64,000 nucleotides of DNA from the IMG/VR virus record IMGVR_UViG_3300036823_000324, positions 1 to 64,000 of that record; one strand, 5' to 3'. The DNA is from a virus. Below the pieces are notes generated by a model. That model was given only the letters and a program-made list of their open reading frames with translations. It had not been told where the DNA came from and did no database searches. Position 1 is the stretch's first letter. Every line of letters starts with the position of its first letter. Below are positions 1-64,000 of the stretch, one piece after another. A program made the translations under genes and the position numbers.

Positions 1-566
1 CCGGCCTGTTTCGCCAGGTAGCGGCAACAGGAGAATGCTTCCTGGTCGATCCCGCTCAGATCTCCTGGGGGGAACCCCCCGGAGGGTTCTTCTCCTTCTT
101 TACCTTTGTTCCCTCTTATAGAGGCCTCATCACCATTCGACGGCGCCTCATCACCATTCGACGGCGTGCCCTCATCGTTCGACGGCGCCGTCGAACCCTG
201 CCTCGGCTCCATGAGCCTCCAGAGGTGGGCGCCCTGGCCGCCCTGGGTGTCTTCCTCGACCGCAAGGACCCCGGCGATCTCGAGGTGCTCGGCGTAGCGA
301 CTGATCGAGGCCTCGGAGAGGCCCGATACCAGTGAGATTTCCTTTCGCTTCCACTGACCCCACTTCGAGTGGAAGCCGTCGTGCTCCTCGGTGCTGAGAA
401 GGAACGAGATTCCCATGTAGAGCGCTATCCCCGACTTGAGCTCGCCTTCGTGCGTGGCGAAGTAGACCTGCATCGCCCGCATCGAGTCGTGGGTGACGTA
501 GCTGAACGGCGCCGGGCGATCGTCGCTGATCTTCTGGCCCCGTCGGCTGCGTTTCATACTGGCCAT
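1..566 (-). CDS. Replication-type winged-helix protein, C-terminus cut by window edge
   Basis: The frame is open from the ATG at 566 to the window edge (about 188 residues visible). A GGAGG ribosome site sits 7 nt upstream; a second in-frame ATG at 557 would give the usual ATGA overlap with the HNH gene. Residues 25-115 form a compact domain with a helix-turn-helix (RKEISLVSGLSEASISRYAE) followed by a wing-like EIAGVLAV segment, as in phage replisome organisers of the gpO/RepA type. A linker of three 7-residue repeats (APSNGDE type) then joins it to a second part that begins at the edge (DQEAFSCCRYLAKQ). Origin binding is inferred from the fold only. The HNH gene directly upstream shares its operon. 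Confidence 0.6.
   Translation of the reverse strand, partial: MASMKRSRRGQKISDDRPAPFSYVTHDSMRAMQVYFATHEGELKSGIALYMGISFLLSTEEHDGFHSKWGQWKRKEISLVSGLSEASISRYAEHLEIAGVLAVEEDTQGGQGAHLWRLMEPRQGSTAPSNDEGTPSNGDEAPSNGDEASIRGNKGKEGEEPSGGFPPGDLSGIDQEAFSCCRYLAKQA
125..187. repeat. Three tandem 21-bp repeats inside the replication-type gene
   Basis: Two identical 21-bp units (125-145, 146-166) are followed by a diverged third (167-187). They keep frame and encode Pro-Ser-Asn-rich heptapeptides in the interdomain linker. Copies in a phage replication gene could also serve as initiator-binding iterons, but nothing here proves that. Confidence 0.8.
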
Positions 567-982
567 GTGGCGACCTCCTCCAGCCTGCGCTGTTCCATCT
601 CGGCCCACTCCGGAGTCGCTTCTTCAGCTGCCATGATTTCGTCGTTGACCCGGATGTAATCGAGCTCGGCGGCGGTGAGCGGACGACTTGGCCGCATCGG
701 GCGCGGCGGGTGGATCTCGTTCCACTCGGGCGCCGGGCAGAGCTGCCAGCCGAGGAAGGCGAGGAGGGTCTTGATCCCCTTGCTTGAGTTGCAGCTGCGG
801 CAGATGCCGGCGTAGTTGGCCCAGTCATCGGGGCCGCCCCAATGTCTCGCGACGATGTGGTCGAGGATCCCGCCACGCCCGCCGCAGTACACGCACGGAT
901 CGGCCTTTAGCGCCGCTTCGTAGTCTTCGGCGAAAAGGCCGCCCTCGGTCCAGTCGTCGAGAACCTCCAACGTACCCGCCAC
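554..982 (-). CDS. HNH endonuclease
   Basis: 142 residues from the GTG at 982, which sits 4 nt after a GAAAGGAGACGGA ribosome site; a GTG further upstream lies inside that site and is unlikely. C30-x2-C33 and C61-x2-C64 form the zinc ribbon, D41-H42 (ILDHIVARHWGG) the catalytic ββα start and N56 (NYAGICRSC) the middle residue of the motif. The C-terminal half is helical and unrecognised. It overlaps the following gene by 13 bp. Free-standing phage HNH proteins of this size act as homing or packaging-associated nucleases; with no terminase next to it, which of these applies cannot be told. Confidence 0.85.
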   Translation of the reverse strand: MAGTLEVLDDWTEGGLFAEDYEAALKADPCVYCGGRGGILDHIVARHWGGPDDWANYAGICRSCNSSKGIKTLLAFLGWQLCPAPEWNEIHPPRPMRPSRPLTAAELDYIRVNDEIMAAEEATPEWAEMEQRRLEEVATWPV

Positions 983-1131
983 TCCGTCTCCTTTCACTCG
1001 CCGCCGCCGCGGGCACCCTATAGGCGCGAGGCGCTATCAACCTCACCGGACGCCGCAAATGCCGTGGCTTTCAGTTCAAAGTTCCGTCCGATGCCATTTC
1101 CGTCCTCCCGGTTTGCAAGCCTTTTTTCGTG
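983..1131. promoter_or_regulatory. Divergent intergenic region, likely two promoters
   Basis: The only divergent junction in the window: leftward HNH and replication-type genes face the four-gene rightward operon. It holds a TATAGG sequence at 1018-1025, a short T-run just before the rightward start, and the ribosome site of the leftward gene. No clear -35/-10 pair can be assigned, so the promoter call rests on gene orientation. Confidence 0.45.
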
Positions 1132-1431
1132 ATGCAATCCACTTATCCCCTCAAGATCACCGGCACCCTCTCCGCCGACCCCGAGGTGATCCCGCATCCT
1201 CACTCCCCGCACGTCACCTACTGTGCGCTCGTCTTCCTGAATACGGGACCCGGCGGGATCGGCCGTTCCGATGGCCTGTTCGTGTGGTGCGCGCCCGAGG
1301 CGGCGAAGAGGCTCGAAGGGGTTCCCAAGGGATCGAAGGTCGTGCTTCACTGTCGTCTGGACGCCGACGGATTCCGGGCGGGCGGCGCCGATGTGGTCGA
1401 GGAATCTCACACGGTCCTCTCCGGCTGCTAA
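1132..1431 (+). CDS. Small OB-fold, SSB-like protein (putative)
   Basis: 99 residues from ATG 1132 (GTG 1129 is an alternative; neither has a clear ribosome site). The pattern PLKITGTLSADPEVI near the N-terminus, a central VTYCALVFLNTG strand, then KRLEGVPKGSKVVLHCRLDA recalls the strand order of single-stranded DNA-binding OB folds, where a 'KGD.V.V.GRL' strand closes the barrel. There is no acidic C-terminal tip. It leads a rightward operon with an HNH protein and two unknown genes. The SSB assignment is structural pattern-matching and tentative. Confidence 0.4.
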   Translation: MQSTYPLKITGTLSADPEVIPHPHSPHVTYCALVFLNTGPGGIGRSDGLFVWCAPEAAKRLEGVPKGSKVVLHCRLDADGFRAGGADVVEESHTVLSGC

Positions 1432-1464
1432 AACTCCCCGCGAAATGCCGCCCCGGGGGAGTCA

Positions 1465-1782
1465 TTGAGCGCGACGGTCGTCAAGGCCGTGGCTCGCCGC
1501 ACCGCGCGGGTGCCGGTGGGCCCGAAACTGACGGCGCAGGGCCTACGGAAATTCCTCTCCCGTGAGTCGAACCCGTGCGGCCCCGGGCTGCTGACGCTCC
1601 GGATCCGCGCGGTGGTCGCCGCCGAAAAGCAGGATGAGCCCAAGCTCCTCGCCGGCGCACTCGAGGACCTGGCCGCCGCCTCCGTCGGCTACGCCTACCG
1701 GCTCAGGTCGGAATCGGGCGTCTGGCCCAAAGAATCGATCTGGAAAGAGGCAGTCGAGGCGCCGGTCCGTGTCGGCCGCTGA
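1465..1782 (+). CDS. Unrecognised small protein
   Basis: 105 residues from a TTG start preceded by GGGGGAG. It is rich in Ala, Val, Leu and Arg, with predicted helices around residues 50-75 (AAEKQDEPKLLAGALEDLAA). No family recognised. Its end overlaps the start of the HNH gene by 14 bp, so the two are probably translationally coupled. Confidence 0.55.
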   Translation: MSATVVKAVARRTARVPVGPKLTAQGLRKFLSRESNPCGPGLLTLRIRAVVAAEKQDEPKLLAGALEDLAAASVGYAYRLRSESGVWPKESIWKEAVEAPVRVGR

Positions 1783-2485
1783 GGCCGAGGTCCTCGACCC
1801 CGGCGTCAACTTCGTCCGCTGGCAGGCGGGCTATTGCCAGCGTTGCCGGCGGGCGCCTGCCCGCGGCCGGCTGATGCTGATCCACGTGAGGCCGATCGCG
1901 GCCTCCCCCCCTCACTCGCCACGGCGGCAGGTCCACCTACGCGCCGAATGCGCCGACCCGGGTGAGTGCAAGGCCTTCCGTGACGCCGAGCAGACCCGTC
2001 GCGAACTCCGCTCGGGCCCGCTCGAGTGGCGGTGCTCGCGCTTCCGGGCGGCCGGGCGGGGGAACTGCCACTGGTGCGGCGAGCCCATCGTCATCGCCGA
2101 CCCCGACGACTACCGGCGCCGGGCCCGCGCCTATCACCGTGGCGACGAGCACGAGGCGGGCGATCGCAACTGCCAGTCCGAGCAGTACGGCAGCTACACG
2201 ACCGACCCACGGAGGCTGATCCAGCTCCGCGGGGACCCATGCTGCGTCGACTGTGGCGACACGGGCGAGCGGTTCGTCGCGAACGAAGGCGGCGAGGGCG
2301 GCTACTGGTACCAGACGGGCGAGTGGGAAGCCGACCACGACGTGCCGCTGTGGGCAGGCGGCGAGCACTCTGTCACGAACATAGTCCGCCGCTGCGTCGA
2401 CTGCCACAAGAAGAAGACGCAGCGCGAGGCCCGTGAACGCGCCGAGCGGCGCCGCGGCCCGTCTCCCCAAGGGGTGCTGGTGTGA
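1769..2485 (+). CDS. HNH endonuclease with extra zinc-binding cysteines
   Basis: 238 residues from the GTG at 1769; a longer frame exists upstream but lies inside the preceding gene. The N-terminal part carries several CxxC knuckles (CQRC near 23, CHWC near 105). The C-terminal third has CVDC, then EADHDVPLWAGGEHSVTNIV, then CVDCHKKKT, which is the HNH signature (acid-H, central N, terminal H) in a zinc-ribbon setting. It ends in an Arg-rich tail. It overlaps the next gene by 4 bp (GTGA). Target and role are unknown. Confidence 0.8.
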   Translation: MSAAEAEVLDPGVNFVRWQAGYCQRCRRAPARGRLMLIHVRPIAASPPHSPRRQVHLRAECADPGECKAFRDAEQTRRELRSGPLEWRCSRFRAAGRGNCHWCGEPIVIADPDDYRRRARAYHRGDEHEAGDRNCQSEQYGSYTTDPRRLIQLRGDPCCVDCGDTGERFVANEGGEGGYWYQTGEWEADHDVPLWAGGEHSVTNIVRRCVDCHKKKTQREARERAERRRGPSPQGVLV

Positions 2486-2739
2486 CCCCCGGGCTCGACG
2501 GCGCCGACGGGCTCGAGGCTGTCCCGCGGGAGTTGCCACCGGCGGTCCTGGCACACCTCCGCCGCGGCTGGCACCTGCTGAGGCGCGCCGAACGCGCCCG
2601 GCTGAACTCCAACGACGAACGCAAGGCGAGGAAGGTCGCGATGCAGCACATCGAGGCCGCGGTGGCGCAGACCGCCGCCGCGGGCCTGTCGCTCGACCTG
2701 CTCCCCGCCTGGGTCACCGACAAGCACGGACCCGTCTGA
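2482..2739 (+). CDS. Unrecognised small helical protein
   Basis: 85 residues, GTG start overlapping the HNH stop. Mostly helical with an Arg-rich stretch (RRGWHLLRRAERARL) and an Ala-rich middle. It is the last gene of the rightward operon; the next gene is convergent. The 157-bp convergent gap (2740-2896) holds short GC palindromes but no T-tracted terminator that I can see. Confidence 0.5.
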   Translation: MTPGLDGADGLEAVPRELPPAVLAHLRRGWHLLRRAERARLNSNDERKARKVAMQHIEAAVAQTAAAGLSLDLLPAWVTDKHGPV

Positions 2740-2896
2740 AAGCCGGCCACGCCGGCGGGAATCAGTCCCTCACCCCCCGGCATCATTGGCCGAGATCCCC
2801 GGGACAGGACTCCCAAGACTTACGGCCTCATCCTGTCGGCCAGGTGGTGCTATAGGACCTACGCATACCGGCGTGACCAGCGGCGGGAGCCTACTA

Positions 2897-3556
2897 CTAC
2901 CGGGCGTCGACGCGCAGGATCTCGGCCTTCAGCGGCTGCCCGTCGAATTCGAGATCGGCGAGCACCCGCGCCGCGGCCTCCCCGGCGCTGCTCGCGTCCA
3001 CGTGCCGGGCCAGCGCGACGATCACGTCGAAGCGACGGAGCACCCCGTCCCAGCCCATCTTGGTCGAGATTTCCTCGTGGACCTGCAGGGTGGGTGCCGA
3101 CAGCCCCTTCAGCCAGTCGCCGTAGGTGCCGACCGAGACGCCCAGCTCGGAGGCCATCTGTCGTTTCGTCCAGCGCCGCGCCGACCGCTCGCCCTCGAGC
3201 CGCTCGCCGAGGTCGGCGCGGCGGCGCGGCGCGATCGCCGGATCCTGGATGTGGCGGATCCGCGTCCCCTCCGGCCAGATGTCGAGGTGGGTCGGGCGCA
3301 CACAGCCGCGCGGCCCGCCGGCGCACATGTGGCCGACCTCCATCTCGGGCGGCACGTCGCCGAAGGCGGCCTCGAAGAAGGCCAGGAAGGGACCGAAGCC
3401 GGTCGACGCCCGCTCTTCGGCGATCCAGCAGCCGGTCTCCTCCTCTTCGCGGTAGCCGTAGCGGCCGCGGATGGCCGCGGCCGCCTCCTCGGCTGTGCAG
3501 GTGAGGCCTAGGTGGCGCGCGTCGCGGTGCTGCGGGCTCTCGGGCGTCGAGCTCGT
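2897..3556 (-). CDS. HNH nuclease-HTH fusion with apparent ACG start
   Basis: The coding frame runs through 219 codons but has no ATG, GTG or TTG before GTG 3355, although the upstream part is clearly coding. At 3556 an ACG follows AGGGAGG by 5 nt and opens a sequence (SSTPESPQ) like the start of the gene before it (MSSTSPKK). Domains: TGCW near 50, then VGHMCAGGPRGCVRPTHL, the zinc HNH motif of 'CW...C...CVNPDHL' phage nucleases; after residue 125 a helix-turn-helix (TKRQMASELGVSVGTYGDWL). See the finding on the ATGA-to-ACGA junction. Translating only from 3355 would delete half the nuclease domain. Confidence 0.65.
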   Translation of the reverse strand, partial: TSSTPESPQHRDARHLGLTCTAEEAAAAIRGRYGYREEEETGCWIAEERASTGFGPFLAFFEAAFGDVPPEMEVGHMCAGGPRGCVRPTHLDIWPEGTRIRHIQDPAIAPRRRADLGERLEGERSARRWTKRQMASELGVSVGTYGDWLKGLSAPTLQVHEEISTKMGWDGVLRRFDVIVALARHVDASSAGEAAARVLADLEFDGQPLKAEILRVDAR

Positions 3557-4113
3557 CGCAGCCTCCCTCGCTGGCGCTCCTGGGCCCGCATCGCGTCGAG
3601 GCGGATGTCGGGCCCGAGGGCGGCGTGGCTCTCGTCGTGCCAGTGGCCGAGACCGGTCGCGGCGATGATCCGTAGCAAGGTTCCATACGGGGGCGCCACC
3701 CTGCCGCTCTCCCAGAGCTGCCAGGAGCGGCCGTTCTCCGCGTAGCCGACCCGCTCGGAGGCCTCGGCACAGGTGAGCCCGTGCACGCGCCTGAAATGCG
3801 TCAGCGCCGCCGGCACGTAGAGACGGTCTTCGGGGTCCGACTGCGGCGCCCGTTTCCTCGTCCGGCCGTCGAGGAGGAGGTGCCGGCGCTCGTCGCGCGT
3901 CAGCTCGCGGCCGAGCTGCTCCTCACGGTCACTGATCAGCCGCTCCCGGGTCTCTCTCCGTTCCCGGCTCCCGGCCTTGCGGCGCTTCTTCAAGCCCTGG
4001 TTCAGCATCACCCGCTGCAGGTCGTCCGGGATCTCCGCCCAGATCGCCGAGGCCTGCGCGATCAGGGTCTGTTCCTCCGGGGTCCGCTCTTTCTTCGGGC
4101 TCGTCGAACTCAT
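3508..4113 (-). CDS. HTH DNA-binding protein, XRE-like
   Basis: 201 residues as read. Residues 100-150 (LTHFRRVHGLTCAEASERVG, then WQLWESGRVAPPYGTLLRII) form a classic XRE/Cro-type five-helix HTH; the N-terminus is charged and helical. The last 15 residues are an Arg/Ala run that looks like out-of-frame sequence. A single base change at 3555 would end the gene at 3553 and give the following gene an ATG. The first 185 bp overlap the end of the preceding gene, unusual for this genome, and no ribosome site precedes ATG 4113. Probably a regulator; function is inferred from the fold. Confidence 0.65.
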   Translation of the reverse strand: MSSTSPKKERTPEEQTLIAQASAIWAEIPDDLQRVMLNQGLKKRRKAGSRERRETRERLISDREEQLGRELTRDERRHLLLDGRTRKRAPQSDPEDRLYVPAALTHFRRVHGLTCAEASERVGYAENGRSWQLWESGRVAPPYGTLLRIIAATGLGHWHDESHAALGPDIRLDAMRAQERQRGRLRRARRPRARSTATRAT

Positions 4114-4936
4114 CGTCGACCGGGATCTCGGTCGAGGCCGAGTCTACGGGCTCCTCGGTCGCCTCCCCGTCGACGACCACGGCGGCGTGCAGCGCGGCGG
4201 CACCGGCGAGCACGTCCGCGGCCTTCTCGGCCGGCAGCTCCATCAGTTTACGCAGGAGGTCGACCTTGTCGGGCTCGGTGGGGACTGCCTCGCCGCTGCG
4301 GGGGTCGAAGCTGCCGTGCAGCTCGACGCTGAAGTTGCGGTTGGTCTGGTCGACCTTCTGCTCGATCCGGTCCGGCGCCGCCTCGTAGCCTTCGAGGCCG
4401 AGCTTCGATTTCATGTCGAGGGAGGTGTTGGCGGCGTTCATCAGCTGGTCCTGCGCCTGCAGCGTCGTCGGCTGCACCATCCCCATCTCGGCGTCCTGGG
4501 AGAGCGCCCGGGCGAGGTTCATTTCGGCGGCCCGCACGCCGGCTTCGGCGACGTCGAGCTCGAACGGGATCGCCTTCGGCGCGGGGAAACGGCGCCCGAT
4601 CTGGTCCTCGAGGTCCTCGGAGAGGCCGAATCCCGCCATCGCCTCGGGCATGAACTTCTTGCGGTATTCGTCGATCAGGGCGGGAGTCAGCTGCAGTTTC
4701 TCGTGGGCCGTGAAGAGCTCGTGCCTGGTCTCGATCTCGTCGCCGTCGTCGTTGATCTCGGGGGCGCCCTCGAGCGGGTATACCTCCTCGAGCCACAACG
4801 AGATCCAGCTCGCCGACTTGCCGCGCCGCAGCAGCGCCTCGATCTTGTCCCGGTCGGGGTGGTGGCCGATCTTCGAGCGCTCGCGTGCCTCGTCGACCTC
4901 GGACTCCGGCTGATCTCGGACGACGACGTCGGTCAC
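3929..4936 (-). CDS. Possible small-terminase-like or structural-regulatory protein
   Basis: 335 residues from a GTG with no visible ribosome site. An N-terminal helix-turn-helix-like segment (HPDRDKIEALLRRGKSASWI, then LEEVYP) resembles the DNA-binding part of phage small terminases; residues 75-255 are helical, coiled-coil-like and charged. The last 60 residues, overlapping the next gene, are Pro/Gly/Glu-rich and may be read-through rather than functional sequence. Without the large terminase in view the identification is weak. The gene follows a perfect 11-bp inverted repeat. Confidence 0.4.
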   Translation of the reverse strand: MTDVVVRDQPESEVDEARERSKIGHHPDRDKIEALLRRGKSASWISLWLEEVYPLEGAPEINDDGDEIETRHELFTAHEKLQLTPALIDEYRKKFMPEAMAGFGLSEDLEDQIGRRFPAPKAIPFELDVAEAGVRAAEMNLARALSQDAEMGMVQPTTLQAQDQLMNAANTSLDMKSKLGLEGYEAAPDRIEQKVDQTNRNFSVELHGSFDPRSGEAVPTEPDKVDLLRKLMELPAEKAADVLAGAAALHAAVVVDGEATEEPVDSASTEIPVDDEFDEPEERADPGGTDPDRAGLGDLGGDPGRPAAGDAEPGLEEAPQGREPGTERDPGAADQ

Positions 4937-4950
4937 GAGAGAGAAGGATA

Positions 4951-4979
4951 ACTCCGGCGCCGCGGCATGGCGCCGGAGT
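4951..4979. repeat. Perfect 11-bp inverted repeat, terminator or RNA hairpin
   Basis: ACTCCGGCGCC and its exact complement flank a 7-nt loop (4962-4968). It lies between the Gp37/Gp68-family gene and the start of the next leftward gene, in the place of a ribosome site. The T-run after it on the minus strand is weak (TTATCCTT), so it may be a terminator or a translational control hairpin. Confidence 0.6.
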
Positions 4980-5045
4980 CAGTCCCATTCGCGGCCTGCG
5001 AAAGGAGTTAAGCCAGCCGCGGCAGGAATCCTATCGTGCGGGGAC

Positions 5046-6032
5046 TCAGGTCGCCGCCGCGCGGACCTCGGGCATATCGCGGATCCGGAGGTCTTCCGGC
5101 AGATCGTCGAGATCGGTGCCCGGGCGGGCGCCCCCGAGCTGCTTCATGAAGAAGAGGGTCCCGCTGCCGTCGTCGTCGGGGATCAGGTCGTTGTCCATGT
5201 AGCCGCCCATCAGCGGGATCGGGAACGTCCCCATGCAGGCGTCGCGGAGGTCCCGGGCCCAGGCGAGGTCCATCGGCCGGTGGTCGGGCCCGGACTCGCC
5301 GCCGCAGATCAGCCAGTCGATGCCCCTGAGGTCGATGTCGGGAGCCAGGCAACGACAGCCGGCGGCGTGCTGGCCTGCCCCTTCCCATGACGGTACGCCG
5401 CAGTCGCAATCACGGTCGCCGACCAGCGGCCCCAGCAGCGGCTCGGCGCTGATGAATCGGACCTGCGCCGGCGTGGCCCGGAGGATGTCGGCGCGGTCGA
5501 CGTGCCTGCGGCTCTCGATCGAGGTGCCGAGCCAGATGTTCTTCGCCCAGATCTCGCTGCTGTCCACGGCCGCCATGCTGATCTGGCGCGCGAGGCGATC
5601 GTCGTCGTCGATTTCTCGCACCTCGTCGCCGACGTCGAGCCAGAACGCGATGTCCCCGAGGAGGTCGCGCATCCGCTCCGGCCGCTTGGTGAGGATCTGG
5701 AAAGTGTGTTGTCTCGCGGTCGCCATGACGGCGAACATCCTCACGATGTATTCGTTCGGGATCTGCTCGTGGAACACGTCGCTCATGCTGTTCACGAACA
5801 CCAGCCGGGGTACGTCGAAGGGCTTACGGCCGCTGAGCGGCTCGAGCAGCTTCTTCGGTTTCAGGATCACGTTCTCGGCCGCATTGCCCGCCGTCCACGG
5901 TTTCACCGTGTGGCCGAATCGGAGGCTCGTCGTCTCCGCGTAGCAGTGTTTACAACCGTCGCTGACGTGCGAGCAGCCGTGCGTCGGATTCCAGCTGACG
6001 TCGGTCCACTCGATCTTCGTCTCCTGCGCCAT
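5046..6032 (-). CDS. Phage Gp37/Gp68 family protein (DUF5131)
   Basis: 328 residues, the usual family length. The N-terminus has the family hallmark IEWTDVSWNPTHGCSHVSDG with C20, C27 and C30 (GCKHCYAE), a three-cysteine motif resembling a radical-SAM-type Fe-S site, followed by the conserved FVNSMSDVFHEQIP and FQILTKRPERM segments and the ISAEPLLGP and WLICGGESGP motifs. The family is common in phages and mobile elements; its reaction is not established. It overlaps the upstream gene at TGATG and is followed by an inverted repeat. Confidence 0.92.
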   Translation of the reverse strand: MAQETKIEWTDVSWNPTHGCSHVSDGCKHCYAETTSLRFGHTVKPWTAGNAAENVILKPKKLLEPLSGRKPFDVPRLVFVNSMSDVFHEQIPNEYIVRMFAVMATARQHTFQILTKRPERMRDLLGDIAFWLDVGDEVREIDDDDRLARQISMAAVDSSEIWAKNIWLGTSIESRRHVDRADILRATPAQVRFISAEPLLGPLVGDRDCDCGVPSWEGAGQHAAGCRCLAPDIDLRGIDWLICGGESGPDHRPMDLAWARDLRDACMGTFPIPLMGGYMDNDLIPDDDGSGTLFFMKQLGGARPGTDLDDLPEDLRIRDMPEVRAAAT

Positions 6033-6238
6033 CAGAGGTCCTCTACCTCGTCGGGTCCTTCCAGCGCGAGCAGGTCAAACGGGATGGTTCCCGCGGGAGC
6101 AGTGAACCGGAGTATCTGTCGCTCCTCCGAAGCCTGCACCACCTCGTCGACTGTTGCGCGTCGCAGCCGATCGCCCCTCTTGAGCGGAGGCGCGCCGTTC
6201 AAGATCACGTCAGCGAGCCAGTGCCATTCTTCGATCAT
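6032..6238 (-). CDS. Unrecognised 68-residue protein
   Basis: Starts at ATG 6238 in a 4-bp ATGA overlap and ends in TGATG with the Gp37/Gp68 gene, so it sits inside a tightly coupled operon. Mixed α/β (EWHWLADVILNG, then LRFTAPAGTIPFDLLALEG) with an acidic C-terminus. No family recognised. Confidence 0.65.
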   Translation of the reverse strand: MIEEWHWLADVILNGAPPLKRGDRLRRATVDEVVQASEERQILRFTAPAGTIPFDLLALEGPDEVEDL

Positions 6239-6657
6239 CGTGCGTCCTCTTTCGCGTCGTGCGGCGGTTGCTGTCCGTCGGGCGCCGGGATCCGCGTGAA
6301 CACCCAGGCCGCCAGCGCCCCGCTGCGGAAGCTCTGGCTGACGGGGTCGTGGCCGGCCTTGTGGACGCGGTAGCGGCCCTGCTCGATCGTGAGCGGTGGG
6401 CCCTCGGCCATCAGCGCGGCGGCGAGCTCGCACTCGAGCAGTTGCTGGTCGATCCGCTCGCGGAGGGGGTGCTGCATGTTCCACGCGTCGTAGCCGATGG
6501 TGACGATGTGCTCCGTCTCCTGGTCGCTGAGGACCTTCGTCGCCGCGGTCGCGTCAGGGCAGTCCTTTGATTCGCAGACGATCGCGCCGTCGCTGTCACG
6601 GAAGAGCGTCTCCCCGCAACCCATCGGACAGAACCCCGCTATCCCCACTTCTTCCAT
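6235..6657 (-). CDS. Zinc-binding actinophage protein, DUF6085-like
   Basis: 140 residues. The N-terminus GFCPMGCGETLF followed by CESKDCPD forms a Cys4 zinc site; the rest contains an H-T-[IV] segment (EHIVTIGYDAWNMQHPLRER) and a strand-rich C-terminus. This matches my memory of small DUF6085 proteins of actinobacteriophages. Ribosome site AAAGGAGA precedes ATG 6657. It overlaps the gene before it by 62 bp. Confidence 0.6.
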   Translation of the reverse strand: MEEVGIAGFCPMGCGETLFRDSDGAIVCESKDCPDATAATKVLSDQETEHIVTIGYDAWNMQHPLRERIDQQLLECELAAALMAEGPPLTIEQGRYRVHKAGHDPVSQSFRSGALAAWVFTRIPAPDGQQPPHDAKEDAR

Positions 6658-6835
6658 CGGTGTCTCCTTTCAACTGCAGCTCCTCGGGATCGAGGAAGTT
6701 CGAAAGCTGGATCAGCTCGTCAAGCAGGTCGTGCGCCTCGTGGATCGCGTCCTCGAGGCGGCGGCGTTTCACGTGGCGCGCGACCGCGAGCGCCCCCTTG
6801 TGCGCTTCGTCGAAGTGGCGGTCGAGGTCAGCCAC
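6596..6835 (-). CDS. Unrecognised helical protein
   Basis: 79 residues from GTG 6835. Residues 1-50 are a charged helical hairpin (RRRLEDAIHEAHDLLDELIQ). The last 20 codons overlap the ribosome site and start of the DUF6085-like gene. No family recognised. Confidence 0.6.
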   Translation of the reverse strand: MADLDRHFDEAHKGALAVARHVKRRRLEDAIHEAHDLLDELIQLSNFLDPEELQLKGDTDGRSGDSGVLSDGLRGDALP

Positions 6836-6923
6836 GGTTGTCGACGTGACCGTGCAGGGGGCAATCCCACCAGGCGAGGAAGCATCGGGCCACCAGGCCG
6901 GGGCATCTGCATGGCTTCGACAT
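6828..6923 (-). CDS. 31-residue Cys-rich micro-protein
   Basis: ATG 6923 to TGA 6828, ending across the GTG start of the next gene (8-bp overlap). It has four cysteines in a short space (CRCPGLVARC then WWDC) and two His, a plausible zinc knuckle. A 5-codon leader frame (6923-6940, MNSGR) ends in TGATG at its start. Too short for most gene finders; the case rests on the overlap geometry and cysteine spacing. Confidence 0.4.
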   Translation of the reverse strand: MSKPCRCPGLVARCFLAWWDCPLHGHVDNRG

Positions 6924-7031
6924 CACCGGCCCGAGTTCATAGGGGTTGATCAGCCCGGGCGGGAGATCGCCTTCGACGGTCGGGGGTCCTGGGGCCACTC
7001 CCATACCCTACACCCCTCTAGAACCACTAAA

Positions 7032-7049
7032 GGCCTCCCTGGGGAGGCC
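7032..7049 (-). terminator. Terminator-like hairpin
   Basis: GGCCTCCC and GGGAGGCC pair over a 2-nt centre; on the minus strand the stem is followed by TTTAGT. It lies 180 nt downstream of the gene ending at 7229. The U-tract is short, so this is a moderate call. Confidence 0.5.
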
Positions 7050-7148
7050 CGCCGTGGGTCACGGGATCGCTCCCGTCTAGATCTCGTCTTGCCCACCAAC
7101 GCCCCCGCAGGTTGTCGACACGAAGCGCCCCCGCAGACCACGCTGAGA

Positions 7149-7164
7149 ACTCGTCTAGACGAGT
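7149..7164. promoter_or_regulatory. 16-bp perfect palindrome, operator candidate
   Basis: ACTCGTCTAGACGAGT reads the same on both strands. A related half-site (CGTCTAGA) occurs near 7071-7078. It sits in the gene-free stretch upstream of the leftward operon, as expected for a dimeric repressor site. Confidence 0.45.
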
Positions 7165-7228
7165 AGCAGCCCGCCCAATCCCCCGCTACGGGGCGACTAC
7201 GAGATCCAGCCCGCGCACCCTACCACGC

Positions 7229-7438
7229 TCAGGCGAGGGCTTTTTCCTCCGCGGCGAGGACCTCGAACTGGCGCTCCACGGCCTCGACACGTGCCCGGTG
7301 GGGGGCGAGTGACTCCTCGGTCGGGTTGTCGCCCGCCTCGGCGACCTTCAGGTCGAGCTCGGCGGCGTACTGTTCGTGCTCGAGCGTCCCGCGCCGCGCC
7401 TTGATCTTCGCCAGCTTCTCCTCTTTGGTCAGGCTCAC
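7229..7438 (-). CDS. Small coiled-coil protein
   Basis: 69 residues from GTG 7438 (SLTKEEKLAKIKARR...). The longer frame upstream crosses a terminator and is not used. Almost wholly helical with heptad-like charge pattern and a conserved-looking DNPTEESLAPHRARVEAVE segment. No family recognised. Confidence 0.55.
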   Translation of the reverse strand: MSLTKEEKLAKIKARRGTLEHEQYAAELDLKVAEAGDNPTEESLAPHRARVEAVERQFEVLAAEEKALA

Positions 7439-7469
7439 GGTCGGGAGTCTAGCGGCGCCCCGCAGGCAC

Positions 7470-7495
7470 AAAAAAGGGGCGGCCGAGGCCGCCCC
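7470..7495 (-). terminator. Rho-independent terminator
   Basis: On the minus strand GGGGCGGCC, a 2-nt centre and GGCCGCCCC are followed by six T residues. It ends transcription of the basic-peptide gene at 7513-7611. Confidence 0.85.
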
Positions 7496-7512
7496 CACCA
7501 GCACGGTCGGAA

Positions 7513-7611
7513 CTACTTTTTCCGACCGCCGGCACGCGCTTTACGGCGCCCACCCCGACGACCCCGTTTGGGGGCGGCGGCGGCTTTACGCCGACGTCTC
7601 GCAGCTGCCAT
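7513..7611 (-). CDS. 32-residue very basic peptide
   Basis: ATG 7611, 7 nt after AAAGGA. The peptide MAAARRRRKAAAAPKRGRRG followed by GRRKARAGGRKK is about half Arg/Lys with Ala, Pro and Gly, like a protamine or histone H1 tail, so DNA or RNA binding is likely. A perfect terminator follows immediately, making it a single-gene or last-gene transcript. Not recognisable as a family. Confidence 0.6.
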   Translation of the reverse strand: MAAARRRRKAAAAPKRGRRGGRRKARAGGRKK

Positions 7612-7690
7612 CAGCTGTTCCTTTCGATTCGTGGACCCGAGGGCCCAGATCGTCCTACTGGACGACGCCTTGCGGCGGCGCCGGTCGGCT

Positions 7691-7751
7691 GGCGATGCGA
7701 GCACAAGCCCATCTGCGCGCTCGCAGTCCCGGGGCTAGCCCCGGCATCGCC
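7691..7751. ncRNA. Candidate structured RNA, three-way junction
   Basis: GGCGATGC (7691-7698) pairs perfectly with GCATCGCC (7744-7751). Inside are a hairpin CTGCG-CGCT-CGCAG (7713-7726) and the self-complementary CCGGGGCTAGCCCCGG (7729-7744). It lies in a 229-bp stretch between the methyltransferase and the basic peptide gene. It is too short and has the wrong arms for a tRNA. It could be the leader of the basic-peptide mRNA or a small RNA. Confidence 0.35.
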
Positions 7752-7840
7752 GCCCGAAGGCGACGAAGGGCCGGAGGGAAGGATGGCCCCCCGGCTTGCA
7801 GCGTCGATTTGATCTCGGCCACTCATGGGCGAGATCGACG

Positions 7841-8620
7841 TTAGCGCGGGTGTGGTCGAAATCTCAAGATGGTGGAGCCGACATGGTCGGCGGTCATCGG
7901 GATCTCGTAGGTCTCGTCATTGCGGAAGCCGGCCTTGTGCGCCTCCGCCACGAGGTCCGCGGCGCTCATCTCGTGGTAGCGCACGGTCTCGGTCGAGAAG
8001 CGCAGCCAGTCGCGGCGCCGGCGGGTGATGTCGACGACGCCGCGCGGCCCGCCGGCGCGCATCTGGGCGCCTGAGCGCGTGGATGCGATGACCTGGCTGG
8101 CGAAGCGCAGGCCCTGGCGGTCGGGCTTCGGCCGGTGCGCCGGGTGGGCGACGATCGCCTCGCTCAGGTCCTCGTGGATCGAGGCGTAGAAGACCCCGTC
8201 GGCCTTCAACGATTCGGCGACAGCGTGGAAAATCCGCTCGCGGTCGCCCCTCGCGAAGAGCTGCATGAACTGAGCCGGGGCGATGGCGACATCGAAGCGG
8301 CGGATCCCCGCGGCGCCGGAGTGGAGGCTGCGCGCGTCGTCGACGATCGGTCGAAGACGGACGGTCCCGCCGTGGCGCCCGCGCAACTCGTCCATCAGCT
8401 CCGGGTCGCTGTCGACGGCGGTGACGAAGAGGCCCTGATCGAGGAAGAGCTCGGTCAGGCGCCCCGTGCCGGCGCCGAGCTCGAGGACCAGGCTTCCCTC
8501 CTCCCACTTCGCCGCGGTCTCGCGCCAGAAGAGCTCGTCGGGCTGATCGCGGTTTTCGAGGTCGTGGAAGGCGGCGGCTGGTTTTGTTCCAGCTTGGACA
8601 GAAAGGAGCGGCGGGGTCAC
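7841..8620 (-). CDS. Class I SAM-dependent methyltransferase
   Basis: 259 residues. Motif I VLELGAGTGRL (about 44-54) and the acidic motif II end VDSDPELMDEL (about 68-78) define the Rossmann SAM site; FDVAIAPAQFMQLF is the motif IV strand and there is a strand-rich C-terminus. No DPPY/SPPY or DNA-methylase motif is present, so the substrate may be a small molecule, RNA or modified base. GTG start overlaps the stop of the Cys-rich gene upstream (GTGA), so the two are coupled and may act together. Confidence 0.85.
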   Translation of the reverse strand: MTPPLLSVQAGTKPAAAFHDLENRDQPDELFWRETAAKWEEGSLVLELGAGTGRLTELFLDQGLFVTAVDSDPELMDELRGRHGGTVRLRPIVDDARSLHSGAAGIRRFDVAIAPAQFMQLFARGDRERIFHAVAESLKADGVFYASIHEDLSEAIVAHPAHRPKPDRQGLRFASQVIASTRSGAQMRAGGPRGVVDITRRRRDWLRFSTETVRYHEMSAADLVAEAHKAGFRNDETYEIPMTADHVGSTILRFRPHPR

Positions 8621-9996
8621 TGTTTCTTCCTCCTGAAGGGGTCGTTTTTGGCTCTACGAGTACGTTTACGGTTTTGTCCCTTTTTGGACAAAACCTCGCC
8701 CTTCCCCAGCACCCGGTCGGCGAGACGCGGATACGCTTCGAGGTTGTGGGCGAAGACGTCTCCCTTCGTCCACCCGGCCGGCGCCGACACCTTCTCAGGG
8801 TTGAGGGTGAAGAAGGCGGCGCCCGCGGCGGCGACCACGTTCGAGAACATGATCTTCCGGTCTTCGTCGAAGACGCCGAGCAGCTTCGCCGACATCTTCA
8901 TCCGCAGCATCGTCGTCGTCCCGAAGTGCAGCCACCTGACATCGTCGGGGTAGAACTCGCGGGCGCGCCGGTGGTCGCGGATCGCCTCGGGGATCATGCC
9001 GCCGCGGCTGCCGTGGGTCTGCGTCGAGAAGGCGACCAGCTTGCAGCCGGCGCGGGCGACGAAGTCGTAGCACTCCTGGGTGAGCCAGTCGGCCTGGAAA
9101 CCGGGGTGTTGGAAGACGTTGTACTTGAAGCCCGCCGCGCAGGTGTCGAGGTACCAGTCCATGATCCGCGCCACGTTCAGCAGCGCCATCGCGTTCTGGA
9201 GGTCGGGGTAGGTCGAGAACTGCGGCCCGATCATCCCCTCGACGCCTTCCGCCAGCAGCCACGGGAAAAACTCCTCGCGGGCGTCCCAGCACTTCTCGAG
9301 GGCGTCGTCGAGCACCTGGCCGTGGACGAAGACGATCGTGTCGGGCCCGACGCCGAGCCGCTCGCGGAGGTTCAGCCGCGGCCCCGGTTTGCGTTTCTTT
9401 TTCTTCTGGCCCTCCATCACCTGCCAGGCGAAGTCGGCACCCGTGCACACGATGGGCGGCATGTTCTTCAAAGCACCCATCCACGTCCCAACTTTCTTGC
9501 CCGTCTTCTTGTCGACGTCGTCCATGTTGTGCCGGATCACCGGGAACCAGCTGACATCGAACGGGAGCTCGGCCGCGGCGCCGGCCTCGAGGTGCTCGAT
9601 CCGCTCGTCGGGGAAGTCGGGGTTGGCCCACTGGTCGAGGCGGAGGGTGGGGAATTCGCCCTCCGGGCCGATCCACGAGTCGAGCGTCCAGCTGCGCTTC
9701 TGCCCGCAGATCGCGACCGTTTCGGCGCGGGTGCCGCCGCCGCAGATGTCACAGCCGTTGTCGCAGCTGTTCACCACGCAGGCGAAGATCCGGTTGCCCT
9801 TGTTGCGGCAGCCCGGGCAGCTTTCCTCCACATACATCGGGCAGACGTGCTGGTCATCGCCCCATCCGGTTCCGCAGGCGATTTTGTTCTTGAGGGGTGT
9901 CCCCCAGCGGTCCTTGCCGTCGCGGCCGTCGGTGAAGAAGCTGCATTTCTCGACGACCTGGTCGCCTGATCCGAACCTATTACTACGACCCGTCAC
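8617..9996 (-). CDS. Cys-rich protein with barrel-like domain, DUF4417-like
   Basis: 459 residues from GTG 9996; the longer frame lies inside the two genes upstream. The first 75 residues hold several CxxC pairs (CPMYVEESCPGC, CDNGCDIC) as zinc or Fe-S ribbons. Residues 235-400 contain MIGPQFSTYPDLQN, YNVFQHPGF and LVAFSTQTHG, a pattern like DUF4417 and TGT-like barrels (weak resemblance). It ends in a Lys/Arg-rich tail. Coupled to the SAM methyltransferase. A nucleic-acid or nucleotide modification role is a hypothesis. Function otherwise unknown. Confidence 0.5.
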   Translation of the reverse strand: MTGRSNRFGSGDQVVEKCSFFTDGRDGKDRWGTPLKNKIACGTGWGDDQHVCPMYVEESCPGCRNKGNRIFACVVNSCDNGCDICGGGTRAETVAICGQKRSWTLDSWIGPEGEFPTLRLDQWANPDFPDERIEHLEAGAAAELPFDVSWFPVIRHNMDDVDKKTGKKVGTWMGALKNMPPIVCTGADFAWQVMEGQKKKKRKPGPRLNLRERLGVGPDTIVFVHGQVLDDALEKCWDAREEFFPWLLAEGVEGMIGPQFSTYPDLQNAMALLNVARIMDWYLDTCAAGFKYNVFQHPGFQADWLTQECYDFVARAGCKLVAFSTQTHGSRGGMIPEAIRDHRRAREFYPDDVRWLHFGTTTMLRMKMSAKLLGVFDEDRKIMFSNVVAAAGAAFFTLNPEKVSAPAGWTKGDVFAHNLEAYPRLADRVLGKGEVLSKKGQNRKRTRRAKNDPFRRKKQ

Positions 9997-10013
9997 GCGA
10001 CTTCCGGCCCGAC

Positions 10014-10238
10014 CTAGAAGTAGGCGAGGACGTCGCCGCCGCGCGCGTAGCCGGCACGGCTGTAGCAGTACCGGCAGAGGGGGCCCTCTGCCGCCTCCGA
10101 TGAGCCTTCCACCACTTCCTCGACCACCAGGTGCCGATTGTGGGGAGCGATCATCACGGCGAGCCGGGTGCAGCCAGGGTCGCGGTGGACCGTCCCGGTC
10201 TTCTTGTAGCGCCAGACGGCGATCTTCGGTTTGGGCAT
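10014..10238 (-). CDS. Small zinc-ribbon-like protein
   Basis: 74 residues. VHRDPGCTRL in the first third and CRYCYSRAGY near the end are typical of tiny actinophage zinc proteins of unknown role. A TGATG overlap links it to the upstream gene. Confidence 0.55.
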   Translation of the reverse strand: MPKPKIAVWRYKKTGTVHRDPGCTRLAVMIAPHNRHLVVEEVVEGSSEAAEGPLCRYCYSRAGYARGGDVLAYF

Positions 10239-10651
10239 CAGCCGCTCTCACTGTACGCGGCGGCTCGATCGAGCTCGGCGCCGATCGAACCCAGCCAGTC
10301 GGCGGCCTCTTCGCGGTAGGCCTTCATCAGCGGGTCGCCGGTGATCAGGTCGGTCGCGTCGGCCAGCTGCGCATGGAAGCGGCCGCTGAGCTCGCGTAGG
10401 GGCGTGTGAACGGATTCGTGAGCAGGTCTGTGGGCGGACCTCGCCGGGGTGCTGAACTCCGCTCTGCGGGCATGTGCCAGCTGCAGGGCGATGCTCTCGG
10501 GCACCGGCGGCAGGCCATGGTGGGCCCGGATCTCGGTGCTGATCGCGTGGATCCGCTGCGAGGCGGCGATCGCCCGCTCGAGCGCCGCCTTCGTCATCTT
10601 CGGCATCGGCCGGTTCCGCTCGCGGAAGGCCTTCGAGGTGTATTCGGCCAT
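10238..10651 (-). CDS. Unrecognised helical protein
   Basis: 137 residues, mostly helical, with two charged amphipathic segments (ALERAIAASQRIHAISTEIR near 24-43 and MKAYREEAADWLGSIGAELD near the end). No family recognised. The C-terminal pattern is repeated loosely in the protein at 23278-23610 (EWLEDLGADLNRAA versus DWLGSIGAELDRAA), suggesting a shared domain. Confidence 0.6.
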   Translation of the reverse strand: MAEYTSKAFRERNRPMPKMTKAALERAIAASQRIHAISTEIRAHHGLPPVPESIALQLAHARRAEFSTPARSAHRPAHESVHTPLRELSGRFHAQLADATDLITGDPLMKAYREEAADWLGSIGAELDRAAAYSESG

Positions 10652-10652
10652 C

Positions 10653-10928
10653 TCAGGCCGCCGGCGGGAGGGGATCCGGGTCGTCGCGCAGGGTGATCTT
10701 GGCCTCGATCGGCTGCGGGCCGAGCCGGGAGAGCGTCCCGCCGTGGACCGAGGGGATGCGGGTGAACCCGTCCTCGTCGGGCGGCGGGGCGAGGCCCGGG
10801 TGGAACGCCGTCCTGGCGACTTCCCAGGTGTCGTCCTCGGCCTCGACCAGGTCGGAGTCGCGATCGGGGTCGAGCAGCGCAGCCAGCAGGGCCACGATGT
10901 CGTCGTCGAGGTGTAGTCGGAGCGCCAT
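10653..10928 (-). CDS. Unrecognised 91-residue protein
   Basis: ATG 10928 overlaps the previous stop. Acidic N-terminal helix (RLHLDDDIVALLAALLDPDR) followed by Pro-rich sequence. No family recognised. Confidence 0.55.
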   Translation of the reverse strand: MALRLHLDDDIVALLAALLDPDRDSDLVEAEDDTWEVARTAFHPGLAPPPDEDGFTRIPSVHGGTLSRLGPQPIEAKITLRDDPDPLPPAA

Positions 10929-11131
10929 CAGTCCCACCCGAGGTTCTTGCTGGCGGTGACGTAGGAACCGTTGTCGCGGGCCCGCAGTTCGCCGAGTCGT
11001 TTGACGACGGCGTTGATCACGAGAACGCGCCCATCGTTGTCGGGACTCGGCAAGAAGCGGTTCCACCGGAGGCATTCTTCGACGTTCTCGCAGGCCTCGA
11101 CCTGCTCGACGCTCGGCCAGTCGGTACGCAC
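10928..11131 (-). CDS. Unrecognised 67-residue protein
   Basis: GTG 11131 just after the stop of the DnaJ-zinc gene. RTDWPSVEQVEACENVEECL followed by RWNRFLPSP resembles small actinophage proteins that begin with a W-P-x-V-E-x-V helix, but no function is known. TGATG overlap with the next gene. Confidence 0.55.
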   Translation of the reverse strand: MRTDWPSVEQVEACENVEECLRWNRFLPSPDNDGRVLVINAVVKRLGELRARDNGSYVTASKNLGWD

Positions 11132-11132
11132 G

Positions 11133-11885
11133 TCAGGCCTCCACGGTCTCGATGTCGCGGGCGGCCATCTCGGCGCGCTCCTGCTTCTCGAGCGCCAGCC
11201 GTTCGGCGACGTACTCGGCGCTCCGTTGCGCTTCGTCGCGGATGGTGTCACCGCCCAGATAGCCCCAGCAGGACTCCTCGAACGGCGTCCCCCGGGCGAC
11301 GATGTAGCCGTAGACTTCGCCGCGCAGATACTGGTCGTAGACCTCGACCTCGACCTCGATCGCCTCGGTCAACCGCTCCGACATCGGCTTCTCGGTCGGC
11401 GAGACCTCCCATCTCTCCTCGGTGATGATCGCGAAGCCGCAGAAGCTGGTGTCCCAGCCGGCGCCGTCGCCCGCGAACCGGCCGCGCGAGTCGGTGTCCA
11501 CCCGCTTCAACTCCTGCTCGCCGATCACCGTGATGTCCCCCACCTTGATCGAGAGGATGGAGTGGTCGTGGAGGAACAGCGGGGCGACCGCCAGCGCTTT
11601 CCTCTCGACCAGCCATTCCGACAGGAAAGGATCGACCGTGCCGGTCGCGCCGCATCGGATGCAGTCGTCTTCCTGGTCGCCGACGACGCAGGCGCCATGG
11701 CACGTCGGGCACTCGATTTCCGGGAGGCCGGACTCCTCCAGCTGGTGATCGCCGAGGGTGTAGCCCCGCGAGTAGATGTAGAGCTCGGTGTAGTTGCCGT
11801 CGAATTGGCGCGGGTTCGAGCTTTCCATGTCCTCATCGACCAGGATCTCGATCTCGACGCCTTCGTGTTCGTACATTTCGTTCAC
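11133..11885 (-). CDS. DnaJ-type zinc-finger protein
   Basis: 250 residues from GTG 11885, preceded by GAAAGGGGACACCC. Residues 58-82 hold CPTCHGACVVGDQEDDCIRC, the CxxCxG pair of DnaJ-like zinc domains. The rest is α/β with repeated strand segments (ILSIKVGDITVIGEQEL, VEVEVYDQYLRGEVYGYIVA) and a helical charged C-terminus. Similar proteins occur in actinophages without assigned function. Confidence 0.6.
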   Translation of the reverse strand: MNEMYEHEGVEIEILVDEDMESSNPRQFDGNYTELYIYSRGYTLGDHQLEESGLPEIECPTCHGACVVGDQEDDCIRCGATGTVDPFLSEWLVERKALAVAPLFLHDHSILSIKVGDITVIGEQELKRVDTDSRGRFAGDGAGWDTSFCGFAIITEERWEVSPTEKPMSERLTEAIEVEVEVYDQYLRGEVYGYIVARGTPFEESCWGYLGGDTIRDEAQRSAEYVAERLALEKQERAEMAARDIETVEA

Positions 11886-11911
11886 GGGTGTCCCCTTTCG
11901 GTTGGTACCTA

Positions 11912-12691
11912 TTACTTTCCGCTGCCCGACGTCTTGCCTCGATGCCGCTTCGGCGTGTATTTGGCAGTGGTGTGTTTCTGTGACCCCCAGCCGGAGGTCT
12001 TGAACTGCTGGATGTCCACGAACCCGCGCCCCTCCTGGCGGATCCCGTCGAGCCAGTCCTCGAGCTCATCCAGGCCCTCATCGGTGCAGAAGGCGTCGAG
12101 CATCACGATGTCGAGTTCGACGATCCGCTCCGGGGCCGCCATGAATTCGACGAGCTCCATCTGGGCCTTCCTGAACCGCTCGGCGGTCTTCAGGCTGTGG
12201 CCGGTCAGCTTCGCCAGCAGCTCCGCCGACGTCGCCTTCAGGCCGATCGTCAGCTGCAGGCGGTCGGCTTCCTGGAGCATCTCTGCCTCGAATCGCTCGA
12301 CCTGGGCCGGCTTCAGGATCGTCCCGTTCGTCTCGATCACGAGGAACGGTTCCTCGTCGCCGTCGGGAAGGGTGCCCTCGGTCTGCTCGACGAACTTCTG
12401 CGCGACCAGGCGCATGTGGCCGTCCCAGTTCAGGGTCGGCTCGCCGCCACTGACCCGCGCCATGCTGACGTGGTTGCGGTCGAGGCCGCGGACGATCCGC
12501 TTCACGACCTCGTCGGAATCGAGCTCGTAGGTCGGATCCTGGCCCTTCCACCCCATCTGGCTCCAGCAGTTGTCGCAGGCCCAGTTGCAGTTCTGCACGT
12601 CGACCGTGAAGCAGCCGCCATAGAACCGCGCCTTGCGGAACCGCTTGTAGGGCGCCAGGTCGGCGCCTTTGTAGTCCCTTGCTCCGGGCAC
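11912..12691 (-). CDS. Radical SAM enzyme, activase/QueE-like
   Basis: 259 residues from GTG 12691 (TAGTG overlap); the longer frame overlaps two upstream genes. CNWACDNC at 35-42 is the canonical CxxxCxxC 4Fe-4S motif, VSGGEPTLNW the GGEP SAM-binding motif, and VIETNGT a conserved strand of this superfamily. No extra cysteine cluster for a second Fe-S centre. Size fits activating enzymes or QueE-type deazaguanine synthases; without neighbours such as QueC, QueD or DpdA the substrate cannot be assigned. Confidence 0.85.
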   Translation of the reverse strand: MPGARDYKGADLAPYKRFRKARFYGGCFTVDVQNCNWACDNCWSQMGWKGQDPTYELDSDEVVKRIVRGLDRNHVSMARVSGGEPTLNWDGHMRLVAQKFVEQTEGTLPDGDEEPFLVIETNGTILKPAQVERFEAEMLQEADRLQLTIGLKATSAELLAKLTGHSLKTAERFRKAQMELVEFMAAPERIVELDIVMLDAFCTDEGLDELEDWLDGIRQEGRGFVDIQQFKTSGWGSQKHTTAKYTPKRHRGKTSGSGK

Positions 12692-12897
12692 TAGTCGATC
12701 CTCCTCGAGGTCAGCTCGAGACCGTCGAAGACGACCCTCGCGTCTTGCATCCCTTCGTCGGTGTCGACGACGATGTCGAGTGCGTCGGCGCGACGGAGCA
12801 TCGTCGCGATCGCCTCCTGGAACTCCTGCTGGGACGGCTCGGCCCCGCCCTTGTGGTCGACCCACATCTTCACGTCGACCAGCCACCGCGCGGCCAT
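12691..12897 (-). CDS. Unrecognised 68-residue protein
   Basis: ATG 12897, overlapping the ASCH gene stop. An α/β ferredoxin-like strand pattern (ARWLVDVKMWVDHKGG... LDIVVDTDEG... ARVVFDGLEL). It is coupled on both sides, so co-expressed with the ASCH and radical SAM genes. No family recognised. Confidence 0.6.
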   Translation of the reverse strand: MAARWLVDVKMWVDHKGGAEPSQQEFQEAIATMLRRADALDIVVDTDEGMQDARVVFDGLELTSRRID

Positions 12898-13361
12898 CAG
12901 CGCTTACCTCGGTGGAGCATCGCCAGCTCGGTCCTGCCGGCCTTGTCGAGCTCGCGCCTGATGTCGTCGGTGACCTCGTCGTCGGGCGTCCAGAAGTTCT
13001 GGTACCCGCGGTGCGGGATCGGCTCCGCGAAGAGCCTCGCCGCGTCGGGGTCGAGGAGGTAGTGCTGTTCGCCGGGCACCGCCCAGTCGCTCGCCTCGGT
13101 GCCGTACCCGTCGGCGAGCTTCGCGTCGTCGACGACGTCCTCGATCACCGCGACGCCGATGATCGAGGACGTCACCATCGGGTCGGGGAGCTCGAGCTCG
13201 AACTCGTAGACGACCCGTTTCGCCGACTCGACATCGTTCGTCTTCCCCGCGTGCACCAGGAAGGGCCCGCGGTGGCTCGTCGTCCGCGGCCGGTTCTCGA
13301 TGTCCTTGTGGCCGGAGGCCACGAGCCACGCCCACGGCTGCCAGAGCGTTAGTGCCTTCAA
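12897..13361 (-). CDS. ASCH-domain (PUA-fold) protein
   Basis: 154 residues from TTG 13361, after GAAAGGAGACGGAG. The opening ALTLWQPWAWLVASGHKDIE followed by NRPRTTSHRGPFLVHAG is the ASCH/EVE-type signature; IIGVAVIEDVVDD is the core strand pair. ASCH proteins bind RNA or modified nucleotides. The gene stands right behind a terminator-like hairpin, so it may be controlled by attenuation or have its own promoter. Confidence 0.85.
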   Translation of the reverse strand: MKALTLWQPWAWLVASGHKDIENRPRTTSHRGPFLVHAGKTNDVESAKRVVYEFELELPDPMVTSSIIGVAVIEDVVDDAKLADGYGTEASDWAVPGEQHYLLDPDAARLFAEPIPHRGYQNFWTPDDEVTDDIRRELDKAGRTELAMLHRGKR

Positions 13362-13385
13362 CTCCGTCTCCTTTCGTCGTCAGAA

Positions 13386-13430
13386 CAAAAGCGGCCCGAG
13401 CGTCCCCACCCATGCGCGGACACCCGGGCC
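13386..13430 (-). terminator. Terminator upstream of the ASCH gene
   Basis: GGCCCG/CGGGCC plus the inner GTCC/GGAC pair form a bulged stem; on the minus strand it is followed by GCTTTTGTT. It lies between the gene ending at 13549 and the ASCH ribosome site. Confidence 0.65.
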
Positions 13431-13479
13431 ACTCTTCGCCGCACCCTCTGCTGGGTGGCGCGGCGAGGGCTGGCGCCCC

Positions 13480-13510
13480 GTCGACGGGATCCCAGTCCGA
13501 TCCCGTCGAC
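13480..13510. repeat. Perfect 12-bp inverted repeat
   Basis: GTCGACGGGATC and its exact complement with a 7-nt loop. No T-tract on either side. Together with the terminator it fills the 187-bp gap 13362-13548; the AT-rich stretch near 13540-13555 (TAGTAAAATAGAGG on minus) might be a -10 region. Confidence 0.65.
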
Positions 13511-13548
13511 GCGACACCTCACCACCTCCACTACTTCCCTCTATTTTA

Positions 13549-13779
13549 CTACACCTCTCCACTACCACCACCCTCGGCCTCGATTCCCTCGATCACCGCG
13601 CGCTCGTCGGCGTGGGCCCTCTCGGCGACCTGCACGAGGTCCTCGCGCGTGACGCCGGCGAGCTCGGCGAGGTAGTCGACGGCGGCGGCGTGCTGCAGCG
13701 ATAGCCGCTCTAGGTCGTAGATCGTCTCGAACGCCGCTTCATGCCTTTCCTCGGGCGTCATGTGGGCCGGGTCGGTCAA
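13549..13779 (-). CDS. Unrecognised helical protein
   Basis: 76 residues from TTG 13779, with AAGGGGGGA ribosome site and TTGA overlap. Helical, acidic (ERHEAAFETIYDLERLSLQH), ending Gly/Glu-rich. No family recognised. Confidence 0.55.
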   Translation of the reverse strand: MTDPAHMTPEERHEAAFETIYDLERLSLQHAAAVDYLAELAGVTREDLVQVAERAHADERAVIEGIEAEGGGSGEV

Positions 13780-13958
13780 GGCGTCCCCCCTTCGCCGGCC
13801 AGGACGCCCCATGCGGTCACCAGGCGGCCATCCGTTTTGACGATGACCCGGTAGGGACCCCCTGCCTCCTCCAGCTCCTCGGCGATCGCCTGGGCGGCGT
13901 TGACCACACTCTGGTCGGCCAATGGCTGGTCGGTGTCTATCTCGATCGCGTAGATCAC
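13776..13958 (-). CDS. Unrecognised 60-residue protein
   Basis: ATG 13958 in ATGA overlap. A single α/β unit: MIYAIEIDTDQPLADQS strand, AAQAIAEELEEAGG helix, PYRVIVKTDGRLVTAWGVL hairpin. Resembles the short β-α-β-β 'phage mini-domain' also seen at 18937-19125. No function known. Confidence 0.6.
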   Translation of the reverse strand: MIYAIEIDTDQPLADQSVVNAAQAIAEELEEAGGPYRVIVKTDGRLVTAWGVLAGEGGTP

Positions 13959-14362
13959 GGCACCCGTCCTTCCTGGTCATAGGCGCCGCGATCTTCGAGC
14001 GCCAGCATCCGGTCGACGCGCCGGTCGCTCGGGTCGTAGGTGTCGAGTCCCGCGTCCTCGAGGACCTCGGGCGCCAGCCCGACCCGCTCGGCGTCCTCGA
14101 TCAGTTCAGACTCCTCGACCGCGGTCATGGTGAGCCCGGTGACGCCATTGACCTTCAACATCTCCCCGTCGACCAGGCCGCCCCAGCCCTGCCGGCGCAG
14201 GACCCGTAGCGCCTGCTCGGCTTCGTAGCGCGCCCGCTCGGGATCGTCGGCCGGGTCGACGGCCACACCCGCCTCGGCGAGGCCGCCGGTGTCGTCGTTC
14301 AGCCCTTCGGCGGTCCAGACGAGCAGCTTGATCTCGTCGCGGATCTCGTCGGGAGCGCCCAT
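13955..14362 (-). CDS. Unrecognised acidic protein
   Basis: 135 residues, acidic throughout, with helices at both ends. TGATG-type overlap with the upstream gene. No family recognised. Confidence 0.55.
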   Translation of the reverse strand: MGAPDEIRDEIKLLVWTAEGLNDDTGGLAEAGVAVDPADDPERARYEAEQALRVLRRQGWGGLVDGEMLKVNGVTGLTMTAVEESELIEDAERVGLAPEVLEDAGLDTYDPSDRRVDRMLALEDRGAYDQEGRVP

Positions 14363-14544
14363 CAGCGGCGCCTCCGATGGTTGTAGGGCCCCCGCGGCCG
14401 CTCGTGCAGCTGCGAGGTCGGCTCCCGCTCCTCGAGGAACCAGCGCTCGTCTTCGGCGACGAGTTCGTCTTCGTCGGCCAGGTCCCAGCCGCCGCAGCCC
14501 TTGTGCTCAGGCGCCTGGGGGGACGGTGCTTCGGTTGGTGACAT
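14362..14544 (-). CDS. Unrecognised 60-residue protein
   Basis: ATG 14544 preceded by GAAAGGAGACACCG. Acidic centre (LADEDELVAEDERWFLEERE) and a basic end (NHRRRR). Low complexity; no family recognised. Confidence 0.5.
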   Translation of the reverse strand: MSPTEAPSPQAPEHKGCGGWDLADEDELVAEDERWFLEEREPTSQLHERPRGPYNHRRRR

Positions 14545-14562
14545 CGGTGTCTCCTTTCGTTG

Positions 14563-14823
14563 TCAGCCGGCAGTGCCGAGCAGCTGCATCGCCCGGTGGT
14601 AGTGCTGATCGCCCTTCGCGGCGGCGTAGGCGGCCTCGAAGCTGCGCTGGTAGAGATCCACGTCGCCGCGCCGGACCGCCTCGTCGTAGCACTGGCGCGC
14701 TCGGGCATCGGCGGACGAGAAAGTCGGGGACTGGTTGGCCCGGTCGATCTGCTCGAACACCTCCCGGGTGAGGTCCTCGTCAGTGAGCGCCTCGAGATGC
14801 GCCGCGTAGTTCTGCTCGTCCAT
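14563..14823 (-). CDS. Unrecognised helical protein
   Basis: 86 residues from ATG 14823 after GAAAGGAGATCACG. Helical with TDEDLTREVFEQIDRANQ and ARQCYDEAVRRGDVDLYQRS, a TPR-like spacing but only one unit. It overlaps the preceding gene by 44 bp. Confidence 0.55.
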   Translation of the reverse strand: MDEQNYAAHLEALTDEDLTREVFEQIDRANQSPTFSSADARARQCYDEAVRRGDVDLYQRSFEAAYAAAKGDQHYHRAMQLLGTAG

Positions 14824-15052
14824 CGTGATCTCCTTTCGTTCCCTCCGCCTCCTCGATGTCGGCGGAGATGTCATCGGTGGCGTCCGCCAGGTCGTCGGCG
14901 AACTCGGTGATTCCGTGCTGCATTTCCGCGAGCCGCTCATCGTGAGGCTGCTGCTCGATGCGGAGCGCCGCGCGCCGCAGGGTCTTCTCGGCCGTTTCCA
15001 ATTCCGTGCGGGTCACGCGGCAGAGCAAGGCGAAATGGTGGGGAGTGATCAT
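14780..15052 (-). CDS. Unrecognised coiled-coil protein
   Basis: 90 residues from ATG 15052, after AAGGTGGGTCC. Residues 10-75 are an amphipathic helix (TELETAEKTLRRAALRIEQQ). First gene downstream of the promoter-like element at 15073-15100, so it probably heads a transcript. Confidence 0.55.
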   Translation of the reverse strand: MITPHHFALLCRVTRTELETAEKTLRRAALRIEQQPHDERLAEMQHGITEFADDLADATDDISADIEEAEGTKGDHDGRAELRGASRGAH

Positions 15053-15072
15053 GGACCCACCTTACGCCGGGA

Positions 15073-15100
15073 CCTATAACCCCCTTTCGTTGCCGACTTC
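15073..15100 (-). promoter_or_regulatory. Repeated promoter-like element, copy 1
   Basis: On the minus strand GAAGTCG, 14 nt, TTATAGG; the next gene start lies about 20 nt further on. The TTATAG also provides the Leu-stop of the upstream gene. Same spacing as the copies at 18.9, 21.8 and 23.7 kb. Confidence 0.55.
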
Positions 15101-15343
15101 CCGGAGGTCCTCCTCGGCTCGATCGAGGAGGTTGATCAGGTCCCAGCAGTCGGCGGCGCGGCCGGCGTTCATGCACGCTTCCTGGAGGTGCCCGTGCCGG
15201 CCGGCGATCTCCCGGCAGGCGGCGAACCGTCCCTCCTGCGCATAAAGCAGCAGCTCCTCGGCGTCGTGCTCGCTCTCGAACCGGATCTGCGTGAGCCCGT
15301 CGTGCTCGGCTATTTCGGTCATGACCATAATTGCCTCGGCCAT
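15074..15343 (-). CDS. Unrecognised α/β protein
   Basis: 89 residues from ATG 15343; ATG 15328 or 15322 are possible and the latter two have a nearby GAGG. Pattern: IRFESEHDAEELLLYAQEGR, then a Cys-containing helical end. Its final codons overlap the promoter-like element (GGG TTA TAG). Confidence 0.5.
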   Translation of the reverse strand: MAEAIMVMTEIAEHDGLTQIRFESEHDAEELLLYAQEGRFAACREIAGRHGHLQEACMNAGRAADCWDLINLLDRAEEDLREVGNERGL

Positions 15344-15345
15344 GG

Positions 15346-15636
15346 TTATAGGTTCACCCGGATCGTGAACCCTGACACCGGCGAGGCGGCCGCGTCCTTC
15401 GGTTCGTCGAGCCATACCCGAGCCTGCGCCGCGACGTTGGCGAGCACGTCGCTCAGCAGATGCCCCTCGGCGTAGGCGATACGGCCGTCACCTTCCGACT
15501 CCTCGGCCAGCACGTCGGGGATCACCTCGTCGAGGTAGACGGGGAAGCACTCGGCCTTGAAGAAATGGCCCGACGCTTCCCGCTGCTCCCGGGCCGCCTT
15601 CCGGGTCGACTCTGCGTCTCGGTGGTCGATGTTCAT
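15346..15636 (-). CDS. Unrecognised small protein
   Basis: 96 residues from ATG 15636 (ATGA overlap). Basic start, then an acidic middle (YLDEVIPDVLAEESEGDG) and a strand-rich end (ASPVSGFTIRVNL). No family recognised. Confidence 0.55.
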   Translation of the reverse strand: MNIDHRDAESTRKAAREQREASGHFFKAECFPVYLDEVIPDVLAEESEGDGRIAYAEGHLLSDVLANVAAQARVWLDEPKDAAASPVSGFTIRVNL

Positions 15637-15824
15637 GGGGTCACCGATCCCCACACGCGATTTGCCTCGAGGACGAGGGCATCGTCGCCCGGTGAGTCGC
15701 CGATCGAGTTGGTCAGGTCGTCGACCAACAGCGCGACGGTCAAGCCGTCGACCGCCTCGTCGGGATAGTCGACCCCGTATTCGGTCAGCCGCTCGAGAAG
15801 CTCGACGGCTTGTGCGTCCTCCAT
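15633..15824 (-). CDS. Unrecognised 63-residue protein
   Basis: ATG 15824 in TGATG overlap. Acidic helical protein (AVELLERLTEYGVDYPDEAV). No family recognised. Confidence 0.55.
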   Translation of the reverse strand: MEDAQAVELLERLTEYGVDYPDEAVDGLTVALLVDDLTNSIGDSPGDDALVLEANRVWGSVTP

Positions 15825-16018
15825 CAGGCGGCCGCCAGCTCGTCCTGTGCCTCGATGTACTCCTCAAGGCCTTCGCAGATCAGGCTCCCCATCGCGCTCC
15901 GCTGCTCGGGCTTCCCCATCGGGAAGCCGTCGATCGCCTCGATGACCTTCGCGCACATGCTGTAGGCCATCTCGGTGCCGATCTCGCCGGCCCGTTCCTC
16001 TGCTGCCTTCGGGTCCAT
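15824..16018 (-). CDS. Unrecognised 64-residue helical protein
   Basis: ATG 16018 after GAAAGGGGCACC. Two helices with two cysteines (YSMCAKVIEAIDG, SLICEGLEEYIEAQDEL). It starts just after the terminator that closes the collagen-like gene, so it begins a new transcript. Confidence 0.55.
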   Translation of the reverse strand: MDPKAAEERAGEIGTEMAYSMCAKVIEAIDGFPMGKPEQRSAMGSLICEGLEEYIEAQDELAAA

Positions 16019-16072
16019 GGTGCCCCTTTCGTAGGCCTGTCTCGTCGGTGCGCGGCGGCCAACCCGGCGCAG

Positions 16073-16094
16073 ACGCGGGCCCGGAGGCCCGCGT
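16073..16094 (-). terminator. Terminator-like hairpin after the collagen-like gene
   Basis: ACGCGGGCC and GGCCCGCGT with a 4-nt loop, starting 6 nt beyond the stop. The stem is perfect (9 bp) but no T-run follows on the minus strand. Confidence 0.55.
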
Positions 16095-16099
16095 TTCGA

Positions 16100-17206
16100 C
16101 TATTCGGTCGAGATCACCCGAGCGGCGATCTGGCTTTCGCCGATGAACCATTCGCCCGGGGTTTCGTCGAGCCGGAAGGTCGATGTCTTCTCACCGAACC
16201 ACTGGCTGTCCCAGTAGACGGCGCCGCCCGATTCGACGGGGTTCTGCCCGATCGTCGGCGGACCCTCCACCGCGACGTTCAGCGAGTCGAGCGCCGTCGT
16301 GGTGGGCGTGAACCCGACGGCGACGATCGCCTTGTGGGGGATCTTGCCGGTGAGGTCGAACTTCACCGTCTGCGGGAGCCCGTGCTGGCAGTGGCCGTCC
16401 GAGGCCTTGAACGAGGTGCCATCGGGGCAGGTCAGGTCGGTCGTCGGCCGGTAATGCAGATCGAACGTCTGCGTCTCCGTGGCCAGCAGCTGCCCCACCG
16501 CGTTTTCGTAGGTGACTTCGTACACGTTCAACGTCAGGGGCGCGGCGAACGTCGCCGAGGGATCCACGGTGACGCAGGTCGCTTCGCCGCCGCTCTCGCA
16601 CGACCACACCGACATCAGCACTTCGACTTCGGGATCGGTGGTGCCACCTTCCTTGGCGAGGACGATCTGGGAGCCGAACTGCGTCGTCCCCGTGGCCGCA
16701 TAACCGAGGCTGGGCGGGTTGGCGATCCGCGATTCCGGCGTGATGTTGTCGTAGACGAGCGGGTTGGTCGGCGCCGGCGGACCAGGGGGGCCGGCCGGGC
16801 CGGCGGGACCCTGCGGACCGGCGCCGCCCGGGCTGCCGGGAGCACCGGGGTTGCCCTGGGGTCCGGTCGCTCCGGGAGCACCCGGGGCGCCGTTGGCTCC
16901 CTGGGACCCGGTCGCGCCGGGGGAGCCCTGCGGGCCTTCGGGGCCGCTCGTCCCCTGAACGCCCTGTTCGCCCGTGTCGCCCTTCTGGCCGGCCGCTCCG
17001 GGGCTTCCTGGCGTGCCCGGGGACCCCGCGGCCCCTGCGGGCCCCTGCGGGCCACGGGCCACGTGGGCCTTCACGCACTGCCTGCCGCTCCTGTGCTTGC
17101 CGTGCGGGCACTTCTTCGGGTGGTGCTTCTGAGTCGCGACTGCGACTGCGGGGAGGGCGAGGGCGGCGATCGCCGCGACCAGCCAGATCATTAGTTTCCG
17201 TCTCAT
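16100..17206 (-). CDS. Secreted collagen-like protein
   Basis: 368 residues. A signal peptide ([20 protein letters not shown], cleavage near AVA) is followed by a basic segment [12 protein letters not shown], then about 31 uninterrupted Gly-X-Y triplets (residues 52-145) and a 220-residue β-rich globular domain with two disulfide-like Cys pairs. The triple helix would trimerise the C-terminal domain outside the cell. Phage fibres contain Gly-X-Y repeats but not Sec signals, so this looks like a host-derived gene expressed from the phage. It sits among small early-type genes with its own hairpin after it, as for a moron. Role unknown; surface modification or adhesion are guesses. Confidence 0.8.
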
Positions 17207-17249
17207 GGGTGTGTGTGGTCCTTTCTCGTTTGGTTGGTGTGGAGGAAGA

Positions 17250-17573
17250 TCAGCTGGCCTTGACGCCTGTGTTGGCGGCGAACGCCTCGGCGAGCGCCTC
17301 GGCGAGCTTGTCGATCACGAGATCGAGGCGAGCACCCCCGCAGGCGGTCCACAGGCCGCCTTTCTCGTTCTTGCCGATCACGTCGTGGAGGTCGGGGAAC
17401 GATCCGGTGCTGACGTTGAATTGGAAGATGAAGCTGACGATCGGCTCCATCTGGTCGGGGTAGGCGAACGAGATCCGGCCGGTGTTGGTGTACCGTTGGT
17501 CGACCACCAGCTGGACCTTGAAGTCCTCGGCCATCTCCTGCAGGCGCCCGATGAACTTCTCCTGGGTGTTCAT
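17250..17573 (-). CDS. Unrecognised α/β protein
   Basis: 107 residues from ATG 17573 (ATGA overlap). [20 protein letters not shown] helix, then strands with [20 protein letters not shown], a Cys-containing loop (WTACGGARL) and a C-terminal helix. The fold looks like an α+β domain; no family recognised. Confidence 0.6.
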
Positions 17574-17857
17574 CGGCAGGCCCGGATCCGCGGTTGTACC
17601 GCACGAGCGCCCCGAAGGCGCCGCCGCGGGCGGGAGGTGAATTCGTCCTGGTAGCTGAACCGCGACCCCTGTGGGACCCGGCTCAGCGGCAGCCCATAGT
17701 GCCGTTGCCACCGGTGCTCCTCCTCGAAGAGCTCGCGGCGCGTCTCTTCTTCGTGGTGGCGCCAGGCCTGGATGCCGCGGCACTGCCCGTGGCTGCAGGT
17801 CCACGTGCGTTCCATGTATCGACTGCCGCCGTGGGAGGTGTCATTGCAGAACGTCAT
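17570..17857 (-). CDS. Unrecognised Cys/His basic protein
   Basis: 95 residues. TFCNDTSHGG and TWTCSHGQCRG give a possible CxxxH/CxHxxC metal site; the rest is His/Arg/Glu-rich. ATGA overlaps on both ends. Confidence 0.5.
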   Translation of the reverse strand: MTFCNDTSHGGSRYMERTWTCSHGQCRGIQAWRHHEEETRRELFEEEHRWQRHYGLPLSRVPQGSRFSYQDEFTSRPRRRLRGARAVQPRIRACR

Positions 17858-18882
17858 CCCGTCGCCTCCGGATCGTTGTCGACCATGGCCACCGAGCCCT
17901 CGACGACGCCCACGATCCTCAACTCGGCTTCAGCTGCGGAGATCACGCTCTCTTCGGCGTCCTCGACGCTCTCGGCTTCGACCGATTCGGCGAACCCCTG
18001 GCCGCCCTCGGCATAGATGGCGATCACGGTGAACACGCGGGATTCCTTTTCCCTCTGTTCCTGATCGGCTTCGGCGTCGACCTGGGCGAGGGTCTTCTCG
18101 CCCAGCAGCACTTCGATCCGCCGGCGGATCACCGGTGAGCCTTCCTGCAGGTGCCCGAGCAGGGCGTCGAATTCGGCGCGCTTCATGTGGAGGTCGGCCC
18201 CCATCGTCCGGCAGACCAACTCGTCGTCGAGCTGCGCGGTGGCAGACGGCACCGTCGTCATGGCGTCTTCGTGCGCCTCACCCAACACCCCGTAGGGCGT
18301 CGCCTCCTCGGTGGTCTCGATCGGCTGGAAGTCCTCGGCGCTGCAGTTGCCGCATTTCCACCCGGCCCCGTCGACCTCCCGCACGTCTTCGCTCCCGCAC
18401 TCCGGGCAGAGCATCACGTGGGGAGCTTCCGGCGGCGATGCGAACCCGAGCCGGAGGGGGATCGCCAGCCGCAGATCGTCGGCCGAGTTGACCGGCTTCA
18501 GCTGGCCGTCGTAGTGCTCGTTGGGCGCGGTCGAGAAGAAATCGGTCGGCTCCACGATCAGGCAGGCCTCGCCATCGACATCCTCGGGGCCCCAGACCAG
18601 CAGCCGCGCCGCGATCGGGTTGCCGTCGGTGTCGAAAACCTTGTCGACGATGCTCTCCTCCCTGCCGTCGCCGAGTTGATCGACACGGAGGGTCTGGGTG
18701 CTGGGCCGCATGTTGTCATCCCACTGCGCCCCGGCCTCCGCACCGAAGGTGCCGGCGAAGCTGTAGACCTCGCCGTCCTCACATCTGTTCTTGCCGTCGG
18801 GGTCGTCGAAGTTTGCCCCCCAGGTGTTGCCATATACGTCTCGGTCGGTATCGACCAACGTCTGGACCAGGAACTGGGTCAC
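17854..18882 (-). CDS. Zinc-ribbon protein of unknown function
   Basis: 342 residues from GTG 18882 after AAAGGAGAACCT. The first half is strand-rich and acidic; residues about 158-182 form a zinc ribbon (MLCPECGSEDVREVDGAGWK then CGNC). The C-terminal 100 residues are helical, then a β-α segment (SRVFTVIAIYAEGGQGFAES). Preceded by the promoter-like element copy 2. Confidence 0.6.
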   Translation of the reverse strand: MTQFLVQTLVDTDRDVYGNTWGANFDDPDGKNRCEDGEVYSFAGTFGAEAGAQWDDNMRPSTQTLRVDQLGDGREESIVDKVFDTDGNPIAARLLVWGPEDVDGEACLIVEPTDFFSTAPNEHYDGQLKPVNSADDLRLAIPLRLGFASPPEAPHVMLCPECGSEDVREVDGAGWKCGNCSAEDFQPIETTEEATPYGVLGEAHEDAMTTVPSATAQLDDELVCRTMGADLHMKRAEFDALLGHLQEGSPVIRRRIEVLLGEKTLAQVDAEADQEQREKESRVFTVIAIYAEGGQGFAESVEAESVEDAEESVISAAEAELRIVGVVEGSVAMVDNDPEATG

Positions 18883-18920
18883 AGGTTCTCCTTTCGTGTT
18901 ACCGATTCACAACTACATGA

Positions 18921-18963
18921 CACTCTACGAATCCTCCTATAACTCCCCTCCTTGTTCGACTTT
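18921..18963 (-). promoter_or_regulatory. Repeated promoter-like element, copy 2
   Basis: Minus strand AAAGTCG, 14 nt, TTATAGG, then CGTAGAGTG. The TTATAG is the Leu-stop of the gene at 18937-19125, and the ribosome site of the 342-residue gene lies about 30 nt beyond. Confidence 0.6.
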
Positions 18964-19125
18964 CTGCCCGAATTCGTCGGGCTCGACTTTCGCCGGATCG
19001 GAGTCGATCGCCATCCAGCCCATGCCGGACTTCTCGACCGTGTTGGCGAGGTCGCGTGCGTTCTCGACCGCCTCGGTAGGTGAGTCGGCTTCGACGTTCA
19101 CCCAGGCCGGCACCAGGAACCTCAT
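18937..19125 (-). CDS. Unrecognised 62-residue protein
   Basis: β-α-β unit (RFLVPAWVNVEADSPTEAVE, ARDLANTVEKSG, MGWMAIDSD), like the single-domain proteins in this region. ATGA overlap with the upstream gene; its last two codons are inside the promoter-like element. Confidence 0.6.
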   Translation of the reverse strand: MRFLVPAWVNVEADSPTEAVENARDLANTVEKSGMGWMAIDSDPAKVEPDEFGQKVEQGGEL

Positions 19126-19667
19126 CCAGTCCTCCTTCTCGTGGTGTCAAGGTCGATGCCGAGGCTGTCATCCAGAGCCTCCCACCGCACCTGTTCGCCA
19201 TCGGTCTCTTCGGCCACGGCGTTGAGCTGCGAGAAGTAGTCCCGCAGGGTCAGCGACACTCGCTCGCGCCGGGTGTCTCCCGGGTCCAGGAGGATGTCGG
19301 CCTGTTCGGCGATCCCGGCAGCGATCGCGTTCAGGAAGCGGGCAAGGTTGGGGCCATACTGGGCGTCGACGGCCTCCATCAGCCGCTCCTCGAGGGCGTT
19401 CTTGTAGTCGATCAGTGAGTCGACGCCGCTCTCCTCGCCGTCGGAGCCGTCGCTGTACTTCATGGCCTCCTGCATTTCCGCGATGGTCTGTTCGCCCGGA
19501 GAGAAGTCGGGGCGTGCCGCCAGGGAGAGGTCGACCTTGCCGATCTCGATCTTCGCCGCGGCTGCGGCGCGCCACTCCTCCTGTGCCTCGGCAGAGAGCG
19601 CCGGCCACTCGACACCCTCGTTGGCGGCGAGGGCTTGCGCGATGAGGTACTCGACCACGGAGCTCAT
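19122..19667 (-). CDS. Unrecognised helical protein
   Basis: 181 residues from ATG 19667 (ATGA overlap with the regulator gene). All-helical: VEYLIAQALAANEGVEWPAL near the start and several amphipathic helices after. It is translationally coupled to the winged-helix regulator, which may hint at a partner role. Confidence 0.6.
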   Translation of the reverse strand: MSSVVEYLIAQALAANEGVEWPALSAEAQEEWRAAAAAKIEIGKVDLSLAARPDFSPGEQTIAEMQEAMKYSDGSDGEESGVDSLIDYKNALEERLMEAVDAQYGPNLARFLNAIAAGIAEQADILLDPGDTRRERVSLTLRDYFSQLNAVAEETDGEQVRWEALDDSLGIDLDTTRRRTG

Positions 19668-20092
19668 ACGACCGCCTCCGCCAGACGCAGTGCCGGTTTG
19701 ACACGCCAATAGTGCTTGGTCGAGTTGATCTCCCGGGCCTCCTCGTTCACGAGTTCGACGATGCCGAGCTTCTCGAGCCGCTTGAAGTGGTAGCTGACGG
19801 TGCTCAGGCCGACGCCGGTGATGTCGGCGACTTCGGTCGGCGCCACCTCTCCCTCCCCTTGCACGACGGCGACGAGCAAGGAGGAGAACAGCGCCTCCGA
19901 CAACACCCTCTCGGCGATCGCCCGCCAGGTCGTGCCGCCCGTCAGCAGCCCCGTCGCGCACGATCCGCAGAGGTAGACCCCGTCCTCCTCCTCGAGCGTC
20001 GACACCCGGAGGTGTCCGGGTCCGAAGGTCGAGCAGGCGGAGCAGTGCGTTTCGCCCCCCTCCTCGACCAGCAGCAGTTCTTCGATGTTCAC
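19664..20092 (-). CDS. Zinc-binding winged-helix transcription regulator, ArsR-like
   Basis: 142 residues. N-terminal zinc knuckles CSACSTFG and CGSCATG; residues 60-142 form a winged helix with recognition helix VGLSTVSYHFKRLEKLGIVE and wing KHYWRVKPAL, the ArsR/'HTH_20' pattern. Ribosome site AAAGGAGA upstream. Tandem and inverted CTGTTTCC sites lie directly upstream of the start, implying autoregulation. It divides the small-gene region and could act as an early switch. Confidence 0.75.
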   Translation of the reverse strand: MNIEELLLVEEGGETHCSACSTFGPGHLRVSTLEEEDGVYLCGSCATGLLTGGTTWRAIAERVLSEALFSSLLVAVVQGEGEVAPTEVADITGVGLSTVSYHFKRLEKLGIVELVNEEAREINSTKHYWRVKPALRLAEAVV

Positions 20093-20108
20093 TTCGGTCT
20101 CCTTTCGT

Positions 20109-20137
20109 CTGTTTCCCTGTTTCCAAATCGGAAACAG
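20109..20137. promoter_or_regulatory. Operator candidate: three CTGTTTCC half-sites
   Basis: CTGTTTCC occurs at 20109-20116 and 20117-20124 in direct repeat and as its complement GGAAACAG at 20130-20137, leaving a 5-nt spacer in the dyad. The cluster is AT-richer than its surroundings and ends 17 nt from the regulator's start. Confidence 0.7.
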
Positions 20138-20138
20138 T

Positions 20139-20369
20139 TCAGTAACGCGCCCACCAGCGGACGGTGCGGACGGCCATGATCACCCCGAAGGACAGGGGCG
20201 CCCAGCCCCATTCCTGGCCCGCCGACAGCGCCAGCCCGCCGAGCATCAGCAGTAGCGCGGCGAGGGCGAGGAACCCGCCGGCGCCCATCTCGCTCATCCC
20301 GATCGGCTGCCGCGGCGGCCGCGTCAGCAGCGCCGCAAGGACCACGAGGGTCACGATGGCCAAGATCAT
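20139..20369 (-). CDS. Small membrane protein, two to three TM helices
   Basis: 76 residues. Hydrophobic segments at 1-16 (ILAIVTLVVLAALLT), 28-48 (GGFLALAALLLMLGGLALSA) and possibly 55-67. Coupled (ATGA) to another small membrane gene. The pair could be a holin/spanin-like set, but no lysis gene lies next to it. Confidence 0.65.
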   Translation of the reverse strand: MILAIVTLVVLAALLTRPPRQPIGMSEMGAGGFLALAALLLMLGGLALSAGQEWGWAPLSFGVIMAVRTVRWWARY

Positions 20370-20527
20370 CGTCCGCTCCCTTCTCTCGCGACGGGCTGCA
20401 GCAACTGCGCGTGACCCGCCTCATATTCACCTTCGACATCGAAGCCACCGGCGATCGCCAGCAACATCAGCATCACCGCCAGCACCGCGACTCCCAGCAC
20501 GATCTCCCCACGCTTCGTGAGTGTCAT
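20366..20527 (-). CDS. Small single-TM protein
   Basis: 53 residues from ATG 20527. One helix (IVLGVAVLAVMLMLLAIAGG, residues 9-28) after a basic start, then an acidic outer tail: N-in topology by the positive-inside rule. Overlaps both neighbours by 4 bp. Confidence 0.65.
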   Translation of the reverse strand: MTLTKRGEIVLGVAVLAVMLMLLAIAGGFDVEGEYEAGHAQLLQPVAREGSGR

Positions 20528-20721
20528 CTCAGGTCAATCCTTTCGACTGGACCGACGCCGATCTCATCGGCGTGGTGTTTGCACATCTCCGTCTTGATCC
20601 CGACCTGCAGCGTCTTACACCTACAGGTCACCTCCTGCACCGCTCCATACACGATCTTCCCCATCTGCACTTCGAGGAGGCAGAACTCGCAGGCACGCCG
20701 CGGCCACTCCCAGGCGGGCAT
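20524..20721 (-). CDS. Small Cys-rich protein
   Basis: 65 residues, CEFC, CRC and MCKHH give five cysteines and two His, likely one or two zinc sites. ATGA-type overlap to the TM gene. Confidence 0.6.
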   Translation of the reverse strand: MPAWEWPRRACEFCLLEVQMGKIVYGAVQEVTCRCKTLQVGIKTEMCKHHADEIGVGPVERIDLR

Positions 20722-21047
20722 CAGCGGGCCTCGGTCTTAGCATGCGCCATCGCCATGCGGACCAGGCCGTCCACGTCGTAGCCGCGCTGGATCGCGATGA
20801 TCAACTCGTCGGCGACGATGTCGATCATCATCGGCCGGCAGTGGTGGCGGGAGCCGACCTCCTTGCCGCAGGACTCGCAGGTGCGGCTGGCCGCCGGTGG
20901 GGTCGCTTGGTCGAAGTCGAGCAGGATCTCATTGCAGTCCGTGCACTCCACGGCGATGTTTTCCTTGCCGCCATAGGTGACGCACTCGATGTCATGCCCG
21001 ATGTGACGGAAGAGATCGTCGGTGCTGTGCGCGCCCATGTCACTCAC
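20721..21047 (-). CDS. Zinc-binding protein of unknown function
   Basis: 108 residues from GTG 21047. VECTDCNEI and CESCGKEVGSRHHC make a Cys4 ribbon with a short loop. A helical C-terminus follows. The start overlaps the preceding gene by 8 bp. Confidence 0.6.
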   Translation of the reverse strand: MSDMGAHSTDDLFRHIGHDIECVTYGGKENIAVECTDCNEILLDFDQATPPAASRTCESCGKEVGSRHHCRPMMIDIVADELIIAIQRGYDVDGLVRMAMAHAKTEAR

Positions 21048-21747
21048 TCAACTGTGGGACGACGCGCCGCGCGAACGCCTCTACAGCGGCGCGCGCCTCG
21101 CCCGAGAACTCGTAATCGGCCGTGCCCGACCAGCTATAGCGGTAGCACACCCGCCGAATTTCGTAGGACAGTTCCCGCTCGTAGCCGCTGGGGACCGTCG
21201 CCGGCGACCCGTGCTGCTCGACATCGCACTCGATCAGGATCCGGCTGTCGGGCCCACCGACGCCGAGCACGATTTCAAAGGTCACCGTCGATTCGACCGC
21301 TAGCGGCCACCCGTCCATGACCCGTTCCGCGGCCTCGGCGAGGTCCTGGGGATCTTCGTCGAGGATGTTGCCGATCCCCAGCAGCCCCTCGATCTTCTCG
21401 CTGGAGCCGACTTCGTTGACGTCCTCCCGGTCGGTCGCCTGTGAGAGCGCCATCAGGAGGGCGATGTCGGCCGCGTCCCCGACCGCGGCCTCGGCGACGT
21501 GCAACTCCGGCACGGTCTGCGGGTTCTCCATCTCGTAGGGCGACGCGATCCGCTTCCGGTAGACGTCCAGCTGGTCTTCGGCGATCGTCGGGCCCGCGTA
21601 CCCGTGTAGTTCGCTGTCGGAGCCGAACTCCTCGCGGATGCGAGCGTCGACGCGATTCGTGATCTGGCCCGCGGCGTCGTCGTGGTTGCCGCTGTCGCCG
21701 GTAAGGGTGAACTCGGCGGTGATCCGGTGAATGCTTTGTGCTGGCAC
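21040..21747 (-). CDS. Unrecognised α/β protein
   Basis: 235 residues from GTG 21747 after GAAAGGAGAAGCC; a start further upstream is inside the leader. The C-terminal half has long strands (ESTVTFEIVLGVGG, SRILIECDV, RRVCYRYSWSGTADYEFSG) suggesting a β-sandwich. It heads a transcript from promoter-like element copy 3. No family recognised. Confidence 0.6.
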   Translation of the reverse strand: MPAQSIHRITAEFTLTGDSGNHDDAAGQITNRVDARIREEFGSDSELHGYAGPTIAEDQLDVYRKRIASPYEMENPQTVPELHVAEAAVGDAADIALLMALSQATDREDVNEVGSSEKIEGLLGIGNILDEDPQDLAEAAERVMDGWPLAVESTVTFEIVLGVGGPDSRILIECDVEQHGSPATVPSGYERELSYEIRRVCYRYSWSGTADYEFSGEARAAVEAFARRVVPQLSE

Positions 21748-21783
21748 GGCTTCTCCTTTCGCTTGCACTATTCGATCCTCTAC

Positions 21784-21827
21784 CACTCTACGATTACTCC
21801 TATAACCAACTCCGCTGCCCGACTTCT
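21784..21827 (-). promoter_or_regulatory. Repeated promoter-like element, copy 3
   Basis: Minus strand AGAAGTCG, 14 nt, TTATAGG, then CGTAGAGTG and AGGATCG. The next start is 37 nt downstream with an optimal ribosome site. Confidence 0.65.
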
Positions 21828-21831
21828 CGGC

Positions 21832-22170
21832 TCACTTGCTCGACCTCCACATGCGCAGCACATCCCCGGTCTTGAGCTCGAGCCACGGCTCGCCGTCGGG
21901 GTCGCGGAACGTGTGGTCCTGGGTGAGCACCTGCCGGCCGTCCCCGTAGAGCGGCACGTCGTCCCAGCCGAGGTAATAGATCGGCAGCGTGGCGAAGCTG
22001 ACGACCTGTCCACGTTGGCTCGCCTCGAACCAGGTGACGCCGTCGTCGTTCACGACCTCCGTCGGCCGGGACTCCGCGCACGCAGCGGTGAGCATCCCCC
22101 AGAGGTGCCTCTCGGTCCAGCCGAGCTTGACTTCCTCCTTCTCGCGCAGGATCTGGGTGTTCAGTGGCAT
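21832..22170 (-). CDS. Unrecognised β-rich protein
   Basis: 112 residues from ATG 22170 (TAATG overlap, GAGGAG ribosome site). Strands with VTWFEASQRGQVVSFATLP and WLELKTGDVLRMW. The C-terminal 'LKTGDVL' resembles the neighbouring 22170-22397 protein's 'LEPGDTL'. Last gene before copy 3 of the promoter-like element. Confidence 0.55.
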   Translation of the reverse strand: MPLNTQILREKEEVKLGWTERHLWGMLTAACAESRPTEVVNDDGVTWFEASQRGQVVSFATLPIYYLGWDDVPLYGDGRQVLTQDHTFRDPDGEPWLELKTGDVLRMWRSSK

Positions 22171-22397
22171 TACCGGGCTCCTCTCTTCAGCCGCTCGCAC
22201 TCAAGGTGGTTCGGCAGGATTTGCGTACTCGTGGTGACGCTGTGCCAGTCCAGCCCCAGCTTCACCTTCACGTCGTTATCGCCGATCGGCTCGACGGACC
22301 AGACCTTGTCGAAACCGCCCGCGACAGGCGCGGCGCCGACAAAGGTCAGGGTGTCGCCCGGCTCGAGCCTGAAGGCGTCTACCGTCTCGACAGCCAT
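22170..22397 (-). CDS. Unrecognised 75-residue β protein
   Basis: ATG 22397 in TGATG overlap (a GTG 3 nt upstream is also possible). FRLEPGDTLTFVGAAPV and NDVKVKLGLDWHS suggest a small β-barrel. No family recognised. Confidence 0.55.
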   Translation of the reverse strand: MAVETVDAFRLEPGDTLTFVGAAPVAGGFDKVWSVEPIGDNDVKVKLGLDWHSVTTSTQILPNHLECERLKRGAR

Positions 22398-22711
22398 CAC
22401 GCCACCTCGTGGGGAGTCAGCGAGGAGGACCCGAATGGCCGCTCCAAGGAGAAGCCGGTGATCTTGCCGGCCCGGACCAATGCCTCGGCCGCCGCCTCAT
22501 CGCCCTCGTAGCGCTCGCATTCGTCGCAGCGCTCGATCCAACGGCGGCAGCCGTCCTCGTTGGCCGCCGTCGGGAATCGCACCCCCGGGATCGACTCGGG
22601 GTGGTCGCGGCAGCCTTCGCAGTCGTTCAGTGCCATCTCGACGCGCTGCACGATGGTCCCGTTGGCGGGGTCGTTGTAGGCAGCGATCCGGTCTATCGCG
22701 TCGGACATCAT
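22397..22711 (-). CDS. Small Cys-rich protein
   Basis: 104 residues. CEGC, then DGCRRWIERCDECERYEG: five cysteines in zinc-like spacing with helical flanks. ATGA overlap upstream. Confidence 0.6.
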   Translation of the reverse strand: MMSDAIDRIAAYNDPANGTIVQRVEMALNDCEGCRDHPESIPGVRFPTAANEDGCRRWIERCDECERYEGDEAAAEALVRAGKITGFSLERPFGSSSLTPHEVA

Positions 22712-23025
22712 CGGTCCTTCCTGCAGCGCTCGGCGAAGTCCGCCAGCGCCGCGGTTTCGTCGAGGTCGTAGTGGCCCCAGAAGAGCTCAACCTCGCCCGT
22801 GTTCCGGTTGTGGCCCCAGCGGATCGTCACGTAGGGAGGGAAACCCTTGTCCAAGTCGACCTGCCGCAGCGCGGTGGCGATGCCTTCGACCTTGTGCTGG
22901 TCGGCGATCGGCGAGGTCACGGCGATCGCCGTGACCAGCCCGATGCGCTCGCGGACAGCCTGGGCGCCGGCCTCGACCGACAGCGGTCCCCGTTCGACAT
23001 AGGTGCCCCCGCGGTCGGCGCTCAT
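22708..23025 (-). CDS. Unrecognised α/β protein
   Basis: 105 residues from ATG 23025 (ATGA overlap). VTAIAVTSPIADQHKVEGIA, then PPYVTIRWGHNRNTGEVELF. The strand order recalls a small ferredoxin-like domain. No family recognised. Confidence 0.55.
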   Translation of the reverse strand: MSADRGGTYVERGPLSVEAGAQAVRERIGLVTAIAVTSPIADQHKVEGIATALRQVDLDKGFPPYVTIRWGHNRNTGEVELFWGHYDLDETAALADFAERCRKDR

Positions 23026-23168
23026 CGGACCACCCCCCGACCTATAACTGCCTCTCGGCGCTCGACTTCCTGCCTCATTCGCCGGAGCGACTCCCGCTCC
23101 CGCCGGCCGGAAGCGCGGCGGGGCTTGGGCTGGTTGGTCTGGAGCCACGCGGGCTTCTTGGCGGTCAC
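23022..23168 (-). CDS. 48-residue basic protein
   Basis: GTG 23168 (TAGTG overlap) to TGA 23022 (ATGA overlap). Very basic helix (ASGRRERESLRRMRQEVERR) after TAKKPAWLQTNQPKPRR. Too short for standard gene finders, but coupled on both sides. A promoter-like GAAGTCG-15 nt-TTATAGG lies inside it (23041-23069). Confidence 0.55.
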   Translation of the reverse strand: MTAKKPAWLQTNQPKPRRASGRRERESLRRMRQEVERREAVIGRGVVR

Positions 23169-23215
23169 TAGTACCGCACCTCCCCGTACGGTTCCTCTTG
23201 TGAGTCGATGCTCAT
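23168..23215 (-). CDS. 15-residue micro-ORF with strong ribosome site
   Basis: ATG 23215 preceded by GGAGGACACC; the peptide MSIDSQEEPYGEVRY ends in TAGTG at the start of the 48-residue gene. Either a real micropeptide or a leader that couples translation. Confidence 0.4.
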   Translation of the reverse strand: MSIDSQEEPYGEVRY

Positions 23216-23230
23216 GGTGTCCTCCTGCCA

Positions 23231-23251
23231 GCCCGGGCGCATGGCCCGGGC
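23231..23251 (-). repeat. Hairpin between small genes
   Basis: GCCCGGGC pairs with its complement over a 5-nt loop. No T-tract follows, so termination is uncertain. Confidence 0.45.
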
Positions 23252-23277
23252 CGGGTTCATGGGTGGTCGGTGGACTA

Positions 23278-23610
23278 CTAGGAGTTGACTTTGCGCGCGT
23301 CCGTTTCGCCCGCTTTGTGGGCCTTGGTCCCGGGTTTGCGCGGCTTCGCCTTCGGTTTCGCCGCCGCTTTGGCGCGCGTTTCGATGGTCGCGAGCGCCTG
23401 TTTGCCGTACACGGCGGCGCGGTTCAGGTCGGCACCGAGGTCCTCGAGCCACTCCTTGGTGTCTTTGCGGTACTGCTTCTGCTCGCTGAACGGGACGATC
23501 ACCGCGACCGCCTCGTCGATCTGGGCGTTGAAACCGTCCGCCAGGCCTTCGAGCTCAGCGACGATCTCACGGGCCTTGTCCAGCGCGCTGCTCTTGGTGC
23601 TGCTAGCCAT
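23278..23610 (-). CDS. Helical protein with basic tail
   Basis: 110 residues from ATG 23610 after AAAGGAGATGGCC. Residues 8-75 helical (KAREIVAELEGLADGFNAQI, EWLEDLGADLNRAA), then a Lys/Ala/Pro tail (KAAAKPKAKPRKPGTKAHK) typical of nucleic-acid binding. Similar in its helical part to the 10238-10651 protein. Expressed from promoter-like element copy 4 some 110 nt upstream. Confidence 0.6.
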   Translation of the reverse strand: MASSTKSSALDKAREIVAELEGLADGFNAQIDEAVAVIVPFSEQKQYRKDTKEWLEDLGADLNRAAVYGKQALATIETRAKAAAKPKAKPRKPGTKAHKAGETDARKVNS

Positions 23611-23714
23611 ATGGCCATCTCCTTTGCGATGCCCGCGGCTGCCGGCGGGCGCGGCTTGGAGCCCCAGCGGCTCCGGATCAGAGAGAACCTCTAATCCCCT
23701 CTCCGATCCCCTAC

Positions 23715-23758
23715 TACTCTACATATACACCTATAACTCTCTCCCTATTCCGACTTCT
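23715..23758 (-). promoter_or_regulatory. Repeated promoter-like element, copy 4
   Basis: Minus strand GGAGAAGTCG, 14 nt, TTATAGG, then GTAGAGTAGTAG and GGATCG. The 100-nt leader that follows contains two hairpins before the ribosome site at 23617-23624. Confidence 0.65.
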
Positions 23759-23763
23759 CCGCC

Positions 23764-24336
23764 TCACGCGGGCTCGAAGCCGAGGATCAGGGGGTCGTCG
23801 GTGGGCACGGCGATCGCCCGGCTGGCGATCTCGCCCTCGTGCTCGGTCTCGACCAGCTGCATCGCCTCCTGAGCGTCGCCGGCGATCACCAGGTAGGTCG
23901 TGCCGTCCCCCAGGACCCGCCAGAGGGGCGTCACGGGGTCGGGCGGCGGCCCGTAGGTTCTAGGTTCTACGAGAGGCTTGAGGTCGGCCGGGTAACGCTG
24001 AAAGCTGAGGTCCGCCCAGTTGCGGCCGCTCGCCGTCAGGCGGGCGGTCCTCCGGGAGTTGCGGGTCCGCTGCTCGACCAGCGGGAAGGTGGCGAAGATC
24101 GTCCGGTCCTCGACCCACGGCCCGCACTCGCCGGCCAGCCAGCGGGTGCCTCCGCGGGCGGAGCTGTAGGAGACCGGCAGGCCGAGCACCTCGGCGACCT
24201 CGACGACGCGGAAGGCGTCCATCCATTCGCCGCCGTGCAGGCAGCGGAGCGCATAGACCGCGGCGGCCGGCCAGTCGTCGAACTCCAGGCCGTGGGCGAG
24301 CAGGAGGGCGTTCGTCTGGTGCTGCCGCCGCGACAT
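23764..24336 (-). CDS. Unrecognised protein
   Basis: 190 residues. The N-terminal 60 are helical with WPAAAVYALRCLHGGEWMDA; the middle is Arg/Thr-rich with FATFPLVEQRT, and the C-terminal 50 (TYLVIAGDAQEAMQLVETEH) form a β-α-β unit like the single-domain proteins of this region. It ends just before promoter-like element copy 4. Confidence 0.55.
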   Translation of the reverse strand: MSRRQHQTNALLLAHGLEFDDWPAAAVYALRCLHGGEWMDAFRVVEVAEVLGLPVSYSSARGGTRWLAGECGPWVEDRTIFATFPLVEQRTRNSRRTARLTASGRNWADLSFQRYPADLKPLVEPRTYGPPPDPVTPLWRVLGDGTTYLVIAGDAQEAMQLVETEHEGEIASRAIAVPTDDPLILGFEPA

Positions 24337-24340
24337 CAGC

Positions 24341-24628
24341 TCACCGGAGGGCCTGTCCGCGCACCAGCGCGCGGCCCTTGGCCGTGGGCGTACACATGAT
24401 CGGCGGGCGCCCGATCAGCGTGACGAGCCCCCGGCGCGCCAAGGCACGGGCCGACGGTTCAGGGACCGACACGCGGTAGATCGTGCGGCCACCGCGCTCG
24501 ATCTTGTAGACGCCCCACTCGAAGTCGGCGAGCGTCGCCGCGGGGACGACCTGCGCGTCGAGGCCGCCGCGGCCCTCGAATCGCACGATGTACGTCAGCG
24601 CCTCGAAGCTGATGTCGGTCAGCGCCAT
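24341..24628 (-). CDS. Unrecognised protein, possible winged helix
   Basis: 95 residues. The second half (SARALARRGLVTLIGRPPIM then CTPTAKGRALV) has the helix-turn-strand pattern of a short winged helix, ending in a 'T-x-K-G-x-A-L' segment common in such domains. Weak call. Confidence 0.5.
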   Translation of the reverse strand: MALTDISFEALTYIVRFEGRGGLDAQVVPAATLADFEWGVYKIERGGRTIYRVSVPEPSARALARRGLVTLIGRPPIMCTPTAKGRALVRGQALR

Positions 24629-24629
24629 C

Positions 24630-24893
24630 TCAGCCGGCGAGGTCGGCGCAGTCCCCGCAGAGGCGGTAGTAGCGGGGATCCGGGCCGGCGATCAGGTACC
24701 ACTCGCCGTCCGAGGTGCGCCGTAACAGCACCCCCTCCGGGAGCTCGGCCTTGACGTGGCTCTGACAGCGCGGGATGAAGCGCGGGGTGAAACGAGAGTC
24801 CCCCTCCGCCTTCTCGTTCTTCCGCTCGCCGTGCTCGATCAGCTTCTGCAGCTTGCGCCAGCTGCGCGGGAGGTGGACCAGGATCGGGTCCAT
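24630..24893 (-). CDS. Small protein with possible zinc site
   Basis: 87 residues from ATG 24893 (TGATG). FIPRCQSHVKAELPEG and YYRLCGDCADL provide Cys/His ligands around a β-hairpin (GEWYLIAGPDPR). No family recognised. Confidence 0.55.
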   Translation of the reverse strand: MDPILVHLPRSWRKLQKLIEHGERKNEKAEGDSRFTPRFIPRCQSHVKAELPEGVLLRRTSDGEWYLIAGPDPRYYRLCGDCADLAG

Positions 24894-25045
24894 CAGTAGC
24901 CGCCGAACTGGACGCGGTACCAGCGCCAGTAGAGCTGGCCGTCCGACTCGAAGGTTTCGCGATAGCACCCGCGGAACTGCGTTAGATCCGCCAGGAGGTC
25001 GCGCTTCAGCGACTCAAGGAAAAGCTTCCTCTCGAAGGCGTCCAT
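24893..25045 (-). CDS. Unrecognised 50-residue protein
   Basis: ATG 25045 and stop both in TGATG overlaps. Helix (FERKLFLESLKRDLLADLTQ) then an aromatic end (YWRWYRVQFGGY). Coupled on both sides. Confidence 0.55.
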   Translation of the reverse strand: MDAFERKLFLESLKRDLLADLTQFRGCYRETFESDGQLYWRWYRVQFGGY

Positions 25046-25194
25046 CAGGACCTCGGCGTGGCTTCCACGGCAGCACTGAGCTTGTCGCGGGCCATTTCCT
25101 CCTCCACCGTCTTCGCTTCACGGTCGCGCAGCAGCGCAAGCAGGGCTTCGGCCTCGTGCCTGTCGAGGAGGCCTCGCGGCCAGCAGGTCAGCAT
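25045..25194 (-). CDS. Unrecognised 49-residue protein
   Basis: ATG 25194 after GGAGGACCACTAG. Helical (RHEAEALLALLRDREAKTVE, EEMARDKLSAAV). Coupled to the next gene. Confidence 0.5.
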   Translation of the reverse strand: MLTCWPRGLLDRHEAEALLALLRDREAKTVEEEMARDKLSAAVEATPRS

Positions 25195-25380
25195 CTAGTG
25201 GTCCTCCTTCGGTTCGATCGGGGCGAAGTTCTCGGGATGCTCTCGACGCGCCCGGTAGTAGCTCTCCGGCGTCACGTAGATCGTCATGAAGTGATCGCAT
25301 GGGCCTCGCAGCGCCGGGATGTGGGGCCGCATCCGGCGCTTCAGGAGCAGGCGGCCTTCGCGCCCGGCCATCCCGAACAT
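25195..25380 (-). CDS. Unrecognised 61-residue protein
   Basis: ATG 25380 overlaps the SbcC-like stop (TGATG); ATG 25371 is an alternative. Basic N-terminus (REGRLLLKRRMRPHI) and an acidic end. First gene after the recombination module. Confidence 0.5.
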   Translation of the reverse strand: MFGMAGREGRLLLKRRMRPHIPALRGPCDHFMTIYVTPESYYRARREHPENFAPIEPKEDH

Positions 25381-27479
25381 CAGACGAGTTCGACTTCGCT
25401 CGGCGAGGCGGACGAGGCTCGGCTGACCACCAGCCGCTGCGGCAGCGCGTCGACGAGCTCCACCTGGTGGCTGACCAGCAGCACCTGGTGGGGCAGTTTG
25501 GTCAACATCTCGGCGAGCATCGCCACGCCGGCGGCGTCGAGGTCGGTCGGCTCGTCGATCAGCAGGCAGTCGAGCTCCTGGCGCTGCAGGGCGCCGGCGA
25601 TGCCGAGGCGAAGGGCCAGGTGGATGCGGTATTGCTCGCCGCCGCTGTAGGTCTCGAGCGGCCGCTCCATCGTCCCGTCGTCGACCAGGATGTCGAGGGT
25701 CTCGCTGAGGCTGCCGGACTTCGTCTGGCGCTGGGTCGCGAGCCGGATGCTCATCGAGCTGTCGAGCTGGTCGAGGACCTCGTTCGCGCCCGCCTCTATC
25801 ACCCCCACGGCGTTGTCGAGGATCATCGCCGGGATCCCCTCGCGGCTGAACGCCTTCGCCAGCACCGCCAGCGCCCGGGCGTCCACGTCGGCCGCGGCCG
25901 CGGACTTCCTGTATTCGACCGCCTTCTCCTCGAGGATCCGGACGCTGTCGCGGGCGTTGGTGCTGGCGGCGATCCGCTGTTGGAGGTCGGTTATCGCCCG
26001 CTCGAGCTCGCGCACCGTCTCGCGGCAGGAGGCAGTCGAGGGACCCACGGGGACCTCCGCCGGCAGCTCCTCGGCCTCGCCCTTCAGTCGGTCCCACTCC
26101 TCTTTCAGATCGGCGGCCGTCTCGTGGCCCTCCAGCTCGGTGATCGTGCCCTCGAGGCGATCGCGGAAGCGCTGCCGCGCCTCGAGGGCTTCGAGGTGGG
26201 CGGCGTCGAAGGGCACCGGATCGTCGACCGCGACCGCTCCCCGGGCCACCTCCTCTTCATGGGCGACGGCGGCCTCCACGGCCCTTTTCCGCTGCATAAG
26301 ACCCTCCGTCGCGTCGGAGAGGTCCGTCTTGGCCGCGGTGAGCCGCGTCGCCAGGACATCGAGCGCCGCGGCGCGATGCTCGATGTCCACCTCCTGGTTG
26401 CAGGTCGGGCACCTCGCGCCGGGTTGTTCGGCGGCGGTGATCTCGAATTTGATCCCGCTGCAGCGCTCTTCGGCCTGTTCGACCTGGCGGGCCGCGGTGC
26501 CGACCTCGCCCTGAGCGGCCTCGAGGGCTTTCTCCGCCGCCCGGTAGGCCTCGCCCTGCGCTTCGCGCCGGGCGTCTGCCGCGGCACGTGCGGCATCGAC
26601 CAGTGCCTTCTTCTCGCGCTCACCGGCGACCACGTCGTCGATGCCCTCGAGGCCCGTCATGTCGTTGCGGGCCTCGAAGAGGCGTCTCTCGTTCTCTTTG
26701 GCCTGTTTCCCGCGCTCACGCACGCCGTTCATCTGGGTGATCAGCTGCCGGCGACGGTTGACCTGTTCGACGGCCTTCTCGCGCTCGATCGCGGCGTCGA
26801 GCTCCTCCTCGGCGGTCTCGTGGCTTTCCTCCCCGTGCTCGAGCTCCATCGAGAGAAGCCCGTCGTCCTCGATCAGCTCTTCCTGGGCGCCCAGCTGCTC
26901 TTCGATGCCCTCGATCCTCACCCGGGCCGAGTCTGCCCGCGAGGCGGCGTCCCTCGCGTCCTGAGAGGCGCTCTCGCGCCAGTCCTCGTACCGCTCGAGG
27001 CCCAGGAGGCCGCCGAGCAGCTGCTTCCGTTTCCCCGGCCCCATCGCGGCGAGCAGCCCCGCCTCGCCCTGGGGGGCATAGATCGAGGCGGTGAAGGCAT
27101 CGCCGTCCATCCCGGTGATCATCTCCTCGATCAGGGCCTGTGACTCGGCGATCGTCCGCATCGCGATCGGCTTGAAGCCGCTCGGGCCGGTGGAGGATTC
27201 GACGACCAGCCAGCTCTTGCGGCCGCGCTCGCGGCCGCGGTTGACGCGCCAGCGGATGCCGTCCTGCTCGACTTCGAGCGTGACCGCGCCGCGGTCGGCG
27301 CTGCGCGAGATCAACTCGTCGGCCGAGCCGCCGTAGAGGGCGAAGTCGACGGCGAGCAACAGCGAGCTCTTGCCGGCGCCGTTCGGGCCCACGATCGCCG
27401 CGCAGTCGAGCATCGCCAGGTCGAGGTCCAGCTTCTCGTGCGAACGGAAGTTCTCCAGCTGCAGGTGCGTGAGTCTCAA
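25380..27479 (-). CDS. sbcC: SbcC/Rad50-like (T4 gp46-like) ATPase
   Basis: 699 residues from TTG 27479 after GAGAGGAGC (TTGA overlap). N-terminal lobe LENFRSHEKLDLDL and Walker A GPNGAGKSS (about 31-39), a long coiled coil with zinc hook CPTC near 355, and C-terminal lobe with signature YSGGEQYRIHLALRLG (about 608), Walker B LLIDEPTDLD and H-loop LLVSHQVEL. It is shorter than bacterial SbcC (about 1,050) and near the phage gp46 size. It partners the SbcD-like nuclease encoded 3 kb upstream in the same operon, for end processing and recombination-dependent replication. Confidence 0.95.
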   Translation of the reverse strand: MRLTHLQLENFRSHEKLDLDLAMLDCAAIVGPNGAGKSSLLLAVDFALYGGSADELISRSADRGAVTLEVEQDGIRWRVNRGRERGRKSWLVVESSTGPSGFKPIAMRTIAESQALIEEMITGMDGDAFTASIYAPQGEAGLLAAMGPGKRKQLLGGLLGLERYEDWRESASQDARDAASRADSARVRIEGIEEQLGAQEELIEDDGLLSMELEHGEESHETAEEELDAAIEREKAVEQVNRRRQLITQMNGVRERGKQAKENERRLFEARNDMTGLEGIDDVVAGEREKKALVDAARAAADARREAQGEAYRAAEKALEAAQGEVGTAARQVEQAEERCSGIKFEITAAEQPGARCPTCNQEVDIEHRAAALDVLATRLTAAKTDLSDATEGLMQRKRAVEAAVAHEEEVARGAVAVDDPVPFDAAHLEALEARQRFRDRLEGTITELEGHETAADLKEEWDRLKGEAEELPAEVPVGPSTASCRETVRELERAITDLQQRIAASTNARDSVRILEEKAVEYRKSAAAADVDARALAVLAKAFSREGIPAMILDNAVGVIEAGANEVLDQLDSSMSIRLATQRQTKSGSLSETLDILVDDGTMERPLETYSGGEQYRIHLALRLGIAGALQRQELDCLLIDEPTDLDAAGVAMLAEMLTKLPHQVLLVSHQVELVDALPQRLVVSRASSASPSEVELV

Positions 27480-27751
27480 ACGTTGCTCCTCTCGTGATAG
27501 TCGAACTGCTCGTATCCGCACTGGATCAGCGCTTTGCGCAGGCGATCGCCGGGGCCGCCCGGGTACCAGCCCATGTGATTGCCCCACTGCTCGAGCGACC
27601 AGCGCCGGACCTGCGCGCCGTGCTTCTGCTCGAGGCTCTCGATCTCGGCGAGCATCCAGCAGGAGGGTTCGCCGGTCGACCACATCTGGCCGATCCAGCG
27701 CAGGACGGCCCGGGCGCGGGTCGGCTGGCCGCCGTAGGTGATGTAGCTCAC
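27476..27751 (-). CDS. Unrecognised helical protein
   Basis: 91 residues from GTG 27751. Trp-rich helices (RAVLRWIGQMWSTGEPSC, MLAEIESLEQKHG, RRWSLEQWGNHMGWYPGGPG). Coupled to SbcC. No family recognised. Confidence 0.6.
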   Translation of the reverse strand: MSYITYGGQPTRARAVLRWIGQMWSTGEPSCWMLAEIESLEQKHGAQVRRWSLEQWGNHMGWYPGGPGDRLRKALIQCGYEQFDYHERSNV

Positions 27752-27963
27752 GGCTTCCGCCCGATGTGTTCGGAGCGGGCGATCGCCGCCCGGAAAGGCG
27801 CGGTGGGGCCTTTCAGACCCTCGAGGCGCTTCGCGGCGGCGGCGCGGGTGAAGAGCGCCGCGGCCTCGGCATGCACGGTCCAGAACGGCTCATGGTCGAG
27901 CGTCCCGGCGTAGTAGCGGTCGTGGCTGTCGAGGATCAGGTAGTTGGGGATCTGCCCTGCCAT
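27748..27963 (-). CDS. Unrecognised 71-residue protein
   Basis: YLILDSHDRYYAGTLDHEPF and an Ala-rich helix (AEAAALFTRAAAAKRLEGL). It resembles small actinophage proteins that begin 'Y-I-[IL]-...-G-...-W'. No known function. Confidence 0.55.
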   Translation of the reverse strand: MAGQIPNYLILDSHDRYYAGTLDHEPFWTVHAEAAALFTRAAAAKRLEGLKGPTAPFRAAIARSEHIGRKP

Positions 27964-28509
27964 TCAGTTCTCCTCGGTCCAGTAGTTCTCGAGCACGACG
28001 TCGTCGGGCACACGGTGTTTGCCGCGGGCGAGCGGGTGCTTCGGGTCACCCGCGCCGGTGAGCCCGAGGGCCATCGGCTGCTCGCGGGCGGCCAGGATCT
28101 CGATCACGGCCCGGACCCGCTCCGCATGACCGGTGAGCCGTCTCGGCGCCGCGCCGCCCCAGGCGACCACGATCTCGTCGGCTTCTTCGGCCATCGACCG
28201 CAGCCATTCGTCGTTGTCGGGCCCGACCGGGTCGGTGAATTCGAGCAGCGATTTCGGATCCGTGGCGCGGCGGGCGTAGAGGTTGCCGACCGCGAGGCGC
28301 TCGAAGCCCCACCTCTTGGCGAACTTCATGCAGCGGGTGATCGTCGGGTCGTTCTTGTTCGCGTCGGCGGTCGAGGGGTTCAGCATCACGAACAGGCAGG
28401 TGCCGATCGCCCGGCTCCATCCGTCGCCCCCGCCGAGCTCCGGCGGAATGTCCCGCCAGAGCCCGTAGCGATAGATGCCGTCGGGGCTGATGACCGCGCC
28501 GGCGCCCAT
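27964..28509 (-). CDS. DUF1643 family protein
   Basis: 181 residues. YRYGLWRDIPPELGGG near the N-terminus, then the family hallmark LFVMLNPSTADANKNDPTIT and RCMKFAKRWGFERLAVGNLY, and a late VVAWGGAAP strand. This matches DUF1643 over its full length. The family's activity is not established; it is common in phages. It lies between the methyltransferase and SbcC. Confidence 0.92.
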   Translation of the reverse strand: MGAGAVISPDGIYRYGLWRDIPPELGGGDGWSRAIGTCLFVMLNPSTADANKNDPTITRCMKFAKRWGFERLAVGNLYARRATDPKSLLEFTDPVGPDNDEWLRSMAEEADEIVVAWGGAAPRRLTGHAERVRAVIEILAAREQPMALGLTGAGDPKHPLARGKHRVPDDVVLENYWTEEN

Positions 28510-29420
28510 CAGTGGGCGCCGTCCGTCAGCGCCAGCTGCTCCTCGGGTACCAAGGGCGATCGCGCCGCGCCGGCCAGGCGCTCACGACACTCGGGCAGAT
28601 GCGCGCCCTGCAGCTCCATCCCCAGGAAGCCGCGTCCGAGCTGCAGGGCGGCGACGCCGGTGGTGCCGCTGCCGGCGAACGGGTCGAGGACCACGGTCCC
28701 CTCCGGGGCGGCAAGGGCGACCAGGTGACGGCCGAGCCGCAACGGCATGACCGCCGAGTGCCGGATGCCGGCCTCGCCGCCGACCGGGCAGTCGAAGACC
28801 GAGCTCGGCCGCGCGCCGTCGGGGTGGAGGTTGTAGTCACGCTTGCCGCCCTCGTGGCTGCGTGGGCGGCGCGCCCGTGACAGCGTCGAGGGCTTGTGCG
28901 GCGTCCGGGTCCAGCGGTCATAGCCGCGGTAGGCGTCGATCGAGCGCGCCAGCCAGAAGACCCACTCGTGGCTCTGGCGGAGGTAGCCGGGGAAGCTCGG
29001 CGTGTTGCCGTTCGGCTTCGTCCACACCATCCTCTGCAGCAGCCTGAAGCCGAGCTCCCGGGCGCCGGCGAGTATGTGGTCGGCGTAGGCCGACTCCTCA
29101 CCGTCCCGCACGACCACGCCGAGATTCAGCATCAGCGCACCGTCCTCGGTCAGGACGTCGAACATCGGCGGCAGGTAGGTCTCCACGAACTCGCGCGCGA
29201 AGCGCATCGGAAACTCGCTCCGCGTCTTGCGGCTCTGGTTCTTGACGCCCGGCCTGACGCCGTTGCGGTTCGCGCGCTCGGTCGAGCGCGCCTCACTGCC
29301 GCCCTCGTAGTTCCGCTGGTCCGCATACGGCGGCGAGGTGATGATCGTCTGCACCGAGGACCTCGGCAACTCGCGCATCAGCTCCCGGCAGTCGCCCTCC
29401 CGGACCTCCCAGCCGCTCAC
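28509..29420 (-). CDS. DNA methyltransferase, β class (N4-cytosine or N6-adenine)
   Basis: 303 residues from GTG 29420 (GTGA overlap); the longer frame is inside the previous gene. TSPPY at 28-32 (motif IV) precedes DPFAGSGTTGVAALQLGRGF (motif I, about 248-267), the β-class order; the intervening 200 residues hold the target recognition region. SPPY favours m4C but does not exclude m6A. No restriction partner is visible, so host-restriction avoidance or control of phage DNA is likely. Confidence 0.92.
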   Translation of the reverse strand: MSGWEVREGDCRELMRELPRSSVQTIITSPPYADQRNYEGGSEARSTERANRNGVRPGVKNQSRKTRSEFPMRFAREFVETYLPPMFDVLTEDGALMLNLGVVVRDGEESAYADHILAGARELGFRLLQRMVWTKPNGNTPSFPGYLRQSHEWVFWLARSIDAYRGYDRWTRTPHKPSTLSRARRPRSHEGGKRDYNLHPDGARPSSVFDCPVGGEAGIRHSAVMPLRLGRHLVALAAPEGTVVLDPFAGSGTTGVAALQLGRGFLGMELQGAHLPECRERLAGAARSPLVPEEQLALTDGAH

Positions 29421-29686
29421 TTCGGCCCCATCCCGCGGATGCTGAAGCCGGTGATGTCGGAGTGCGCCGGCAGCAGGTCGGCAAGGTCGGAGTCGATCGA
29501 CACTTCGAGCGCCGGACCCTTCGGGGGCTCCTTGAGGATCTGGATCACGTGGGCCTCGCCGACGACCTCGTCGCGGATCTTGAGCGGAAGGGTCCTGGCC
29601 CCCGCCATCAGGCGCCGCTCGTAGTCGTCGAGGGCGCCCTTCGTCATGACCATCCCGGGCCACCTCAGCGAGACGATGATCAGCAC
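29417..29686 (-). CDS. Unrecognised 89-residue protein
   Basis: GTG 29686 overlapping the SbcD C-terminal-like gene. LIIVSLRWPGMVMTKGALDD, then EAHVIQILKEPPKGPALEVS: an α/β domain. Position next to SbcD and methyltransferase suggests a DNA-metabolism role, unproven. Confidence 0.55.
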   Translation of the reverse strand: MLIIVSLRWPGMVMTKGALDDYERRLMAGARTLPLKIRDEVVGEAHVIQILKEPPKGPALEVSIDSDLADLLPAHSDITGFSIRGMGPK

Positions 29687-30087
29687 CCGGCCATCACCCT
29701 CTCGGCGTGCTTCAGGACCTCGGGCCGCAGGTCCTCGTCGACGTCGCGCGCGTCCAGGTAGGCGCCGAGCGCGACGGCGGGGTCGGTCTCGAGCGTCGTC
29801 TCCGAGCGCTTGCGCCGCTCGCGGACGGTCTTCAGCTGCGGCCCGACGATCTTGTTGGCGCCGGCGGCCTTCAGCGCCTCGAGGAGGTCGCGGATGCGGC
29901 GCTGGCCTTCGGCGCCGAGCTGCTCGGCCTCGCTCTCGGTCGCCTCGCCCCGGATGCGGACGATGGCGCCCTTGAGGCCGGTGAGCGGACCGATTTCGCC
30001 CTTCTCCAGGAGGCGCCCGACGTCGAGGTTCAGGGTGACCATCGGGCGATCGCGAATCGAGTGGTGGATGACGACCGGATCAGGCAT
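29680..30087 (-). CDS. SbcD C-terminal capping-domain-like protein
   Basis: 135 residues. HHSIRDRPMVTLNLDVGRLL, GAIVRIRGEATESEAEQL, IRDLLEALKAAGANKIVGPQ and TDPAVALGAYLDARDV follow the order of segments that come after the nuclease domain in SbcD/Mre11 proteins ('...Rpfvtldvdl...GaivRv...lr..L..aGa..i...p.eAL..Yl'). The nuclease part is a separate gene at 30441-31208, and it ends at the expected point (GFGEEDIETGFMTIEWED). I infer a split SbcD. Alternatively it is an unrelated helical protein. Confidence 0.55.
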   Translation of the reverse strand: MPDPVVIHHSIRDRPMVTLNLDVGRLLEKGEIGPLTGLKGAIVRIRGEATESEAEQLGAEGQRRIRDLLEALKAAGANKIVGPQLKTVRERRKRSETTLETDPAVALGAYLDARDVDEDLRPEVLKHAERVMAGC

Positions 30088-30439
30088 CGGTGGCCACCCA
30101 GCGCGCGGCGATCCGCGGGCACTTGTCGCGGATCACGTCGGCGAGCTTCTCGCGGCCGGCCTCGGGGATCGCCGCGAGGATGTCCGTGCCCTCGATGTTG
30201 GCGGCGATGCAGATCCTGCTCTTTTTCGTCGTGCCCACCCCCGGGAGGAGGACGAGGAGTTCGGCGACATGCAACGAGTCGCCGTAGCGCCCCGGAGACC
30301 CGATCAGGGCGAACGGGTCGACCTTCCCTTCGCGGAGCCGCTTTTTCAGCTTCGCCCTCCCGGTGCGGATGTCGTTGGCCCGGTCGAGCGCATCCATGCT
30401 CTGGCTGGTGCGCTCCTCGGCGGTGCGGATACCACTCAT
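30080..30439 (-). CDS. Integration host factor, actinobacterial mIHF-like
   Basis: 119 residues. DALDRANDIRTGRAKLKKRL helix, then a GKVDPFALIGSP loop, VAELLVLLPGVGTTKKSRIC (helix-two-turn-helix with LPGVG) and IAANIEG: the mIHF pattern (long helix, LPGVGK..., IMEE..I). Actinobacterial mIHF binds and bends DNA; phage copies could compact or organise phage DNA. It is located between the two halves of the SbcD-like protein. Confidence 0.75.
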   Translation of the reverse strand: MSGIRTAEERTSQSMDALDRANDIRTGRAKLKKRLREGKVDPFALIGSPGRYGDSLHVAELLVLLPGVGTTKKSRICIAANIEGTDILAAIPEAGREKLADVIRDKCPRIAARWVATDA

Positions 30440-30440
30440 C

Positions 30441-31208
30441 TCAGTCCTCCCACTCGATCGTCATGAACCCGGTCTCGATGTCCTCCTCGCCGAAGCCGCC
30501 GCGCATCGGCGGCCCACACGACCACGTCTTTGGCCCGATCTGCTGGGGCCGGTGGTTGTGGCCGAAGACGATCGCGTCCCAGGGGCCCGAGGCTTCGAGG
30601 TCCTGGGCCTGCGGCAGCGGCTCGCGCGTCTCCATCACGGACATGCCGCTCGCGAGTGCCTCGCCCGCGATCAGCCAGTGCCCGATCAGGATCGATGGGC
30701 GGTCGGGGTCGAGTTTCGCGCCCATGCCCCGGGCGATGTCGATCAGCTTCTCGGCGACCAGGCGGCTGATCCCGCGCGGGTCGTGCGGGGCCTCGGCGAA
30801 GAGGCGGTTCGGCGGGGCCCACGGCAGGCACCCGACCTGCAGCCCGTTCGGGAGCTGGAGCAGCTCGGGCATGGTCATGACCTTCACCAGGTCGCCGGTC
30901 ACCCCCTCGGCGAGCTCGTCGAGGCAGGTGTAGCGCTCGCCGGCGTGGTCGTGGTTGCCGTGCAACAGGATCGTCGAGTGCGCCGGCGAGGCCTTCATCG
31001 CCTCGCGGGCGACCGCGTAGGCGACCGGCCCGGGCTTCGGCCCTTGGGCGACATCGCCGAGGAAGAGCATCACGTCGGCGTCGACCTCGCTGATCTTGCC
31101 GAGGATCCTCTTCGCGTCGGCGATCCGGGTGTTGCCGAGCTCAATGTCGGCGTGGCCGAGATGCGTCCCGCTCTCGAGGTGCAGGTCGCCGAACAGGACC
31201 GCCTTCAT
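30441..31208 (-). CDS. sbcD: SbcD/Mre11-like metallophosphoesterase
   Basis: 255 residues from ATG 31208; the longer frame is inside the previous gene. Metal ligands in order: D-x-H (GDLHLE, 7-12), GD (FLGDVAQG, about 48-55), GNHDH (about 82-86), GHW (about 177) and GHNH (FGHNHRPQQ, about 219). It lacks the C-terminal capping region found in SbcD. Pairs with the SbcC-like protein (T4 gp46/gp47-type complex). Confidence 0.9.
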   Translation of the reverse strand: MKAVLFGDLHLESGTHLGHADIELGNTRIADAKRILGKISEVDADVMLFLGDVAQGPKPGPVAYAVAREAMKASPAHSTILLHGNHDHAGERYTCLDELAEGVTGDLVKVMTMPELLQLPNGLQVGCLPWAPPNRLFAEAPHDPRGISRLVAEKLIDIARGMGAKLDPDRPSILIGHWLIAGEALASGMSVMETREPLPQAQDLEASGPWDAIVFGHNHRPQQIGPKTWSCGPPMRGGFGEEDIETGFMTIEWED

Positions 31209-31372
31209 CCTTGCTTCCTCTTCGTGTGGATCGTCCCTCGGGTGACACGCCGGGGTTTCATGTGGAGGGGATGGGCTCGTTCGGTGAACGAGCCGCTGCA
31301 ACGTTCGTCGGGCCCCATCATCACGCGCCCGCAGGCCGGGCACTCCCAGGTCACCTTGGTATCCGCTTTCAC
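31205..31372 (-). CDS. 55-residue zinc-ribbon protein
   Basis: GTG 31372 to TGA 31205, ATGA overlap to SbcD. WECPACGRVMMGPDERC is a Cys3 ribbon, followed by a basic tail (HMKPRRVTRGTIHTKRKQG). Confidence 0.6.
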   Translation of the reverse strand: MKADTKVTWECPACGRVMMGPDERCSGSFTERAHPLHMKPRRVTRGTIHTKRKQG

Positions 31373-31626
31373 TGTTCGATCTCCTTGGGGGTCACGTCGA
31401 TTACCTCCTCTGCGTCGATGTAGCCGCGGTCGTCGTCTGGCATCTGCGTCCATTCGACGGCCACCGAGGCGGGCGCAGGGGACATCCCCGGGACGAGCTT
31501 CCACAGCTGGGTACGGTCGTCGATCCGCATGGTCTCGTCGGGCTCGATCTGTGCGTGGATCTCGCCCGCCATGCCTTCGACGACCAGCTTGCCGTCACGC
31601 AGCCGCAGGCGGCCGATCGGAGCCAT
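31369..31626 (-). CDS. Unrecognised 85-residue protein
   Basis: β-rich start (IGRLRLRDGKLVVEGMAGEI) and acidic end. ATGA-type couplings on both sides; no family recognised. Confidence 0.55.
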   Translation of the reverse strand: MAPIGRLRLRDGKLVVEGMAGEIHAQIEPDETMRIDDRTQLWKLVPGMSPAPASVAVEWTQMPDDDRGYIDAEEVIDVTPKEIEQ

Positions 31627-31907
31627 CAGAGGTAGCCCCCCGAGTCCGCGGTGAGGTCACAGATCCTGTTCAGCAGGCGACCCCGGCGGTTCGCCGGATC
31701 GATACGCCGCCGCGTCGCCAGCTCACAGCCGATGATCGGATCACTGTGGCTGTCGCCGACGCCGAACCAGACGCCGAGGTAGTCCTGGTCGACCTCGCCC
31801 CACACGATGTGCAGGTAGGGGAGAGGAATCGCGGCAGGGTGCCAGGCGACGTGGAGCGGCCCGATCTTGAGGCTGCTGCCGAGTCCGTTCAGGTGGCGTC
31901 GGGCCAC
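31626..31907 (-). CDS. Unrecognised 93-residue protein
   Basis: IPLPYLHIVWGEVDQDYLGV followed by a helical end with DPIIGCELATRR. TGATG coupling. No family recognised. Confidence 0.55.
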   Translation of the reverse strand: MARRHLNGLGSSLKIGPLHVAWHPAAIPLPYLHIVWGEVDQDYLGVWFGVGDSHSDPIIGCELATRRRIDPANRRGRLLNRICDLTADSGGYL

Positions 31908-32113
31908 TAGGCGCGCCTTCGTGCCCGCTCGACCAGTTTCGACGCGGCTTCCTCTCCGCGTTCCTTCGCATGCCGGTAGACCTCGCGCTCCTCGGCGTCG
32001 TAGCCCATCCCGCCGATCGGTTCCGCCATCGTACGCGCGAGACCCTGCTCGAATCCTTCCTGCCGCAGTTGAGCCAGGCGCAGATCCTTCCTCAGTTCCT
32101 TCCCACCGAACAT
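31907..32113 (-). CDS. Unrecognised 68-residue helical protein
   Basis: ATG 32113 after GAAAGGAGAGCG. Charged helices (ELRKDLRLAQLRQEGFEQGL, EREVYRHAKERGEEAASKLV). No family recognised. Confidence 0.55.
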   Translation of the reverse strand: MFGGKELRKDLRLAQLRQEGFEQGLARTMAEPIGGMGYDAEEREVYRHAKERGEEAASKLVERARRRA

Positions 32114-32126
32114 CGCTCTCCTTTCG

Positions 32127-32585
32127 TCAGGCGCCGTGGCACCGCTTGAACTTCTTGCCGCTACCGCAGGGGCACGGGTCGTTGCGGCCGACCAGCTTCC
32201 CCGTCTCCGGGTCCCGGGTGAACACCCGGCCCTTCGTCTCGCCCTCGCAGCTGCGCCTGAACTTCTGCAGCTCGGGGTCGTAGACGATCCAGCAGATCGC
32301 CTCGTCCGCCAGCTGGTCAGCCTCCCAGTCGTCGGCGAGGGCGGTGACCCTCCCGCAATGCGCACAGGCGCCGCCGTCGACGATCTCGTCCATCACCTTC
32401 TTGAGCGCCCGCATCGGGTCCAGGCCGGCGCCGACGGCGTGCCCATACCCATAGTCGATGTAGACGTTCCAGATGGTCGGCTCGTTGTCGTCCTCGTAGC
32501 GGAGCTGGATGCTCTTCGCGCCGGTGCGGGCGATGAAGTCGTACGCCGCGACGAAGACGGGATCCTCGGGGCTCTTCGCTTCCAT
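32127..32585 (-). CDS. SEC-C motif protein
   Basis: 152 residues from ATG 32585 (TGATG overlap). The C-terminus [18 protein letters not shown] is a textbook SEC-C zinc motif as at the end of SecA; a second pair CAHCG lies near residue 82. The N-terminal 75 residues are α/β with an aromatic-rich strand ([14 protein letters not shown]). Usually a nucleic-acid or protein-binding adaptor; function here unknown. Confidence 0.85.
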
Positions 32586-33064
32586 CAGGCGGCCGGGAGG
32601 TCGATGCCGGTGACAGCAGGGCCCGTGCGCTCGAAGGGCACGTAGTTCGCGCGGGCTCGGCTCACTCCCGACCCCGGCTCCCTGTCGATGTTGAACGAGA
32701 CCGTCACGCACTCGCGGCCGAGGCCGTTCCACTCGCCGATCACCGGTACCACCTCCTCGAGCAGCTCGCAGAGGCGGCGCTTCGCGTGTTCGTCGATCCC
32801 GTTCGTCAGGTTTGCGGCGGTATCCCGTTTGTAGGCGTCGGGACGGACCTCGAAGACGACGACGCACCCACGTCGCTTCGGCTGCCGATTATTCCGATCC
32901 GGCGCCTGCGGGCAGACCGTCACCCTGAACTCGCCGACCTTCGCAGCGACGCCGTGATGGGAGACCACGGCGTCCTCGGCCTGGTCGGAGTCGAGCCAGG
33001 CGACGACCGCGCGCAGCTGGTCGACGTCGACGCCGCGGAACGGCTCAGCCGGCGAGGTAGTCAC
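32585..33064 (-). CDS. Unrecognised protein, possible annealing-associated factor
   Basis: 159 residues from GTG 33064, with GGAGGAGA upstream and a 20-bp overlap with the annealing-protein candidate. α/β with [46 protein letters not shown]. Co-translated with the recombinase gene; no family recognised. Confidence 0.55.
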
Positions 33065-34238
33065 CGAGCGTCTCCTCCGTGATCTCGCCGTTGCTGCCCC
33101 ATTCGAGCCATTCGAGGGCCTGGCGCCCCTGCTTCTCTTTGCGGGGGTCATCCGCGCCGAGCATGGCGTCCACGAGTTCGGCAAGCCAGCGCCGGCCGTC
33201 GTCTTCGGAGACGATGTCCTCGACGTCCTGGCCGGCGAAGGGGCCTTTTTTCGGCTTGAAGCCGCGCTCGGGTTTCGGGATCTCGAAGGCGTCCTCGGTG
33301 TTGCCGTCGACATCCCATTCCTCGGGCTCGGCGCCGCCGGCCTCGACCTCGGAGAGGTCGACGGGGTCACCACCTTCTTCGGCGGCCTCTTCGGCGGCGT
33401 CGAGTTCGTCCAGGTCGGCCGGCACCTGTGCGAGGCGATCGGCGTGACTGACATCGGGGTCAGGGGTCGTGTCCTCGATCTGGGCGACCGGTTCGGCATC
33501 TTCGGCGGACCCGCCGTAGAGCTCGGCCGCACCCGACCGGAACTGTGCGGCGATCAGATCCCTGACGTGAGGGTTGCTCCAGTCCGGGGTCATGTTCCAG
33601 CCGATGACCAGGAACGGCTTGGCCAACTCCGCCGCGGAGTATTTGCCTTTCACACTCAGCAGGAGACGGACGCAGCGGAGGAAGGATTTCGTCTCGGCCT
33701 TCTCGTTGACGAACTCGAGTTCTTCGTCGTAGGCCTTGTCGATCGCGTCGTCGTCGACATTCGCGTTCTTCTCGCGGAGCCGGCGGGCGACTTTACGCCG
33801 CAGCTGGTCGAAGCGGACGGTCTTCGACTGGGTGGAGTGACGCCACAGGCCGTCCGGTCCGCGCATCTTGGCGGTGGTGGTGGTGGTGATGCCGGTGCCG
33901 CCCATGTAGTCGCGCTTCTGGTCGACGATCTCGATCTGGGCGAGGTCGGCGAGTTTGGCGAGGCCGACCTTGTTGAGGGCGCGGCCACCCTGCACGGGGA
34001 AGGAGTCACTCTGGACATTCAGCTGGACGATGCGAGGGTTGGGCGACCAGTTCGGGTCGAGCTGCACCACCTGCGAGATCGGCCCGAGCACGTGGACGCG
34101 CTGTTCGAGCTGCGGGGTGATGGAGATCATCCGTTTGCCGCCGACTTCTTCGACGGTCACACCCGTCTGCTGAGAGAGCCATTCCTCAGTTTTCGTGAGC
34201 TCGCGACTGTCGGAGCGCTCGACCTCGGTACCCGCCAT
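33045..34238 (-). CDS. Candidate single-strand annealing recombinase
   Basis: 397 residues from ATG 34238, after GGGAGGACAC. The central region holds GGRALNKVGLAKLADLAQIE, then a charged strand segment, KAETKSFLRCVRLLLSVKGK and AAELAKPFLVIGWN, the order 'L.K.GL.kLA...GI ... KA.T.a..R.....l....y....l..PfvV' seen in RecT/ERF/Rad52-type phage annealing proteins. An acidic linker (270-325) joins a C-terminal unit (PKKGPFAGQDVEDIVSEDDG then RRWLAELVD) like the small C-terminal domain of ExoX/ExoI-type proteins. It leads the recombination operon with SbcCD downstream. Assignment is inferred. Confidence 0.5.
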   Translation of the reverse strand: MAGTEVERSDSRELTKTEEWLSQQTGVTVEEVGGKRMISITPQLEQRVHVLGPISQVVQLDPNWSPNPRIVQLNVQSDSFPVQGGRALNKVGLAKLADLAQIEIVDQKRDYMGGTGITTTTTAKMRGPDGLWRHSTQSKTVRFDQLRRKVARRLREKNANVDDDAIDKAYDEELEFVNEKAETKSFLRCVRLLLSVKGKYSAAELAKPFLVIGWNMTPDWSNPHVRDLIAAQFRSGAAELYGGSAEDAEPVAQIEDTTPDPDVSHADRLAQVPADLDELDAAEEAAEEGGDPVDLSEVEAGGAEPEEWDVDGNTEDAFEIPKPERGFKPKKGPFAGQDVEDIVSEDDGRRWLAELVDAMLGADDPRKEKQGRQALEWLEWGSNGEITEETLGDYLAG

Positions 34239-34308
34239 GTGTCCTCCCTCTATCCGATCCTCTAATCCTCTCGGAGGAGGCTACCAGATCCCCTCAAATA
34301 GCGGGGAT

Positions 34309-34335
34309 GGGCTACTACTACTAGCTAGCTAGCCC
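34309..34335 (-). terminator. Weak hairpin over the tail-fibre stop codon
   Basis: GGGCTA and TAGCCC pair over a 15-nt loop made of CTA/CTAG repeats; on the minus strand the region reads TAG stops in all frames. It marks the border between the structural operon and the recombination module. No T-tract. Confidence 0.35.
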
Positions 34336-35723
34336 CACGGCCGTATGCCGATATGCAGCCCGCGCACCAGGACTTGGCCCGACGGCGTGGAGCTTCCCTG
34401 AAAGGAGACGACACCGGGCGCTTTTTCGGCTTCCGGAGCTATGAAGAACAGCGCCGCTGGTAGCTGCGGCCCGTAGTTCATCCCGGTGCCGCTCTCTATC
34501 CCCGCGATCAAAGTTTCAAGGTTGGCTTTGGTGATCGTGGCGCCTGATTCCATCGCCGTCGCCGCGGCCGGCGCGGTGACGAACCGCGACCAAGTCGTTT
34601 CAGCGCTTCCGACCTTGCTCACCGACGCGACCTTGACACCGAAGATGTTCAACTGGACGACGGCGGTGTTGCCCGTCACGACCGGTCCCAGCCAACCACG
34701 GACGACGACCTCAAGCATTTGATGCGGCTTGACCACGGGAAGTTCGAGTTTCGTGCCACCCGAGAATTCGGCGGGAGAGGTGCTCGTGACCCCGATTTCT
34801 CCTGGTATCCAGAGGTGGGCCGCCGCACTGCCACCGGCCTGAAGCGCTGCCTTGACATCGCTGCCGAGCTTTTCCATCGTGACCGCTTCGGCGGCGAGTT
34901 TCCCGGCCGTCACCGCCAGCGCTTTGATCTTCGCTTCTTCGACGGCTTCCGAGCCGATTTTCGCCGCGGTGACGGCGCTCGCGGCGATCTTCGCGGCCGT
35001 CACCGCTTCGGCGGCGAGCTTGACGGCCGTCACGGCGCCGGTGCCGAGCTTGGCTTCGGTCACCGCTTCTGCGGCGAGCAGCGCCGCGGTGATCGCGCCG
35101 TTCGCGATCTTGGCGGTGGTCACCGCGCCGGCCTGGATCGCGGCGGTCACGACGGCTTCTGCGGCGATCTTGGCGGCGGTGACCGCGCTCGCGGCTAGTT
35201 CATTGGTCCCGATCCCGCCCGCCTTCACCTTCGGGACCATCCCGCCCCCCGGCGCGCGTTCCCATTCCATAGACGTGCTCGAGCCGAGCGCCGTGCTCGT
35301 GATCATCGCTCCGGTGACGCCGTCGATCCCGCTCTGTTCGATCGACGTGATTTCGGTGCCCGACCAGGTGACGGTCCCGATCTTGCGGGAGTTGGCCGGC
35401 GCGGACGCGGCGATCACGATGTCGGTAGCCGTCAATTCTTCGGTTTCCCCGGCGATCACGAAAACCCCGTAAGTGGCCGCGGCTCCCGTGACCGTGACGG
35501 TGATGATCGATTTCCACCAGCGCATCTGGCCGTCGATGATCATGCTCGACTGGCCGGCGATCGAGTCGTCGCCATCGTCGATCGGCACGAACTGCAGGTG
35601 GGTCGAGGAGGCGCGTTCCATCCGCACCCCGATCGCGATCCCGCTCAGCACCTCCTGGATCGCGTTGAGCCAGTTGGCCGGGACGACGGTGACGCCGTCC
35701 ACGTAGTCGATGTCACGGGACAC
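34329..35723 (-). CDS. Tail fibre with AxTAAKIA repeats
   Basis: 464 residues. N-terminal attachment part with VDGVTVVPANWLNAIQEVLS, a familiar start for phage fibres. Residues about 175-290 contain about 12 imperfect repeats of roughly 10 residues (AVTAAKIAAE, AVTEAKLGTG, AVTAVKLAAE), as in trimeric fibre shafts, then a β-rich receptor-binding end of about 170 residues. Last gene of the structural operon, the usual place for the host-recognition fibre. Confidence 0.85.
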   Translation of the reverse strand: MSRDIDYVDGVTVVPANWLNAIQEVLSGIAIGVRMERASSTHLQFVPIDDGDDSIAGQSSMIIDGQMRWWKSIITVTVTGAAATYGVFVIAGETEELTATDIVIAASAPANSRKIGTVTWSGTEITSIEQSGIDGVTGAMITSTALGSSTSMEWERAPGGGMVPKVKAGGIGTNELAASAVTAAKIAAEAVVTAAIQAGAVTTAKIANGAITAALLAAEAVTEAKLGTGAVTAVKLAAEAVTAAKIAASAVTAAKIGSEAVEEAKIKALAVTAGKLAAEAVTMEKLGSDVKAALQAGGSAAAHLWIPGEIGVTSTSPAEFSGGTKLELPVVKPHQMLEVVVRGWLGPVVTGNTAVVQLNIFGVKVASVSKVGSAETTWSRFVTAPAAATAMESGATITKANLETLIAGIESGTGMNYGPQLPAALFFIAPEAEKAPGVVSFQGSSTPSGQVLVRGLHIGIRPWG

Positions 35724-35761
35724 GCCCCTATGGTCGCGGGTCGGGGGGCGCCCTGGCTAGG

Positions 35762-37072
35762 TCAGAGGTGGTCGCCGGCTTTGCTGACGCCGGCGATGAA
35801 GGTACCGAAGTGCACTTCGGTATCGACATTGCAGGCCAGATGGGCCGGTTTCGTGTCTTCGATCAGCTGGCGCACCCGTTCGGCGAGGGTGCCCGAGATG
35901 CTGTAGGCGATGTGGACTTCGAACGAGCGGTTGGCGAAGTTGGTCAGCACACGGACGCCCGTGGCGCTGAAGGATTTGTTCTCGGTCTGGATCAGTTCGA
36001 CGATCAGGTCGATGAAGGTCGAGCTCGCCGAGTCGCGCCGTGCCTTCCACCGTCCCTCGAGGACCGTCTGGCGCTGGGCGGCGGTGAATCCGACCGGCGC
36101 CACCCCCAGCCGCGCCTCGCGCTCGCGCATCGCCAGCAGGTCGAACTGCGGTCCGTAGCGCCGCGATCGCGACACGTCGCGGCCACCGGCCCAGCCATAG
36201 AGGTTGCGGTTGGAGACGGCGAGGTCGCCGTAGAAGGGCTCCTCCGGGTCTACACCTACGCAGGCCGTACCGCCCGTCATCGCAAGCTGCTCGCCGCCTT
36301 TCCTCGTCGTTTCCACGTAGAGCCAGTGCTGGCCGGGCGTCGAGAGCGTCACCGGCGTCCCCGTCGGGATCGTGCCTTCCCCGCCGGTGCAGCCGGTGAA
36401 GGTCGTCGACGTCTTGCCCGTGTAGTTCACCTTCTGGCCGGCGATCAGCAATGTGCCCGAAGGGGGGAATTTTTCGGTCGCGGTCACTCCGATCGTCGCC
36501 AGCGGCAGCGTCTGGGTACTCGAGAGCGCGGTCGCGGGCAACACGAGGGTCGCCTTCAGCGCCAGCAGCGTCCAGCCGGGCATGGCGATCGCGAATGACG
36601 CGCTGGCCTCGATTTCTTCTTTGCCGAAGAGCTGCTTGACGGCGAGATGGCTGGTCGGCGTCGTGGCGATCGCCGTCGCCCCCATGACGAGGAGGTAGAA
36701 CCAGTATTCGCCCGCTTCGGGCGGCGCGAAGGTCGGCCCGGCCTTGAGCACTTTTTCTTCCCCGGTGGCGGCATGGGCGGCGCGCACGCCGCGGGGGAAG
36801 CGCGGCAGGTCGGTCGCTTCGAACTGTGTGAGCTTCGCGGTGCCCGGGCTTTCCGCCCGCCAGATCGTCGACCAGGCGCCGCCGCGCCCGAGCGGGTCGA
36901 GGATCAGATTTTCGGCCTCGATCTCGTTGGCGGTGGTGGGCTGGCCGGACATCGCCAGCGGCCGGTCGAGGTAGGTCGGCAGCGACATCGCCGAGATGTC
37001 CTGGAGCGCCTGGCGGATCCGGGCCGCCTCGAGGGCTTTGGCCTGCATGACGGCGCGCGCGACGTCGCTCAT
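35762..37072 (-). CDS. Baseplate/tail protein, XkdU/DUF2313-like C-terminus
   Basis: 436 residues from ATG 37072 (ATGA overlap); the frame upstream is not coding. The N-terminal 30 residues are helical, 60-260 are strand-rich insertion-like domains (TFAPPEAGEYWFYLLVMGAT), and the last 140 include LLAMREREARLGVAPVGFTA, IVELIQTENKSFS and SGTLAERVRQLIEDTKPAHL, the helix-hairpin pattern of XkdU (YmfQ/gp48). Its place after baseplate J and before the fibre agrees. The N-terminal part is atypically large. Confidence 0.6.
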   Translation of the reverse strand: MSDVARAVMQAKALEAARIRQALQDISAMSLPTYLDRPLAMSGQPTTANEIEAENLILDPLGRGGAWSTIWRAESPGTAKLTQFEATDLPRFPRGVRAAHAATGEEKVLKAGPTFAPPEAGEYWFYLLVMGATAIATTPTSHLAVKQLFGKEEIEASASFAIAMPGWTLLALKATLVLPATALSSTQTLPLATIGVTATEKFPPSGTLLIAGQKVNYTGKTSTTFTGCTGGEGTIPTGTPVTLSTPGQHWLYVETTRKGGEQLAMTGGTACVGVDPEEPFYGDLAVSNRNLYGWAGGRDVSRSRRYGPQFDLLAMREREARLGVAPVGFTAAQRQTVLEGRWKARRDSASSTFIDLIVELIQTENKSFSATGVRVLTNFANRSFEVHIAYSISGTLAERVRQLIEDTKPAHLACNVDTEVHFGTFIAGVSKAGDHL

Positions 37073-37152
37073 TCGGGCGCACCTCCGACCCAGCCGAGCA
37101 GCAGGATCGCGGCGACCACGAATGCCAGCTGTGCCCAGTCGCCGAGGCTCAT
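37069..37152 (-). CDS. 27-residue single-TM peptide
   Basis: ATG 37152 to TGA 37069, 4-bp overlaps on both sides. One hydrophobic helix (WAQLAFVVAAILLLGWVGGA). Sits between two tail genes, where a membrane peptide is unexpected. Below gene-finder limits, but the start/stop geometry supports it. Confidence 0.55.
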   Translation of the reverse strand: MSLGDWAQLAFVVAAILLLGWVGGAPE

Positions 37153-39047
37153 GGTTCTTCGGATTCCTGGTAGAAGGGCGGTTCCCAGAGGTAGGACGGC
37201 GCCCATCCCTCCTGCAGGGCCAGCTGTGGCGCTTCGGGCTGCTGCGCCGAGCTCGTGAACCGTGGGCCGGTCCATTCATTGCTGCCGCGGTCGCCGTCGA
37301 TCGGGCCCTCGGGGGCGAGCGCCCCTTCGACCAGCGCCACCTCGTCGAAGGTCACCTGGCCTACCGCTTCGACTTCGTCACCCCACAGGCTCAGGCCGAT
37401 GGCCACGTAGGCGGTTCCGGGGGGCGCCGTCGCGCCGGCGAGTTCCAGCCACGAGGGTTGCAGCTCGCCCGTGCCTGCCGCGACCGACAGGTCTTCGCCC
37501 AGGGGTTCGCCGTCTTCGTCCCGGAAGCCGACCGAGAGCTCGCCGTGGGTGTCGGGGCTCGCGTACGCGCTCAGGGCGCCCGCCGAGAAGACCTGACCCG
37601 CTTTCGCCGGCAGCCGGCGTTCGGTTGCGATGCGCCGCCCCGGGAAGTAGGCCCCGGCCAGCATCGCGGTCGCCTCGGCCACTTCTTCTTCGCTCAGATC
37701 GGTGAGGAAGACGGCGAAGGGGAGCATCTGGCCGGCCGCGAAGTTGCCGCCCATGTTGCCGACGATGAACGACTGCCCGGTGTCCTGATGCGTGGTGACG
37801 GACGCGCCGCTCGCCACCAGCACGGCGTTCACGTAGGAGGCATAGGTATTGGCCACGCCGTCCCAGGCGACGGCCACGATACAGCTGGCCCCGCTTTTGA
37901 CCTGTTCACCCGTCGCGGCCTTGTTGGAGGCGGTTTCCCCGTTGCCGAGCCTGAAGGTGAGGTTCCCCGCAGCCGAGACGTAGACGCCGCTGTTCAGCCC
38001 TCCTGCCCCTCCGCAGATCCCTTCGGCCGTCGTGATCGATGGGAAGTTGAAGGCGGCGAGGAACGTCCTCCGGACCCCCCGAGCAAAGGGGCCGATGTCG
38101 GAGGCCGATTCGTTGGCGGTTCCAGACCAGCCCGCGAGGCCGGATTCAAGCTGGGCGACGGTCGGGAAGTATTCGCCTGCGACTTCGCCGCGTTCCCAGA
38201 GTGGTTCTTTCCACGCGTATTTGCCGGTGACGACCGTGCCGCTGGAAGTGCTGGAGATGATCACATAGGGCTGGGCAAAGGCAACTTCGCCGCCGGGGAT
38301 GACGCAGACGCGGGTCTGAGTGCCGGATTTCGTGATGGCGACGAGGTCGCTGCTCAGGAATGACCCGGCTGCGGTGAGGTAGCGGAGGCCGTAGGTGAAT
38401 TGCATTCCGGCCGCCGCCTGGACGATTTCCGCAGGCATCTTGATCACGATCTTTTCCCCGGCGACGACGGGGAAACGACAAGCTTCGGAGGACGCGACCG
38501 GGAGGAACTGCGTGTTGCCCGCGATCGAGGCTTTGGACGTGGCAGTGACGTAGTTGGTCCAGCCTTCTTTTTCTTCGAGGACGGTCGTCCCGAAGTTCTG
38601 AGTGAAGAAGTTGTTCCATTTCTTCAGCGGGTTGACGCAGAGGTTCGTCCGCGTCTTCCACCCGGTGTCGATGTAGTTGGTGCCGCCGAGGGTGGCCACG
38701 GCACTGCCGGGAACCAGCCCCGGCGCCACGAGCCCCCCACCATTGACGAAAACCCCCGCAGGGAGTGGGACAGTTCCGAGATTTGGGACTACGACGGCGC
38801 TCGCCGCGCTCGCAGGAGGCGCGTAAAGAAGCGCGGCCCGCGACAAGGGGCCACCCGCGGCGAGGGTCTTCAGGGCGAGGGAGCGCTCCCCCAGGATCGT
38901 CGGGCCGTAGGAGGGGTCGCTCTCGGCGAGGCCGGAGCCCACGACCCGGCTATCGTCGACTACCCCTTCGGCGACAACCCGCGGATCGGCCTTGATCGCC
39001 CCCGACTCGAAGCCGGGATCGAGGTAGAGGTTGGCGACGGCGGTCAT
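37149..39047 (-). CDS. Tail adhesin with lectin-like domains
   Basis: 632 residues. Begins VANLYLDPGFESG, a carbohydrate-binding-module-like opening; about 110-310 another CBM-like part (TRTNLCVNPLKKWNN), 310-480 a concanavalin/LamG-like jelly roll (FNFPSITTAEGICGGAGGLN, GVANTYASYVNAVLVASG), and 490-590 a second CBM-like unit (VFSAGALSAYASPDTHGELS, VTFDEVALVEG). These are typical sugar-binding modules for host-surface recognition. Lies between baseplate J and XkdU. Confidence 0.75.
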   Translation of the reverse strand: MTAVANLYLDPGFESGAIKADPRVVAEGVVDDSRVVGSGLAESDPSYGPTILGERSLALKTLAAGGPLSRAALLYAPPASAASAVVVPNLGTVPLPAGVFVNGGGLVAPGLVPGSAVATLGGTNYIDTGWKTRTNLCVNPLKKWNNFFTQNFGTTVLEEKEGWTNYVTATSKASIAGNTQFLPVASSEACRFPVVAGEKIVIKMPAEIVQAAAGMQFTYGLRYLTAAGSFLSSDLVAITKSGTQTRVCVIPGGEVAFAQPYVIISSTSSGTVVTGKYAWKEPLWERGEVAGEYFPTVAQLESGLAGWSGTANESASDIGPFARGVRRTFLAAFNFPSITTAEGICGGAGGLNSGVYVSAAGNLTFRLGNGETASNKAATGEQVKSGASCIVAVAWDGVANTYASYVNAVLVASGASVTTHQDTGQSFIVGNMGGNFAAGQMLPFAVFLTDLSEEEVAEATAMLAGAYFPGRRIATERRLPAKAGQVFSAGALSAYASPDTHGELSVGFRDEDGEPLGEDLSVAAGTGELQPSWLELAGATAPPGTAYVAIGLSLWGDEVEAVGQVTFDEVALVEGALAPEGPIDGDRGSNEWTGPRFTSSAQQPEAPQLALQEGWAPSYLWEPPFYQESEEP

Positions 39048-40897
39048 CAGCTCAAGGTGAGTTGACCCAAAACCGGATATTGCGTGACCTTGATCGGCAG
39101 GTCGACCTGGCGCACCGGTTCACCCACTTCGATGCCGACGATCGAGCTGACGCCTTCCAACACTTCGCCCGTCCTGCCGGCATAGGTGACTTCCTTGCCG
39201 CCGACGTAGACCGTCCCCGAGGTCGCGAACGGGTCCCCGGATTCGGGGACGAGGACGATGAACCCCGACCCGGATTCGATGACCGAGCTCGTCGCGCCGG
39301 GCGAGAGCAGGACCAGGTCGGCGACCCCGGCGACGTTCTTCATCACTGCCTCGAGGGCGGAGATGCGGAGCGGCTCACCCGGCTTCAGCGTCTGCATCCA
39401 TTCGCTGATCGCCGCTTCGAGCAGCGCGCTGAGGTTGGCCGTGCCGGGGGCGCCCGAGAGGCTGAAGCCCGCTTCCGGGATCACCTTGGCGGCCACGTCG
39501 AAGACCTTCGGCAGCGGCGTCCCGACCGTCACCGCGGCGCCAACCGGGGCGCGGCCGCCGCCGGCGGGGCCGCCCTCCGACTGGATCGTGAAGTAGTCCC
39601 AGGTGATCGTGGCCGCGGCGCTGGTGACCTGGTGGATCTGCAGCGCGGTGATCGCCGACCAGTCAGGTTCTTCATGTTCGGTGAACTGGTTGCGCTGGAT
39701 CCGCCACAGCCACCATGCGCTGCCGCTGGTGGGCTTGGTGGTTCCCGACCCCGAGACCATGGTCATTTTCGCCTCGAAGTAGGCCGTTTCGCCCGACATG
39801 AGGCGGACGCTGGTGGTGTTGGTGAGGCTGGCCCAGTTGCCGGCCTTCACCCACAACATGATTTCGTCGCTGCCGCTGAACCGCGACAGGTCCATTCCCC
39901 GCAGCACCTGGGCGACGTCGGCCTCGGCGCCGATCGAGGTGACCACGAGCGCCTGGGCGCCGGCCTGTCGGTTGGCTTCGCTCCAACTGATCGAACCCGC
40001 GCCTTCGGTGTGGGTCCAAGGATCGCCTTCCTCCATCTGCGCGAGCAGTTGACGGGAAGGGTCGAGGTACTTCTGCACTTCCTGCACGGTCGGCCAGTCG
40101 ATGCCGACGAAGCCTGGCCCACGTAGCGAGACGAACACCGAGCCGTTCACCCGGTTGTCGCGCACCCCCGGGGTGGTGCCGGAGGTGTCCCACAGCGGTT
40201 CGACGGCGACATCGACAATGCCCGGTTTTTCGAGGCTCCAGACGATGTAGTCGAGGACCGCCCCCGAGCCGAGGCTGAGGGCCGCCTGGGCTTCGAGGCG
40301 CAGACGGTAGGCTTCGTCGGTCTCCGGGTCGCTGCCGCCGCTGATCGCCGTCGGGTTCGAGACGCCTTCCACGCCTTCCACGTTGGGCGATTCGAGCAGG
40401 GTCGCGGCACCCGGGCCCTGGTTTCCGGCGGAGCCGTTTTCGACCGAGATCACGGGCACGTCGACGAATCCCGCGGCGCCGACTTCGACGGAGAAGAGGT
40501 TGCTCGTCTGGTAGGTGACGCGGGCCTGGTCGGGGTCCGTGATCGCCACCCCGACCAGCGTCGCCGGAGGAATGTGGGTGTCTTCCGGGGCGGTGAAGCG
40601 GACCATGCCGACGGCGGCGGTCCCTTCCTTGCGGGGCGTCCCGTAGTTCACCCCGTGCGCGTCGAGCAGCGGCCCCCAGGCCCAGCGGATGAAGGTGTAG
40701 GAGAGGTAGCGGTTGAGTTCCTGCCATATCCGCGTGAATTCGGGCACGTCGATCTCGAGCATCTGGCGGGCCCATGCACCTTCGATCGACGACCAGTTCT
40801 CCGGCACCCCCGCCAGTAGTCTCGCCCGCACCGTATCTTCGGTCTCGAGGTAGACCCTCGGGAAGACTTCGGGGAGCGGGGTGAGGGTGGTCGGCAT
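39047..40897 (-). CDS. Baseplate J-like protein with inserted domain
   Basis: 616 residues from ATG 40897 (TGATG). Core motifs: PIP..T.V-type strand (ATLVGVAITDPDQARVTYQT), GSAGNQGPGAA, DPETDEAYRLRLEAQAALSL, GGGRAPVGAAVTVGTPLPKV. Between the helix ending LDPSRQ and GGGRAPVG, where J proteins are normally continuous, about 160 extra residues (284-444) form a β-sandwich-like module. See finding. Confidence 0.9.
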   Translation of the reverse strand: MPTTLTPLPEVFPRVYLETEDTVRARLLAGVPENWSSIEGAWARQMLEIDVPEFTRIWQELNRYLSYTFIRWAWGPLLDAHGVNYGTPRKEGTAAVGMVRFTAPEDTHIPPATLVGVAITDPDQARVTYQTSNLFSVEVGAAGFVDVPVISVENGSAGNQGPGAATLLESPNVEGVEGVSNPTAISGGSDPETDEAYRLRLEAQAALSLGSGAVLDYIVWSLEKPGIVDVAVEPLWDTSGTTPGVRDNRVNGSVFVSLRGPGFVGIDWPTVQEVQKYLDPSRQLLAQMEEGDPWTHTEGAGSISWSEANRQAGAQALVVTSIGAEADVAQVLRGMDLSRFSGSDEIMLWVKAGNWASLTNTTSVRLMSGETAYFEAKMTMVSGSGTTKPTSGSAWWLWRIQRNQFTEHEEPDWSAITALQIHQVTSAAATITWDYFTIQSEGGPAGGGRAPVGAAVTVGTPLPKVFDVAAKVIPEAGFSLSGAPGTANLSALLEAAISEWMQTLKPGEPLRISALEAVMKNVAGVADLVLLSPGATSSVIESGSGFIVLVPESGDPFATSGTVYVGGKEVTYAGRTGEVLEGVSSIVGIEVGEPVRQVDLPIKVTQYPVLGQLTLS

Positions 40898-41520
40898 CAG
40901 ACGGTGAACTGGAGTGGGATCGCGCCGGTCGCTTCGTCGTCGACGTAGATCGCGAGGTCGATCAGCAGCGAATCCTGGGTGTCGGCGACGACACTGCCCT
41001 TCGACACGGATTCGATTTCGACGCTGCTGATCCGCGGGTGCCGTTCGAGCCCTTCTTCCACGGTGCGGGCGGCCTCTGAGTAGAGGACGGGTTCGCTCAG
41101 GCTTTCGCCGAGCAGTTGCTGGAGGTCGGTGCCGAAGTCCGGGTCGAAGATCACGTAGACGCCCTTCGGCGTGTTGATGCACGTCTGGCACCATTCGATG
41201 ATCGCCTCGACGCCGGTGACCATCAGCACGTCACCCGTGGTCGTCCTGAAGAATTCGCCCGTGGTCCAGTCGAACGCAGGTTCCTGTCGGTAGTCGAGAT
41301 CCGGTTCTTCGGGCAGGTCGGGTTCTTCGGCGCTCTGTTCTTCGAGGTCGCTGAGCAGCTGCGCGTCCCCACCTTCGTCGGGGGGGTAGGGATCGTCTTC
41401 GGCGGGAACGACAGGGAAGAGGAGGTCGAATTCGGTCGCGAGATCTTCGACGAATTCGTTGTCGGAGAGGATCGCCTCCTGGGTGGCAGGATCCTGTTCC
41501 GGATTCAGTCCTTCGGGCAT
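40897..41520 (-). CDS. Baseplate wedge protein, XkdS/DUF2634 (gp25-like)
   Basis: 207 residues. An acidic N-terminal 85, then FDWTTGEFFRTTTGDVLMVT, VEAIIEWCQTCINTPKGVYV, RHPRISSVEIESVSKGSVVA and LLIDLAIYVDDEA, the DUF2634 core that corresponds to gp25. Lies directly upstream of baseplate J as in PBSX. Confidence 0.85.
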   Translation of the reverse strand: MPEGLNPEQDPATQEAILSDNEFVEDLATEFDLLFPVVPAEDDPYPPDEGGDAQLLSDLEEQSAEEPDLPEEPDLDYRQEPAFDWTTGEFFRTTTGDVLMVTGVEAIIEWCQTCINTPKGVYVIFDPDFGTDLQQLLGESLSEPVLYSEAARTVEEGLERHPRISSVEIESVSKGSVVADTQDSLLIDLAIYVDDEATGAIPLQFTV

Positions 41521-41548
41521 CGGGGGCGATTCTAGGCCCGATGCCGGA

Positions 41549-41842
41549 TCAGGCGCCGTCGAGAACGCCGACCACCACGTATTCGTCGCCGACCGCGATC
41601 ATCAGGACGCGGTCGTCCTTTTCCAGTTCCGATGGTTTGGACCCCACGAAAGAAAGGTCGTCCTCGTTCATCGTGATCCGCTCCCCGGGCACGTAGATCT
41701 CGACGTGTCCGCCTTCGGCCAGGATCACTTCGCCGATGTCGTTGGCTTCGCGCTGCTGGATCCGGCCGGCCGTCTCGCGCGAGTGGTGGCCGAGGATCTT
41801 CCCCAGTTCCTTACCTGCGCGGCGCGCGCCCTGGCGGCTCAA
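41549..41842 (-). CDS. XkdR/DUF2577-like baseplate protein
   Basis: 97 residues from TTG 41842 (TTGA overlap). IGEVILAEGGHVEIYVPGER and ELEKDDRVLMIAVGDEYVVV form the OB-like β domain of XkdR; its place between the hub and DUF2634 is the PBSX position. Confidence 0.65.
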   Translation of the reverse strand: MSRQGARRAGKELGKILGHHSRETAGRIQQREANDIGEVILAEGGHVEIYVPGERITMNEDDLSFVGSKPSELEKDDRVLMIAVGDEYVVVGVLDGA

Positions 41843-43605
41843 TGGACCTTCACCCGGCTGTTGTAGACGCCGAGGATCAGCTGTTCGTAGCCGGCTTCGC
41901 CGCACCAGGGCGAGATCGCGATCTCGTGGATCTGCTGGGTGTCGGGTCCGCCGGCCGTCGCCATCACGCCCGAGTAGGGCTGCGTCTTCAGCAGGTTCGA
42001 GCTCGCTTCCGCGGCGCCGGACGCCGATCCGAAGTGCTGCCCGGGACCGATGTTCAGCGGGTTGTCTTCGGGGCCGCCCTCGGCGACCGCCCAGGCCCCC
42101 AGCACACGCAGCGAGAGACCGGTTTCTTCGGCCACCTGTTCGCAGAAGGCGGTGTACTGGCCGGCGCCGGTCAGGGTCCCTTCGACGGGGTGCTTACCCG
42201 AGGCCCTCGAGCCGGGGCTCAGTTCTTCCCCGGAGGGCTGCACGTCGACGTCGACTTCGCGCTCGCGCCAGACCAGGCTGAGTTCCATCTCATAGTCACC
42301 CGGCGTGATGGTGTGGGTCACCGTCTGGGTGAACAGTTCTTTTTTCAGCACGCCCGCGGCGCCCATCGGGATCCGCACGTAGATGCGATCCCCTTGTTTG
42401 ATGAAGAAGTTCCCGTCGGCGCTGATGGTCAGGGTCTTCAGCGCCCGCCCCAGCGCATTGACCGTCCTCTGCGCCTCCTTGTAGGTCCAGTCGGGGTCGC
42501 GCAGGTTGGCGAACCGCTTGCCGACGATGATGTTGCCGAAGAGCAGGGTGAGCGCCGCCGCCTCGTTGGTTTCGGCCTCCAGGCGTTTCTTGTTGTGCGC
42601 TTCTTCGCGGCGTTCCTTCGCCCGCGTCTTCTCCGCCTTTTTCGGATCTTTGGCTTTCTTTTCGCCTTCGAGTTTCTTGCGTTTCTTGTTCGATTTGAAC
42701 GAGCCCAGCGGCAGGACGACGGTGGCGAGCGAGCTGGTCAGGTCGCGCGAGAAGGTGCGATTGCGGATCTCCCTCGGGGTCAGCGCCAGGATGCGCCGCG
42801 CCGCCGGTTTGCGGACGATCGCCAGCCGCCCCTTCGTCGACAGGATGTAGTAGTGCTTTTTTTCGTGCTTGCGCTCGATCGTGTACGCGCGGGCGAGGGC
42901 TTCGTACACGCTGACATTCCGCATGTGGAGATAGGGGAAGCGGTATTCGGCCTTCGCGATCCGCATCTTGCCGGTCGTCTTGGCACTGCCCCCGGCGGTG
43001 TGCCCGGCTTCTCCCACCTTTTCGCCCTTGTCGCGCGTGACGGGGGCGGTGTAGGCGACCGGGATCTTGAACGTCTTGATTATGTCCTGCGCCACTTCGT
43101 CGGCGGTCCACCCTTTGGGGTGCTTCTTGTCTTTGCGGTACAGGAAGTTGTGGCCTTTGGCGATCTGGAGGAAGAGCAGCAGGTCGTAGGCGACGATCGT
43201 GATCATCGCTTCGCCGGATTCCGATTCGGTGTCTTCGGCCTCCCAGGCGACGACCCGCAGGCGTTCCCTCCACTTCTGGCCGGCCGCTTTCATCTCGACG
43301 AACCACACGATGCCGAGTCGGTTGAAGAAGTCGCTGGCTTTGCCGTCGCCGTTGTCGAGGCTGATCGTCACCTCGGTCGCGCCCTGTTCGGCGGCTTCGG
43401 TCCAGCTGACTTCCTTCAGGCGCCTCGTCGCATCACGGAACTCACGGGTCGGGGGGTAGTAGGCGCGGAGGCGGACGGCTTCCGCGGCGCCGGCGTCGAA
43501 GGCACCGGGACCGCCCAGGGAGCGCTTCTGCCCGGGCGGGCCACCGGTGTCGCCGATCGCCTGTTCTTTGGCCTGTTCGGCGAGGCCCCCGGCCCGGCGC
43601 GCCAC
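41839..43605 (-). CDS. Tail hub (XkdQ/gpD-like) with C-terminal peptidoglycan hydrolase-like domain
   Basis: 588 residues. Residues 45-290 match XkdQ/late-control-D hub architecture (ATRRLKEVSWTEAAEQGATE, AMITIVAYDLLLFLQ, ADEVAQDIIKTFKI, NVSVYEALARAYTIERKHEK, KGRLAIVRKP); 300-350 is a highly charged Lys/Glu helix, unusual; 360-450 closes the hub (SADGNFFIKQGDRIYVRIPM). From about 480, FCEQVAEETGLSLRVLGAWA, EGGPEDNPLNIGPGQHFGS and HEIAISPWC match the 'W..aEGG..NPLNi...SpW' lysozyme-like domain of tail lysins. This fits local cell-wall digestion at injection. Confidence 0.75.
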   Translation of the reverse strand: MARRAGGLAEQAKEQAIGDTGGPPGQKRSLGGPGAFDAGAAEAVRLRAYYPPTREFRDATRRLKEVSWTEAAEQGATEVTISLDNGDGKASDFFNRLGIVWFVEMKAAGQKWRERLRVVAWEAEDTESESGEAMITIVAYDLLLFLQIAKGHNFLYRKDKKHPKGWTADEVAQDIIKTFKIPVAYTAPVTRDKGEKVGEAGHTAGGSAKTTGKMRIAKAEYRFPYLHMRNVSVYEALARAYTIERKHEKKHYYILSTKGRLAIVRKPAARRILALTPREIRNRTFSRDLTSSLATVVLPLGSFKSNKKRKKLEGEKKAKDPKKAEKTRAKERREEAHNKKRLEAETNEAAALTLLFGNIIVGKRFANLRDPDWTYKEAQRTVNALGRALKTLTISADGNFFIKQGDRIYVRIPMGAAGVLKKELFTQTVTHTITPGDYEMELSLVWREREVDVDVQPSGEELSPGSRASGKHPVEGTLTGAGQYTAFCEQVAEETGLSLRVLGAWAVAEGGPEDNPLNIGPGQHFGSASGAAEASSNLLKTQPYSGVMATAGGPDTQQIHEIAISPWCGEAGYEQLILGVYNSRVKVH

Positions 43606-43607
43606 GT

Positions 43608-43943
43608 CTAGCCCCCCGCGGGGATGACCCTCAGTACGATCCCCTCCCGGAACGGCAGGTCCGGCGGCACGATGTCGCCGAGCCAGGACTTCCCGTCACC
43701 CAGCAGCTGATGACCGCCGGCCTTGTTGAGGATCCGCTCACCGAGGGTGCCGGGGAAGCGCCATGCGGGCTCGCCCATCGGCACCGGGTCGGGGTACCAC
43801 CACAGTTCGCCGATCAGGCGGCGGTTCAGCGAGACCAGCTCTCGCCACTTGGCTTCCGAGCCCCACTCATACATCGCGACGTAGAGGAGGGTGTCGCCTT
43901 CGTTGGTCTGGTAGGAGGCATCTCGGGGTTCCTTGCGCAGCAT
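43608..43943 (-). CDS. LysM-domain baseplate protein
   Basis: 111 residues. YQTNEGDTLLYVAMYEWGSE, then KWRELVSLNRRLIGELWWYP, a LysM βααβ unit. In PBSX this region is the C-terminal end of XkdP; here it is a separate gene next to the XkdP-like N-terminal protein. Confidence 0.75.
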   Translation of the reverse strand: MLRKEPRDASYQTNEGDTLLYVAMYEWGSEAKWRELVSLNRRLIGELWWYPDPVPMGEPAWRFPGTLGERILNKAGGHQLLGDGKSWLGDIVPPDLPFREGIVLRVIPAGG

Positions 43944-43945
43944 CG

Positions 43946-44692
43946 TCAGCTCTTGCGGTTGCCGCGCTTGCGGCCGACGTGGGCGCCGTGCTTGGAGACG
44001 GTCGCGCTCTGCACTTCGAGCTCACGGAATTCTTTGAAGCTGATGTTGAAGAGGAGCACGTCGGGGTCGACATCTTCCCAGCGGTAGGTGAATTCGGTGA
44101 TCACGGCCGGGTTGTTCCACCCGAAGTCGTCGCCGATGATCAGCCGGATCACCTCGCCCTTGTCCTTGATGTTGGTCAGCAGGTCGGCGAAGGCCTGGGC
44201 TTCGAGGTAGTTCTGCCCGGCGACCGCGCCTTCCTGCATGACGACGCCGTTGTCGCCGCCGATGTTGAAGGGCGCGCCGGCACCCGAGATGTGCGCCTGG
44301 TTCATCAGCTTGTTGAGCAGCGAGTCGTTGATTTCCTTCGCTTCCGGGCTTTCGCCGGCGCGCAGGCTGCCGTGGGTGTAGTAGAGCGGCGGCTCGAGCC
44401 GGCCTTCGAACGGCACGACGTCGAGGTTGCGGCCGCCGAAGGCGATCCGCTCGCCGCCGTGCAGGAGGCGCGTCGAGACCCATTCGGCGGCGGTCTGGAC
44501 CGGGATCACCGTCGGGGTCACGGGGAACGTCACCCAGAACTGCAGGTCTTCTTTGTCGTAGGGCCCGACCGAGATCTGGATCCCGTGCTGTTCGACGGCG
44601 CCGCGCTTGCGCGGCCTCGGCCGTTTTGCGGCCTTCTTGCCGCGCCCGGCGTTGCCGAGGCTGCGGGCTTTGGCGAGGGCATAGCGGGCCAT
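43946..44692 (-). CDS. XkdP-like tail protein
   Basis: 248 residues. A basic N-terminus, then ISVGPYDKEDLQFWVTFPVT, IPVQTAAEWVSTRLLHGGER, IAFGGRNLDVVPFEGRL and EVIRLIIGDDFGWNNPAVIT, the β-rich domain of baseplate hub-associated XkdP proteins (without LysM). Confidence 0.65.
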   Translation of the reverse strand: MARYALAKARSLGNAGRGKKAAKRPRPRKRGAVEQHGIQISVGPYDKEDLQFWVTFPVTPTVIPVQTAAEWVSTRLLHGGERIAFGGRNLDVVPFEGRLEPPLYYTHGSLRAGESPEAKEINDSLLNKLMNQAHISGAGAPFNIGGDNGVVMQEGAVAGQNYLEAQAFADLLTNIKDKGEVIRLIIGDDFGWNNPAVITEFTYRWEDVDPDVLLFNISFKEFRELEVQSATVSKHGAHVGRKRGNRKS

Positions 44693-47600
44693 CAGACCGT
44701 CGGACCCGTCAGGTGGGTGAACTCGCCGCCGCCTTCGGGGTGGTTCTGCATCTCCCGGCGCACCGCGGCGACGAGCTCCTTGGCGAACTCGTCGAGGTCC
44801 TCGTGGCTGCCGATCGACACCGGGCCGTTGATTTCGATCTTGACGCCGCCGCTGCCCGTCCCCGGCGTCGCCGTGCCGTGCCTCAGGACTTCGGGCGACG
44901 GCCGGCCGCCGGCGCGGAAGTGCGGCCGCTGCTCGCCTTCGAGCCAGTTGAGGACACCCGGGAAGGTCATCCGCTCGAGCTGGCGCTCGCCGTCGTCGGT
45001 GACCACGAACTCCTTGGGCGAGACCGAGATGTCGACCGAGTCTTCGGGGGTCCGCATCCCTGGCACGCGACCGCCGGCGGCGAAGCCCTTTTTCTGTTTC
45101 TGGCCTTTGCCGGCCATCCGGGTGCTCGAGACGCCGCCGGTCAGCCCGAGGTTCGCGTGGCGTTCGCTGAAGCCGGGCCGGTAGGTGTAGTCGCTGATCC
45201 AGCCGTAGCCTTCGCCCGGGTTCGAGGCCGAGGTGCCGATCGCTTTGGGCCCGCCGCGCGTCTTCAGGACCGAGTAGACGTGGTCGGGGCTGGCGAGCAC
45301 AGTCGCGGCCCCTTTGCCCGGCCGTTCCCAGTTCATGAAACCGCCCGAGACCATCGGGGGGAAATTCCAGCCGGCGCCGTCGAAGAGCTCGGTGGTACCT
45401 CCTGAGCAGTCCCAGGCGCCGTCACGCGAGGCGGTGGCGCCGTGTCCGCCGCCCCACAGGTACGGTTTGCGCAGGGAGGTCATGCGGTTGCCGTTGGCGA
45501 TCAGCGCGGCCATTTTCGGTCCGCCGCCCGCCTGTGCCTCTTCGTCGATACGGCTCCGCAGCGAGCGCAGGATCGCGGTGTCGAGGGACCCTCCCTCGGT
45601 CTGGCCGGCGGCGAAGGCGGCGCCGCCGACGCGACCGCCGGAGGCGAACCCCGCGCGGCCGCCGCGGCGTTTCCCTTTTCCCCCGCCGCCGCCGGCGCCG
45701 ACTTCGGGCTGGGGCATCGTGCCGCCGCCTTTGGAGCCTCCCGGAACCGTGTTGAGCGCCCCGAAGGCCGCTTTGACCAGGCGCTGCGCGGCGTTGCGGA
45801 CGGCGCCTTCCTTGGACTGGATCCCGAGCGCGTACTGGCTCGAGATCGTCGCCCCGCCCTTCTGCGCCGCTTCCTGCGTTTCATGTGAAACGAGGCCGCC
45901 CGGGCTGGCGCCGTAGAGCATGCCTTTGATCACCGGTTCGGTCGCGCGCGCCGCTTCGTGGGAGCTCTGGTTGCTGCCGAGACCTTCCGCGAAGGATTCC
46001 GAGGCTTTCTGGCCGGCCTTCTTCAGTTCCCCGGCTTTCGATTCGATCTGTTCGGCCGAGGATTTGACCAGCCCACCGCCGAAGGAGAGGCCGAAGCCGC
46101 CCGCGTGCACGCCCGCGCCGACGGGCGCGTTCTTGCCGGCCGCGGCGGCGGGATGGAAGCCGAGCAGGCTCGCCATTTCGTGGCGCACCTTGGTCGCCTC
46201 CCCGCCTTTCAGGCCGAGGTGGTTGACCACGCCTTTCATGTAGAACTGCGCGGCTTCTTCGCCGTCGCGCTGCTCTTTGCGGTTCGAGCTGTGGAGGAGT
46301 TTCTTGATCGTCCCGGTGCCCGGCAGTTTGCCCCCGTGGATGTCGCCGACGGTCACCCCTTCGAGTTCCTTCTCGAAGTGTTCGAGCGGCCCTGAGATCT
46401 GGCCCAGCTCGTGGGAGAACTGCGATGCGGTACCGCCGATGTTGCGCCAGGTGGAGCCGAACTGTTTCAACGGGTTGCCGGCGCCGCGGCCGAAGACGTT
46501 CTCGAACTGCCGCCCGAGGACGCTGACTTCACCGACGTTGCCGGTGCGCGCCGCGTACATCGCCTCCTGCAGTGGTTTGCCGGTGATCCCCTCTTTCTGC
46601 AGGCGGGCGCGGAGGGTACGTTCGGCGCGCTCGGCTTTGACGAGGCCTTCGCTGGCACGGATGCCGCCGAGCAGTTTCGCGCCGGGCACTCCCGCTTCGA
46701 CCCCGAACGCCTGCCGTTCGCCCTGTTTTTTGTTGAAGTTCTCGGCCACTCCGGTGATCGGGTTGTAGTGGACCAGCGTCGGTTCGATCGCGGCGATCGA
46801 CTGGATCAGCGACTTCCGTTTTTCCACCAGTTCGTTCTGCCGTTTTTCGTGGCCGGCCTGTTTTTCGATCGCCTTGGTGAGGTGGTCGTATTCCTTGACC
46901 ATCGGCGCCAGCTCTTCGCGCCGCTGTTTCCACTGCGTGGTGATCTGTCGTTCCGCGGCGCCCGATCGCTGCGGGAGAAGTTCGCGTTTGCCTTCTTCGC
47001 CGCTCGGGAACAGCGAGAAGCCGCTGAGCACGTCCTGGAAGGCCTTCGTGCGGTTGCCGAGCATCCCGTAGCCGTTGTTGCCGAACATCCCGGCGGGGCC
47101 GGGATGAGCGGAGCCACCCAGTCCCCTTTCGCCGAGGACCCCGTTGTAGATGCTCGGGTCGATCAGACCCAGCGCGAGGGGTGCGAGGCCCGCTGCCGCG
47201 CCGCCGAGCCCGGTGAGGGCCGCGGCGCCACCCTCCTCGCCCGCGCCCCAGAAGGGGCTCAGGAGCCGTCCCAGGAGACCACGACCCGCCGACGTCGTCG
47301 CCGCGCCGGTGCCGGCGCCGAAGAGCCCCGACGTTGCCAGCGCGGCGCCCTCGCCGAACTCGCCGGACGCCGCCTGGCGCGAGGCCGCGGCTCTGAGCAG
47401 GTCCTCCGAGCTGTAGGCGGTGACACTCTGGGGGATGGTCGGCACCGGCCTGAAGGCGGCGCGGATCCTCGACAGCACCCCGCCGCCGGCGGCAGGCGCC
47501 GCGTTGAAGGCCGCCCCTTCGACGGCGGTGCGGCCGAGTGACGGCACCAGGGAACCGCCGCGCAGTTTGGAGATGCCCCGGGCGCTCGAGAGCATCCCGC

Positions 47601-49188
47601 CGGCGGCGATGTCGGCCGCCATCAGCCTTTTCTCGCTGACCTCGTGCTTCTCGAGCCCTAGCAGCGGCGCGCCCAGGAGGCCGCCGACGATCGTCCCCGG
47701 CACGCCGCCGAACATGCCGCCGATCGAGGCGCCCGCGATGCCGCCGCCGAGGCCTCCGCCACCGGCGGCGTGGCCGAGCAGCAGCGAGCCGCCGACCGTG
47801 GTCAGGACGCTCAGCGCCTCCGGTGAGACGCCGGCCAGGCTCTGCAGCACCTTGGCGATGTTTTCCATCAGGTTGAGGGCCAGTTTCAGGCCGCTCGAGG
47901 CGCCGAAGAAGAGCCCCGCGGAGTGGGCGAGGTCGCCGAGGATGTTGACGAAGCGCGGCGTGTATTCGGTGGCCTCGCCGATGAAGTGGGTGAATTTCGG
48001 GATCGTCGATTCGGCGAGGTGGTCGAGGATGTAGGTCGCCGACGTCCCGCTGCGCCCCTGGCCCAGTTTGAGGATGCCTTCACCGAGCGCGTCGAAGTCC
48101 ATCACCAGCCCGTGCACCAGCGGCTGGGCGTTCTGGGAGAAGGTTTCGATCTGGGATATGCCTTTCGCGGAGTCGGCCCATTCGGCTTTGCTCCCGAGCC
48201 AGCCGGCGAGGCTGCCGCCGAGGGTGCGCGCGAGGGGCGAGAAGTCGGCGGCGAGCGAGGCGCCCAGATGCGCCGCCTCGCCGATCACCTTCACCAGCAC
48301 TTCGCTGGTGGGGGCCAGCTGGGTGATCCAGCGTTCGAAGTCGTTTTTGCCCTGTTTGGAGCCGAAGAATCCCTCGAGCCCTTTCACACTCCGGTCGACG
48401 ACGGGGAAGAAGGCGTCCCAGGCGCGCGTCGCCGCCGGCAGCCCGGTCGACTCCATCCATTTCAGGGAGGTGTTGATCAGCGCGAACTCTTCGGTCCCGC
48501 GCGGCCCTTTGGTGAAGGTGGATTCGTACTGGTTCTGTACGCCTTTGAAGTTTTTGACGGTTTCGACCGCCTGGGGACTGACACCTTTACCCAGGCGTGC
48601 GAGTTCCTGTCTCTGGGCGGCGGTCATGTGACCGCCATAGCGTTTTTCGTATTCGGCCAGTTCGTTGGCTTTGCCGAGCGATTTCCCTAACGGGTAGGCG
48701 CCGAACGCCGTCGCCCCATAGAGGCCGAAGAGGGACCCGTAGGCGCTGAGCCCGGCGCCGGCCAGCGGCAGGGCCTGTCCGGCCGCGCCGCCGACGGATC
48801 CGAGCAGCGCCGCGGCGCCCTGGACGAGCGGCGGCGCAAAGAGGCCGCCGATGCCGAAGAGGCCGGTGCCGATCCGGCCGCCCGCGCCATGGCCAGAGCT
48901 CTGGCCGCGCACCGCTCCCGACATGCCGCCCCCGCTGCCCATCGCGTCGAGAGCCAGTTTGGTCTCGAAGGCGTCGTCGCGGGTTTTTTTCATCTCCCGC
49001 TGGACGACGCCGAGCTCGGTTTTCATCTTGCCGGCGAGCTTCGCCGTCGCATCGTTGCGGCCGAGCTCGTCGATCTGGCGGTCGAGCGCTCCTACAGCCC
49101 GTTCCGTTTTGTCGGAGCTGACCGAGATTTTGTCCAGTTTGGACGAAATATCGTCGCGGAGGGAGAAGACGGCTTCGACGCGCACCAC
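44692..49188 (-). CDS. Tape measure protein with NlpC/P60-type peptidase domain
   Basis: 1,498 residues from GTG 49188. N-terminal coiled coil; Gly/Ala-rich hydrophobic stretches (90-170, 455-550, 600-720) typical of tape measures; more helices to about 1,190. From about 1,240: PYLWGGGHG, DCSGGTTELF (catalytic Cys) and ASPDHVYSVL (catalytic His, about 1,303), a Cys-peptidase pattern for cutting wall peptides. Its length predicts the tail length; about 0.15 nm per residue would give roughly 220 nm (upper estimate, since the enzyme domain is included). Confidence 0.92.
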   Translation of the reverse strand: MVRVEAVFSLRDDISSKLDKISVSSDKTERAVGALDRQIDELGRNDATAKLAGKMKTELGVVQREMKKTRDDAFETKLALDAMGSGGGMSGAVRGQSSGHGAGGRIGTGLFGIGGLFAPPLVQGAAALLGSVGGAAGQALPLAGAGLSAYGSLFGLYGATAFGAYPLGKSLGKANELAEYEKRYGGHMTAAQRQELARLGKGVSPQAVETVKNFKGVQNQYESTFTKGPRGTEEFALINTSLKWMESTGLPAATRAWDAFFPVVDRSVKGLEGFFGSKQGKNDFERWITQLAPTSEVLVKVIGEAAHLGASLAADFSPLARTLGGSLAGWLGSKAEWADSAKGISQIETFSQNAQPLVHGLVMDFDALGEGILKLGQGRSGTSATYILDHLAESTIPKFTHFIGEATEYTPRFVNILGDLAHSAGLFFGASSGLKLALNLMENIAKVLQSLAGVSPEALSVLTTVGGSLLLGHAAGGGGLGGGIAGASIGGMFGGVPGTIVGGLLGAPLLGLEKHEVSEKRLMAADIAAGGMLSSARGISKLRGGSLVPSLGRTAVEGAAFNAAPAAGGGVLSRIRAAFRPVPTIPQSVTAYSSEDLLRAAASRQAASGEFGEGAALATSGLFGAGTGAATTSAGRGLLGRLLSPFWGAGEEGGAAALTGLGGAAAGLAPLALGLIDPSIYNGVLGERGLGGSAHPGPAGMFGNNGYGMLGNRTKAFQDVLSGFSLFPSGEEGKRELLPQRSGAAERQITTQWKQRREELAPMVKEYDHLTKAIEKQAGHEKRQNELVEKRKSLIQSIAAIEPTLVHYNPITGVAENFNKKQGERQAFGVEAGVPGAKLLGGIRASEGLVKAERAERTLRARLQKEGITGKPLQEAMYAARTGNVGEVSVLGRQFENVFGRGAGNPLKQFGSTWRNIGGTASQFSHELGQISGPLEHFEKELEGVTVGDIHGGKLPGTGTIKKLLHSSNRKEQRDGEEAAQFYMKGVVNHLGLKGGEATKVRHEMASLLGFHPAAAAGKNAPVGAGVHAGGFGLSFGGGLVKSSAEQIESKAGELKKAGQKASESFAEGLGSNQSSHEAARATEPVIKGMLYGASPGGLVSHETQEAAQKGGATISSQYALGIQSKEGAVRNAAQRLVKAAFGALNTVPGGSKGGGTMPQPEVGAGGGGGKGKRRGGRAGFASGGRVGGAAFAAGQTEGGSLDTAILRSLRSRIDEEAQAGGGPKMAALIANGNRMTSLRKPYLWGGGHGATASRDGAWDCSGGTTELFDGAGWNFPPMVSGGFMNWERPGKGAATVLASPDHVYSVLKTRGGPKAIGTSASNPGEGYGWISDYTYRPGFSERHANLGLTGGVSSTRMAGKGQKQKKGFAAGGRVPGMRTPEDSVDISVSPKEFVVTDDGERQLERMTFPGVLNWLEGEQRPHFRAGGRPSPEVLRHGTATPGTGSGGVKIEINGPVSIGSHEDLDEFAKELVAAVRREMQNHPEGGGEFTHLTGPTV

Positions 49189-49227
49189 CTGATCTTCGCA
49201 GTGACCGCGGGCGCCTTCCAGTCGAAG

Positions 49228-49263
49228 GAGGGCGGGGCGGCCCCCTATGAGCGCCCCGCCCTC
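49228..49263 (-). repeat. Perfect 11-bp inverted repeat before the tape measure
   Basis: GAGGGCGGGGC and its complement around a 14-nt loop, between the gpGT stop and the tape-measure start. No T-tract; possibly a translational or partial transcription-attenuating hairpin setting the tape-measure level. Confidence 0.55.
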
Positions 49264-49297
49264 TATGCCACCCGGCGGCGCGAGTCTAGCCGCCTGC

Positions 49298-49558
49298 TCA
49301 GTCGCCTTCGCTCAGCGTGTCGAGCAGGATCGGCATCTTCACCTCGGCGCCCATCGCTTCGGCGAGGAGCGCCGTCTCGCCGCGGTCTTTGTCCTCGATC
49401 CAGTAGGCCATCGCGTAGAGGAGCGTGCGGTAGGCCCGCGGTTCCGGGTGTGGCGGGATCTCCACCACGCCCACGTTCCACAGCTCGTACGGGTCGAGGC
49501 TGAAGTGTTTGGCGCAGAGGGCGAGAGCCTGGGCCTCACCAGACTCCGCCAGGATTAT
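49298..49558 (-). CDS. gpT extension of tail assembly chaperone (expressed by -1 frameshift)
   Basis: 86 codons after the slip site, in the -1 frame relative to gpG: IILAESGEAQALALCAKHFS, DPYELWNVGVVEIPPHPEPR, LLYAMAYWIEDKDRGETALL. A coding-type sequence that has no start codon of its own near the beginning. As in other tailed phages, fusion gpGT (333 residues) would act with gpG as tape-measure chaperone. Confidence 0.75.
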   Translation of the reverse strand: MILAESGEAQALALCAKHFSLDPYELWNVGVVEIPPHPEPRAYRTLLYAMAYWIEDKDRGETALLAEAMGAEVKMPILLDTLSEGD

Positions 49559-49561
49559 TTT
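49555..49561 (-). other. -1 frameshift site A AAA TAA
   Basis: Minus strand GGG CAA AAT AA; in the gpG frame it reads GCA AAA TAA. The Lys codon can slip from AAA to the overlapping AAA, avoiding the stop that is next in line. It does not fit the classical X XXY YYZ heptamer (see finding). Confidence 0.65.
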
Positions 49562-50298
49562 GCCCGTTCGAGCGCCCCGTCCGCCCAACCCGAGATGTCG
49601 GTCACGACCTGCATCAGCTGGTCTATCTCGCCGGCCAGGAACCACTTCTGGATCACATGGTGCGGCGTCGGCGTCTCTTTGCTCGCGAGTCGCTTGTCGG
49701 TCATGTCGGGCTTCAACATCGACCGGATGACGGAGATCCGCTTCACCATCGACTGATCGGTGAGGTAGTCGCCGGCGCCGATGATCTTCTCCTGCTTGGT
49801 CGATTTCCGCCGGCAGTTTTTCTCGATCTGGACGTACTCGTCTTCGCCGAGCCCGCGGAGCGTCACCCAGAATTCGGGTCTGTCGGAGGGAGCCTCACGA
49901 TGCCCTTCCTCGATTTCCTCGGCCTCGAGGCGTTCGGCGAAGGCCACCATGTTGACGTCCTGGGTCGTCGGCTCCGGTGCCGCTTTGACGCTGAGCATCC
50001 GATCGAGGGCCCCGTTGGCGGCTTTCGAGCGTTCATCCTGGGTAATGCCAGGATCGCGGATCTTGTCCTGCTCGCGGTTGGCGACCCGGGTGCCGTCCTC
50101 GTCGTCGGGGAGATCCTCGGACTGCGGCTCCTTGGGCTCGAGCGGTGGACCCTGCCAGCCCAGCGACGCGGCCTGCATCGGGCTGATCTCGGCGCCCTCG
50201 CTGTAGAGCTTGCCGCCTCGTTCTTCGACCTGGTCGCCGTCGGCCGGGCCGATCGGCTCTTTCGTGGATATGGCACCTGCGCCGGGGTCCTCGGGCAT
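49555..50298 (-). CDS. Tail assembly chaperone gpG
   Basis: 247 residues from ATG 50298 after CTAGGAGGACAG. Acidic, disordered first 115 residues; then PEFWVTLRGLGEDEYVQIEK, a helix of KQEKIIGAGDYLTDQSMVKR and HHVIQKWFLAGEIDQLMQVV, the profile of gpG-type chaperones in front of tape-measure genes. It ends in ERAK-stop at the slip site. Confidence 0.8.
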   Translation of the reverse strand: MPEDPGAGAISTKEPIGPADGDQVEERGGKLYSEGAEISPMQAASLGWQGPPLEPKEPQSEDLPDDEDGTRVANREQDKIRDPGITQDERSKAANGALDRMLSVKAAPEPTTQDVNMVAFAERLEAEEIEEGHREAPSDRPEFWVTLRGLGEDEYVQIEKNCRRKSTKQEKIIGAGDYLTDQSMVKRISVIRSMLKPDMTDKRLASKETPTPHHVIQKWFLAGEIDQLMQVVTDISGWADGALERAK

Positions 50299-50445
50299 CT
50301 GTCCTCCTAGGGGGTGGGTTGGCGGCGCCAGCCTACCCCTCGACTGCGGACGGCTACCTCGGGCTGCCCTTCAGGCCCGTCGTTTCCTGTGCGTTGCCCC
50401 AGATCAGAAGCGCCCACGCCGGCCAGCGGACGGCGCCGCGCGGCG

Positions 50446-51030
50446 TCAGGAGAATTCGCCGGGGAGCGGCAGGACCGGGTCGGCGTCTTCGCCGGCGGCC
50501 GGGTAGGTGAATTCGCCTTCGGGGGACGCGCCGTAGAGGTTGCCCGGGCGGGCGATCCCCTCGACCAGGTGCTCGGTGTTCCAGGTCATCGGCAGGTCCC
50601 GTTCGAGCATCGTGTTCTGGGTGAAACCGATCGGCAGCTCCCAGAATTTGATGCCGAAGAGCATCAGTTCCTCCGAGCCCCACGATTCCGGGTCGGCGAG
50701 TTTGACGAGGAGTTCGAGGTCCTGGAAGACCGGCTCGCCTTTGCCGCGGGCTTCGCGCATTTCCTGCGCGGTCATGTTCGCGTACTTGAGCATCCAGCTC
50801 TCGAAGCGGGAGTCGACCTTCAGCAGCGAGACGGAACCGGAACGGGTGATGCGGCCGCGGCGGTAGACCTGGGTGTTGGAGCCCGAGCGCGGCAAAGCCT
50901 GCTGGGCGATCGCGACCGTGCCGGTGATCCCCTTGAGGTCGGCCTGCACGTGGCCGTTCATGAAGATCTGACCCCAGTTCCCGTCGATCGCGCGCTCCTC
51001 GATCGCGGCGACAGATGCGCTCGCAGCCAT
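50446..51030 (-). CDS. Tail tube protein, XkdM-like
   Basis: 194 residues. DGNWGQIFMNGHVQADLKGI, then RRGRITRSGSVSLLKVDSRF, the pattern 'G..G.v.ing..v.e.k' and 'G..gsGtitlyKvdsrf' of contractile-tail tubes. Follows the sheath gene after 13 nt. The 147-bp gap to gpG holds only imperfect GC hairpins. Confidence 0.85.
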   Translation of the reverse strand: MAASASVAAIEERAIDGNWGQIFMNGHVQADLKGITGTVAIAQQALPRSGSNTQVYRRGRITRSGSVSLLKVDSRFESWMLKYANMTAQEMREARGKGEPVFQDLELLVKLADPESWGSEELMLFGIKFWELPIGFTQNTMLERDLPMTWNTEHLVEGIARPGNLYGASPEGEFTYPAAGEDADPVLPLPGEFS

Positions 51031-51043
51031 TCCTCAGCCCCCC

Positions 51044-52582
51044 TTATCCGCCGCTCAACGCGACGCTGTTGAAGATCCGCTTCACGATGCCCTGGAAGGC
51101 GATGCCGTAGCGAAGGTAGACGCCATCGCCGACCTGCACGAACCGTTCATCGAATTCGACCGAGCTCGTCCCCGATTCCAGCGCGCCGCTGACCTCGAGC
51201 GCCTGCAGGAATTTCAGGAACGCGCCCTTGAGCGTGTTGCGGCCGGTCTTGTTGTTGAGCAGGGTGCCCAGGTAACTCGCGCCCGAGACTTCGGTCAGCG
51301 TGTTCTCGATGAAGTGGCAGATCGCCGAGTTGCGGATGTCCTTCAACTCGACCGGCCGTTCGTCCTCATCGGTCGTGAGCAGCGCAGTGTTGCCGTTGTC
51401 GATCGCGATCTGGGTGGTGGTGGTGTTGGCGAACACCACCACGCCACTTTCACCCGCCTTTTCATAGTTGGCCGGGGTGAGGGGGTTGTTCACCTGGTAG
51501 CCGGTGAGGCGGATGTTGAAGATCGACCGCGTGATGCCGACCCGTGCCACGACGCCCGCGATTTTCGAGGCGATCTGCGCCGTCGAGAACACCGCGTTGT
51601 CGCTGAGGCGCCGAAGGTCGGTGGCGCCGACGTTGATCAGGTCGACCGCGACGTTGTGGTACGTGTATTCGCCGTTGGTGTTTTTGCCGTCGGAGTAGCC
51701 CGTACCCGAGGCCGGCGGCACCGAGCCGGCGGCCAGCCGTTCCTTTGCTTCGGTCAGGGTCTCGGCGGCGGCGCCGCCGATGACGCCGAAGGTGCGGATC
51801 CCGGCCTCGTTTCGTTCCTTGAGCCAGGCGACGAAGGCGTCCATCGTCGGTTTGTCGGTGTTGTCGGCGAGAGCGATCGTTTCGAACGCCTGGTTCTGCA
51901 TCGTCGCCAGGGCGTTCGTGGTGTCTTCGAGCGCCGTGGTGAGGCCGGAGTTGCCTTCGACGAACCCGCCGGCACCGCTGATCACGCCGACGATGTTGAC
52001 CAGCGCGCGGGCGCTGGAACCTTCGATCGCGGCGGTCACGTATTCGGAGGGGAACAGTTCGTTGATCGCCGTGACGAAGTTGTTGTTCAGCCCTTCTTTG
52101 ACGTTTTCCCAGCGCTCGAGTTCGACGCCGCTCTCGAACAGGATCAGGTCTTTGTTTTCGGATTTCACCGCATTGGTCTGGACGACCACGGTGAAGTTGT
52201 TGGCGCGGGCACCGGGGTACTTCGCGGTCAGCTTGAGGGCCACCCCGGCGCTCGAGTCTTTGAGTACCACTTTCCCGGCTTTCGCCGCCGTGCCGGCGAT
52301 CCGCATCGAGAGGACGCGCGTGGCGCCGCCCCCGTCGAAGCCTTCGAGCATGGACAGGACCGATTCGCGCAACGTGCCGTTCTGGCTCCCGCTGTAGAGC
52401 AGTTCGAGCAACGCCGCGCTGTTGATTTCTTCGACGTGCCCGACCGGACCCCAGTCCGCGGTGCCGATCGTCGCACCGACGCCGACGCTGCCACCGCTGA
52501 TGGCGGTCTGGAGGGCCGCCATGAAGTTGAAGTAGATCCCACCCCGCGTCGGAGGCTTCGACGGGTTCCATTTGCCAGGCAT
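51044..52582 (-). CDS. Tail sheath protein, XkdK-like
   Basis: 512 residues. Opening GKWNPSKPPTRGGIYFNF, VGVGATIGTADWGPVG, then alternating α/β domains and a C-terminus YEKAGESGVVVFANTTTTQI, IRNSAICHFIENTLTEVSG, VGDGVYLRYGIAFQGIVKRI. These are classic segments of Gram-positive contractile sheaths. Identifies the phage as a myovirus. Confidence 0.92.
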   Translation of the reverse strand: MPGKWNPSKPPTRGGIYFNFMAALQTAISGGSVGVGATIGTADWGPVGHVEEINSAALLELLYSGSQNGTLRESVLSMLEGFDGGGATRVLSMRIAGTAAKAGKVVLKDSSAGVALKLTAKYPGARANNFTVVVQTNAVKSENKDLILFESGVELERWENVKEGLNNNFVTAINELFPSEYVTAAIEGSSARALVNIVGVISGAGGFVEGNSGLTTALEDTTNALATMQNQAFETIALADNTDKPTMDAFVAWLKERNEAGIRTFGVIGGAAAETLTEAKERLAAGSVPPASGTGYSDGKNTNGEYTYHNVAVDLINVGATDLRRLSDNAVFSTAQIASKIAGVVARVGITRSIFNIRLTGYQVNNPLTPANYEKAGESGVVVFANTTTTQIAIDNGNTALLTTDEDERPVELKDIRNSAICHFIENTLTEVSGASYLGTLLNNKTGRNTLKGAFLKFLQALEVSGALESGTSSVEFDERFVQVGDGVYLRYGIAFQGIVKRIFNSVALSGG

Positions 52583-52585
52583 CGA

Positions 52586-52930
52586 CTAGCTCTCCTTCGT
52601 CGTCGTCGGGGTGTGGGCCAGCAGCGCTTCGATCGCGGTGCGGGCGTCGTCGACGGTCATGAAGTCGGCGCCGGCGTGGCGGATCGCGGTGGAGACGATG
52701 TAACCGGGCTGGCCGAAGAGCTCGTCGCCATGTTCGACCAGCTGCTGGGCGCTGAGCAGATCGGGGGCGTAGCCCTCCTCGACCTGGTCGGCCACCGGGG
52801 CCTCCGCGACGGGGGCTGCGTCTGCCGGCGGTGCCGACACCGCGGGCGCCTTGCCGGTGACGGGAGTCTGTTTCTGCTCGTCGCTGTTCTCCTGCACGGC
52901 GCCTGCTTTCGTGTCGCGATCCTCAGCCAT
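52586..52930 (-). CDS. Unrecognised tail-region protein
   Basis: 114 residues from ATG 52930 after CTAGGAGCGGGG. An Ala/Pro-rich linker (TGKAPAVSAPPADAAPVAEA) precedes a C-terminal unit (LSAQQLVEHGDELFGQPGYI, then DDARTAIEALLAHT) with alternating hydrophobic pattern. Sits between tail terminator and sheath, where a small accessory protein is common. Confidence 0.55.
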   Translation of the reverse strand: MAEDRDTKAGAVQENSDEQKQTPVTGKAPAVSAPPADAAPVAEAPVADQVEEGYAPDLLSAQQLVEHGDELFGQPGYIVSTAIRHAGADFMTVDDARTAIEALLAHTPTTTKES

Positions 52931-52938
52931 CCCCGCTC

Positions 52939-53538
52939 CTAGTGGATGCTCGGTTTGAGCCCGATGCTCTTGACTGCCGGCACGTGCTGGGTGCCCCGAC
53001 GCCTGCCGGCCTTGACCCGCAGGTTCATCGAGCGTTGCCACATTCCCTGCTCGTTCGTTTCGGCCAGTTCCATCTGCACGGAGTCTGGCACCACCTGCAT
53101 CCATCGCGCAAGGCGTGCGTCAAGGTCGAAAGCCCACAGCGGGATCCGGTACGGGGCAAAGAGCGGCGACGATCCCTCGCTGATCATCCGCCGCATCCGT
53201 TCGCCCAGCGAGAAGGTCTCGTCGTAGTCGTCGCCGTAGGCGGTCAGCACGAACGAATGTTCGACCTGGTAGTTGGTCGAGGCCAGGTTCTCGGTGATCC
53301 GAGGGATGACCGGTAGCTGGCGGACGGTCACCGCCGGCCGTTTGAAGGTGCCGATGATCGGCTCGACGAAGACGAAGGGTTCGCCCGGCCCCGGGTCGGT
53401 GTCGTCGTCGGTCGCCGGCGAGAGTTCCCGCTTCAGCCAGCGACGGACGCTCTTGATGTCGTCGGGGTCGTTGTAGCCGTAGAGGATGCCGCTGCTCTGG
53501 GTGGCGATCGCGACGAAGTTGCGTTCGAGGGTGGTCAT
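52939..53538 (-). CDS. Tail terminator/completion-like protein, XkdJ position
   Basis: 199 residues from GTG/ATG-type start 53538. ERNFVAIATQSSGILYGYND, RRWLKRELSPATDDDT, VTVRQLPVIPRITENLAST, then a β hairpin (YQVEHSFVLTAYGDDYDETF). Its location before sheath and its αβ layout fit a tail terminator. Confidence 0.55.
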   Translation of the reverse strand: MTTLERNFVAIATQSSGILYGYNDPDDIKSVRRWLKRELSPATDDDTDPGPGEPFVFVEPIIGTFKRPAVTVRQLPVIPRITENLASTNYQVEHSFVLTAYGDDYDETFSLGERMRRMISEGSSPLFAPYRIPLWAFDLDARLARWMQVVPDSVQMELAETNEQGMWQRSMNLRVKAGRRRGTQHVPAVKSIGLKPSIH

Positions 53539-53602
53539 CTGCTCAGGAATAATTTCGGCGAATATTCACGGTCATATTTGACGGCCCGATTTCCATCCGA
53601 TC

Positions 53603-54079
53603 TCAGTGGAAAATCACGGCCATCGTCGCTTCGGCCTCGATTTTCATGCGGAACTCGGCGGCGACCAGGCCGCGCTCGAACATGTGGACACCGGTCGTGC
53701 CGGGGTGGTTGACGCTGCGGGCGAAGTGCAGCTGCGCGTCGGTCCAGTAGCGCAGGACCGTCTTCGAGCCCGGCCGTGGGATCGGGTGGGCCCGGGTGCC
53801 CTTGTCGACGTAGCCGGCGTGACCGTTGTCGCTGAATGCGCCGGCGACCCAGACGCCGCGTTCTTCTTTGGGCGGCAGTGGCTTGACCGAGTCGTAGAGC
53901 TCGGTCGACGGGCCCTCGTCGTCGCCGGTCTCCGGGTCGATGATCCGGCCTTTGGGGGTCCGGCGCTTGACCTCGTCGGCGACGACGGCCGAGGTTTTCT
54001 TCGCGAGTTTGGGGAGGGCGCCTTTCCAGGCCTCTTTCATCTTCTCGACGTCGCGGCTGATGCTGCCCGTGACCGACAC
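53603..54079 (-). CDS. HK97 gp10-like / XkdI-like neck protein
   Basis: 158 residues from GTG 54079. KMKEAWKGALPKLAKKTSAV, VVADEVKRRTPKGRI and LYDSVKPLPPKEERGVWVAG, with a later GYVDKGTRAHPIPRPGSK: the 'v..eaK..tPv.tG.l..s...' and 'Y...ve.Gtr...' layout of gp10-type head-tail connector proteins. Confidence 0.8.
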   Translation of the reverse strand: MSVTGSISRDVEKMKEAWKGALPKLAKKTSAVVADEVKRRTPKGRIIDPETGDDEGPSTELYDSVKPLPPKEERGVWVAGAFSDNGHAGYVDKGTRAHPIPRPGSKTVLRYWTDAQLHFARSVNHPGTTGVHMFERGLVAAEFRMKIEAEATMAVIFH

Positions 54080-54490
54080 CTACATCTCCTCGTACTCGTG
54101 CGTGGTGACGTGGTAGAGGGGGATCTCGCCCCACGCCGCCAGGCGCGGTTCCACGGTCCCGGTGACGTGGCAGATGAAGTAGGTGACCCCTTCCCGCTGG
54201 ACGTGGATCTTGTCCGCCGTCTGCGGTTTGACGTCGGAGGCGATCGCCAGCTCGCGCGTGTCGGTCTGGGTGGTGCGGTCAGGCTGGCGCTCCTGCTCGG
54301 AGGTCGGCTGCGAGAGCTTGGCGGCGTAGGGCCCGTAGACCGCTTCGGCCTCGAGCGGCGTGCCGTCTTCGGTGCCGACGAGCTCCTCGAGCCGCACCAG
54401 CCATGCCTGGTCGGACATCCAGTCCTCGACCGACCCGCGGATCACCGGGAAGATCCGCGGGCGCGATTTCATCGGGCCCACGGCGCGCAT
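54080..54490 (-). CDS. Head-tail adaptor-like protein
   Basis: 136 residues from ATG 54490 (overlap). WLVRLEELVGTEDGTPLEAE, VYGPYAAKLSQPTSEQERQP, then β strands (DKIHVQREGVTYFICHVTGT). The stopper-like β-barrel pattern 'G..y.g...v' fits its place between connector and gp10-like genes. Confidence 0.55.
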   Translation of the reverse strand: MRAVGPMKSRPRIFPVIRGSVEDWMSDQAWLVRLEELVGTEDGTPLEAEAVYGPYAAKLSQPTSEQERQPDRTTQTDTRELAIASDVKPQTADKIHVQREGVTYFICHVTGTVEPRLAAWGEIPLYHVTTHEYEEM

Positions 54491-55119
54491 CAGCGGAAGG
54501 GACCGGCCGGCCAGTAGCCGATCTGGTTGAAGAGCGCGCCGCGGTCTTCCCAGTTCCCCGGGTACTCGGGATCGTCGGCGTCGTAGATGATGTCGAAGAC
54601 CTGCAGGAAGGGTTCGTCGGCCTCTTTTTCGAGTAGCGCTTCCGCCAGTTCCCGGCGTTTGAGCAGCCGGTCGAAGACGCTGACGACGTCGTACTTCTCG
54701 TCGCCCGAGCCGAAGTTCTGGCCGACGGTGACCCCCATCAGGATCGAGTCGACGGCGTAGATCAGCGCCTGGTAGGTGACCGTGACCGGCGTCGTCCACT
54801 TGTCTTCGCCACGTTCGAGGTAGAAGGCGAGCTCGTTGTCGGTCCAGGTCAACCGCGCGTATTCGATCTGGATCAGCGCATCCTTTTCGGGGCTCACGGA
54901 GAAGGAGATCCGCCGTTCCTCTTCGACCGTGTAGTCGACGCCCTCGGTCTTCGGTTCGCCGTTCACGAACACGCGGCTCGTGCCTTCGCTGACCGGCGGG
55001 TTGTTGAGGAAGAAGATCCTCTCGGCGCCGCTCGCCACGGCCGTCTCGTTCAGGTAGCGCGGTTCGTCCTCGAGGAGTTTCCGCAGCCACTGGATGTTGG
55101 TCAACGGGGTGTAGGCCAC
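54490..55119 (-). CDS. Head-tail connector-like protein
   Basis: 209 residues from GTG 55119. YTPLTNIQWLRKLLEDEPRY at the N-terminus, then FFLNNPPVSEGTSRVFVNGE β domain, and a helical end (VVSVFDRLLKRRELAEALLE). The 'L..llgd...' helical start is like gp6-type connectors; weak beyond that. Confidence 0.5.
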   Translation of the reverse strand: MAYTPLTNIQWLRKLLEDEPRYLNETAVASGAERIFFLNNPPVSEGTSRVFVNGEPKTEGVDYTVEEERRISFSVSPEKDALIQIEYARLTWTDNELAFYLERGEDKWTTPVTVTYQALIYAVDSILMGVTVGQNFGSGDEKYDVVSVFDRLLKRRELAEALLEKEADEPFLQVFDIIYDADDPEYPGNWEDRGALFNQIGYWPAGPFR

Positions 55120-55147
55120 GCTGTGACGGTACTGCGGCAGCCAGCCG

Positions 55148-57748
55148 CTAGGGAAGCGGCGAGCTCGTCGGCAGCCCCGAGACACCCTGCCCGGGGTCCG
55201 GCCGGCCCACGTTGGCGCCGCCGATCCCCATCGTCGCCCAGCCGCTGGTCCCGCCGACGATCAGCACCAGGAACGCCTCCGCGCCGCCCGCGGCCAGGAA
55301 CTGCAGGTCCATCGGCACCGCCAGCCCCATGGATGCGTCCGCCCCGCCGGCGGCGAACACCGTCAGCCCGGTCGGGGCCGAGACCAGGGCCGCCGCGCCC
55401 GCCGCACCCGCCGCGGACGGTGCCAGCCCGGTCGGGGCCGTGAGGCGGGCGGCGGCCGAGGAGCTCCCGGTCGCGCCCAGTTCGAGCGAGCTGGGCGCGA
55501 CCAGGGCGCCGGAGACGTCTCCGGCGCCCGCGGCGGTGAGCGAGATGAAGGCGATCGAGGGGACGACCACCACGGCATCCGCTTCCCCTTCGCCCGCCGC
55601 GGTGATGACGAGGTCGACGGGGACGATGACCGTGGCCGCCGCGGCGCCTTCGCCTACGAGCGGTGCGAGCAGCAGGTGCGCGGGCGCGGTGAGCGCGGCC
55701 GTCGACGAGCCGAGCCCCACCGCGGCGAGCGCCAGGTCTGCCGGGGTCGCCAGCCCCGAGTGCGCAGCGGAGAGGCCGTCCGCCTCGAGGGTCAGCGCAG
55801 TCGGGGCGCTCAGTGCCGCTGCAGCGGCGCCGCTGCCCACCATGCCCGGCGAGAGGACCGAGTTGGTCATGAGGGCGGCCACGGCATTCCCGGCGCCCGC
55901 GGCGTCGACGAGCAGCGCGGCCGGGGCGGTGAGCGCGGCGGCGGGCGCGGCGGCGCCGGAGCTGTCGAGCGAGAGCTCTGCGGCGGCCGCCAGCTGCAGG
56001 GTCGCCACACCGGCGCCCGCGGCGATGAGCCGCAGGGCCGATGGTGCCGTCACCGCCGCCACCGCCCGGGACCCGCCGGCGGCCGTGAGAACCAGCATCG
56101 GCACGGAGGAGGTCGCAAGCGTGAGCACGGCTTCACTTCCGCCCGGCGCCGTGAGCGCCAGAGACATCGGCGCGGCGAGAGCCATCGCGGCGGCCGAGCC
56201 GCCGGCGGATCCCGCCGAGAGCAACGACGGCGCCGCCAGGGCGATCGCCGCGGCGCCGGATCCGGGCGCCGCGATCACCATGAGAGGACGCGCCGTCAGA
56301 GCGAGATGGGGGACACCCGCGCCCGCGGCGAGGAGCGCCAGCGAAGAGGGCGCCTTCAGGCCGACCCCGGCCGAAGAGGAGCCGGCGGCGGTGACGGAGA
56401 GCAAGGACGGTGCCCTGAGCGCGGCGGACGCGGCGCCGGCGCCGACCGCCGCCGCGGAGAGAGCCGTCGGCGCCTTCAGGGCGGCCGCTACGCCGGCGCC
56501 GCCTGTCGGAGCGAGGGTCAGCAGCGCCGGGGTTGTCGTGCCCGCCAGGTAGCTGAGGTAGACGCCCACCATGTCGCAGGCCAAGGCATCGGTCGAGGCA
56601 GCGTTCTTGCGGATGACAACGCGGGGAGATTCTTTGTATCCGAGGCCGCCAGGCATTTTGTTTTCGGCTTCGACATAGATCGGTTCGGTGGTCGCAGTGC
56701 CCCAACCGGTCGGCTCGGTACCGGCGGTGCCGCTGGTCGAGGCAGTTTTCTCGATGACACTCGGGAAGGTCGACTTGACCCCGAAGCCTCGCGCGGTCCC
56801 CGAGGAGTTGCTGAACCGGGCGAGCAACATCATCACCTTCATCTGGTCACCTTCGACCATGCCGCCCCCACCTTCGGTGACCGTATGGTTCGGCTGCTGG
56901 CATACAGCCTTGTATTCGTGCGTGGTGGTTGATTCAGCGTCGTAGTCTTGCGTCGTGCCGGTTTTCGACCCGTTGGCCACACCTTTCGGCGGGAAGTTGC
57001 TGACTGCTTTATAGAGTTCCGTCGTGCCACCGGAGCCGGTTTTCCAGCCGACCCTAGATTCATCGGATGTCGGCTTCAGCAGGACCACTTTTTGTTTACC
57101 GACCCAAGAGTTTTCTTTCGTCCCGGTCGAGTCGTTGATGATGAACTGCGAGACGCACACGCTCCAGTTCGTATCGCTGCCATGGTGGCCGACTTCAAAC
57201 CACGGCGGTTTACCGCCCATCGTCCATTTTGCCGATGCTTCATACACCCCGGCGCTCGTTTCCGCGTCGGTGATTTTGACGGTCCAGTTCGCGGCTTCGG
57301 CCGCGTTGGGGATTTCCACGAACATCTCGACCAGGTACTGCCTGTTGAGTTCGGCCGGAGAACTCGACTGGACTTCAGTACCACCATTCTGGCCGCTCCA
57401 GATGTACCATTTGCCGCCAGCGGCCAGGCCGAGTTCAAGGGCGACGCCGAGTTCGCTCTGCACCAGCAGCATTTCTATGAAGTTGCTCGGGACGCCCGTG
57501 CCGATGAACTTGACGACGGTCTGGAGGTAGTAGCTCCGACCGGTCGCCACACCGCCGGCTTCCACCGCATCGAAGAGGCACGCCTTGCTTTCCCCGGCCG
57601 GGAATTTCGCACAGCACGAGCCTGCCCACTGGTCCGTGGTGTCGGGCGAGATGGCGCCGCTGAAATAGGTGTTCTGACCCTCCCCGTTCGTTGAGAGCGA
57701 GGTCGTGTACAGACGGGACTCGAACCCGGTTGTCAGGAGTCGCGCCAC
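55148..57748 (-). CDS. Large fibre/decoration protein with about 20 Ala/Gly-rich repeats
   Basis: 866 residues from GTG 57748. Residues 1-220 look like a concanavalin/LamG sugar-binding fold (TGFESRLYTTSLS, YLVEMFVEIPNAAEAANWTV, WFEVGHHGSDTNWS). Residues 220-405 are another β-rich region. From 410 to about 815 there are about 20 copies of a 20-residue unit of the type LTAPTALSLAAAGAGAAAAA. The end is Gly-rich. It lies in the head-tail transition, so it may be a neck/collar or head fibre. Strong candidate for a new repeat family. Confidence 0.65.
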   Translation of the reverse strand: MARLLTTGFESRLYTTSLSTNGEGQNTYFSGAISPDTTDQWAGSCCAKFPAGESKACLFDAVEAGGVATGRSYYLQTVVKFIGTGVPSNFIEMLLVQSELGVALELGLAAGGKWYIWSGQNGGTEVQSSSPAELNRQYLVEMFVEIPNAAEAANWTVKITDAETSAGVYEASAKWTMGGKPPWFEVGHHGSDTNWSVCVSQFIINDSTGTKENSWVGKQKVVLLKPTSDESRVGWKTGSGGTTELYKAVSNFPPKGVANGSKTGTTQDYDAESTTTHEYKAVCQQPNHTVTEGGGGMVEGDQMKVMMLLARFSNSSGTARGFGVKSTFPSVIEKTASTSGTAGTEPTGWGTATTEPIYVEAENKMPGGLGYKESPRVVIRKNAASTDALACDMVGVYLSYLAGTTTPALLTLAPTGGAGVAAALKAPTALSAAAVGAGAASAALRAPSLLSVTAAGSSSAGVGLKAPSSLALLAAGAGVPHLALTARPLMVIAAPGSGAAAIALAAPSLLSAGSAGGSAAAMALAAPMSLALTAPGGSEAVLTLATSSVPMLVLTAAGGSRAVAAVTAPSALRLIAAGAGVATLQLAAAAELSLDSSGAAAPAAALTAPAALLVDAAGAGNAVAALMTNSVLSPGMVGSGAAAAALSAPTALTLEADGLSAAHSGLATPADLALAAVGLGSSTAALTAPAHLLLAPLVGEGAAAATVIVPVDLVITAAGEGEADAVVVVPSIAFISLTAAGAGDVSGALVAPSSLELGATGSSSAAARLTAPTGLAPSAAGAAGAAALVSAPTGLTVFAAGGADASMGLAVPMDLQFLAAGGAEAFLVLIVGGTSGWATMGIGGANVGRPDPGQGVSGLPTSSPLP
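55270..56530 (-). repeat. About 20 degenerate 60-bp coding repeats
   Basis: Units of about 60 bp encode [LV]-x-[AV]-P-x-x-L-x-[LV]-x-A-x-G-x-[GS]-x-A-x-x-[AG]. They are diverged in DNA, with a Pro at position 4 and Gly at 13 kept in most, so the repetition is held at protein level. Boundaries approximate. Confidence 0.8.
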
Positions 57749-57761
57749 CGGCGCGGGCCCC

Positions 57762-58376
57762 CTAGCTCTCGGTGGCTTCGAGGGCGTTGACCGCGATGGT
57801 GGGCGGCGTCTGGGTGGTGGAGATGACGGTCGATGCCGTCGTCCCCCAGTAGAGCGAGTTGCCGCTGGCGGCCACCGTCGAGTCGGCGATGATGAACCCG
57901 ACGATCGTCGAGGAGCTGCCGGTGCAGCCGGCGAGTTCGAGTTTCGCCGAGTTCGTGAGTTTCTGCGCCGTCGATTCGTTCAGCGACGCGGCTTCGAGTT
58001 TGAAGCGGGCCCAGCCGGTGTAGGCGGCTTCGGTGACCGACGATCCGGTCGAGGCCGCGGTCGGGACCACCGTCAGCAGCACGATCGCCACCGTGGCGGG
58101 CATGGTGAATGCCCCTTTGCCGAAGTTGTGGTTCAGGTCTTTGTTGGAGAGGTAGTTCGACTTGCCGCTCAGCAGCTGGCCGAGGTACCAGTCGGCCAGC
58201 GCGGACTCGTCGTCGGCGAGGATCAGCCGCGAGCGCAGGTACTCGCTCGGCTGCGCACCGCCGAGGTCGAGGACCGCGCCGTCACCGTTCTCACCCGGGA
58301 TGAAGAGCTTCGGCGGTTCGCGGCGGATGTCCTCGCCCGGGAGGATCAGCCGCGGGGTCTCGAGCGTGGCGCTCAT
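57762..58376 (-). CDS. Decoration/fibre protein A, paralogue of 59096-59476
   Basis: 204 residues. First 85 residues (ILPGEDIRREPPKLFIPGEN then SEYLRSRLILADDESALADW) are an extension. The rest, FTMPATVAIVLLTVVPTAAS, TGSSVTEAAYTGWARFKLEA and STIVGFIIADSTVAASG, matches the 126-residue protein across the terminator (PADTGSTITEVAYGGYRRVE). This family ('phage tail/head fibre' in databases, as I recall) usually decorates heads. Confidence 0.65.
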   Translation of the reverse strand: MSATLETPRLILPGEDIRREPPKLFIPGENGDGAVLDLGGAQPSEYLRSRLILADDESALADWYLGQLLSGKSNYLSNKDLNHNFGKGAFTMPATVAIVLLTVVPTAASTGSSVTEAAYTGWARFKLEAASLNESTAQKLTNSAKLELAGCTGSSSTIVGFIIADSTVAASGNSLYWGTTASTVISTTQTPPTIAVNALEATES

Positions 58377-58831
58377 TGCTCGGGGTGCTCCGGGGTGGGG
58401 GCGGCGGTGATCGCGCCCTGGCCGACGATCGGCGTCGGCCCGAGGTCGATGAACGCCGGACCCTCTACGGCGGCAGCCGGATCCGGCTCGTTCGCGATCG
58501 GTCCGGTCAACGTCTTGAACCCCTCGAGGGTCATGCGCCAGACGCCGGGGTCAGGCGTCTCGGCGAAGCCGTCTTCGCCGAGCTCGTCGAGCACCGCCTC
58601 GAGTTCGGCCAAGCCCGTCTCGTAGTCGAGGAAGCCGTGCTCGGTGCTTCTGGGCGGGATCGGCGTGTGCCGATCTTCGGCCAGGCGATGGAGCAGGGCG
58701 ACGGGGGTCCAGCCGAAGTCCTCGTCGTGGGGCGCGAGATGGGCGAGCACGCGACGATGCACGTCCGAGTTGAAGACCCCCGCCTTGTCGGCTGCGCGTG
58801 GCGTATCCATCGAGAGCAAGATAGCCCCCAC
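58373..58831 (-). CDS. Unrecognised protein, possible winged helix
   Basis: Up to 152 residues (GTG 58831); TTG 58819 with a GGTGGGGG site or ATG 58810 are possible starts. HRRVLAHLAPHDEDFGWTPV, LLHRLAEDRHTP, LAELEAVLDELGEDGFAETP, GVWRMTLEGFKTLTG: a helix-helix-β pattern like a winged helix. First gene after the terminator at 58954-58983. Confidence 0.5.
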   Translation of the reverse strand: MGAILLSMDTPRAADKAGVFNSDVHRRVLAHLAPHDEDFGWTPVALLHRLAEDRHTPIPPRSTEHGFLDYETGLAELEAVLDELGEDGFAETPDPGVWRMTLEGFKTLTGPIANEPDPAAAVEGPAFIDLGPTPIVGQGAITAAPTPEHPEQ

Positions 58832-58953
58832 CTCGCGCGCCTGTCTACCTACACCCGGGGCAGCTGGTCAGACACCGCCTAGCTAGCTTCCATCTCCTTG
58901 GTCCGGGCCCCTCGGCTGTTAGCGCAGCGCGGGGCCATTCGTTGACCGGACGC

Positions 58954-58983
58954 AAAAAGACGGCCTCCCTCGGGAGGCCGTCT
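58954..58983 (-). terminator. Rho-independent terminator in the structural operon
   Basis: Minus strand AGACGGCCTCCC and GGGAGGCCGTCT (12-bp self-complementary stem) are followed by five T residues. The best terminator in the window; it separates protease-capsid genes from the rest. The 264-bp gap around it (58832-59095) holds no other gene that I can support, except a 4-codon ATG-GAA-GCT-AGC-TAG after AAGGAG near 58890. Confidence 0.9.
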
Positions 58984-59095
58984 CAGCGTCTGGCAAAGGA
59001 CGCAGACATCTGGTTCAAGGGAAGCTAGCAGCGGGGCCGGCGCGAACTCCAGTGCCAGAACGCATTACGTCCCGCCCACCCCGGGGCGCCCGAGG

Positions 59096-59476
59096 CTACC
59101 CGAAGGCGACGCGCAGCAGCCCGATGCCGATCGACGGTTCGGGATCTTCTAGGTCGATCATGAATTCGACGGTGTCGCCGGAGGTCTTGACGAAGCCGCC
59201 GGTGAGCGCGGAGCAGATCGCCCAGGCGATCACCCGGCCGCCGGGGGGGCCGGTCATCGGCGCGAGGGCGACCTTGACGATGTTGACGACGCCGGACCCT
59301 TCAGGGGGCCCGAAGGTGCCCGCCGGCAGTTCGACCCGCCGGTAGCCGCCATAGGCGACCTCGGTGATCGTCGATCCGGTGTCCGCGGGGACGGGGCGGA
59401 CCGTGCACATCGCCAAGAAGGCGGGGGAGCCGACCGTCTCTTCGAGCAGCTCCCCCGCCCAATGGTCCGACAGCAT
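59096..59476 (-). CDS. Decoration/fibre protein B
   Basis: 126 residues. HWAGELLEETVGSPAFLAMC, PADTGSTITEVAYGGYRRVE, GRVIAWAICSALTGGFVK; a compact β protein paralogous to 57762-58376. TGATG overlap upstream. Last gene before the terminator, thus co-expressed with capsid. Confidence 0.65.
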   Translation of the reverse strand: MLSDHWAGELLEETVGSPAFLAMCTVRPVPADTGSTITEVAYGGYRRVELPAGTFGPPEGSGVVNIVKVALAPMTGPPGGRVIAWAICSALTGGFVKTSGDTVEFMIDLEDPEPSIGIGLLRVAFG

Positions 59477-60084
59477 CAGTTCAGCGCGACGATGTGCTTC
59501 TTGCCGTCGTTGGTGACGACGCGGAGGTATTCGGGGCCGAGCCAGCCGCCCGCCTTCGTCCGCTTCTGGCGGATCGTCCAGTCGAGGATGTCCTCGACGT
59601 CGACCTCCGCCTTCGTCGCGACTTCGCCGCCCTCGAGCTCTTCGGCCGCTTCCCGGTTGACCGGGAAGGAGCCGCTGAGCTCTTCGAGGGTCGGGCCGCG
59701 CTGTTCGGGGGCGGTGCCCTTGCCCCCCATCGCCGCGGCGACGGCGCCTTTCAGCCGCTCGAGCTCGCGGAAGCTGAGTTCGTCGAGCCCGAGGGCCTCG
59801 GCGCTCTCGCCGTCGGTGTCGGGGCCTTCGCCCTCGGCGTCCTCGTCCGCCCGCTGGTGACGGGCGGCGGCGATCGCCTCCTGGGCCTGGACCTCGGTTT
59901 CCTTGGCCTGGGTCTCGGCAGCCGTCGCCTTTGCGGCGGCCTCGTCCTTTTCGGCGGTCAGCTTGGCGATCCTCGCCTCGAGGGCCGCCGTGTCGGGAGC
60001 CGCCACCGCGGCGGCACCGCCCTGGCCCTGTGCTCGGCCCTGCGCCTGCGCCTGGCCCTCTGCTTTTTTGTCCTGCTCTGCCAA
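59476..60084 (-). CDS. Capsid-operon protein with coiled coil
   Basis: 202 residues from TTG 60084. A Gln/Ala/Gly start (AEGQAQAQGRAQGQGGAAAV), a coiled coil (LEARIAKLTAEKDEAAAKAT), an acidic Glu/Asp spacer, then DILDWTIRQKRTKAGGWLGP and EYLRVVTNDGKKHIVALN. Behind the capsid gene; could assist head assembly or attach decoration. No family recognised. Confidence 0.6.
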   Translation of the reverse strand: MAEQDKKAEGQAQAQGRAQGQGGAAAVAAPDTAALEARIAKLTAEKDEAAAKATAAETQAKETEVQAQEAIAAARHQRADEDAEGEGPDTDGESAEALGLDELSFRELERLKGAVAAAMGGKGTAPEQRGPTLEELSGSFPVNREAAEELEGGEVATKAEVDVEDILDWTIRQKRTKAGGWLGPEYLRVVTNDGKKHIVALN

Positions 60085-60100
60085 CCGGATCAGCCCCTTC

Positions 60101-61198
60101 CTAGGCGACCGACGCGAAGGTGGCGCCGCGCCAGTCGAGGAGGGCCGTGCCCCACTCGTAGCGGATCTTCCACCAGATCTCGTCGTATTTCCCGGTGTAG
60201 GGGTCCGAGCCGCCAAGCACGTTCCGCATCCCCGGGTCTTTCAGGAATATGTCGGGGGTCTCGATCCCGTTCAGGAACCCCACCCCCATCACCGGCGCCA
60301 GCTGCGGGTCGGCGAACGTGTACCAGTCGTTCGCGTCTTCGAGGTAGTCCTCGACGACGTAGTCGGTGATCGCGGCCAGGACGTTGTCGCCGCCTTTGCC
60401 GTGCTCGATCGTCGTCCCGTCGACCCCTTCGGACCCCGCGGGCTGCGGGACCGTCGTGGAGTTGAGGATCCGCCGGATCGTCATCTCGAGCTCGGCGGGG
60501 ATCACCGACAGTTTCGGACGCAGGCCGATCCGATTGCCGCTGAATTCCTTCTGGATCCGCATCTTGATGACGGCCTGGGCGAGGGATTCCTCTTCGAGCG
60601 CTTCCGAGAGGAGGTTGCCGTGTTCGGCCGAGAACACGGCGTCGCCGTCGTAGGCGTGCGGATTCGCACGGATCGCCCGCCAGATGTCTTTCGACAGCGT
60701 GCGGGCGGCGGAGCGCCCGAAGGCGGCCGGCCGGTCGCGCAGCTGGTTCAGGTCGTCGTTGATCAGCGCCCGTCGGCTGAGCGAGAATTCGCGGCCGAAG
60801 GTTTCGACCGAGCAGCTCGGGCCGACGATCTGTTCGATCTGGGAGTCGTGGTATTCGCCTCCCTCGGGCACCGGCAGCAGATCTTCCATCTCGCTGACGC
60901 GGACGAAGTTGATCGGCTTGAAGTCGGGCACGTTGTAGATGCGCGAGTACCGGCGCCAGTTGCTGGTCTCCTCGCGGTATGCCCACATGAGCCGCTTGGT
61001 GATTTTGTCGTCGAGGTACGTGGCGAAGTCGGACGTGGTGCCGGACTCCCGCAGGACCTCATCGTCGGAGGAGATGGCCTCGTCGAAGGTGATGCCCGCC
61101 TCCTGGAGGCGCCCCTCGTCGACCTGCCGCCTCTGCATGTAGGCCTCGAAGAGCTTGACCTCTCCTGGCCACTGGTTGCTGTACTCGCGGAATTGCAT
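60101..61198 (-). CDS. Major capsid protein, HK97-fold, Mu F/XkdG-like
   Basis: 365 residues. Early DEAISSDDEVLRESGTTSDF, ITKRLMWAYREETSNWRRYS, FKPINFVRVSEMEDLLPVPE (N-arm and E-loop), SRRALINDDLNQLRDRPAAF, LRPKLSVIPAELEMTIRRIL, and the C-terminal DEIWWKIRYEWGTALLDWRG. The conserved 'S.R.linDDl..l...p..~g.aa.r' segment is typical for Mu-like major heads. Confidence 0.9.
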   Translation of the reverse strand: MQFREYSNQWPGEVKLFEAYMQRRQVDEGRLQEAGITFDEAISSDDEVLRESGTTSDFATYLDDKITKRLMWAYREETSNWRRYSRIYNVPDFKPINFVRVSEMEDLLPVPEGGEYHDSQIEQIVGPSCSVETFGREFSLSRRALINDDLNQLRDRPAAFGRSAARTLSKDIWRAIRANPHAYDGDAVFSAEHGNLLSEALEEESLAQAVIKMRIQKEFSGNRIGLRPKLSVIPAELEMTIRRILNSTTVPQPAGSEGVDGTTIEHGKGGDNVLAAITDYVVEDYLEDANDWYTFADPQLAPVMGVGFLNGIETPDIFLKDPGMRNVLGGSDPYTGKYDEIWWKIRYEWGTALLDWRGATFASVA

Positions 61199-61231
61199 GA
61201 GTGTGTTTGTCCCTTTGTCTCTCGCCGGGCT

Positions 61232-61621
61232 TTATTCCTGTTTACCCGCGAACTGCGGCAGGATCTTCACCCACATGAATCCGGTCTTCGGCGCCTGGGT
61301 GGCGTCAGTGGTCTCGCCGGCACCTGGCACGGCGACGATGGTCGCGAACGGCCGCGTGCCCGTGGCGGGCGCGCCCCCGTAGGCGCGGCGCGTCAGGGCC
61401 TTCGTCGAGTTGTTGATGTCGACGACGTCGCCCTGGACCGAGCTGGTGATGAAGGGGATCACCCACTCCTCCTCGACCATCAGGGCGTACAGTTCGTTTT
61501 CGGCGGGTGAGGTCTCCGGGATGCCGTGGATGTTGTGCTCCACCATCGGCACACCGGAGGTTCGCGCGGCCGCCGCTTTCACGGTGATCCGCTGGCCCGA
61601 CCCTATGTGGTTCAGTGCCAC
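61232..61621 (-). CDS. Capsid cement protein, DUF2190-like
   Basis: 129 residues. GSGQRITVKAAAARTSGVPM, then strands with ELYALMVEEEWVIPFITSSV and GDVVDINNSTKALTRRAYGG, and a conserved KTGFMWVKILP end. Fits DUF2190 decoration proteins in composition and place between protease and capsid. Confidence 0.7.
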   Translation of the reverse strand: MALNHIGSGQRITVKAAAARTSGVPMVEHNIHGIPETSPAENELYALMVEEEWVIPFITSSVQGDVVDINNSTKALTRRAYGGAPATGTRPFATIVAVPGAGETTDATQAPKTGFMWVKILPQFAGKQE

Positions 61622-61633
61622 GTCTTTAACTCC

Positions 61634-63976
61634 TTAGATCTCGAGTTCTCTGTCGATCTGTTCGTCGAGCGGCGCCCCGTTGCCCTTGCTCTTGGCCTTG
61701 GGGGTCGCTCCGTCGCCGGTGTCGATCGGCGCTTCGGTCATCGTCTCGCCGGCCTCGCTGACCCGAGACTCGCGCACCGGCCCTTTGGGGGCCGGAGTCG
61801 TCGATCCGGTGCTCGACCGGATCTCGTCGCGCTTGGCTTTGATCGTCCGTTCGACCGTCTCGCGGGCGATCTGGTTGCCGTCTTTGCTGACCTGGCCGCT
61901 CTCGCTGTCGACCTCGGCCTCGAAGTAGGCGTCGTGGAACTCGGCCTTGAGCTCGCGCACCGTCGCCTCCTTGAAGTTCGCGGCGTCGATCAGCTCGTTC
62001 GCGATCACGCGCTGCTCGGACTGGTCGAACTTCCGCCGCCAGGAGTCGTCGTTCTCGCGGAGGGCCTCGGCGAGCCGGACCTCGTGCTGTTCGTTGGCGA
62101 CGGCGACCGCGGTGCGCACCGCCTCGCGCAGCATGCCCTCGGCGATCTCCTCGGCCTGGGCCGAGACATCGTCGCCGGCGTCGCCCTCGGCGAACCAGTC
62201 GTCGCCTTCCCATTCGCCCTCGCCCGCCTCGAGCAGATACTCCTCGGCGAACTCGTCGTCGCCGAAGTCGCCCTCGGCGAACGGATCGTCGCCCTCCTCG
62301 AGGTCGTCGCCTCCCGGGACGAGATGGATCTTGTCGCCGGTGCCCGTCGGGACGTCGATGTCCCACTCGCCGAACTGCTCGTCGGTCTCGATGGGCACGG
62401 GCTCCTCCTCGCGGTGGCGGGAGCGGCGATGCAGACGCTCGGCGTGCTGGAGCATCTCCCGGGCGCCGCGGCCGCGGTGATGACCCGACCCGTCGTGGGC
62501 GCGGATCTCGTACTTCCCGCTCGGGTGGTGGTAGCGGATCGTGTGCGTCGCGGTGCGGCGGACGTGCGTGGGGCCCTCGCGGTGGAAGCCGAGGCGCTCG
62601 AGGTGGTGGTGGAGGCGGCGCGGTTTGTGGTGGCCGGCCTCTTCGAACTCCTCGCCCTCGCGGACGCGGTGATGCCCGCGCCGGTGCATCTCGTGCACCA
62701 GCTTCGGGTCGTGCGCGGACAGTCGATCGAGCGTCGCGCCGGCATCCTCCCGCGTCATCTGGTGGTCCCCGTCGGGACCTTCGAGGGCGTGGCCCATGTC
62801 GTTTTTGACGACGTGGCCCTTCTTGCTGGTCCCGACCGCCACGGCTTTGTAGGGACCGCGCAGCTGCGCGACCTCGGCGTCGGGGCCGGCCGGGCAGGCA
62901 CCGGCCTGGCCCATCCGACCTTTGTGCTGGACGATCGCGGTCGGCGGCACGTCGCGGAGCCGGTGCCGGGCGTGCGGCCGGGTCATCGCCTCCTCCATGT
63001 GCTCGCCGTCGTCGAGCCACTCCACCGATTCCTCCTCGCGGTGGCGCCGGTGGTGGTGGTCGAAGCGCAGCTCGTGCCGGTCGCCGTGGCGGCCGTGAAG
63101 CTCGTGGGCGGCGCGGAGCATCGCGTTGTGCCCACGCCCGCGGGCGTGCTCGCCGCGGCCGCCCTTCACCGGGTGGATCTCCCAGTTGCCCTCGTGGTCG
63201 ACCTGGGCGGTGTGGTGCCCGGCAGATCCACCGAAGGTGGCCATGTGCCGGTTGCCCTCCTTGGTGAAGCCGAGGCCCTCGAGATGCGCGGTGCCGCGGC
63301 CGCCCGGAGATCCTTTGCCGCCTTTGCCCTCGAGGCTCTCGCCGCCGCCGCGACTCTCGGCCGGCGTGCCGCCGAGCTGCTGGGCCTCCTCGAGCTCAGC
63401 CTCGCGCTCCTCTTCCGCCACCTGCTCTTCGACCTGGGCCTCCATCAGCGCTACCACCTTTCCTCCTGCTCCGGCCTTGGTCACCCAGTCGACGGAGCCG
63501 ACGTTCTTGATTGCCTCGACGATTCTCGCGCGCCGGCCGTCCATCTGGCCTTCGCGGCTGGAGCCGCGCGCGTTGATCGAGACGCCGAGCAGTTCGGGGT
63601 CGTGCTCGATCATGTTCCACAGCCATGGCTGGCTGACCGACGCGATGCCGACGATGCACTGGCGGCCCGCCTCGTCCGTGGTGACTTCGGTCTCGCGGAT
63701 GCGGCCGATCAGTTCCTGCACCGGCCGCGGCAGCCCTTTGAGTTTGCGCTCCACTTCGGGCGACTGGTGGTTCGCGTACATCTGGGCACCGACGAAGGAC
63801 TCCGCCGCCTCGCGGAGCACGTCCGCGGTGTAGTAGTGGCTGTCCCGTTTGTTGCCGAAACCCTCACGGATCAGGACGATTTTGACGAGACCGCCGCGAC
63901 CGTCGGGTTCCGCGGTCCCCTCAAGGATTCGCCCGTCGTCGACGATCGCGCCGTTCTCCACCAAAGTTCCTTCCAT
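61634..63976 (-). CDS. Prohead protease-scaffold polyprotein with His-rich modules
   Basis: 780 residues. Residues 1-180 are the protease (KRDSHYYTADVLREAAESFV, QMYANHQSP with catalytic His about 69, LGVSINARGS with catalytic Ser about 132), XkdF-like. Residues 215-530 hold two similar His-rich modules (about 227-315 and 453-525) of the type HLE.LGF..EG..H...H...G.[WY]EI..RGRG..ML..A..LH. Residues 530-780 are an acidic scaffold (DDLEEGDDPFAEGDFGDDEF) with a helix (EEIAEGMLREAVRTAVAVAN). First structural gene in view, its upstream neighbour (portal) lies past the window. Confidence 0.85.
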   Translation of the reverse strand: MEGTLVENGAIVDDGRILEGTAEPDGRGGLVKIVLIREGFGNKRDSHYYTADVLREAAESFVGAQMYANHQSPEVERKLKGLPRPVQELIGRIRETEVTTDEAGRQCIVGIASVSQPWLWNMIEHDPELLGVSINARGSSREGQMDGRRARIVEAIKNVGSVDWVTKAGAGGKVVALMEAQVEEQVAEEEREAELEEAQQLGGTPAESRGGGESLEGKGGKGSPGGRGTAHLEGLGFTKEGNRHMATFGGSAGHHTAQVDHEGNWEIHPVKGGRGEHARGRGHNAMLRAAHELHGRHGDRHELRFDHHHRRHREEESVEWLDDGEHMEEAMTRPHARHRLRDVPPTAIVQHKGRMGQAGACPAGPDAEVAQLRGPYKAVAVGTSKKGHVVKNDMGHALEGPDGDHQMTREDAGATLDRLSAHDPKLVHEMHRRGHHRVREGEEFEEAGHHKPRRLHHHLERLGFHREGPTHVRRTATHTIRYHHPSGKYEIRAHDGSGHHRGRGAREMLQHAERLHRRSRHREEEPVPIETDEQFGEWDIDVPTGTGDKIHLVPGGDDLEEGDDPFAEGDFGDDEFAEEYLLEAGEGEWEGDDWFAEGDAGDDVSAQAEEIAEGMLREAVRTAVAVANEQHEVRLAEALRENDDSWRRKFDQSEQRVIANELIDAANFKEATVRELKAEFHDAYFEAEVDSESGQVSKDGNQIARETVERTIKAKRDEIRSSTGSTTPAPKGPVRESRVSEAGETMTEAPIDTGDGATPKAKSKGNGAPLDEQIDRELEI

Positions 63977-64000
63977 GCGGGCGAAGGTACTCGCACCTGC

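Follow-up and report, generated by a model that had tools for sequence, protein, structure and literature searches.

A three-box repeat ahead of small genes in a GC-rich myovirus genome, possibly a set of co-regulated phage promoters

What is the function of a two-part sequence, AAGTCG followed at a fixed distance by TTATAGG, that recurs near gene starts in the small-gene region of a viral genome? The DNA that we analysed (the window) comprises 64,000 bases out of a 75,084-base IMG/VR virus record with a G+C content of ∼67%. The virus encodes tail sheath and baseplate proteins, with TerL at the opposite end of the record, and nearly all genes, as called with a simple script of our own, are carried on the minus strand. 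Structural genes occupy ∼34–75 kb, and the interval 0–34 kb holds small genes together with SbcC/SbcD-like, methyltransferase and radical-SAM genes; this small-gene region is a mosaic. Searches with the tail sheath, TerL, portal, tail tube, capsid and small-gene proteins found no close kin in IMG/VR or INPHARED, and a comparison of DUF5131 with GTDB genomes gave ∼30% identity and no pointer to a host.

A preliminary description had reported four minus-strand copies of [AG]AAGTCG, exactly 14 nt and TTATAGG, and this proved exact. The 75-kb record contains AAGTCG-N14-TTATAGG four times, only on the minus strand, with TTATAGG at positions 15073, 18936, 21799 and 23730 (copies A to D, respectively); the base preceding AAGTCG is A in copy B and G in copies A, C and D. 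The two looser copies that had been placed at 9976 (TAATAGG) and 23041 are likewise present, both with gaps of 15 nt, and constitute the two occurrences of AAGTCG-N15-TWATAGG (copies F and E). As the null model, the 75,084-base record was simulated 100 times each with Markov chains of order 1 and order 3. Compared with four strict and six relaxed matches observed on the minus strand, the simulated genomes contained none of either kind, so that the alternative of an equal frequency at random positions was not borne out by a search of the full record. The plus strand also lacks strict and relaxed matches. TTATAGG alone occurs six times on the minus strand against 0.13–0.18 expected. An extra TTATAGG, at 73604 before the gene at 72503–73591, is without AAGTCG. 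When the genome was scanned with a PWM, five copies scored 35–38 bits, values that are inflated because the matrix was built from these five best copies, and the next genome site scored 18. Copies F (9976) and G (11908), both weak, fall in the tail of the PWM list, at 18 bits and below.

The repeat extends beyond these two boxes. GTAGAGT, which had been noticed in three copies about 7–10 nt further on, is indeed found in copies B, C and D, but it lies always exactly 7 nt past TTATAGG, and copy A carries GTAAGGT at the same place. Since this third box is fixed in all four copies with the 14-nt spacer, the repeat is a 41-nt three-box element, AAGTCG-N14-TTATAGG-N7-GTARRGT; a 41-nt family with four copies was also recovered by a repeat search. 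In an alignment of copies A–D on TTATAGG, the invariant blocks are AAGTCG, G-TTATAGG and GTA..GT, with otherwise only single scattered columns, and the 14-nt spacers agree at 5–8 positions. Copies C and D have 73% identity across 64 nt, and B, C and D may all go back to a single duplicated stretch and hence be incompletely independent. Such shared ancestry would weaken the statistics of the third box, leaving the third box of copy A unaffected, and would not touch those of the first two boxes, because their flanks and spacers have diverged.

Copy A (15059–15100, minus strand, GAAGTCG-N14-TTATAGG-N7-GTAAGGT) places its TAAGGT 6 nt ahead of the ATG of the gene at 14780–15052. Copy B (18922–18963, minus strand, AAAGTCG-N14-TTATAGG-N7-GTAGAGT) lies upstream of the gene at 17854–18882. 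Copies C (21785–21826) and D (23716–23757), both on the minus strand and both reading GAAGTCG-N14-TTATAGG-N7-GTAGAGT, lie upstream of the genes at 21040–21747 and 23278–23610, respectively. The genes behind copies B and C have the SD sequence AAAGGAG, and copy D is followed by a long leader with predicted hairpins. All main copies had been taken to be intergenic, which holds for C and D, where the element begins 5–6 nt past an upstream stop, but not for A and B, in which the TAG within TTATAGG is the stop codon of an upstream ORF (15074–15328 and 18937–19125, respectively). Copy E (23041–23069, minus strand, GAAGTCG-N15-TTATAGG) has GTGGTCC in place of the third box; it lies 15 nt ahead of the ATG of the gene at 22708–23025 and inside the ORF at 23022–23168 (48 aa), in a different frame. 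The weak copy F (9976–10004, minus strand, GAAGTCG-N15-TAATAGG) is also without a third box and overlaps the likely GTG start of the gene at 8617–9996. A degenerate copy G (11908–11935, minus strand, ACGTCG-N12-TAATAGG), 22 nt ahead of the GTG of the gene at 11133–11885, is possibly a decayed copy, since it has the 13-mer GTCGGGCAGCGGA in common with copy C. These varied contexts (stop codons, gaps and, for copy E, another frame) argue for a nucleic-acid signal rather than a peptide. A conserved peptide C-terminus was ruled out, the copies lying in different frames or outside ORFs.

The TARRGT of the third box fits the bacterial -10 pattern TANNNT at a fixed position, as TAGAGT in three copies and as TAAGGT in one. 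TANNNT is rare in this genome, with 45 occurrences on the minus strand and a density of 0.0006 per base genome-wide, against 0.0025 per base within 60 nt upstream of genes, densities at which the third box of copy A would be an improbable coincidence. It stands 6–8 nt ahead of the start codon in 6 of 102 genes (3929–4936, 7229–7438, 14780–15052, 40897–41520, 54490–55119 and 73651–74706), where ∼0.2 would be expected, and this distance is the geometry that leaderless transcripts from host-type promoters would have. Since the TAAGGT of copy A is one of these six, the third-box match is hard to dismiss; AAGGTG in the same copy would also suit a ribosome site at normal spacing. Outside the element, GTARRGT is found at 7011, 7223 and 33796, the first two in non-coding gaps. 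At the -35 position, 17 nt upstream of TANNNT, the sequences are purine-rich (GGAGAG, GAGGGG and GGAGTT) and unlike TTGACA. With +1 set 7 nt past TARRGT, the predicted starts are purines in copies A, C and D, and the predicted transcript of copy D begins at the first hairpin. The view that the repeat is not a housekeeping -35/-10 pair is thus upheld for AAGTCG and TTATAGG alone but not for the whole element, whose third box holds a housekeeping-like -10. Because the third box supplies this -10, TTATAGG is more likely to be a regulator box than a -10 itself.

The reading that we favour, tentatively and at a little less than an even chance, is that the copies are co-regulated phage promoters serving blocks of small genes, with a host-type -10, in which two boxes, probably bound by a factor, replace the -35. 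TARRGT would be read as the -10 by the host's main RNA polymerase, TTATAGG would lie at -27 to -21 and AAGTCG at -47 to -42, and the two boxes, ∼20 bp apart centre to centre (two helical turns), would occupy one face of the DNA around -35. In place of the -35 contact, a trans-acting factor would probably bind them, an activator being the likeliest kind. Transcripts are predicted to start at 15052 (leaderless, at the A of the ATG), ∼18915, 21778 and 23709, and from gene content alone the promoters would probably be early. We regard it as unlikely that a factor of unfamiliar type, or a remodelled RNA polymerase, reads both unrelated boxes on one face and so replaces the -35 contact. Activator-dependent phage promoters, such as those of lambda CII, T4 MotA and P2 Ogr, have a normal -10 and a -35 that is replaced or flanked by activator boxes; CII uses direct repeats and Ogr a dyad. 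Unlike the CII and Ogr sites, the present element has two unrelated boxes, and no cognate activator gene was found by homology.

The proposal of a phage-specific promoter or regulator site before the small genes is partly supported and fits all of the evidence, namely the restriction to one strand, the location at gene starts, the rigid spacing and the absence from the other records searched. The three-box pattern had no match in IMG/VR, and GAAGTCG-N13/14-GTTATAGG was found in 60 IMG/VR contigs, one match each and apparently in coding sequence. A 101-nt query spanning copy C had no match in the phage collection, and a literature search on TTATAGG found no phage element of such a kind. Copy E counts against the promoter reading, since its lack of a third box means that the first two boxes can occur without a -10. 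Its 15-nt gap and missing -10 make copy E more compatible with a protein site than with a promoter of this kind that depends on sigma only.

As for the protein, the phage has an XRE-type HTH gene at 2897–3328 and a winged-helix gene at 19664–20092. A different palindrome, CTGTTTCC-N5-GGAAACAG (20116–20136), lies upstream of the winged-helix gene, and because of it the winged-helix protein is a weak candidate and more likely a self-regulator; the XRE-type protein remains as a candidate regulator. Predicted structures of two possible winged-helix proteins had pLDDT values of 36 and 51, too low to be of use.

Alternatively, the element could be a promoter for an alternative sigma factor, either a host group 3/ECF-like factor or an unrecognised phage sigma, with AAGTCG as its -35 and TTATAGG as its -10, which is possible though rather unlikely. 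Transcription would then start at the G of GTARRGT (15065, 18928, 21791 and 23722), 13 nt upstream of the starts given above. The boxes lie 14 bp apart and 20 bp start to start, a geometry familiar from group 3 sigma factors; without a third box copy E would still work, and copy A would gain a 13-nt leader with the SD-like AAGGTG. However, AAGTCG/TTATAGG matches no sigma consensus known to us, and neither the conservation of GTARRGT nor its likeness to the other TANNNT boxes of the virus is predicted by such a promoter. No match to the sigma factor domain PF04542 was found at E≤1 across the 75-kb record, which may be incomplete, and no sigma family member is present among 64 proteins of the small-gene region, which disfavours a phage-encoded sigma.

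We consider it quite unlikely that the element is an operator or stoperator, at which a repressor on the two boxes would block initiation at TARRGT, or elongation at copies E and F. This would account for an asymmetric site with one orientation relative to transcription, for the location at gene boundaries and for copies with and without a -10, and XRE-type and winged-helix genes exist in the phage. The stoperators of cluster A mycobacteriophages are similarly described as asymmetric, oriented with transcription and located at gene boundaries (PMC9283540), and they too are repeated and phage-specific. They are, however, contiguous 13-bp sites (PMC3203893), to which the immunity repressor binds, unlike two boxes 14 bp apart or the full 41 nt of three separated boxes with fixed 14-nt and 7-nt spacers. 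Further points against a repressor are that the winged-helix gene has the unrelated palindrome of its own, that neither an integrase nor a lysogeny gene was seen in the Pfam and PHROG results, which cover part of the genes, and that -35 sequences for a repressor to cover are not recognisable. A palindromic operator was rejected because the boxes are unrelated to each other, and a T7-type promoter starting at TATAGG because the spacer next to TATAGG is unconserved and box 1 would lie at -20 or beyond.

In layout, not in sequence, the closest precedent is the ESAS of cluster K mycobacteriophages (TM4, Adephagia and ZoeJ), a conserved element of 46–47 bp with seven intergenic copies in Adephagia and a putative promoter inside (PMC3203893, PMC11373665). 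SAS/ESAS copies occupy the non-structural arm, nearly all of them in the same orientation, and may include the upstream stop codon (PMC3203893, PMC11373665). The ESAS combines imperfect inverted repeats of 17 bp, separated by a short spacer, with SigA-like -35 and -10 hexamers 17–18 bp apart. In contrast to these inverted repeats, box 1 in reverse complement (CGACTTC) agrees with TTATAGG at 1 of 7 positions, and box 1 read directly agrees with box 2 at 2 of 7. The SAS sequence GGGATAGGAGCCC, 3–9 bp ahead of the start codon, is absent from the leaders of copies A–E, and TANNNT is present as box 3 whereas a SigA-like -35 is absent at 17 nt upstream. Since the ESAS features that we compared are lacking, the element is not an ESAS, but it may work like one.

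Similar sequences are also found downstream of the element. TAGAGGATCGAATAG (21768–21782, minus strand), directly downstream of copy C, holds the predicted +1 at 21778, and TAGGGGATCGGAGAG (23699–23713, minus strand), directly downstream of copy D, holds the predicted +1 at 23709 as well as the 5′ arm of the copy D leader hairpin. A third member of this 15-mer family, TAGAGGATCGGATAG (34250–34264, minus strand), is not accompanied by boxes 1 and 2 and lies in the gap where the structural and small-gene regions adjoin; TAGRGGATCGRANAG is common to all three places (three matches against 0.02 expected). The leader of copy A reads GTAAGGTGGGTCC and those of B and C CGAAAGGAGAA. A signal acting in RNA or translation, as a processing site, a protein-binding leader element or a start-associated sequence, would suit the purine-rich spacer, the copies near start codons and the strong predicted hairpins after copy D. 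It is very improbable, given that the distance of boxes 1 and 2 from the start codon reaches 140 nt in D and 36 nt in E, that the predicted leader folds of A–D share no structure and that Rfam gave no match at the element. Least probable is chance or a functionless copying of intergenic stretches by recombination, which the likeness of C to D and the mosaic small-gene region would favour, but only the boxes have stayed constant, spacers and flanks having diverged, and zero copies are expected by chance.

If the copies are indeed co-regulated promoters, they would provide a promoter grammar for a GC-rich myovirus that is otherwise an orphan, bring small genes of unknown function together in one regulon and predict transcript starts to the single base. 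They would also represent another way, beside the ESAS and stoperators, in which phages of high-GC hosts coordinate their non-structural genes without an RNA polymerase of their own.

Two regions on the minus strand are predicted to be highly structured. Downstream of copy D, a three-box element (AAGTCG-N14-TTATAGG-N7-GTARRGT), gene 23278-23610 has a long leader (23611-23715) with two strong predicted hairpins located immediately 3' of the element's predicted transcript start. In the 187-nt gap at 13362-13548, which precedes an ASCH-like gene, three strong hairpins are predicted (-110.8 kcal/mol for 199 nt folded, z -8.1), with TAAAAT upstream of them and a U-rich run after the last. A search of this gap against Rfam gave no match; it is a candidate phage non-coding RNA or attenuator.

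The gap behind the collagen-like gene 16100-17191 matches the Type II hammerhead ribozyme (Rfam RF02276) at 16031-16101, minus strand, scoring 42.5 bits (Rfam cutoff, 37). Since its core reads CCGACGA, whereas that of the family is CUGAUGA, any ribozyme activity here may be weak or absent.

TANNNT occurs 6-8 nt upstream of the start codon of six genes (3929-4936, 7229-7438, 14780-15052, 40897-41520, 54490-55119 and 73651-74706), ∼30-fold over expectation, a signature of putative leaderless host-type promoters. In the terminase/portal region, two minus-strand sequences spaced 26 nt, TTATAGG at record position 73604 and CTATAGG at 73630, directly precede gene 72503-73591, lacking both AAGTCG and TARRGT, the first and third boxes of the element.

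Inverted repeats were also detected at gene starts. The palindrome CTGTTTCC-N5-GGAAACAG (20116-20136), accompanied by an additional GGAAACAG half site, adjoins the winged-helix gene 19664-20092 on its upstream side and is probably that gene's own operator. Beyond the window, a perfect 12-bp inverted repeat, GGTGCTACACGG-CTA-CCGTGTAGCACC (record positions 74707-74737), contains TANNNT and ends at the terminase start codon, suggesting a putative operator or hairpin for late-gene control.
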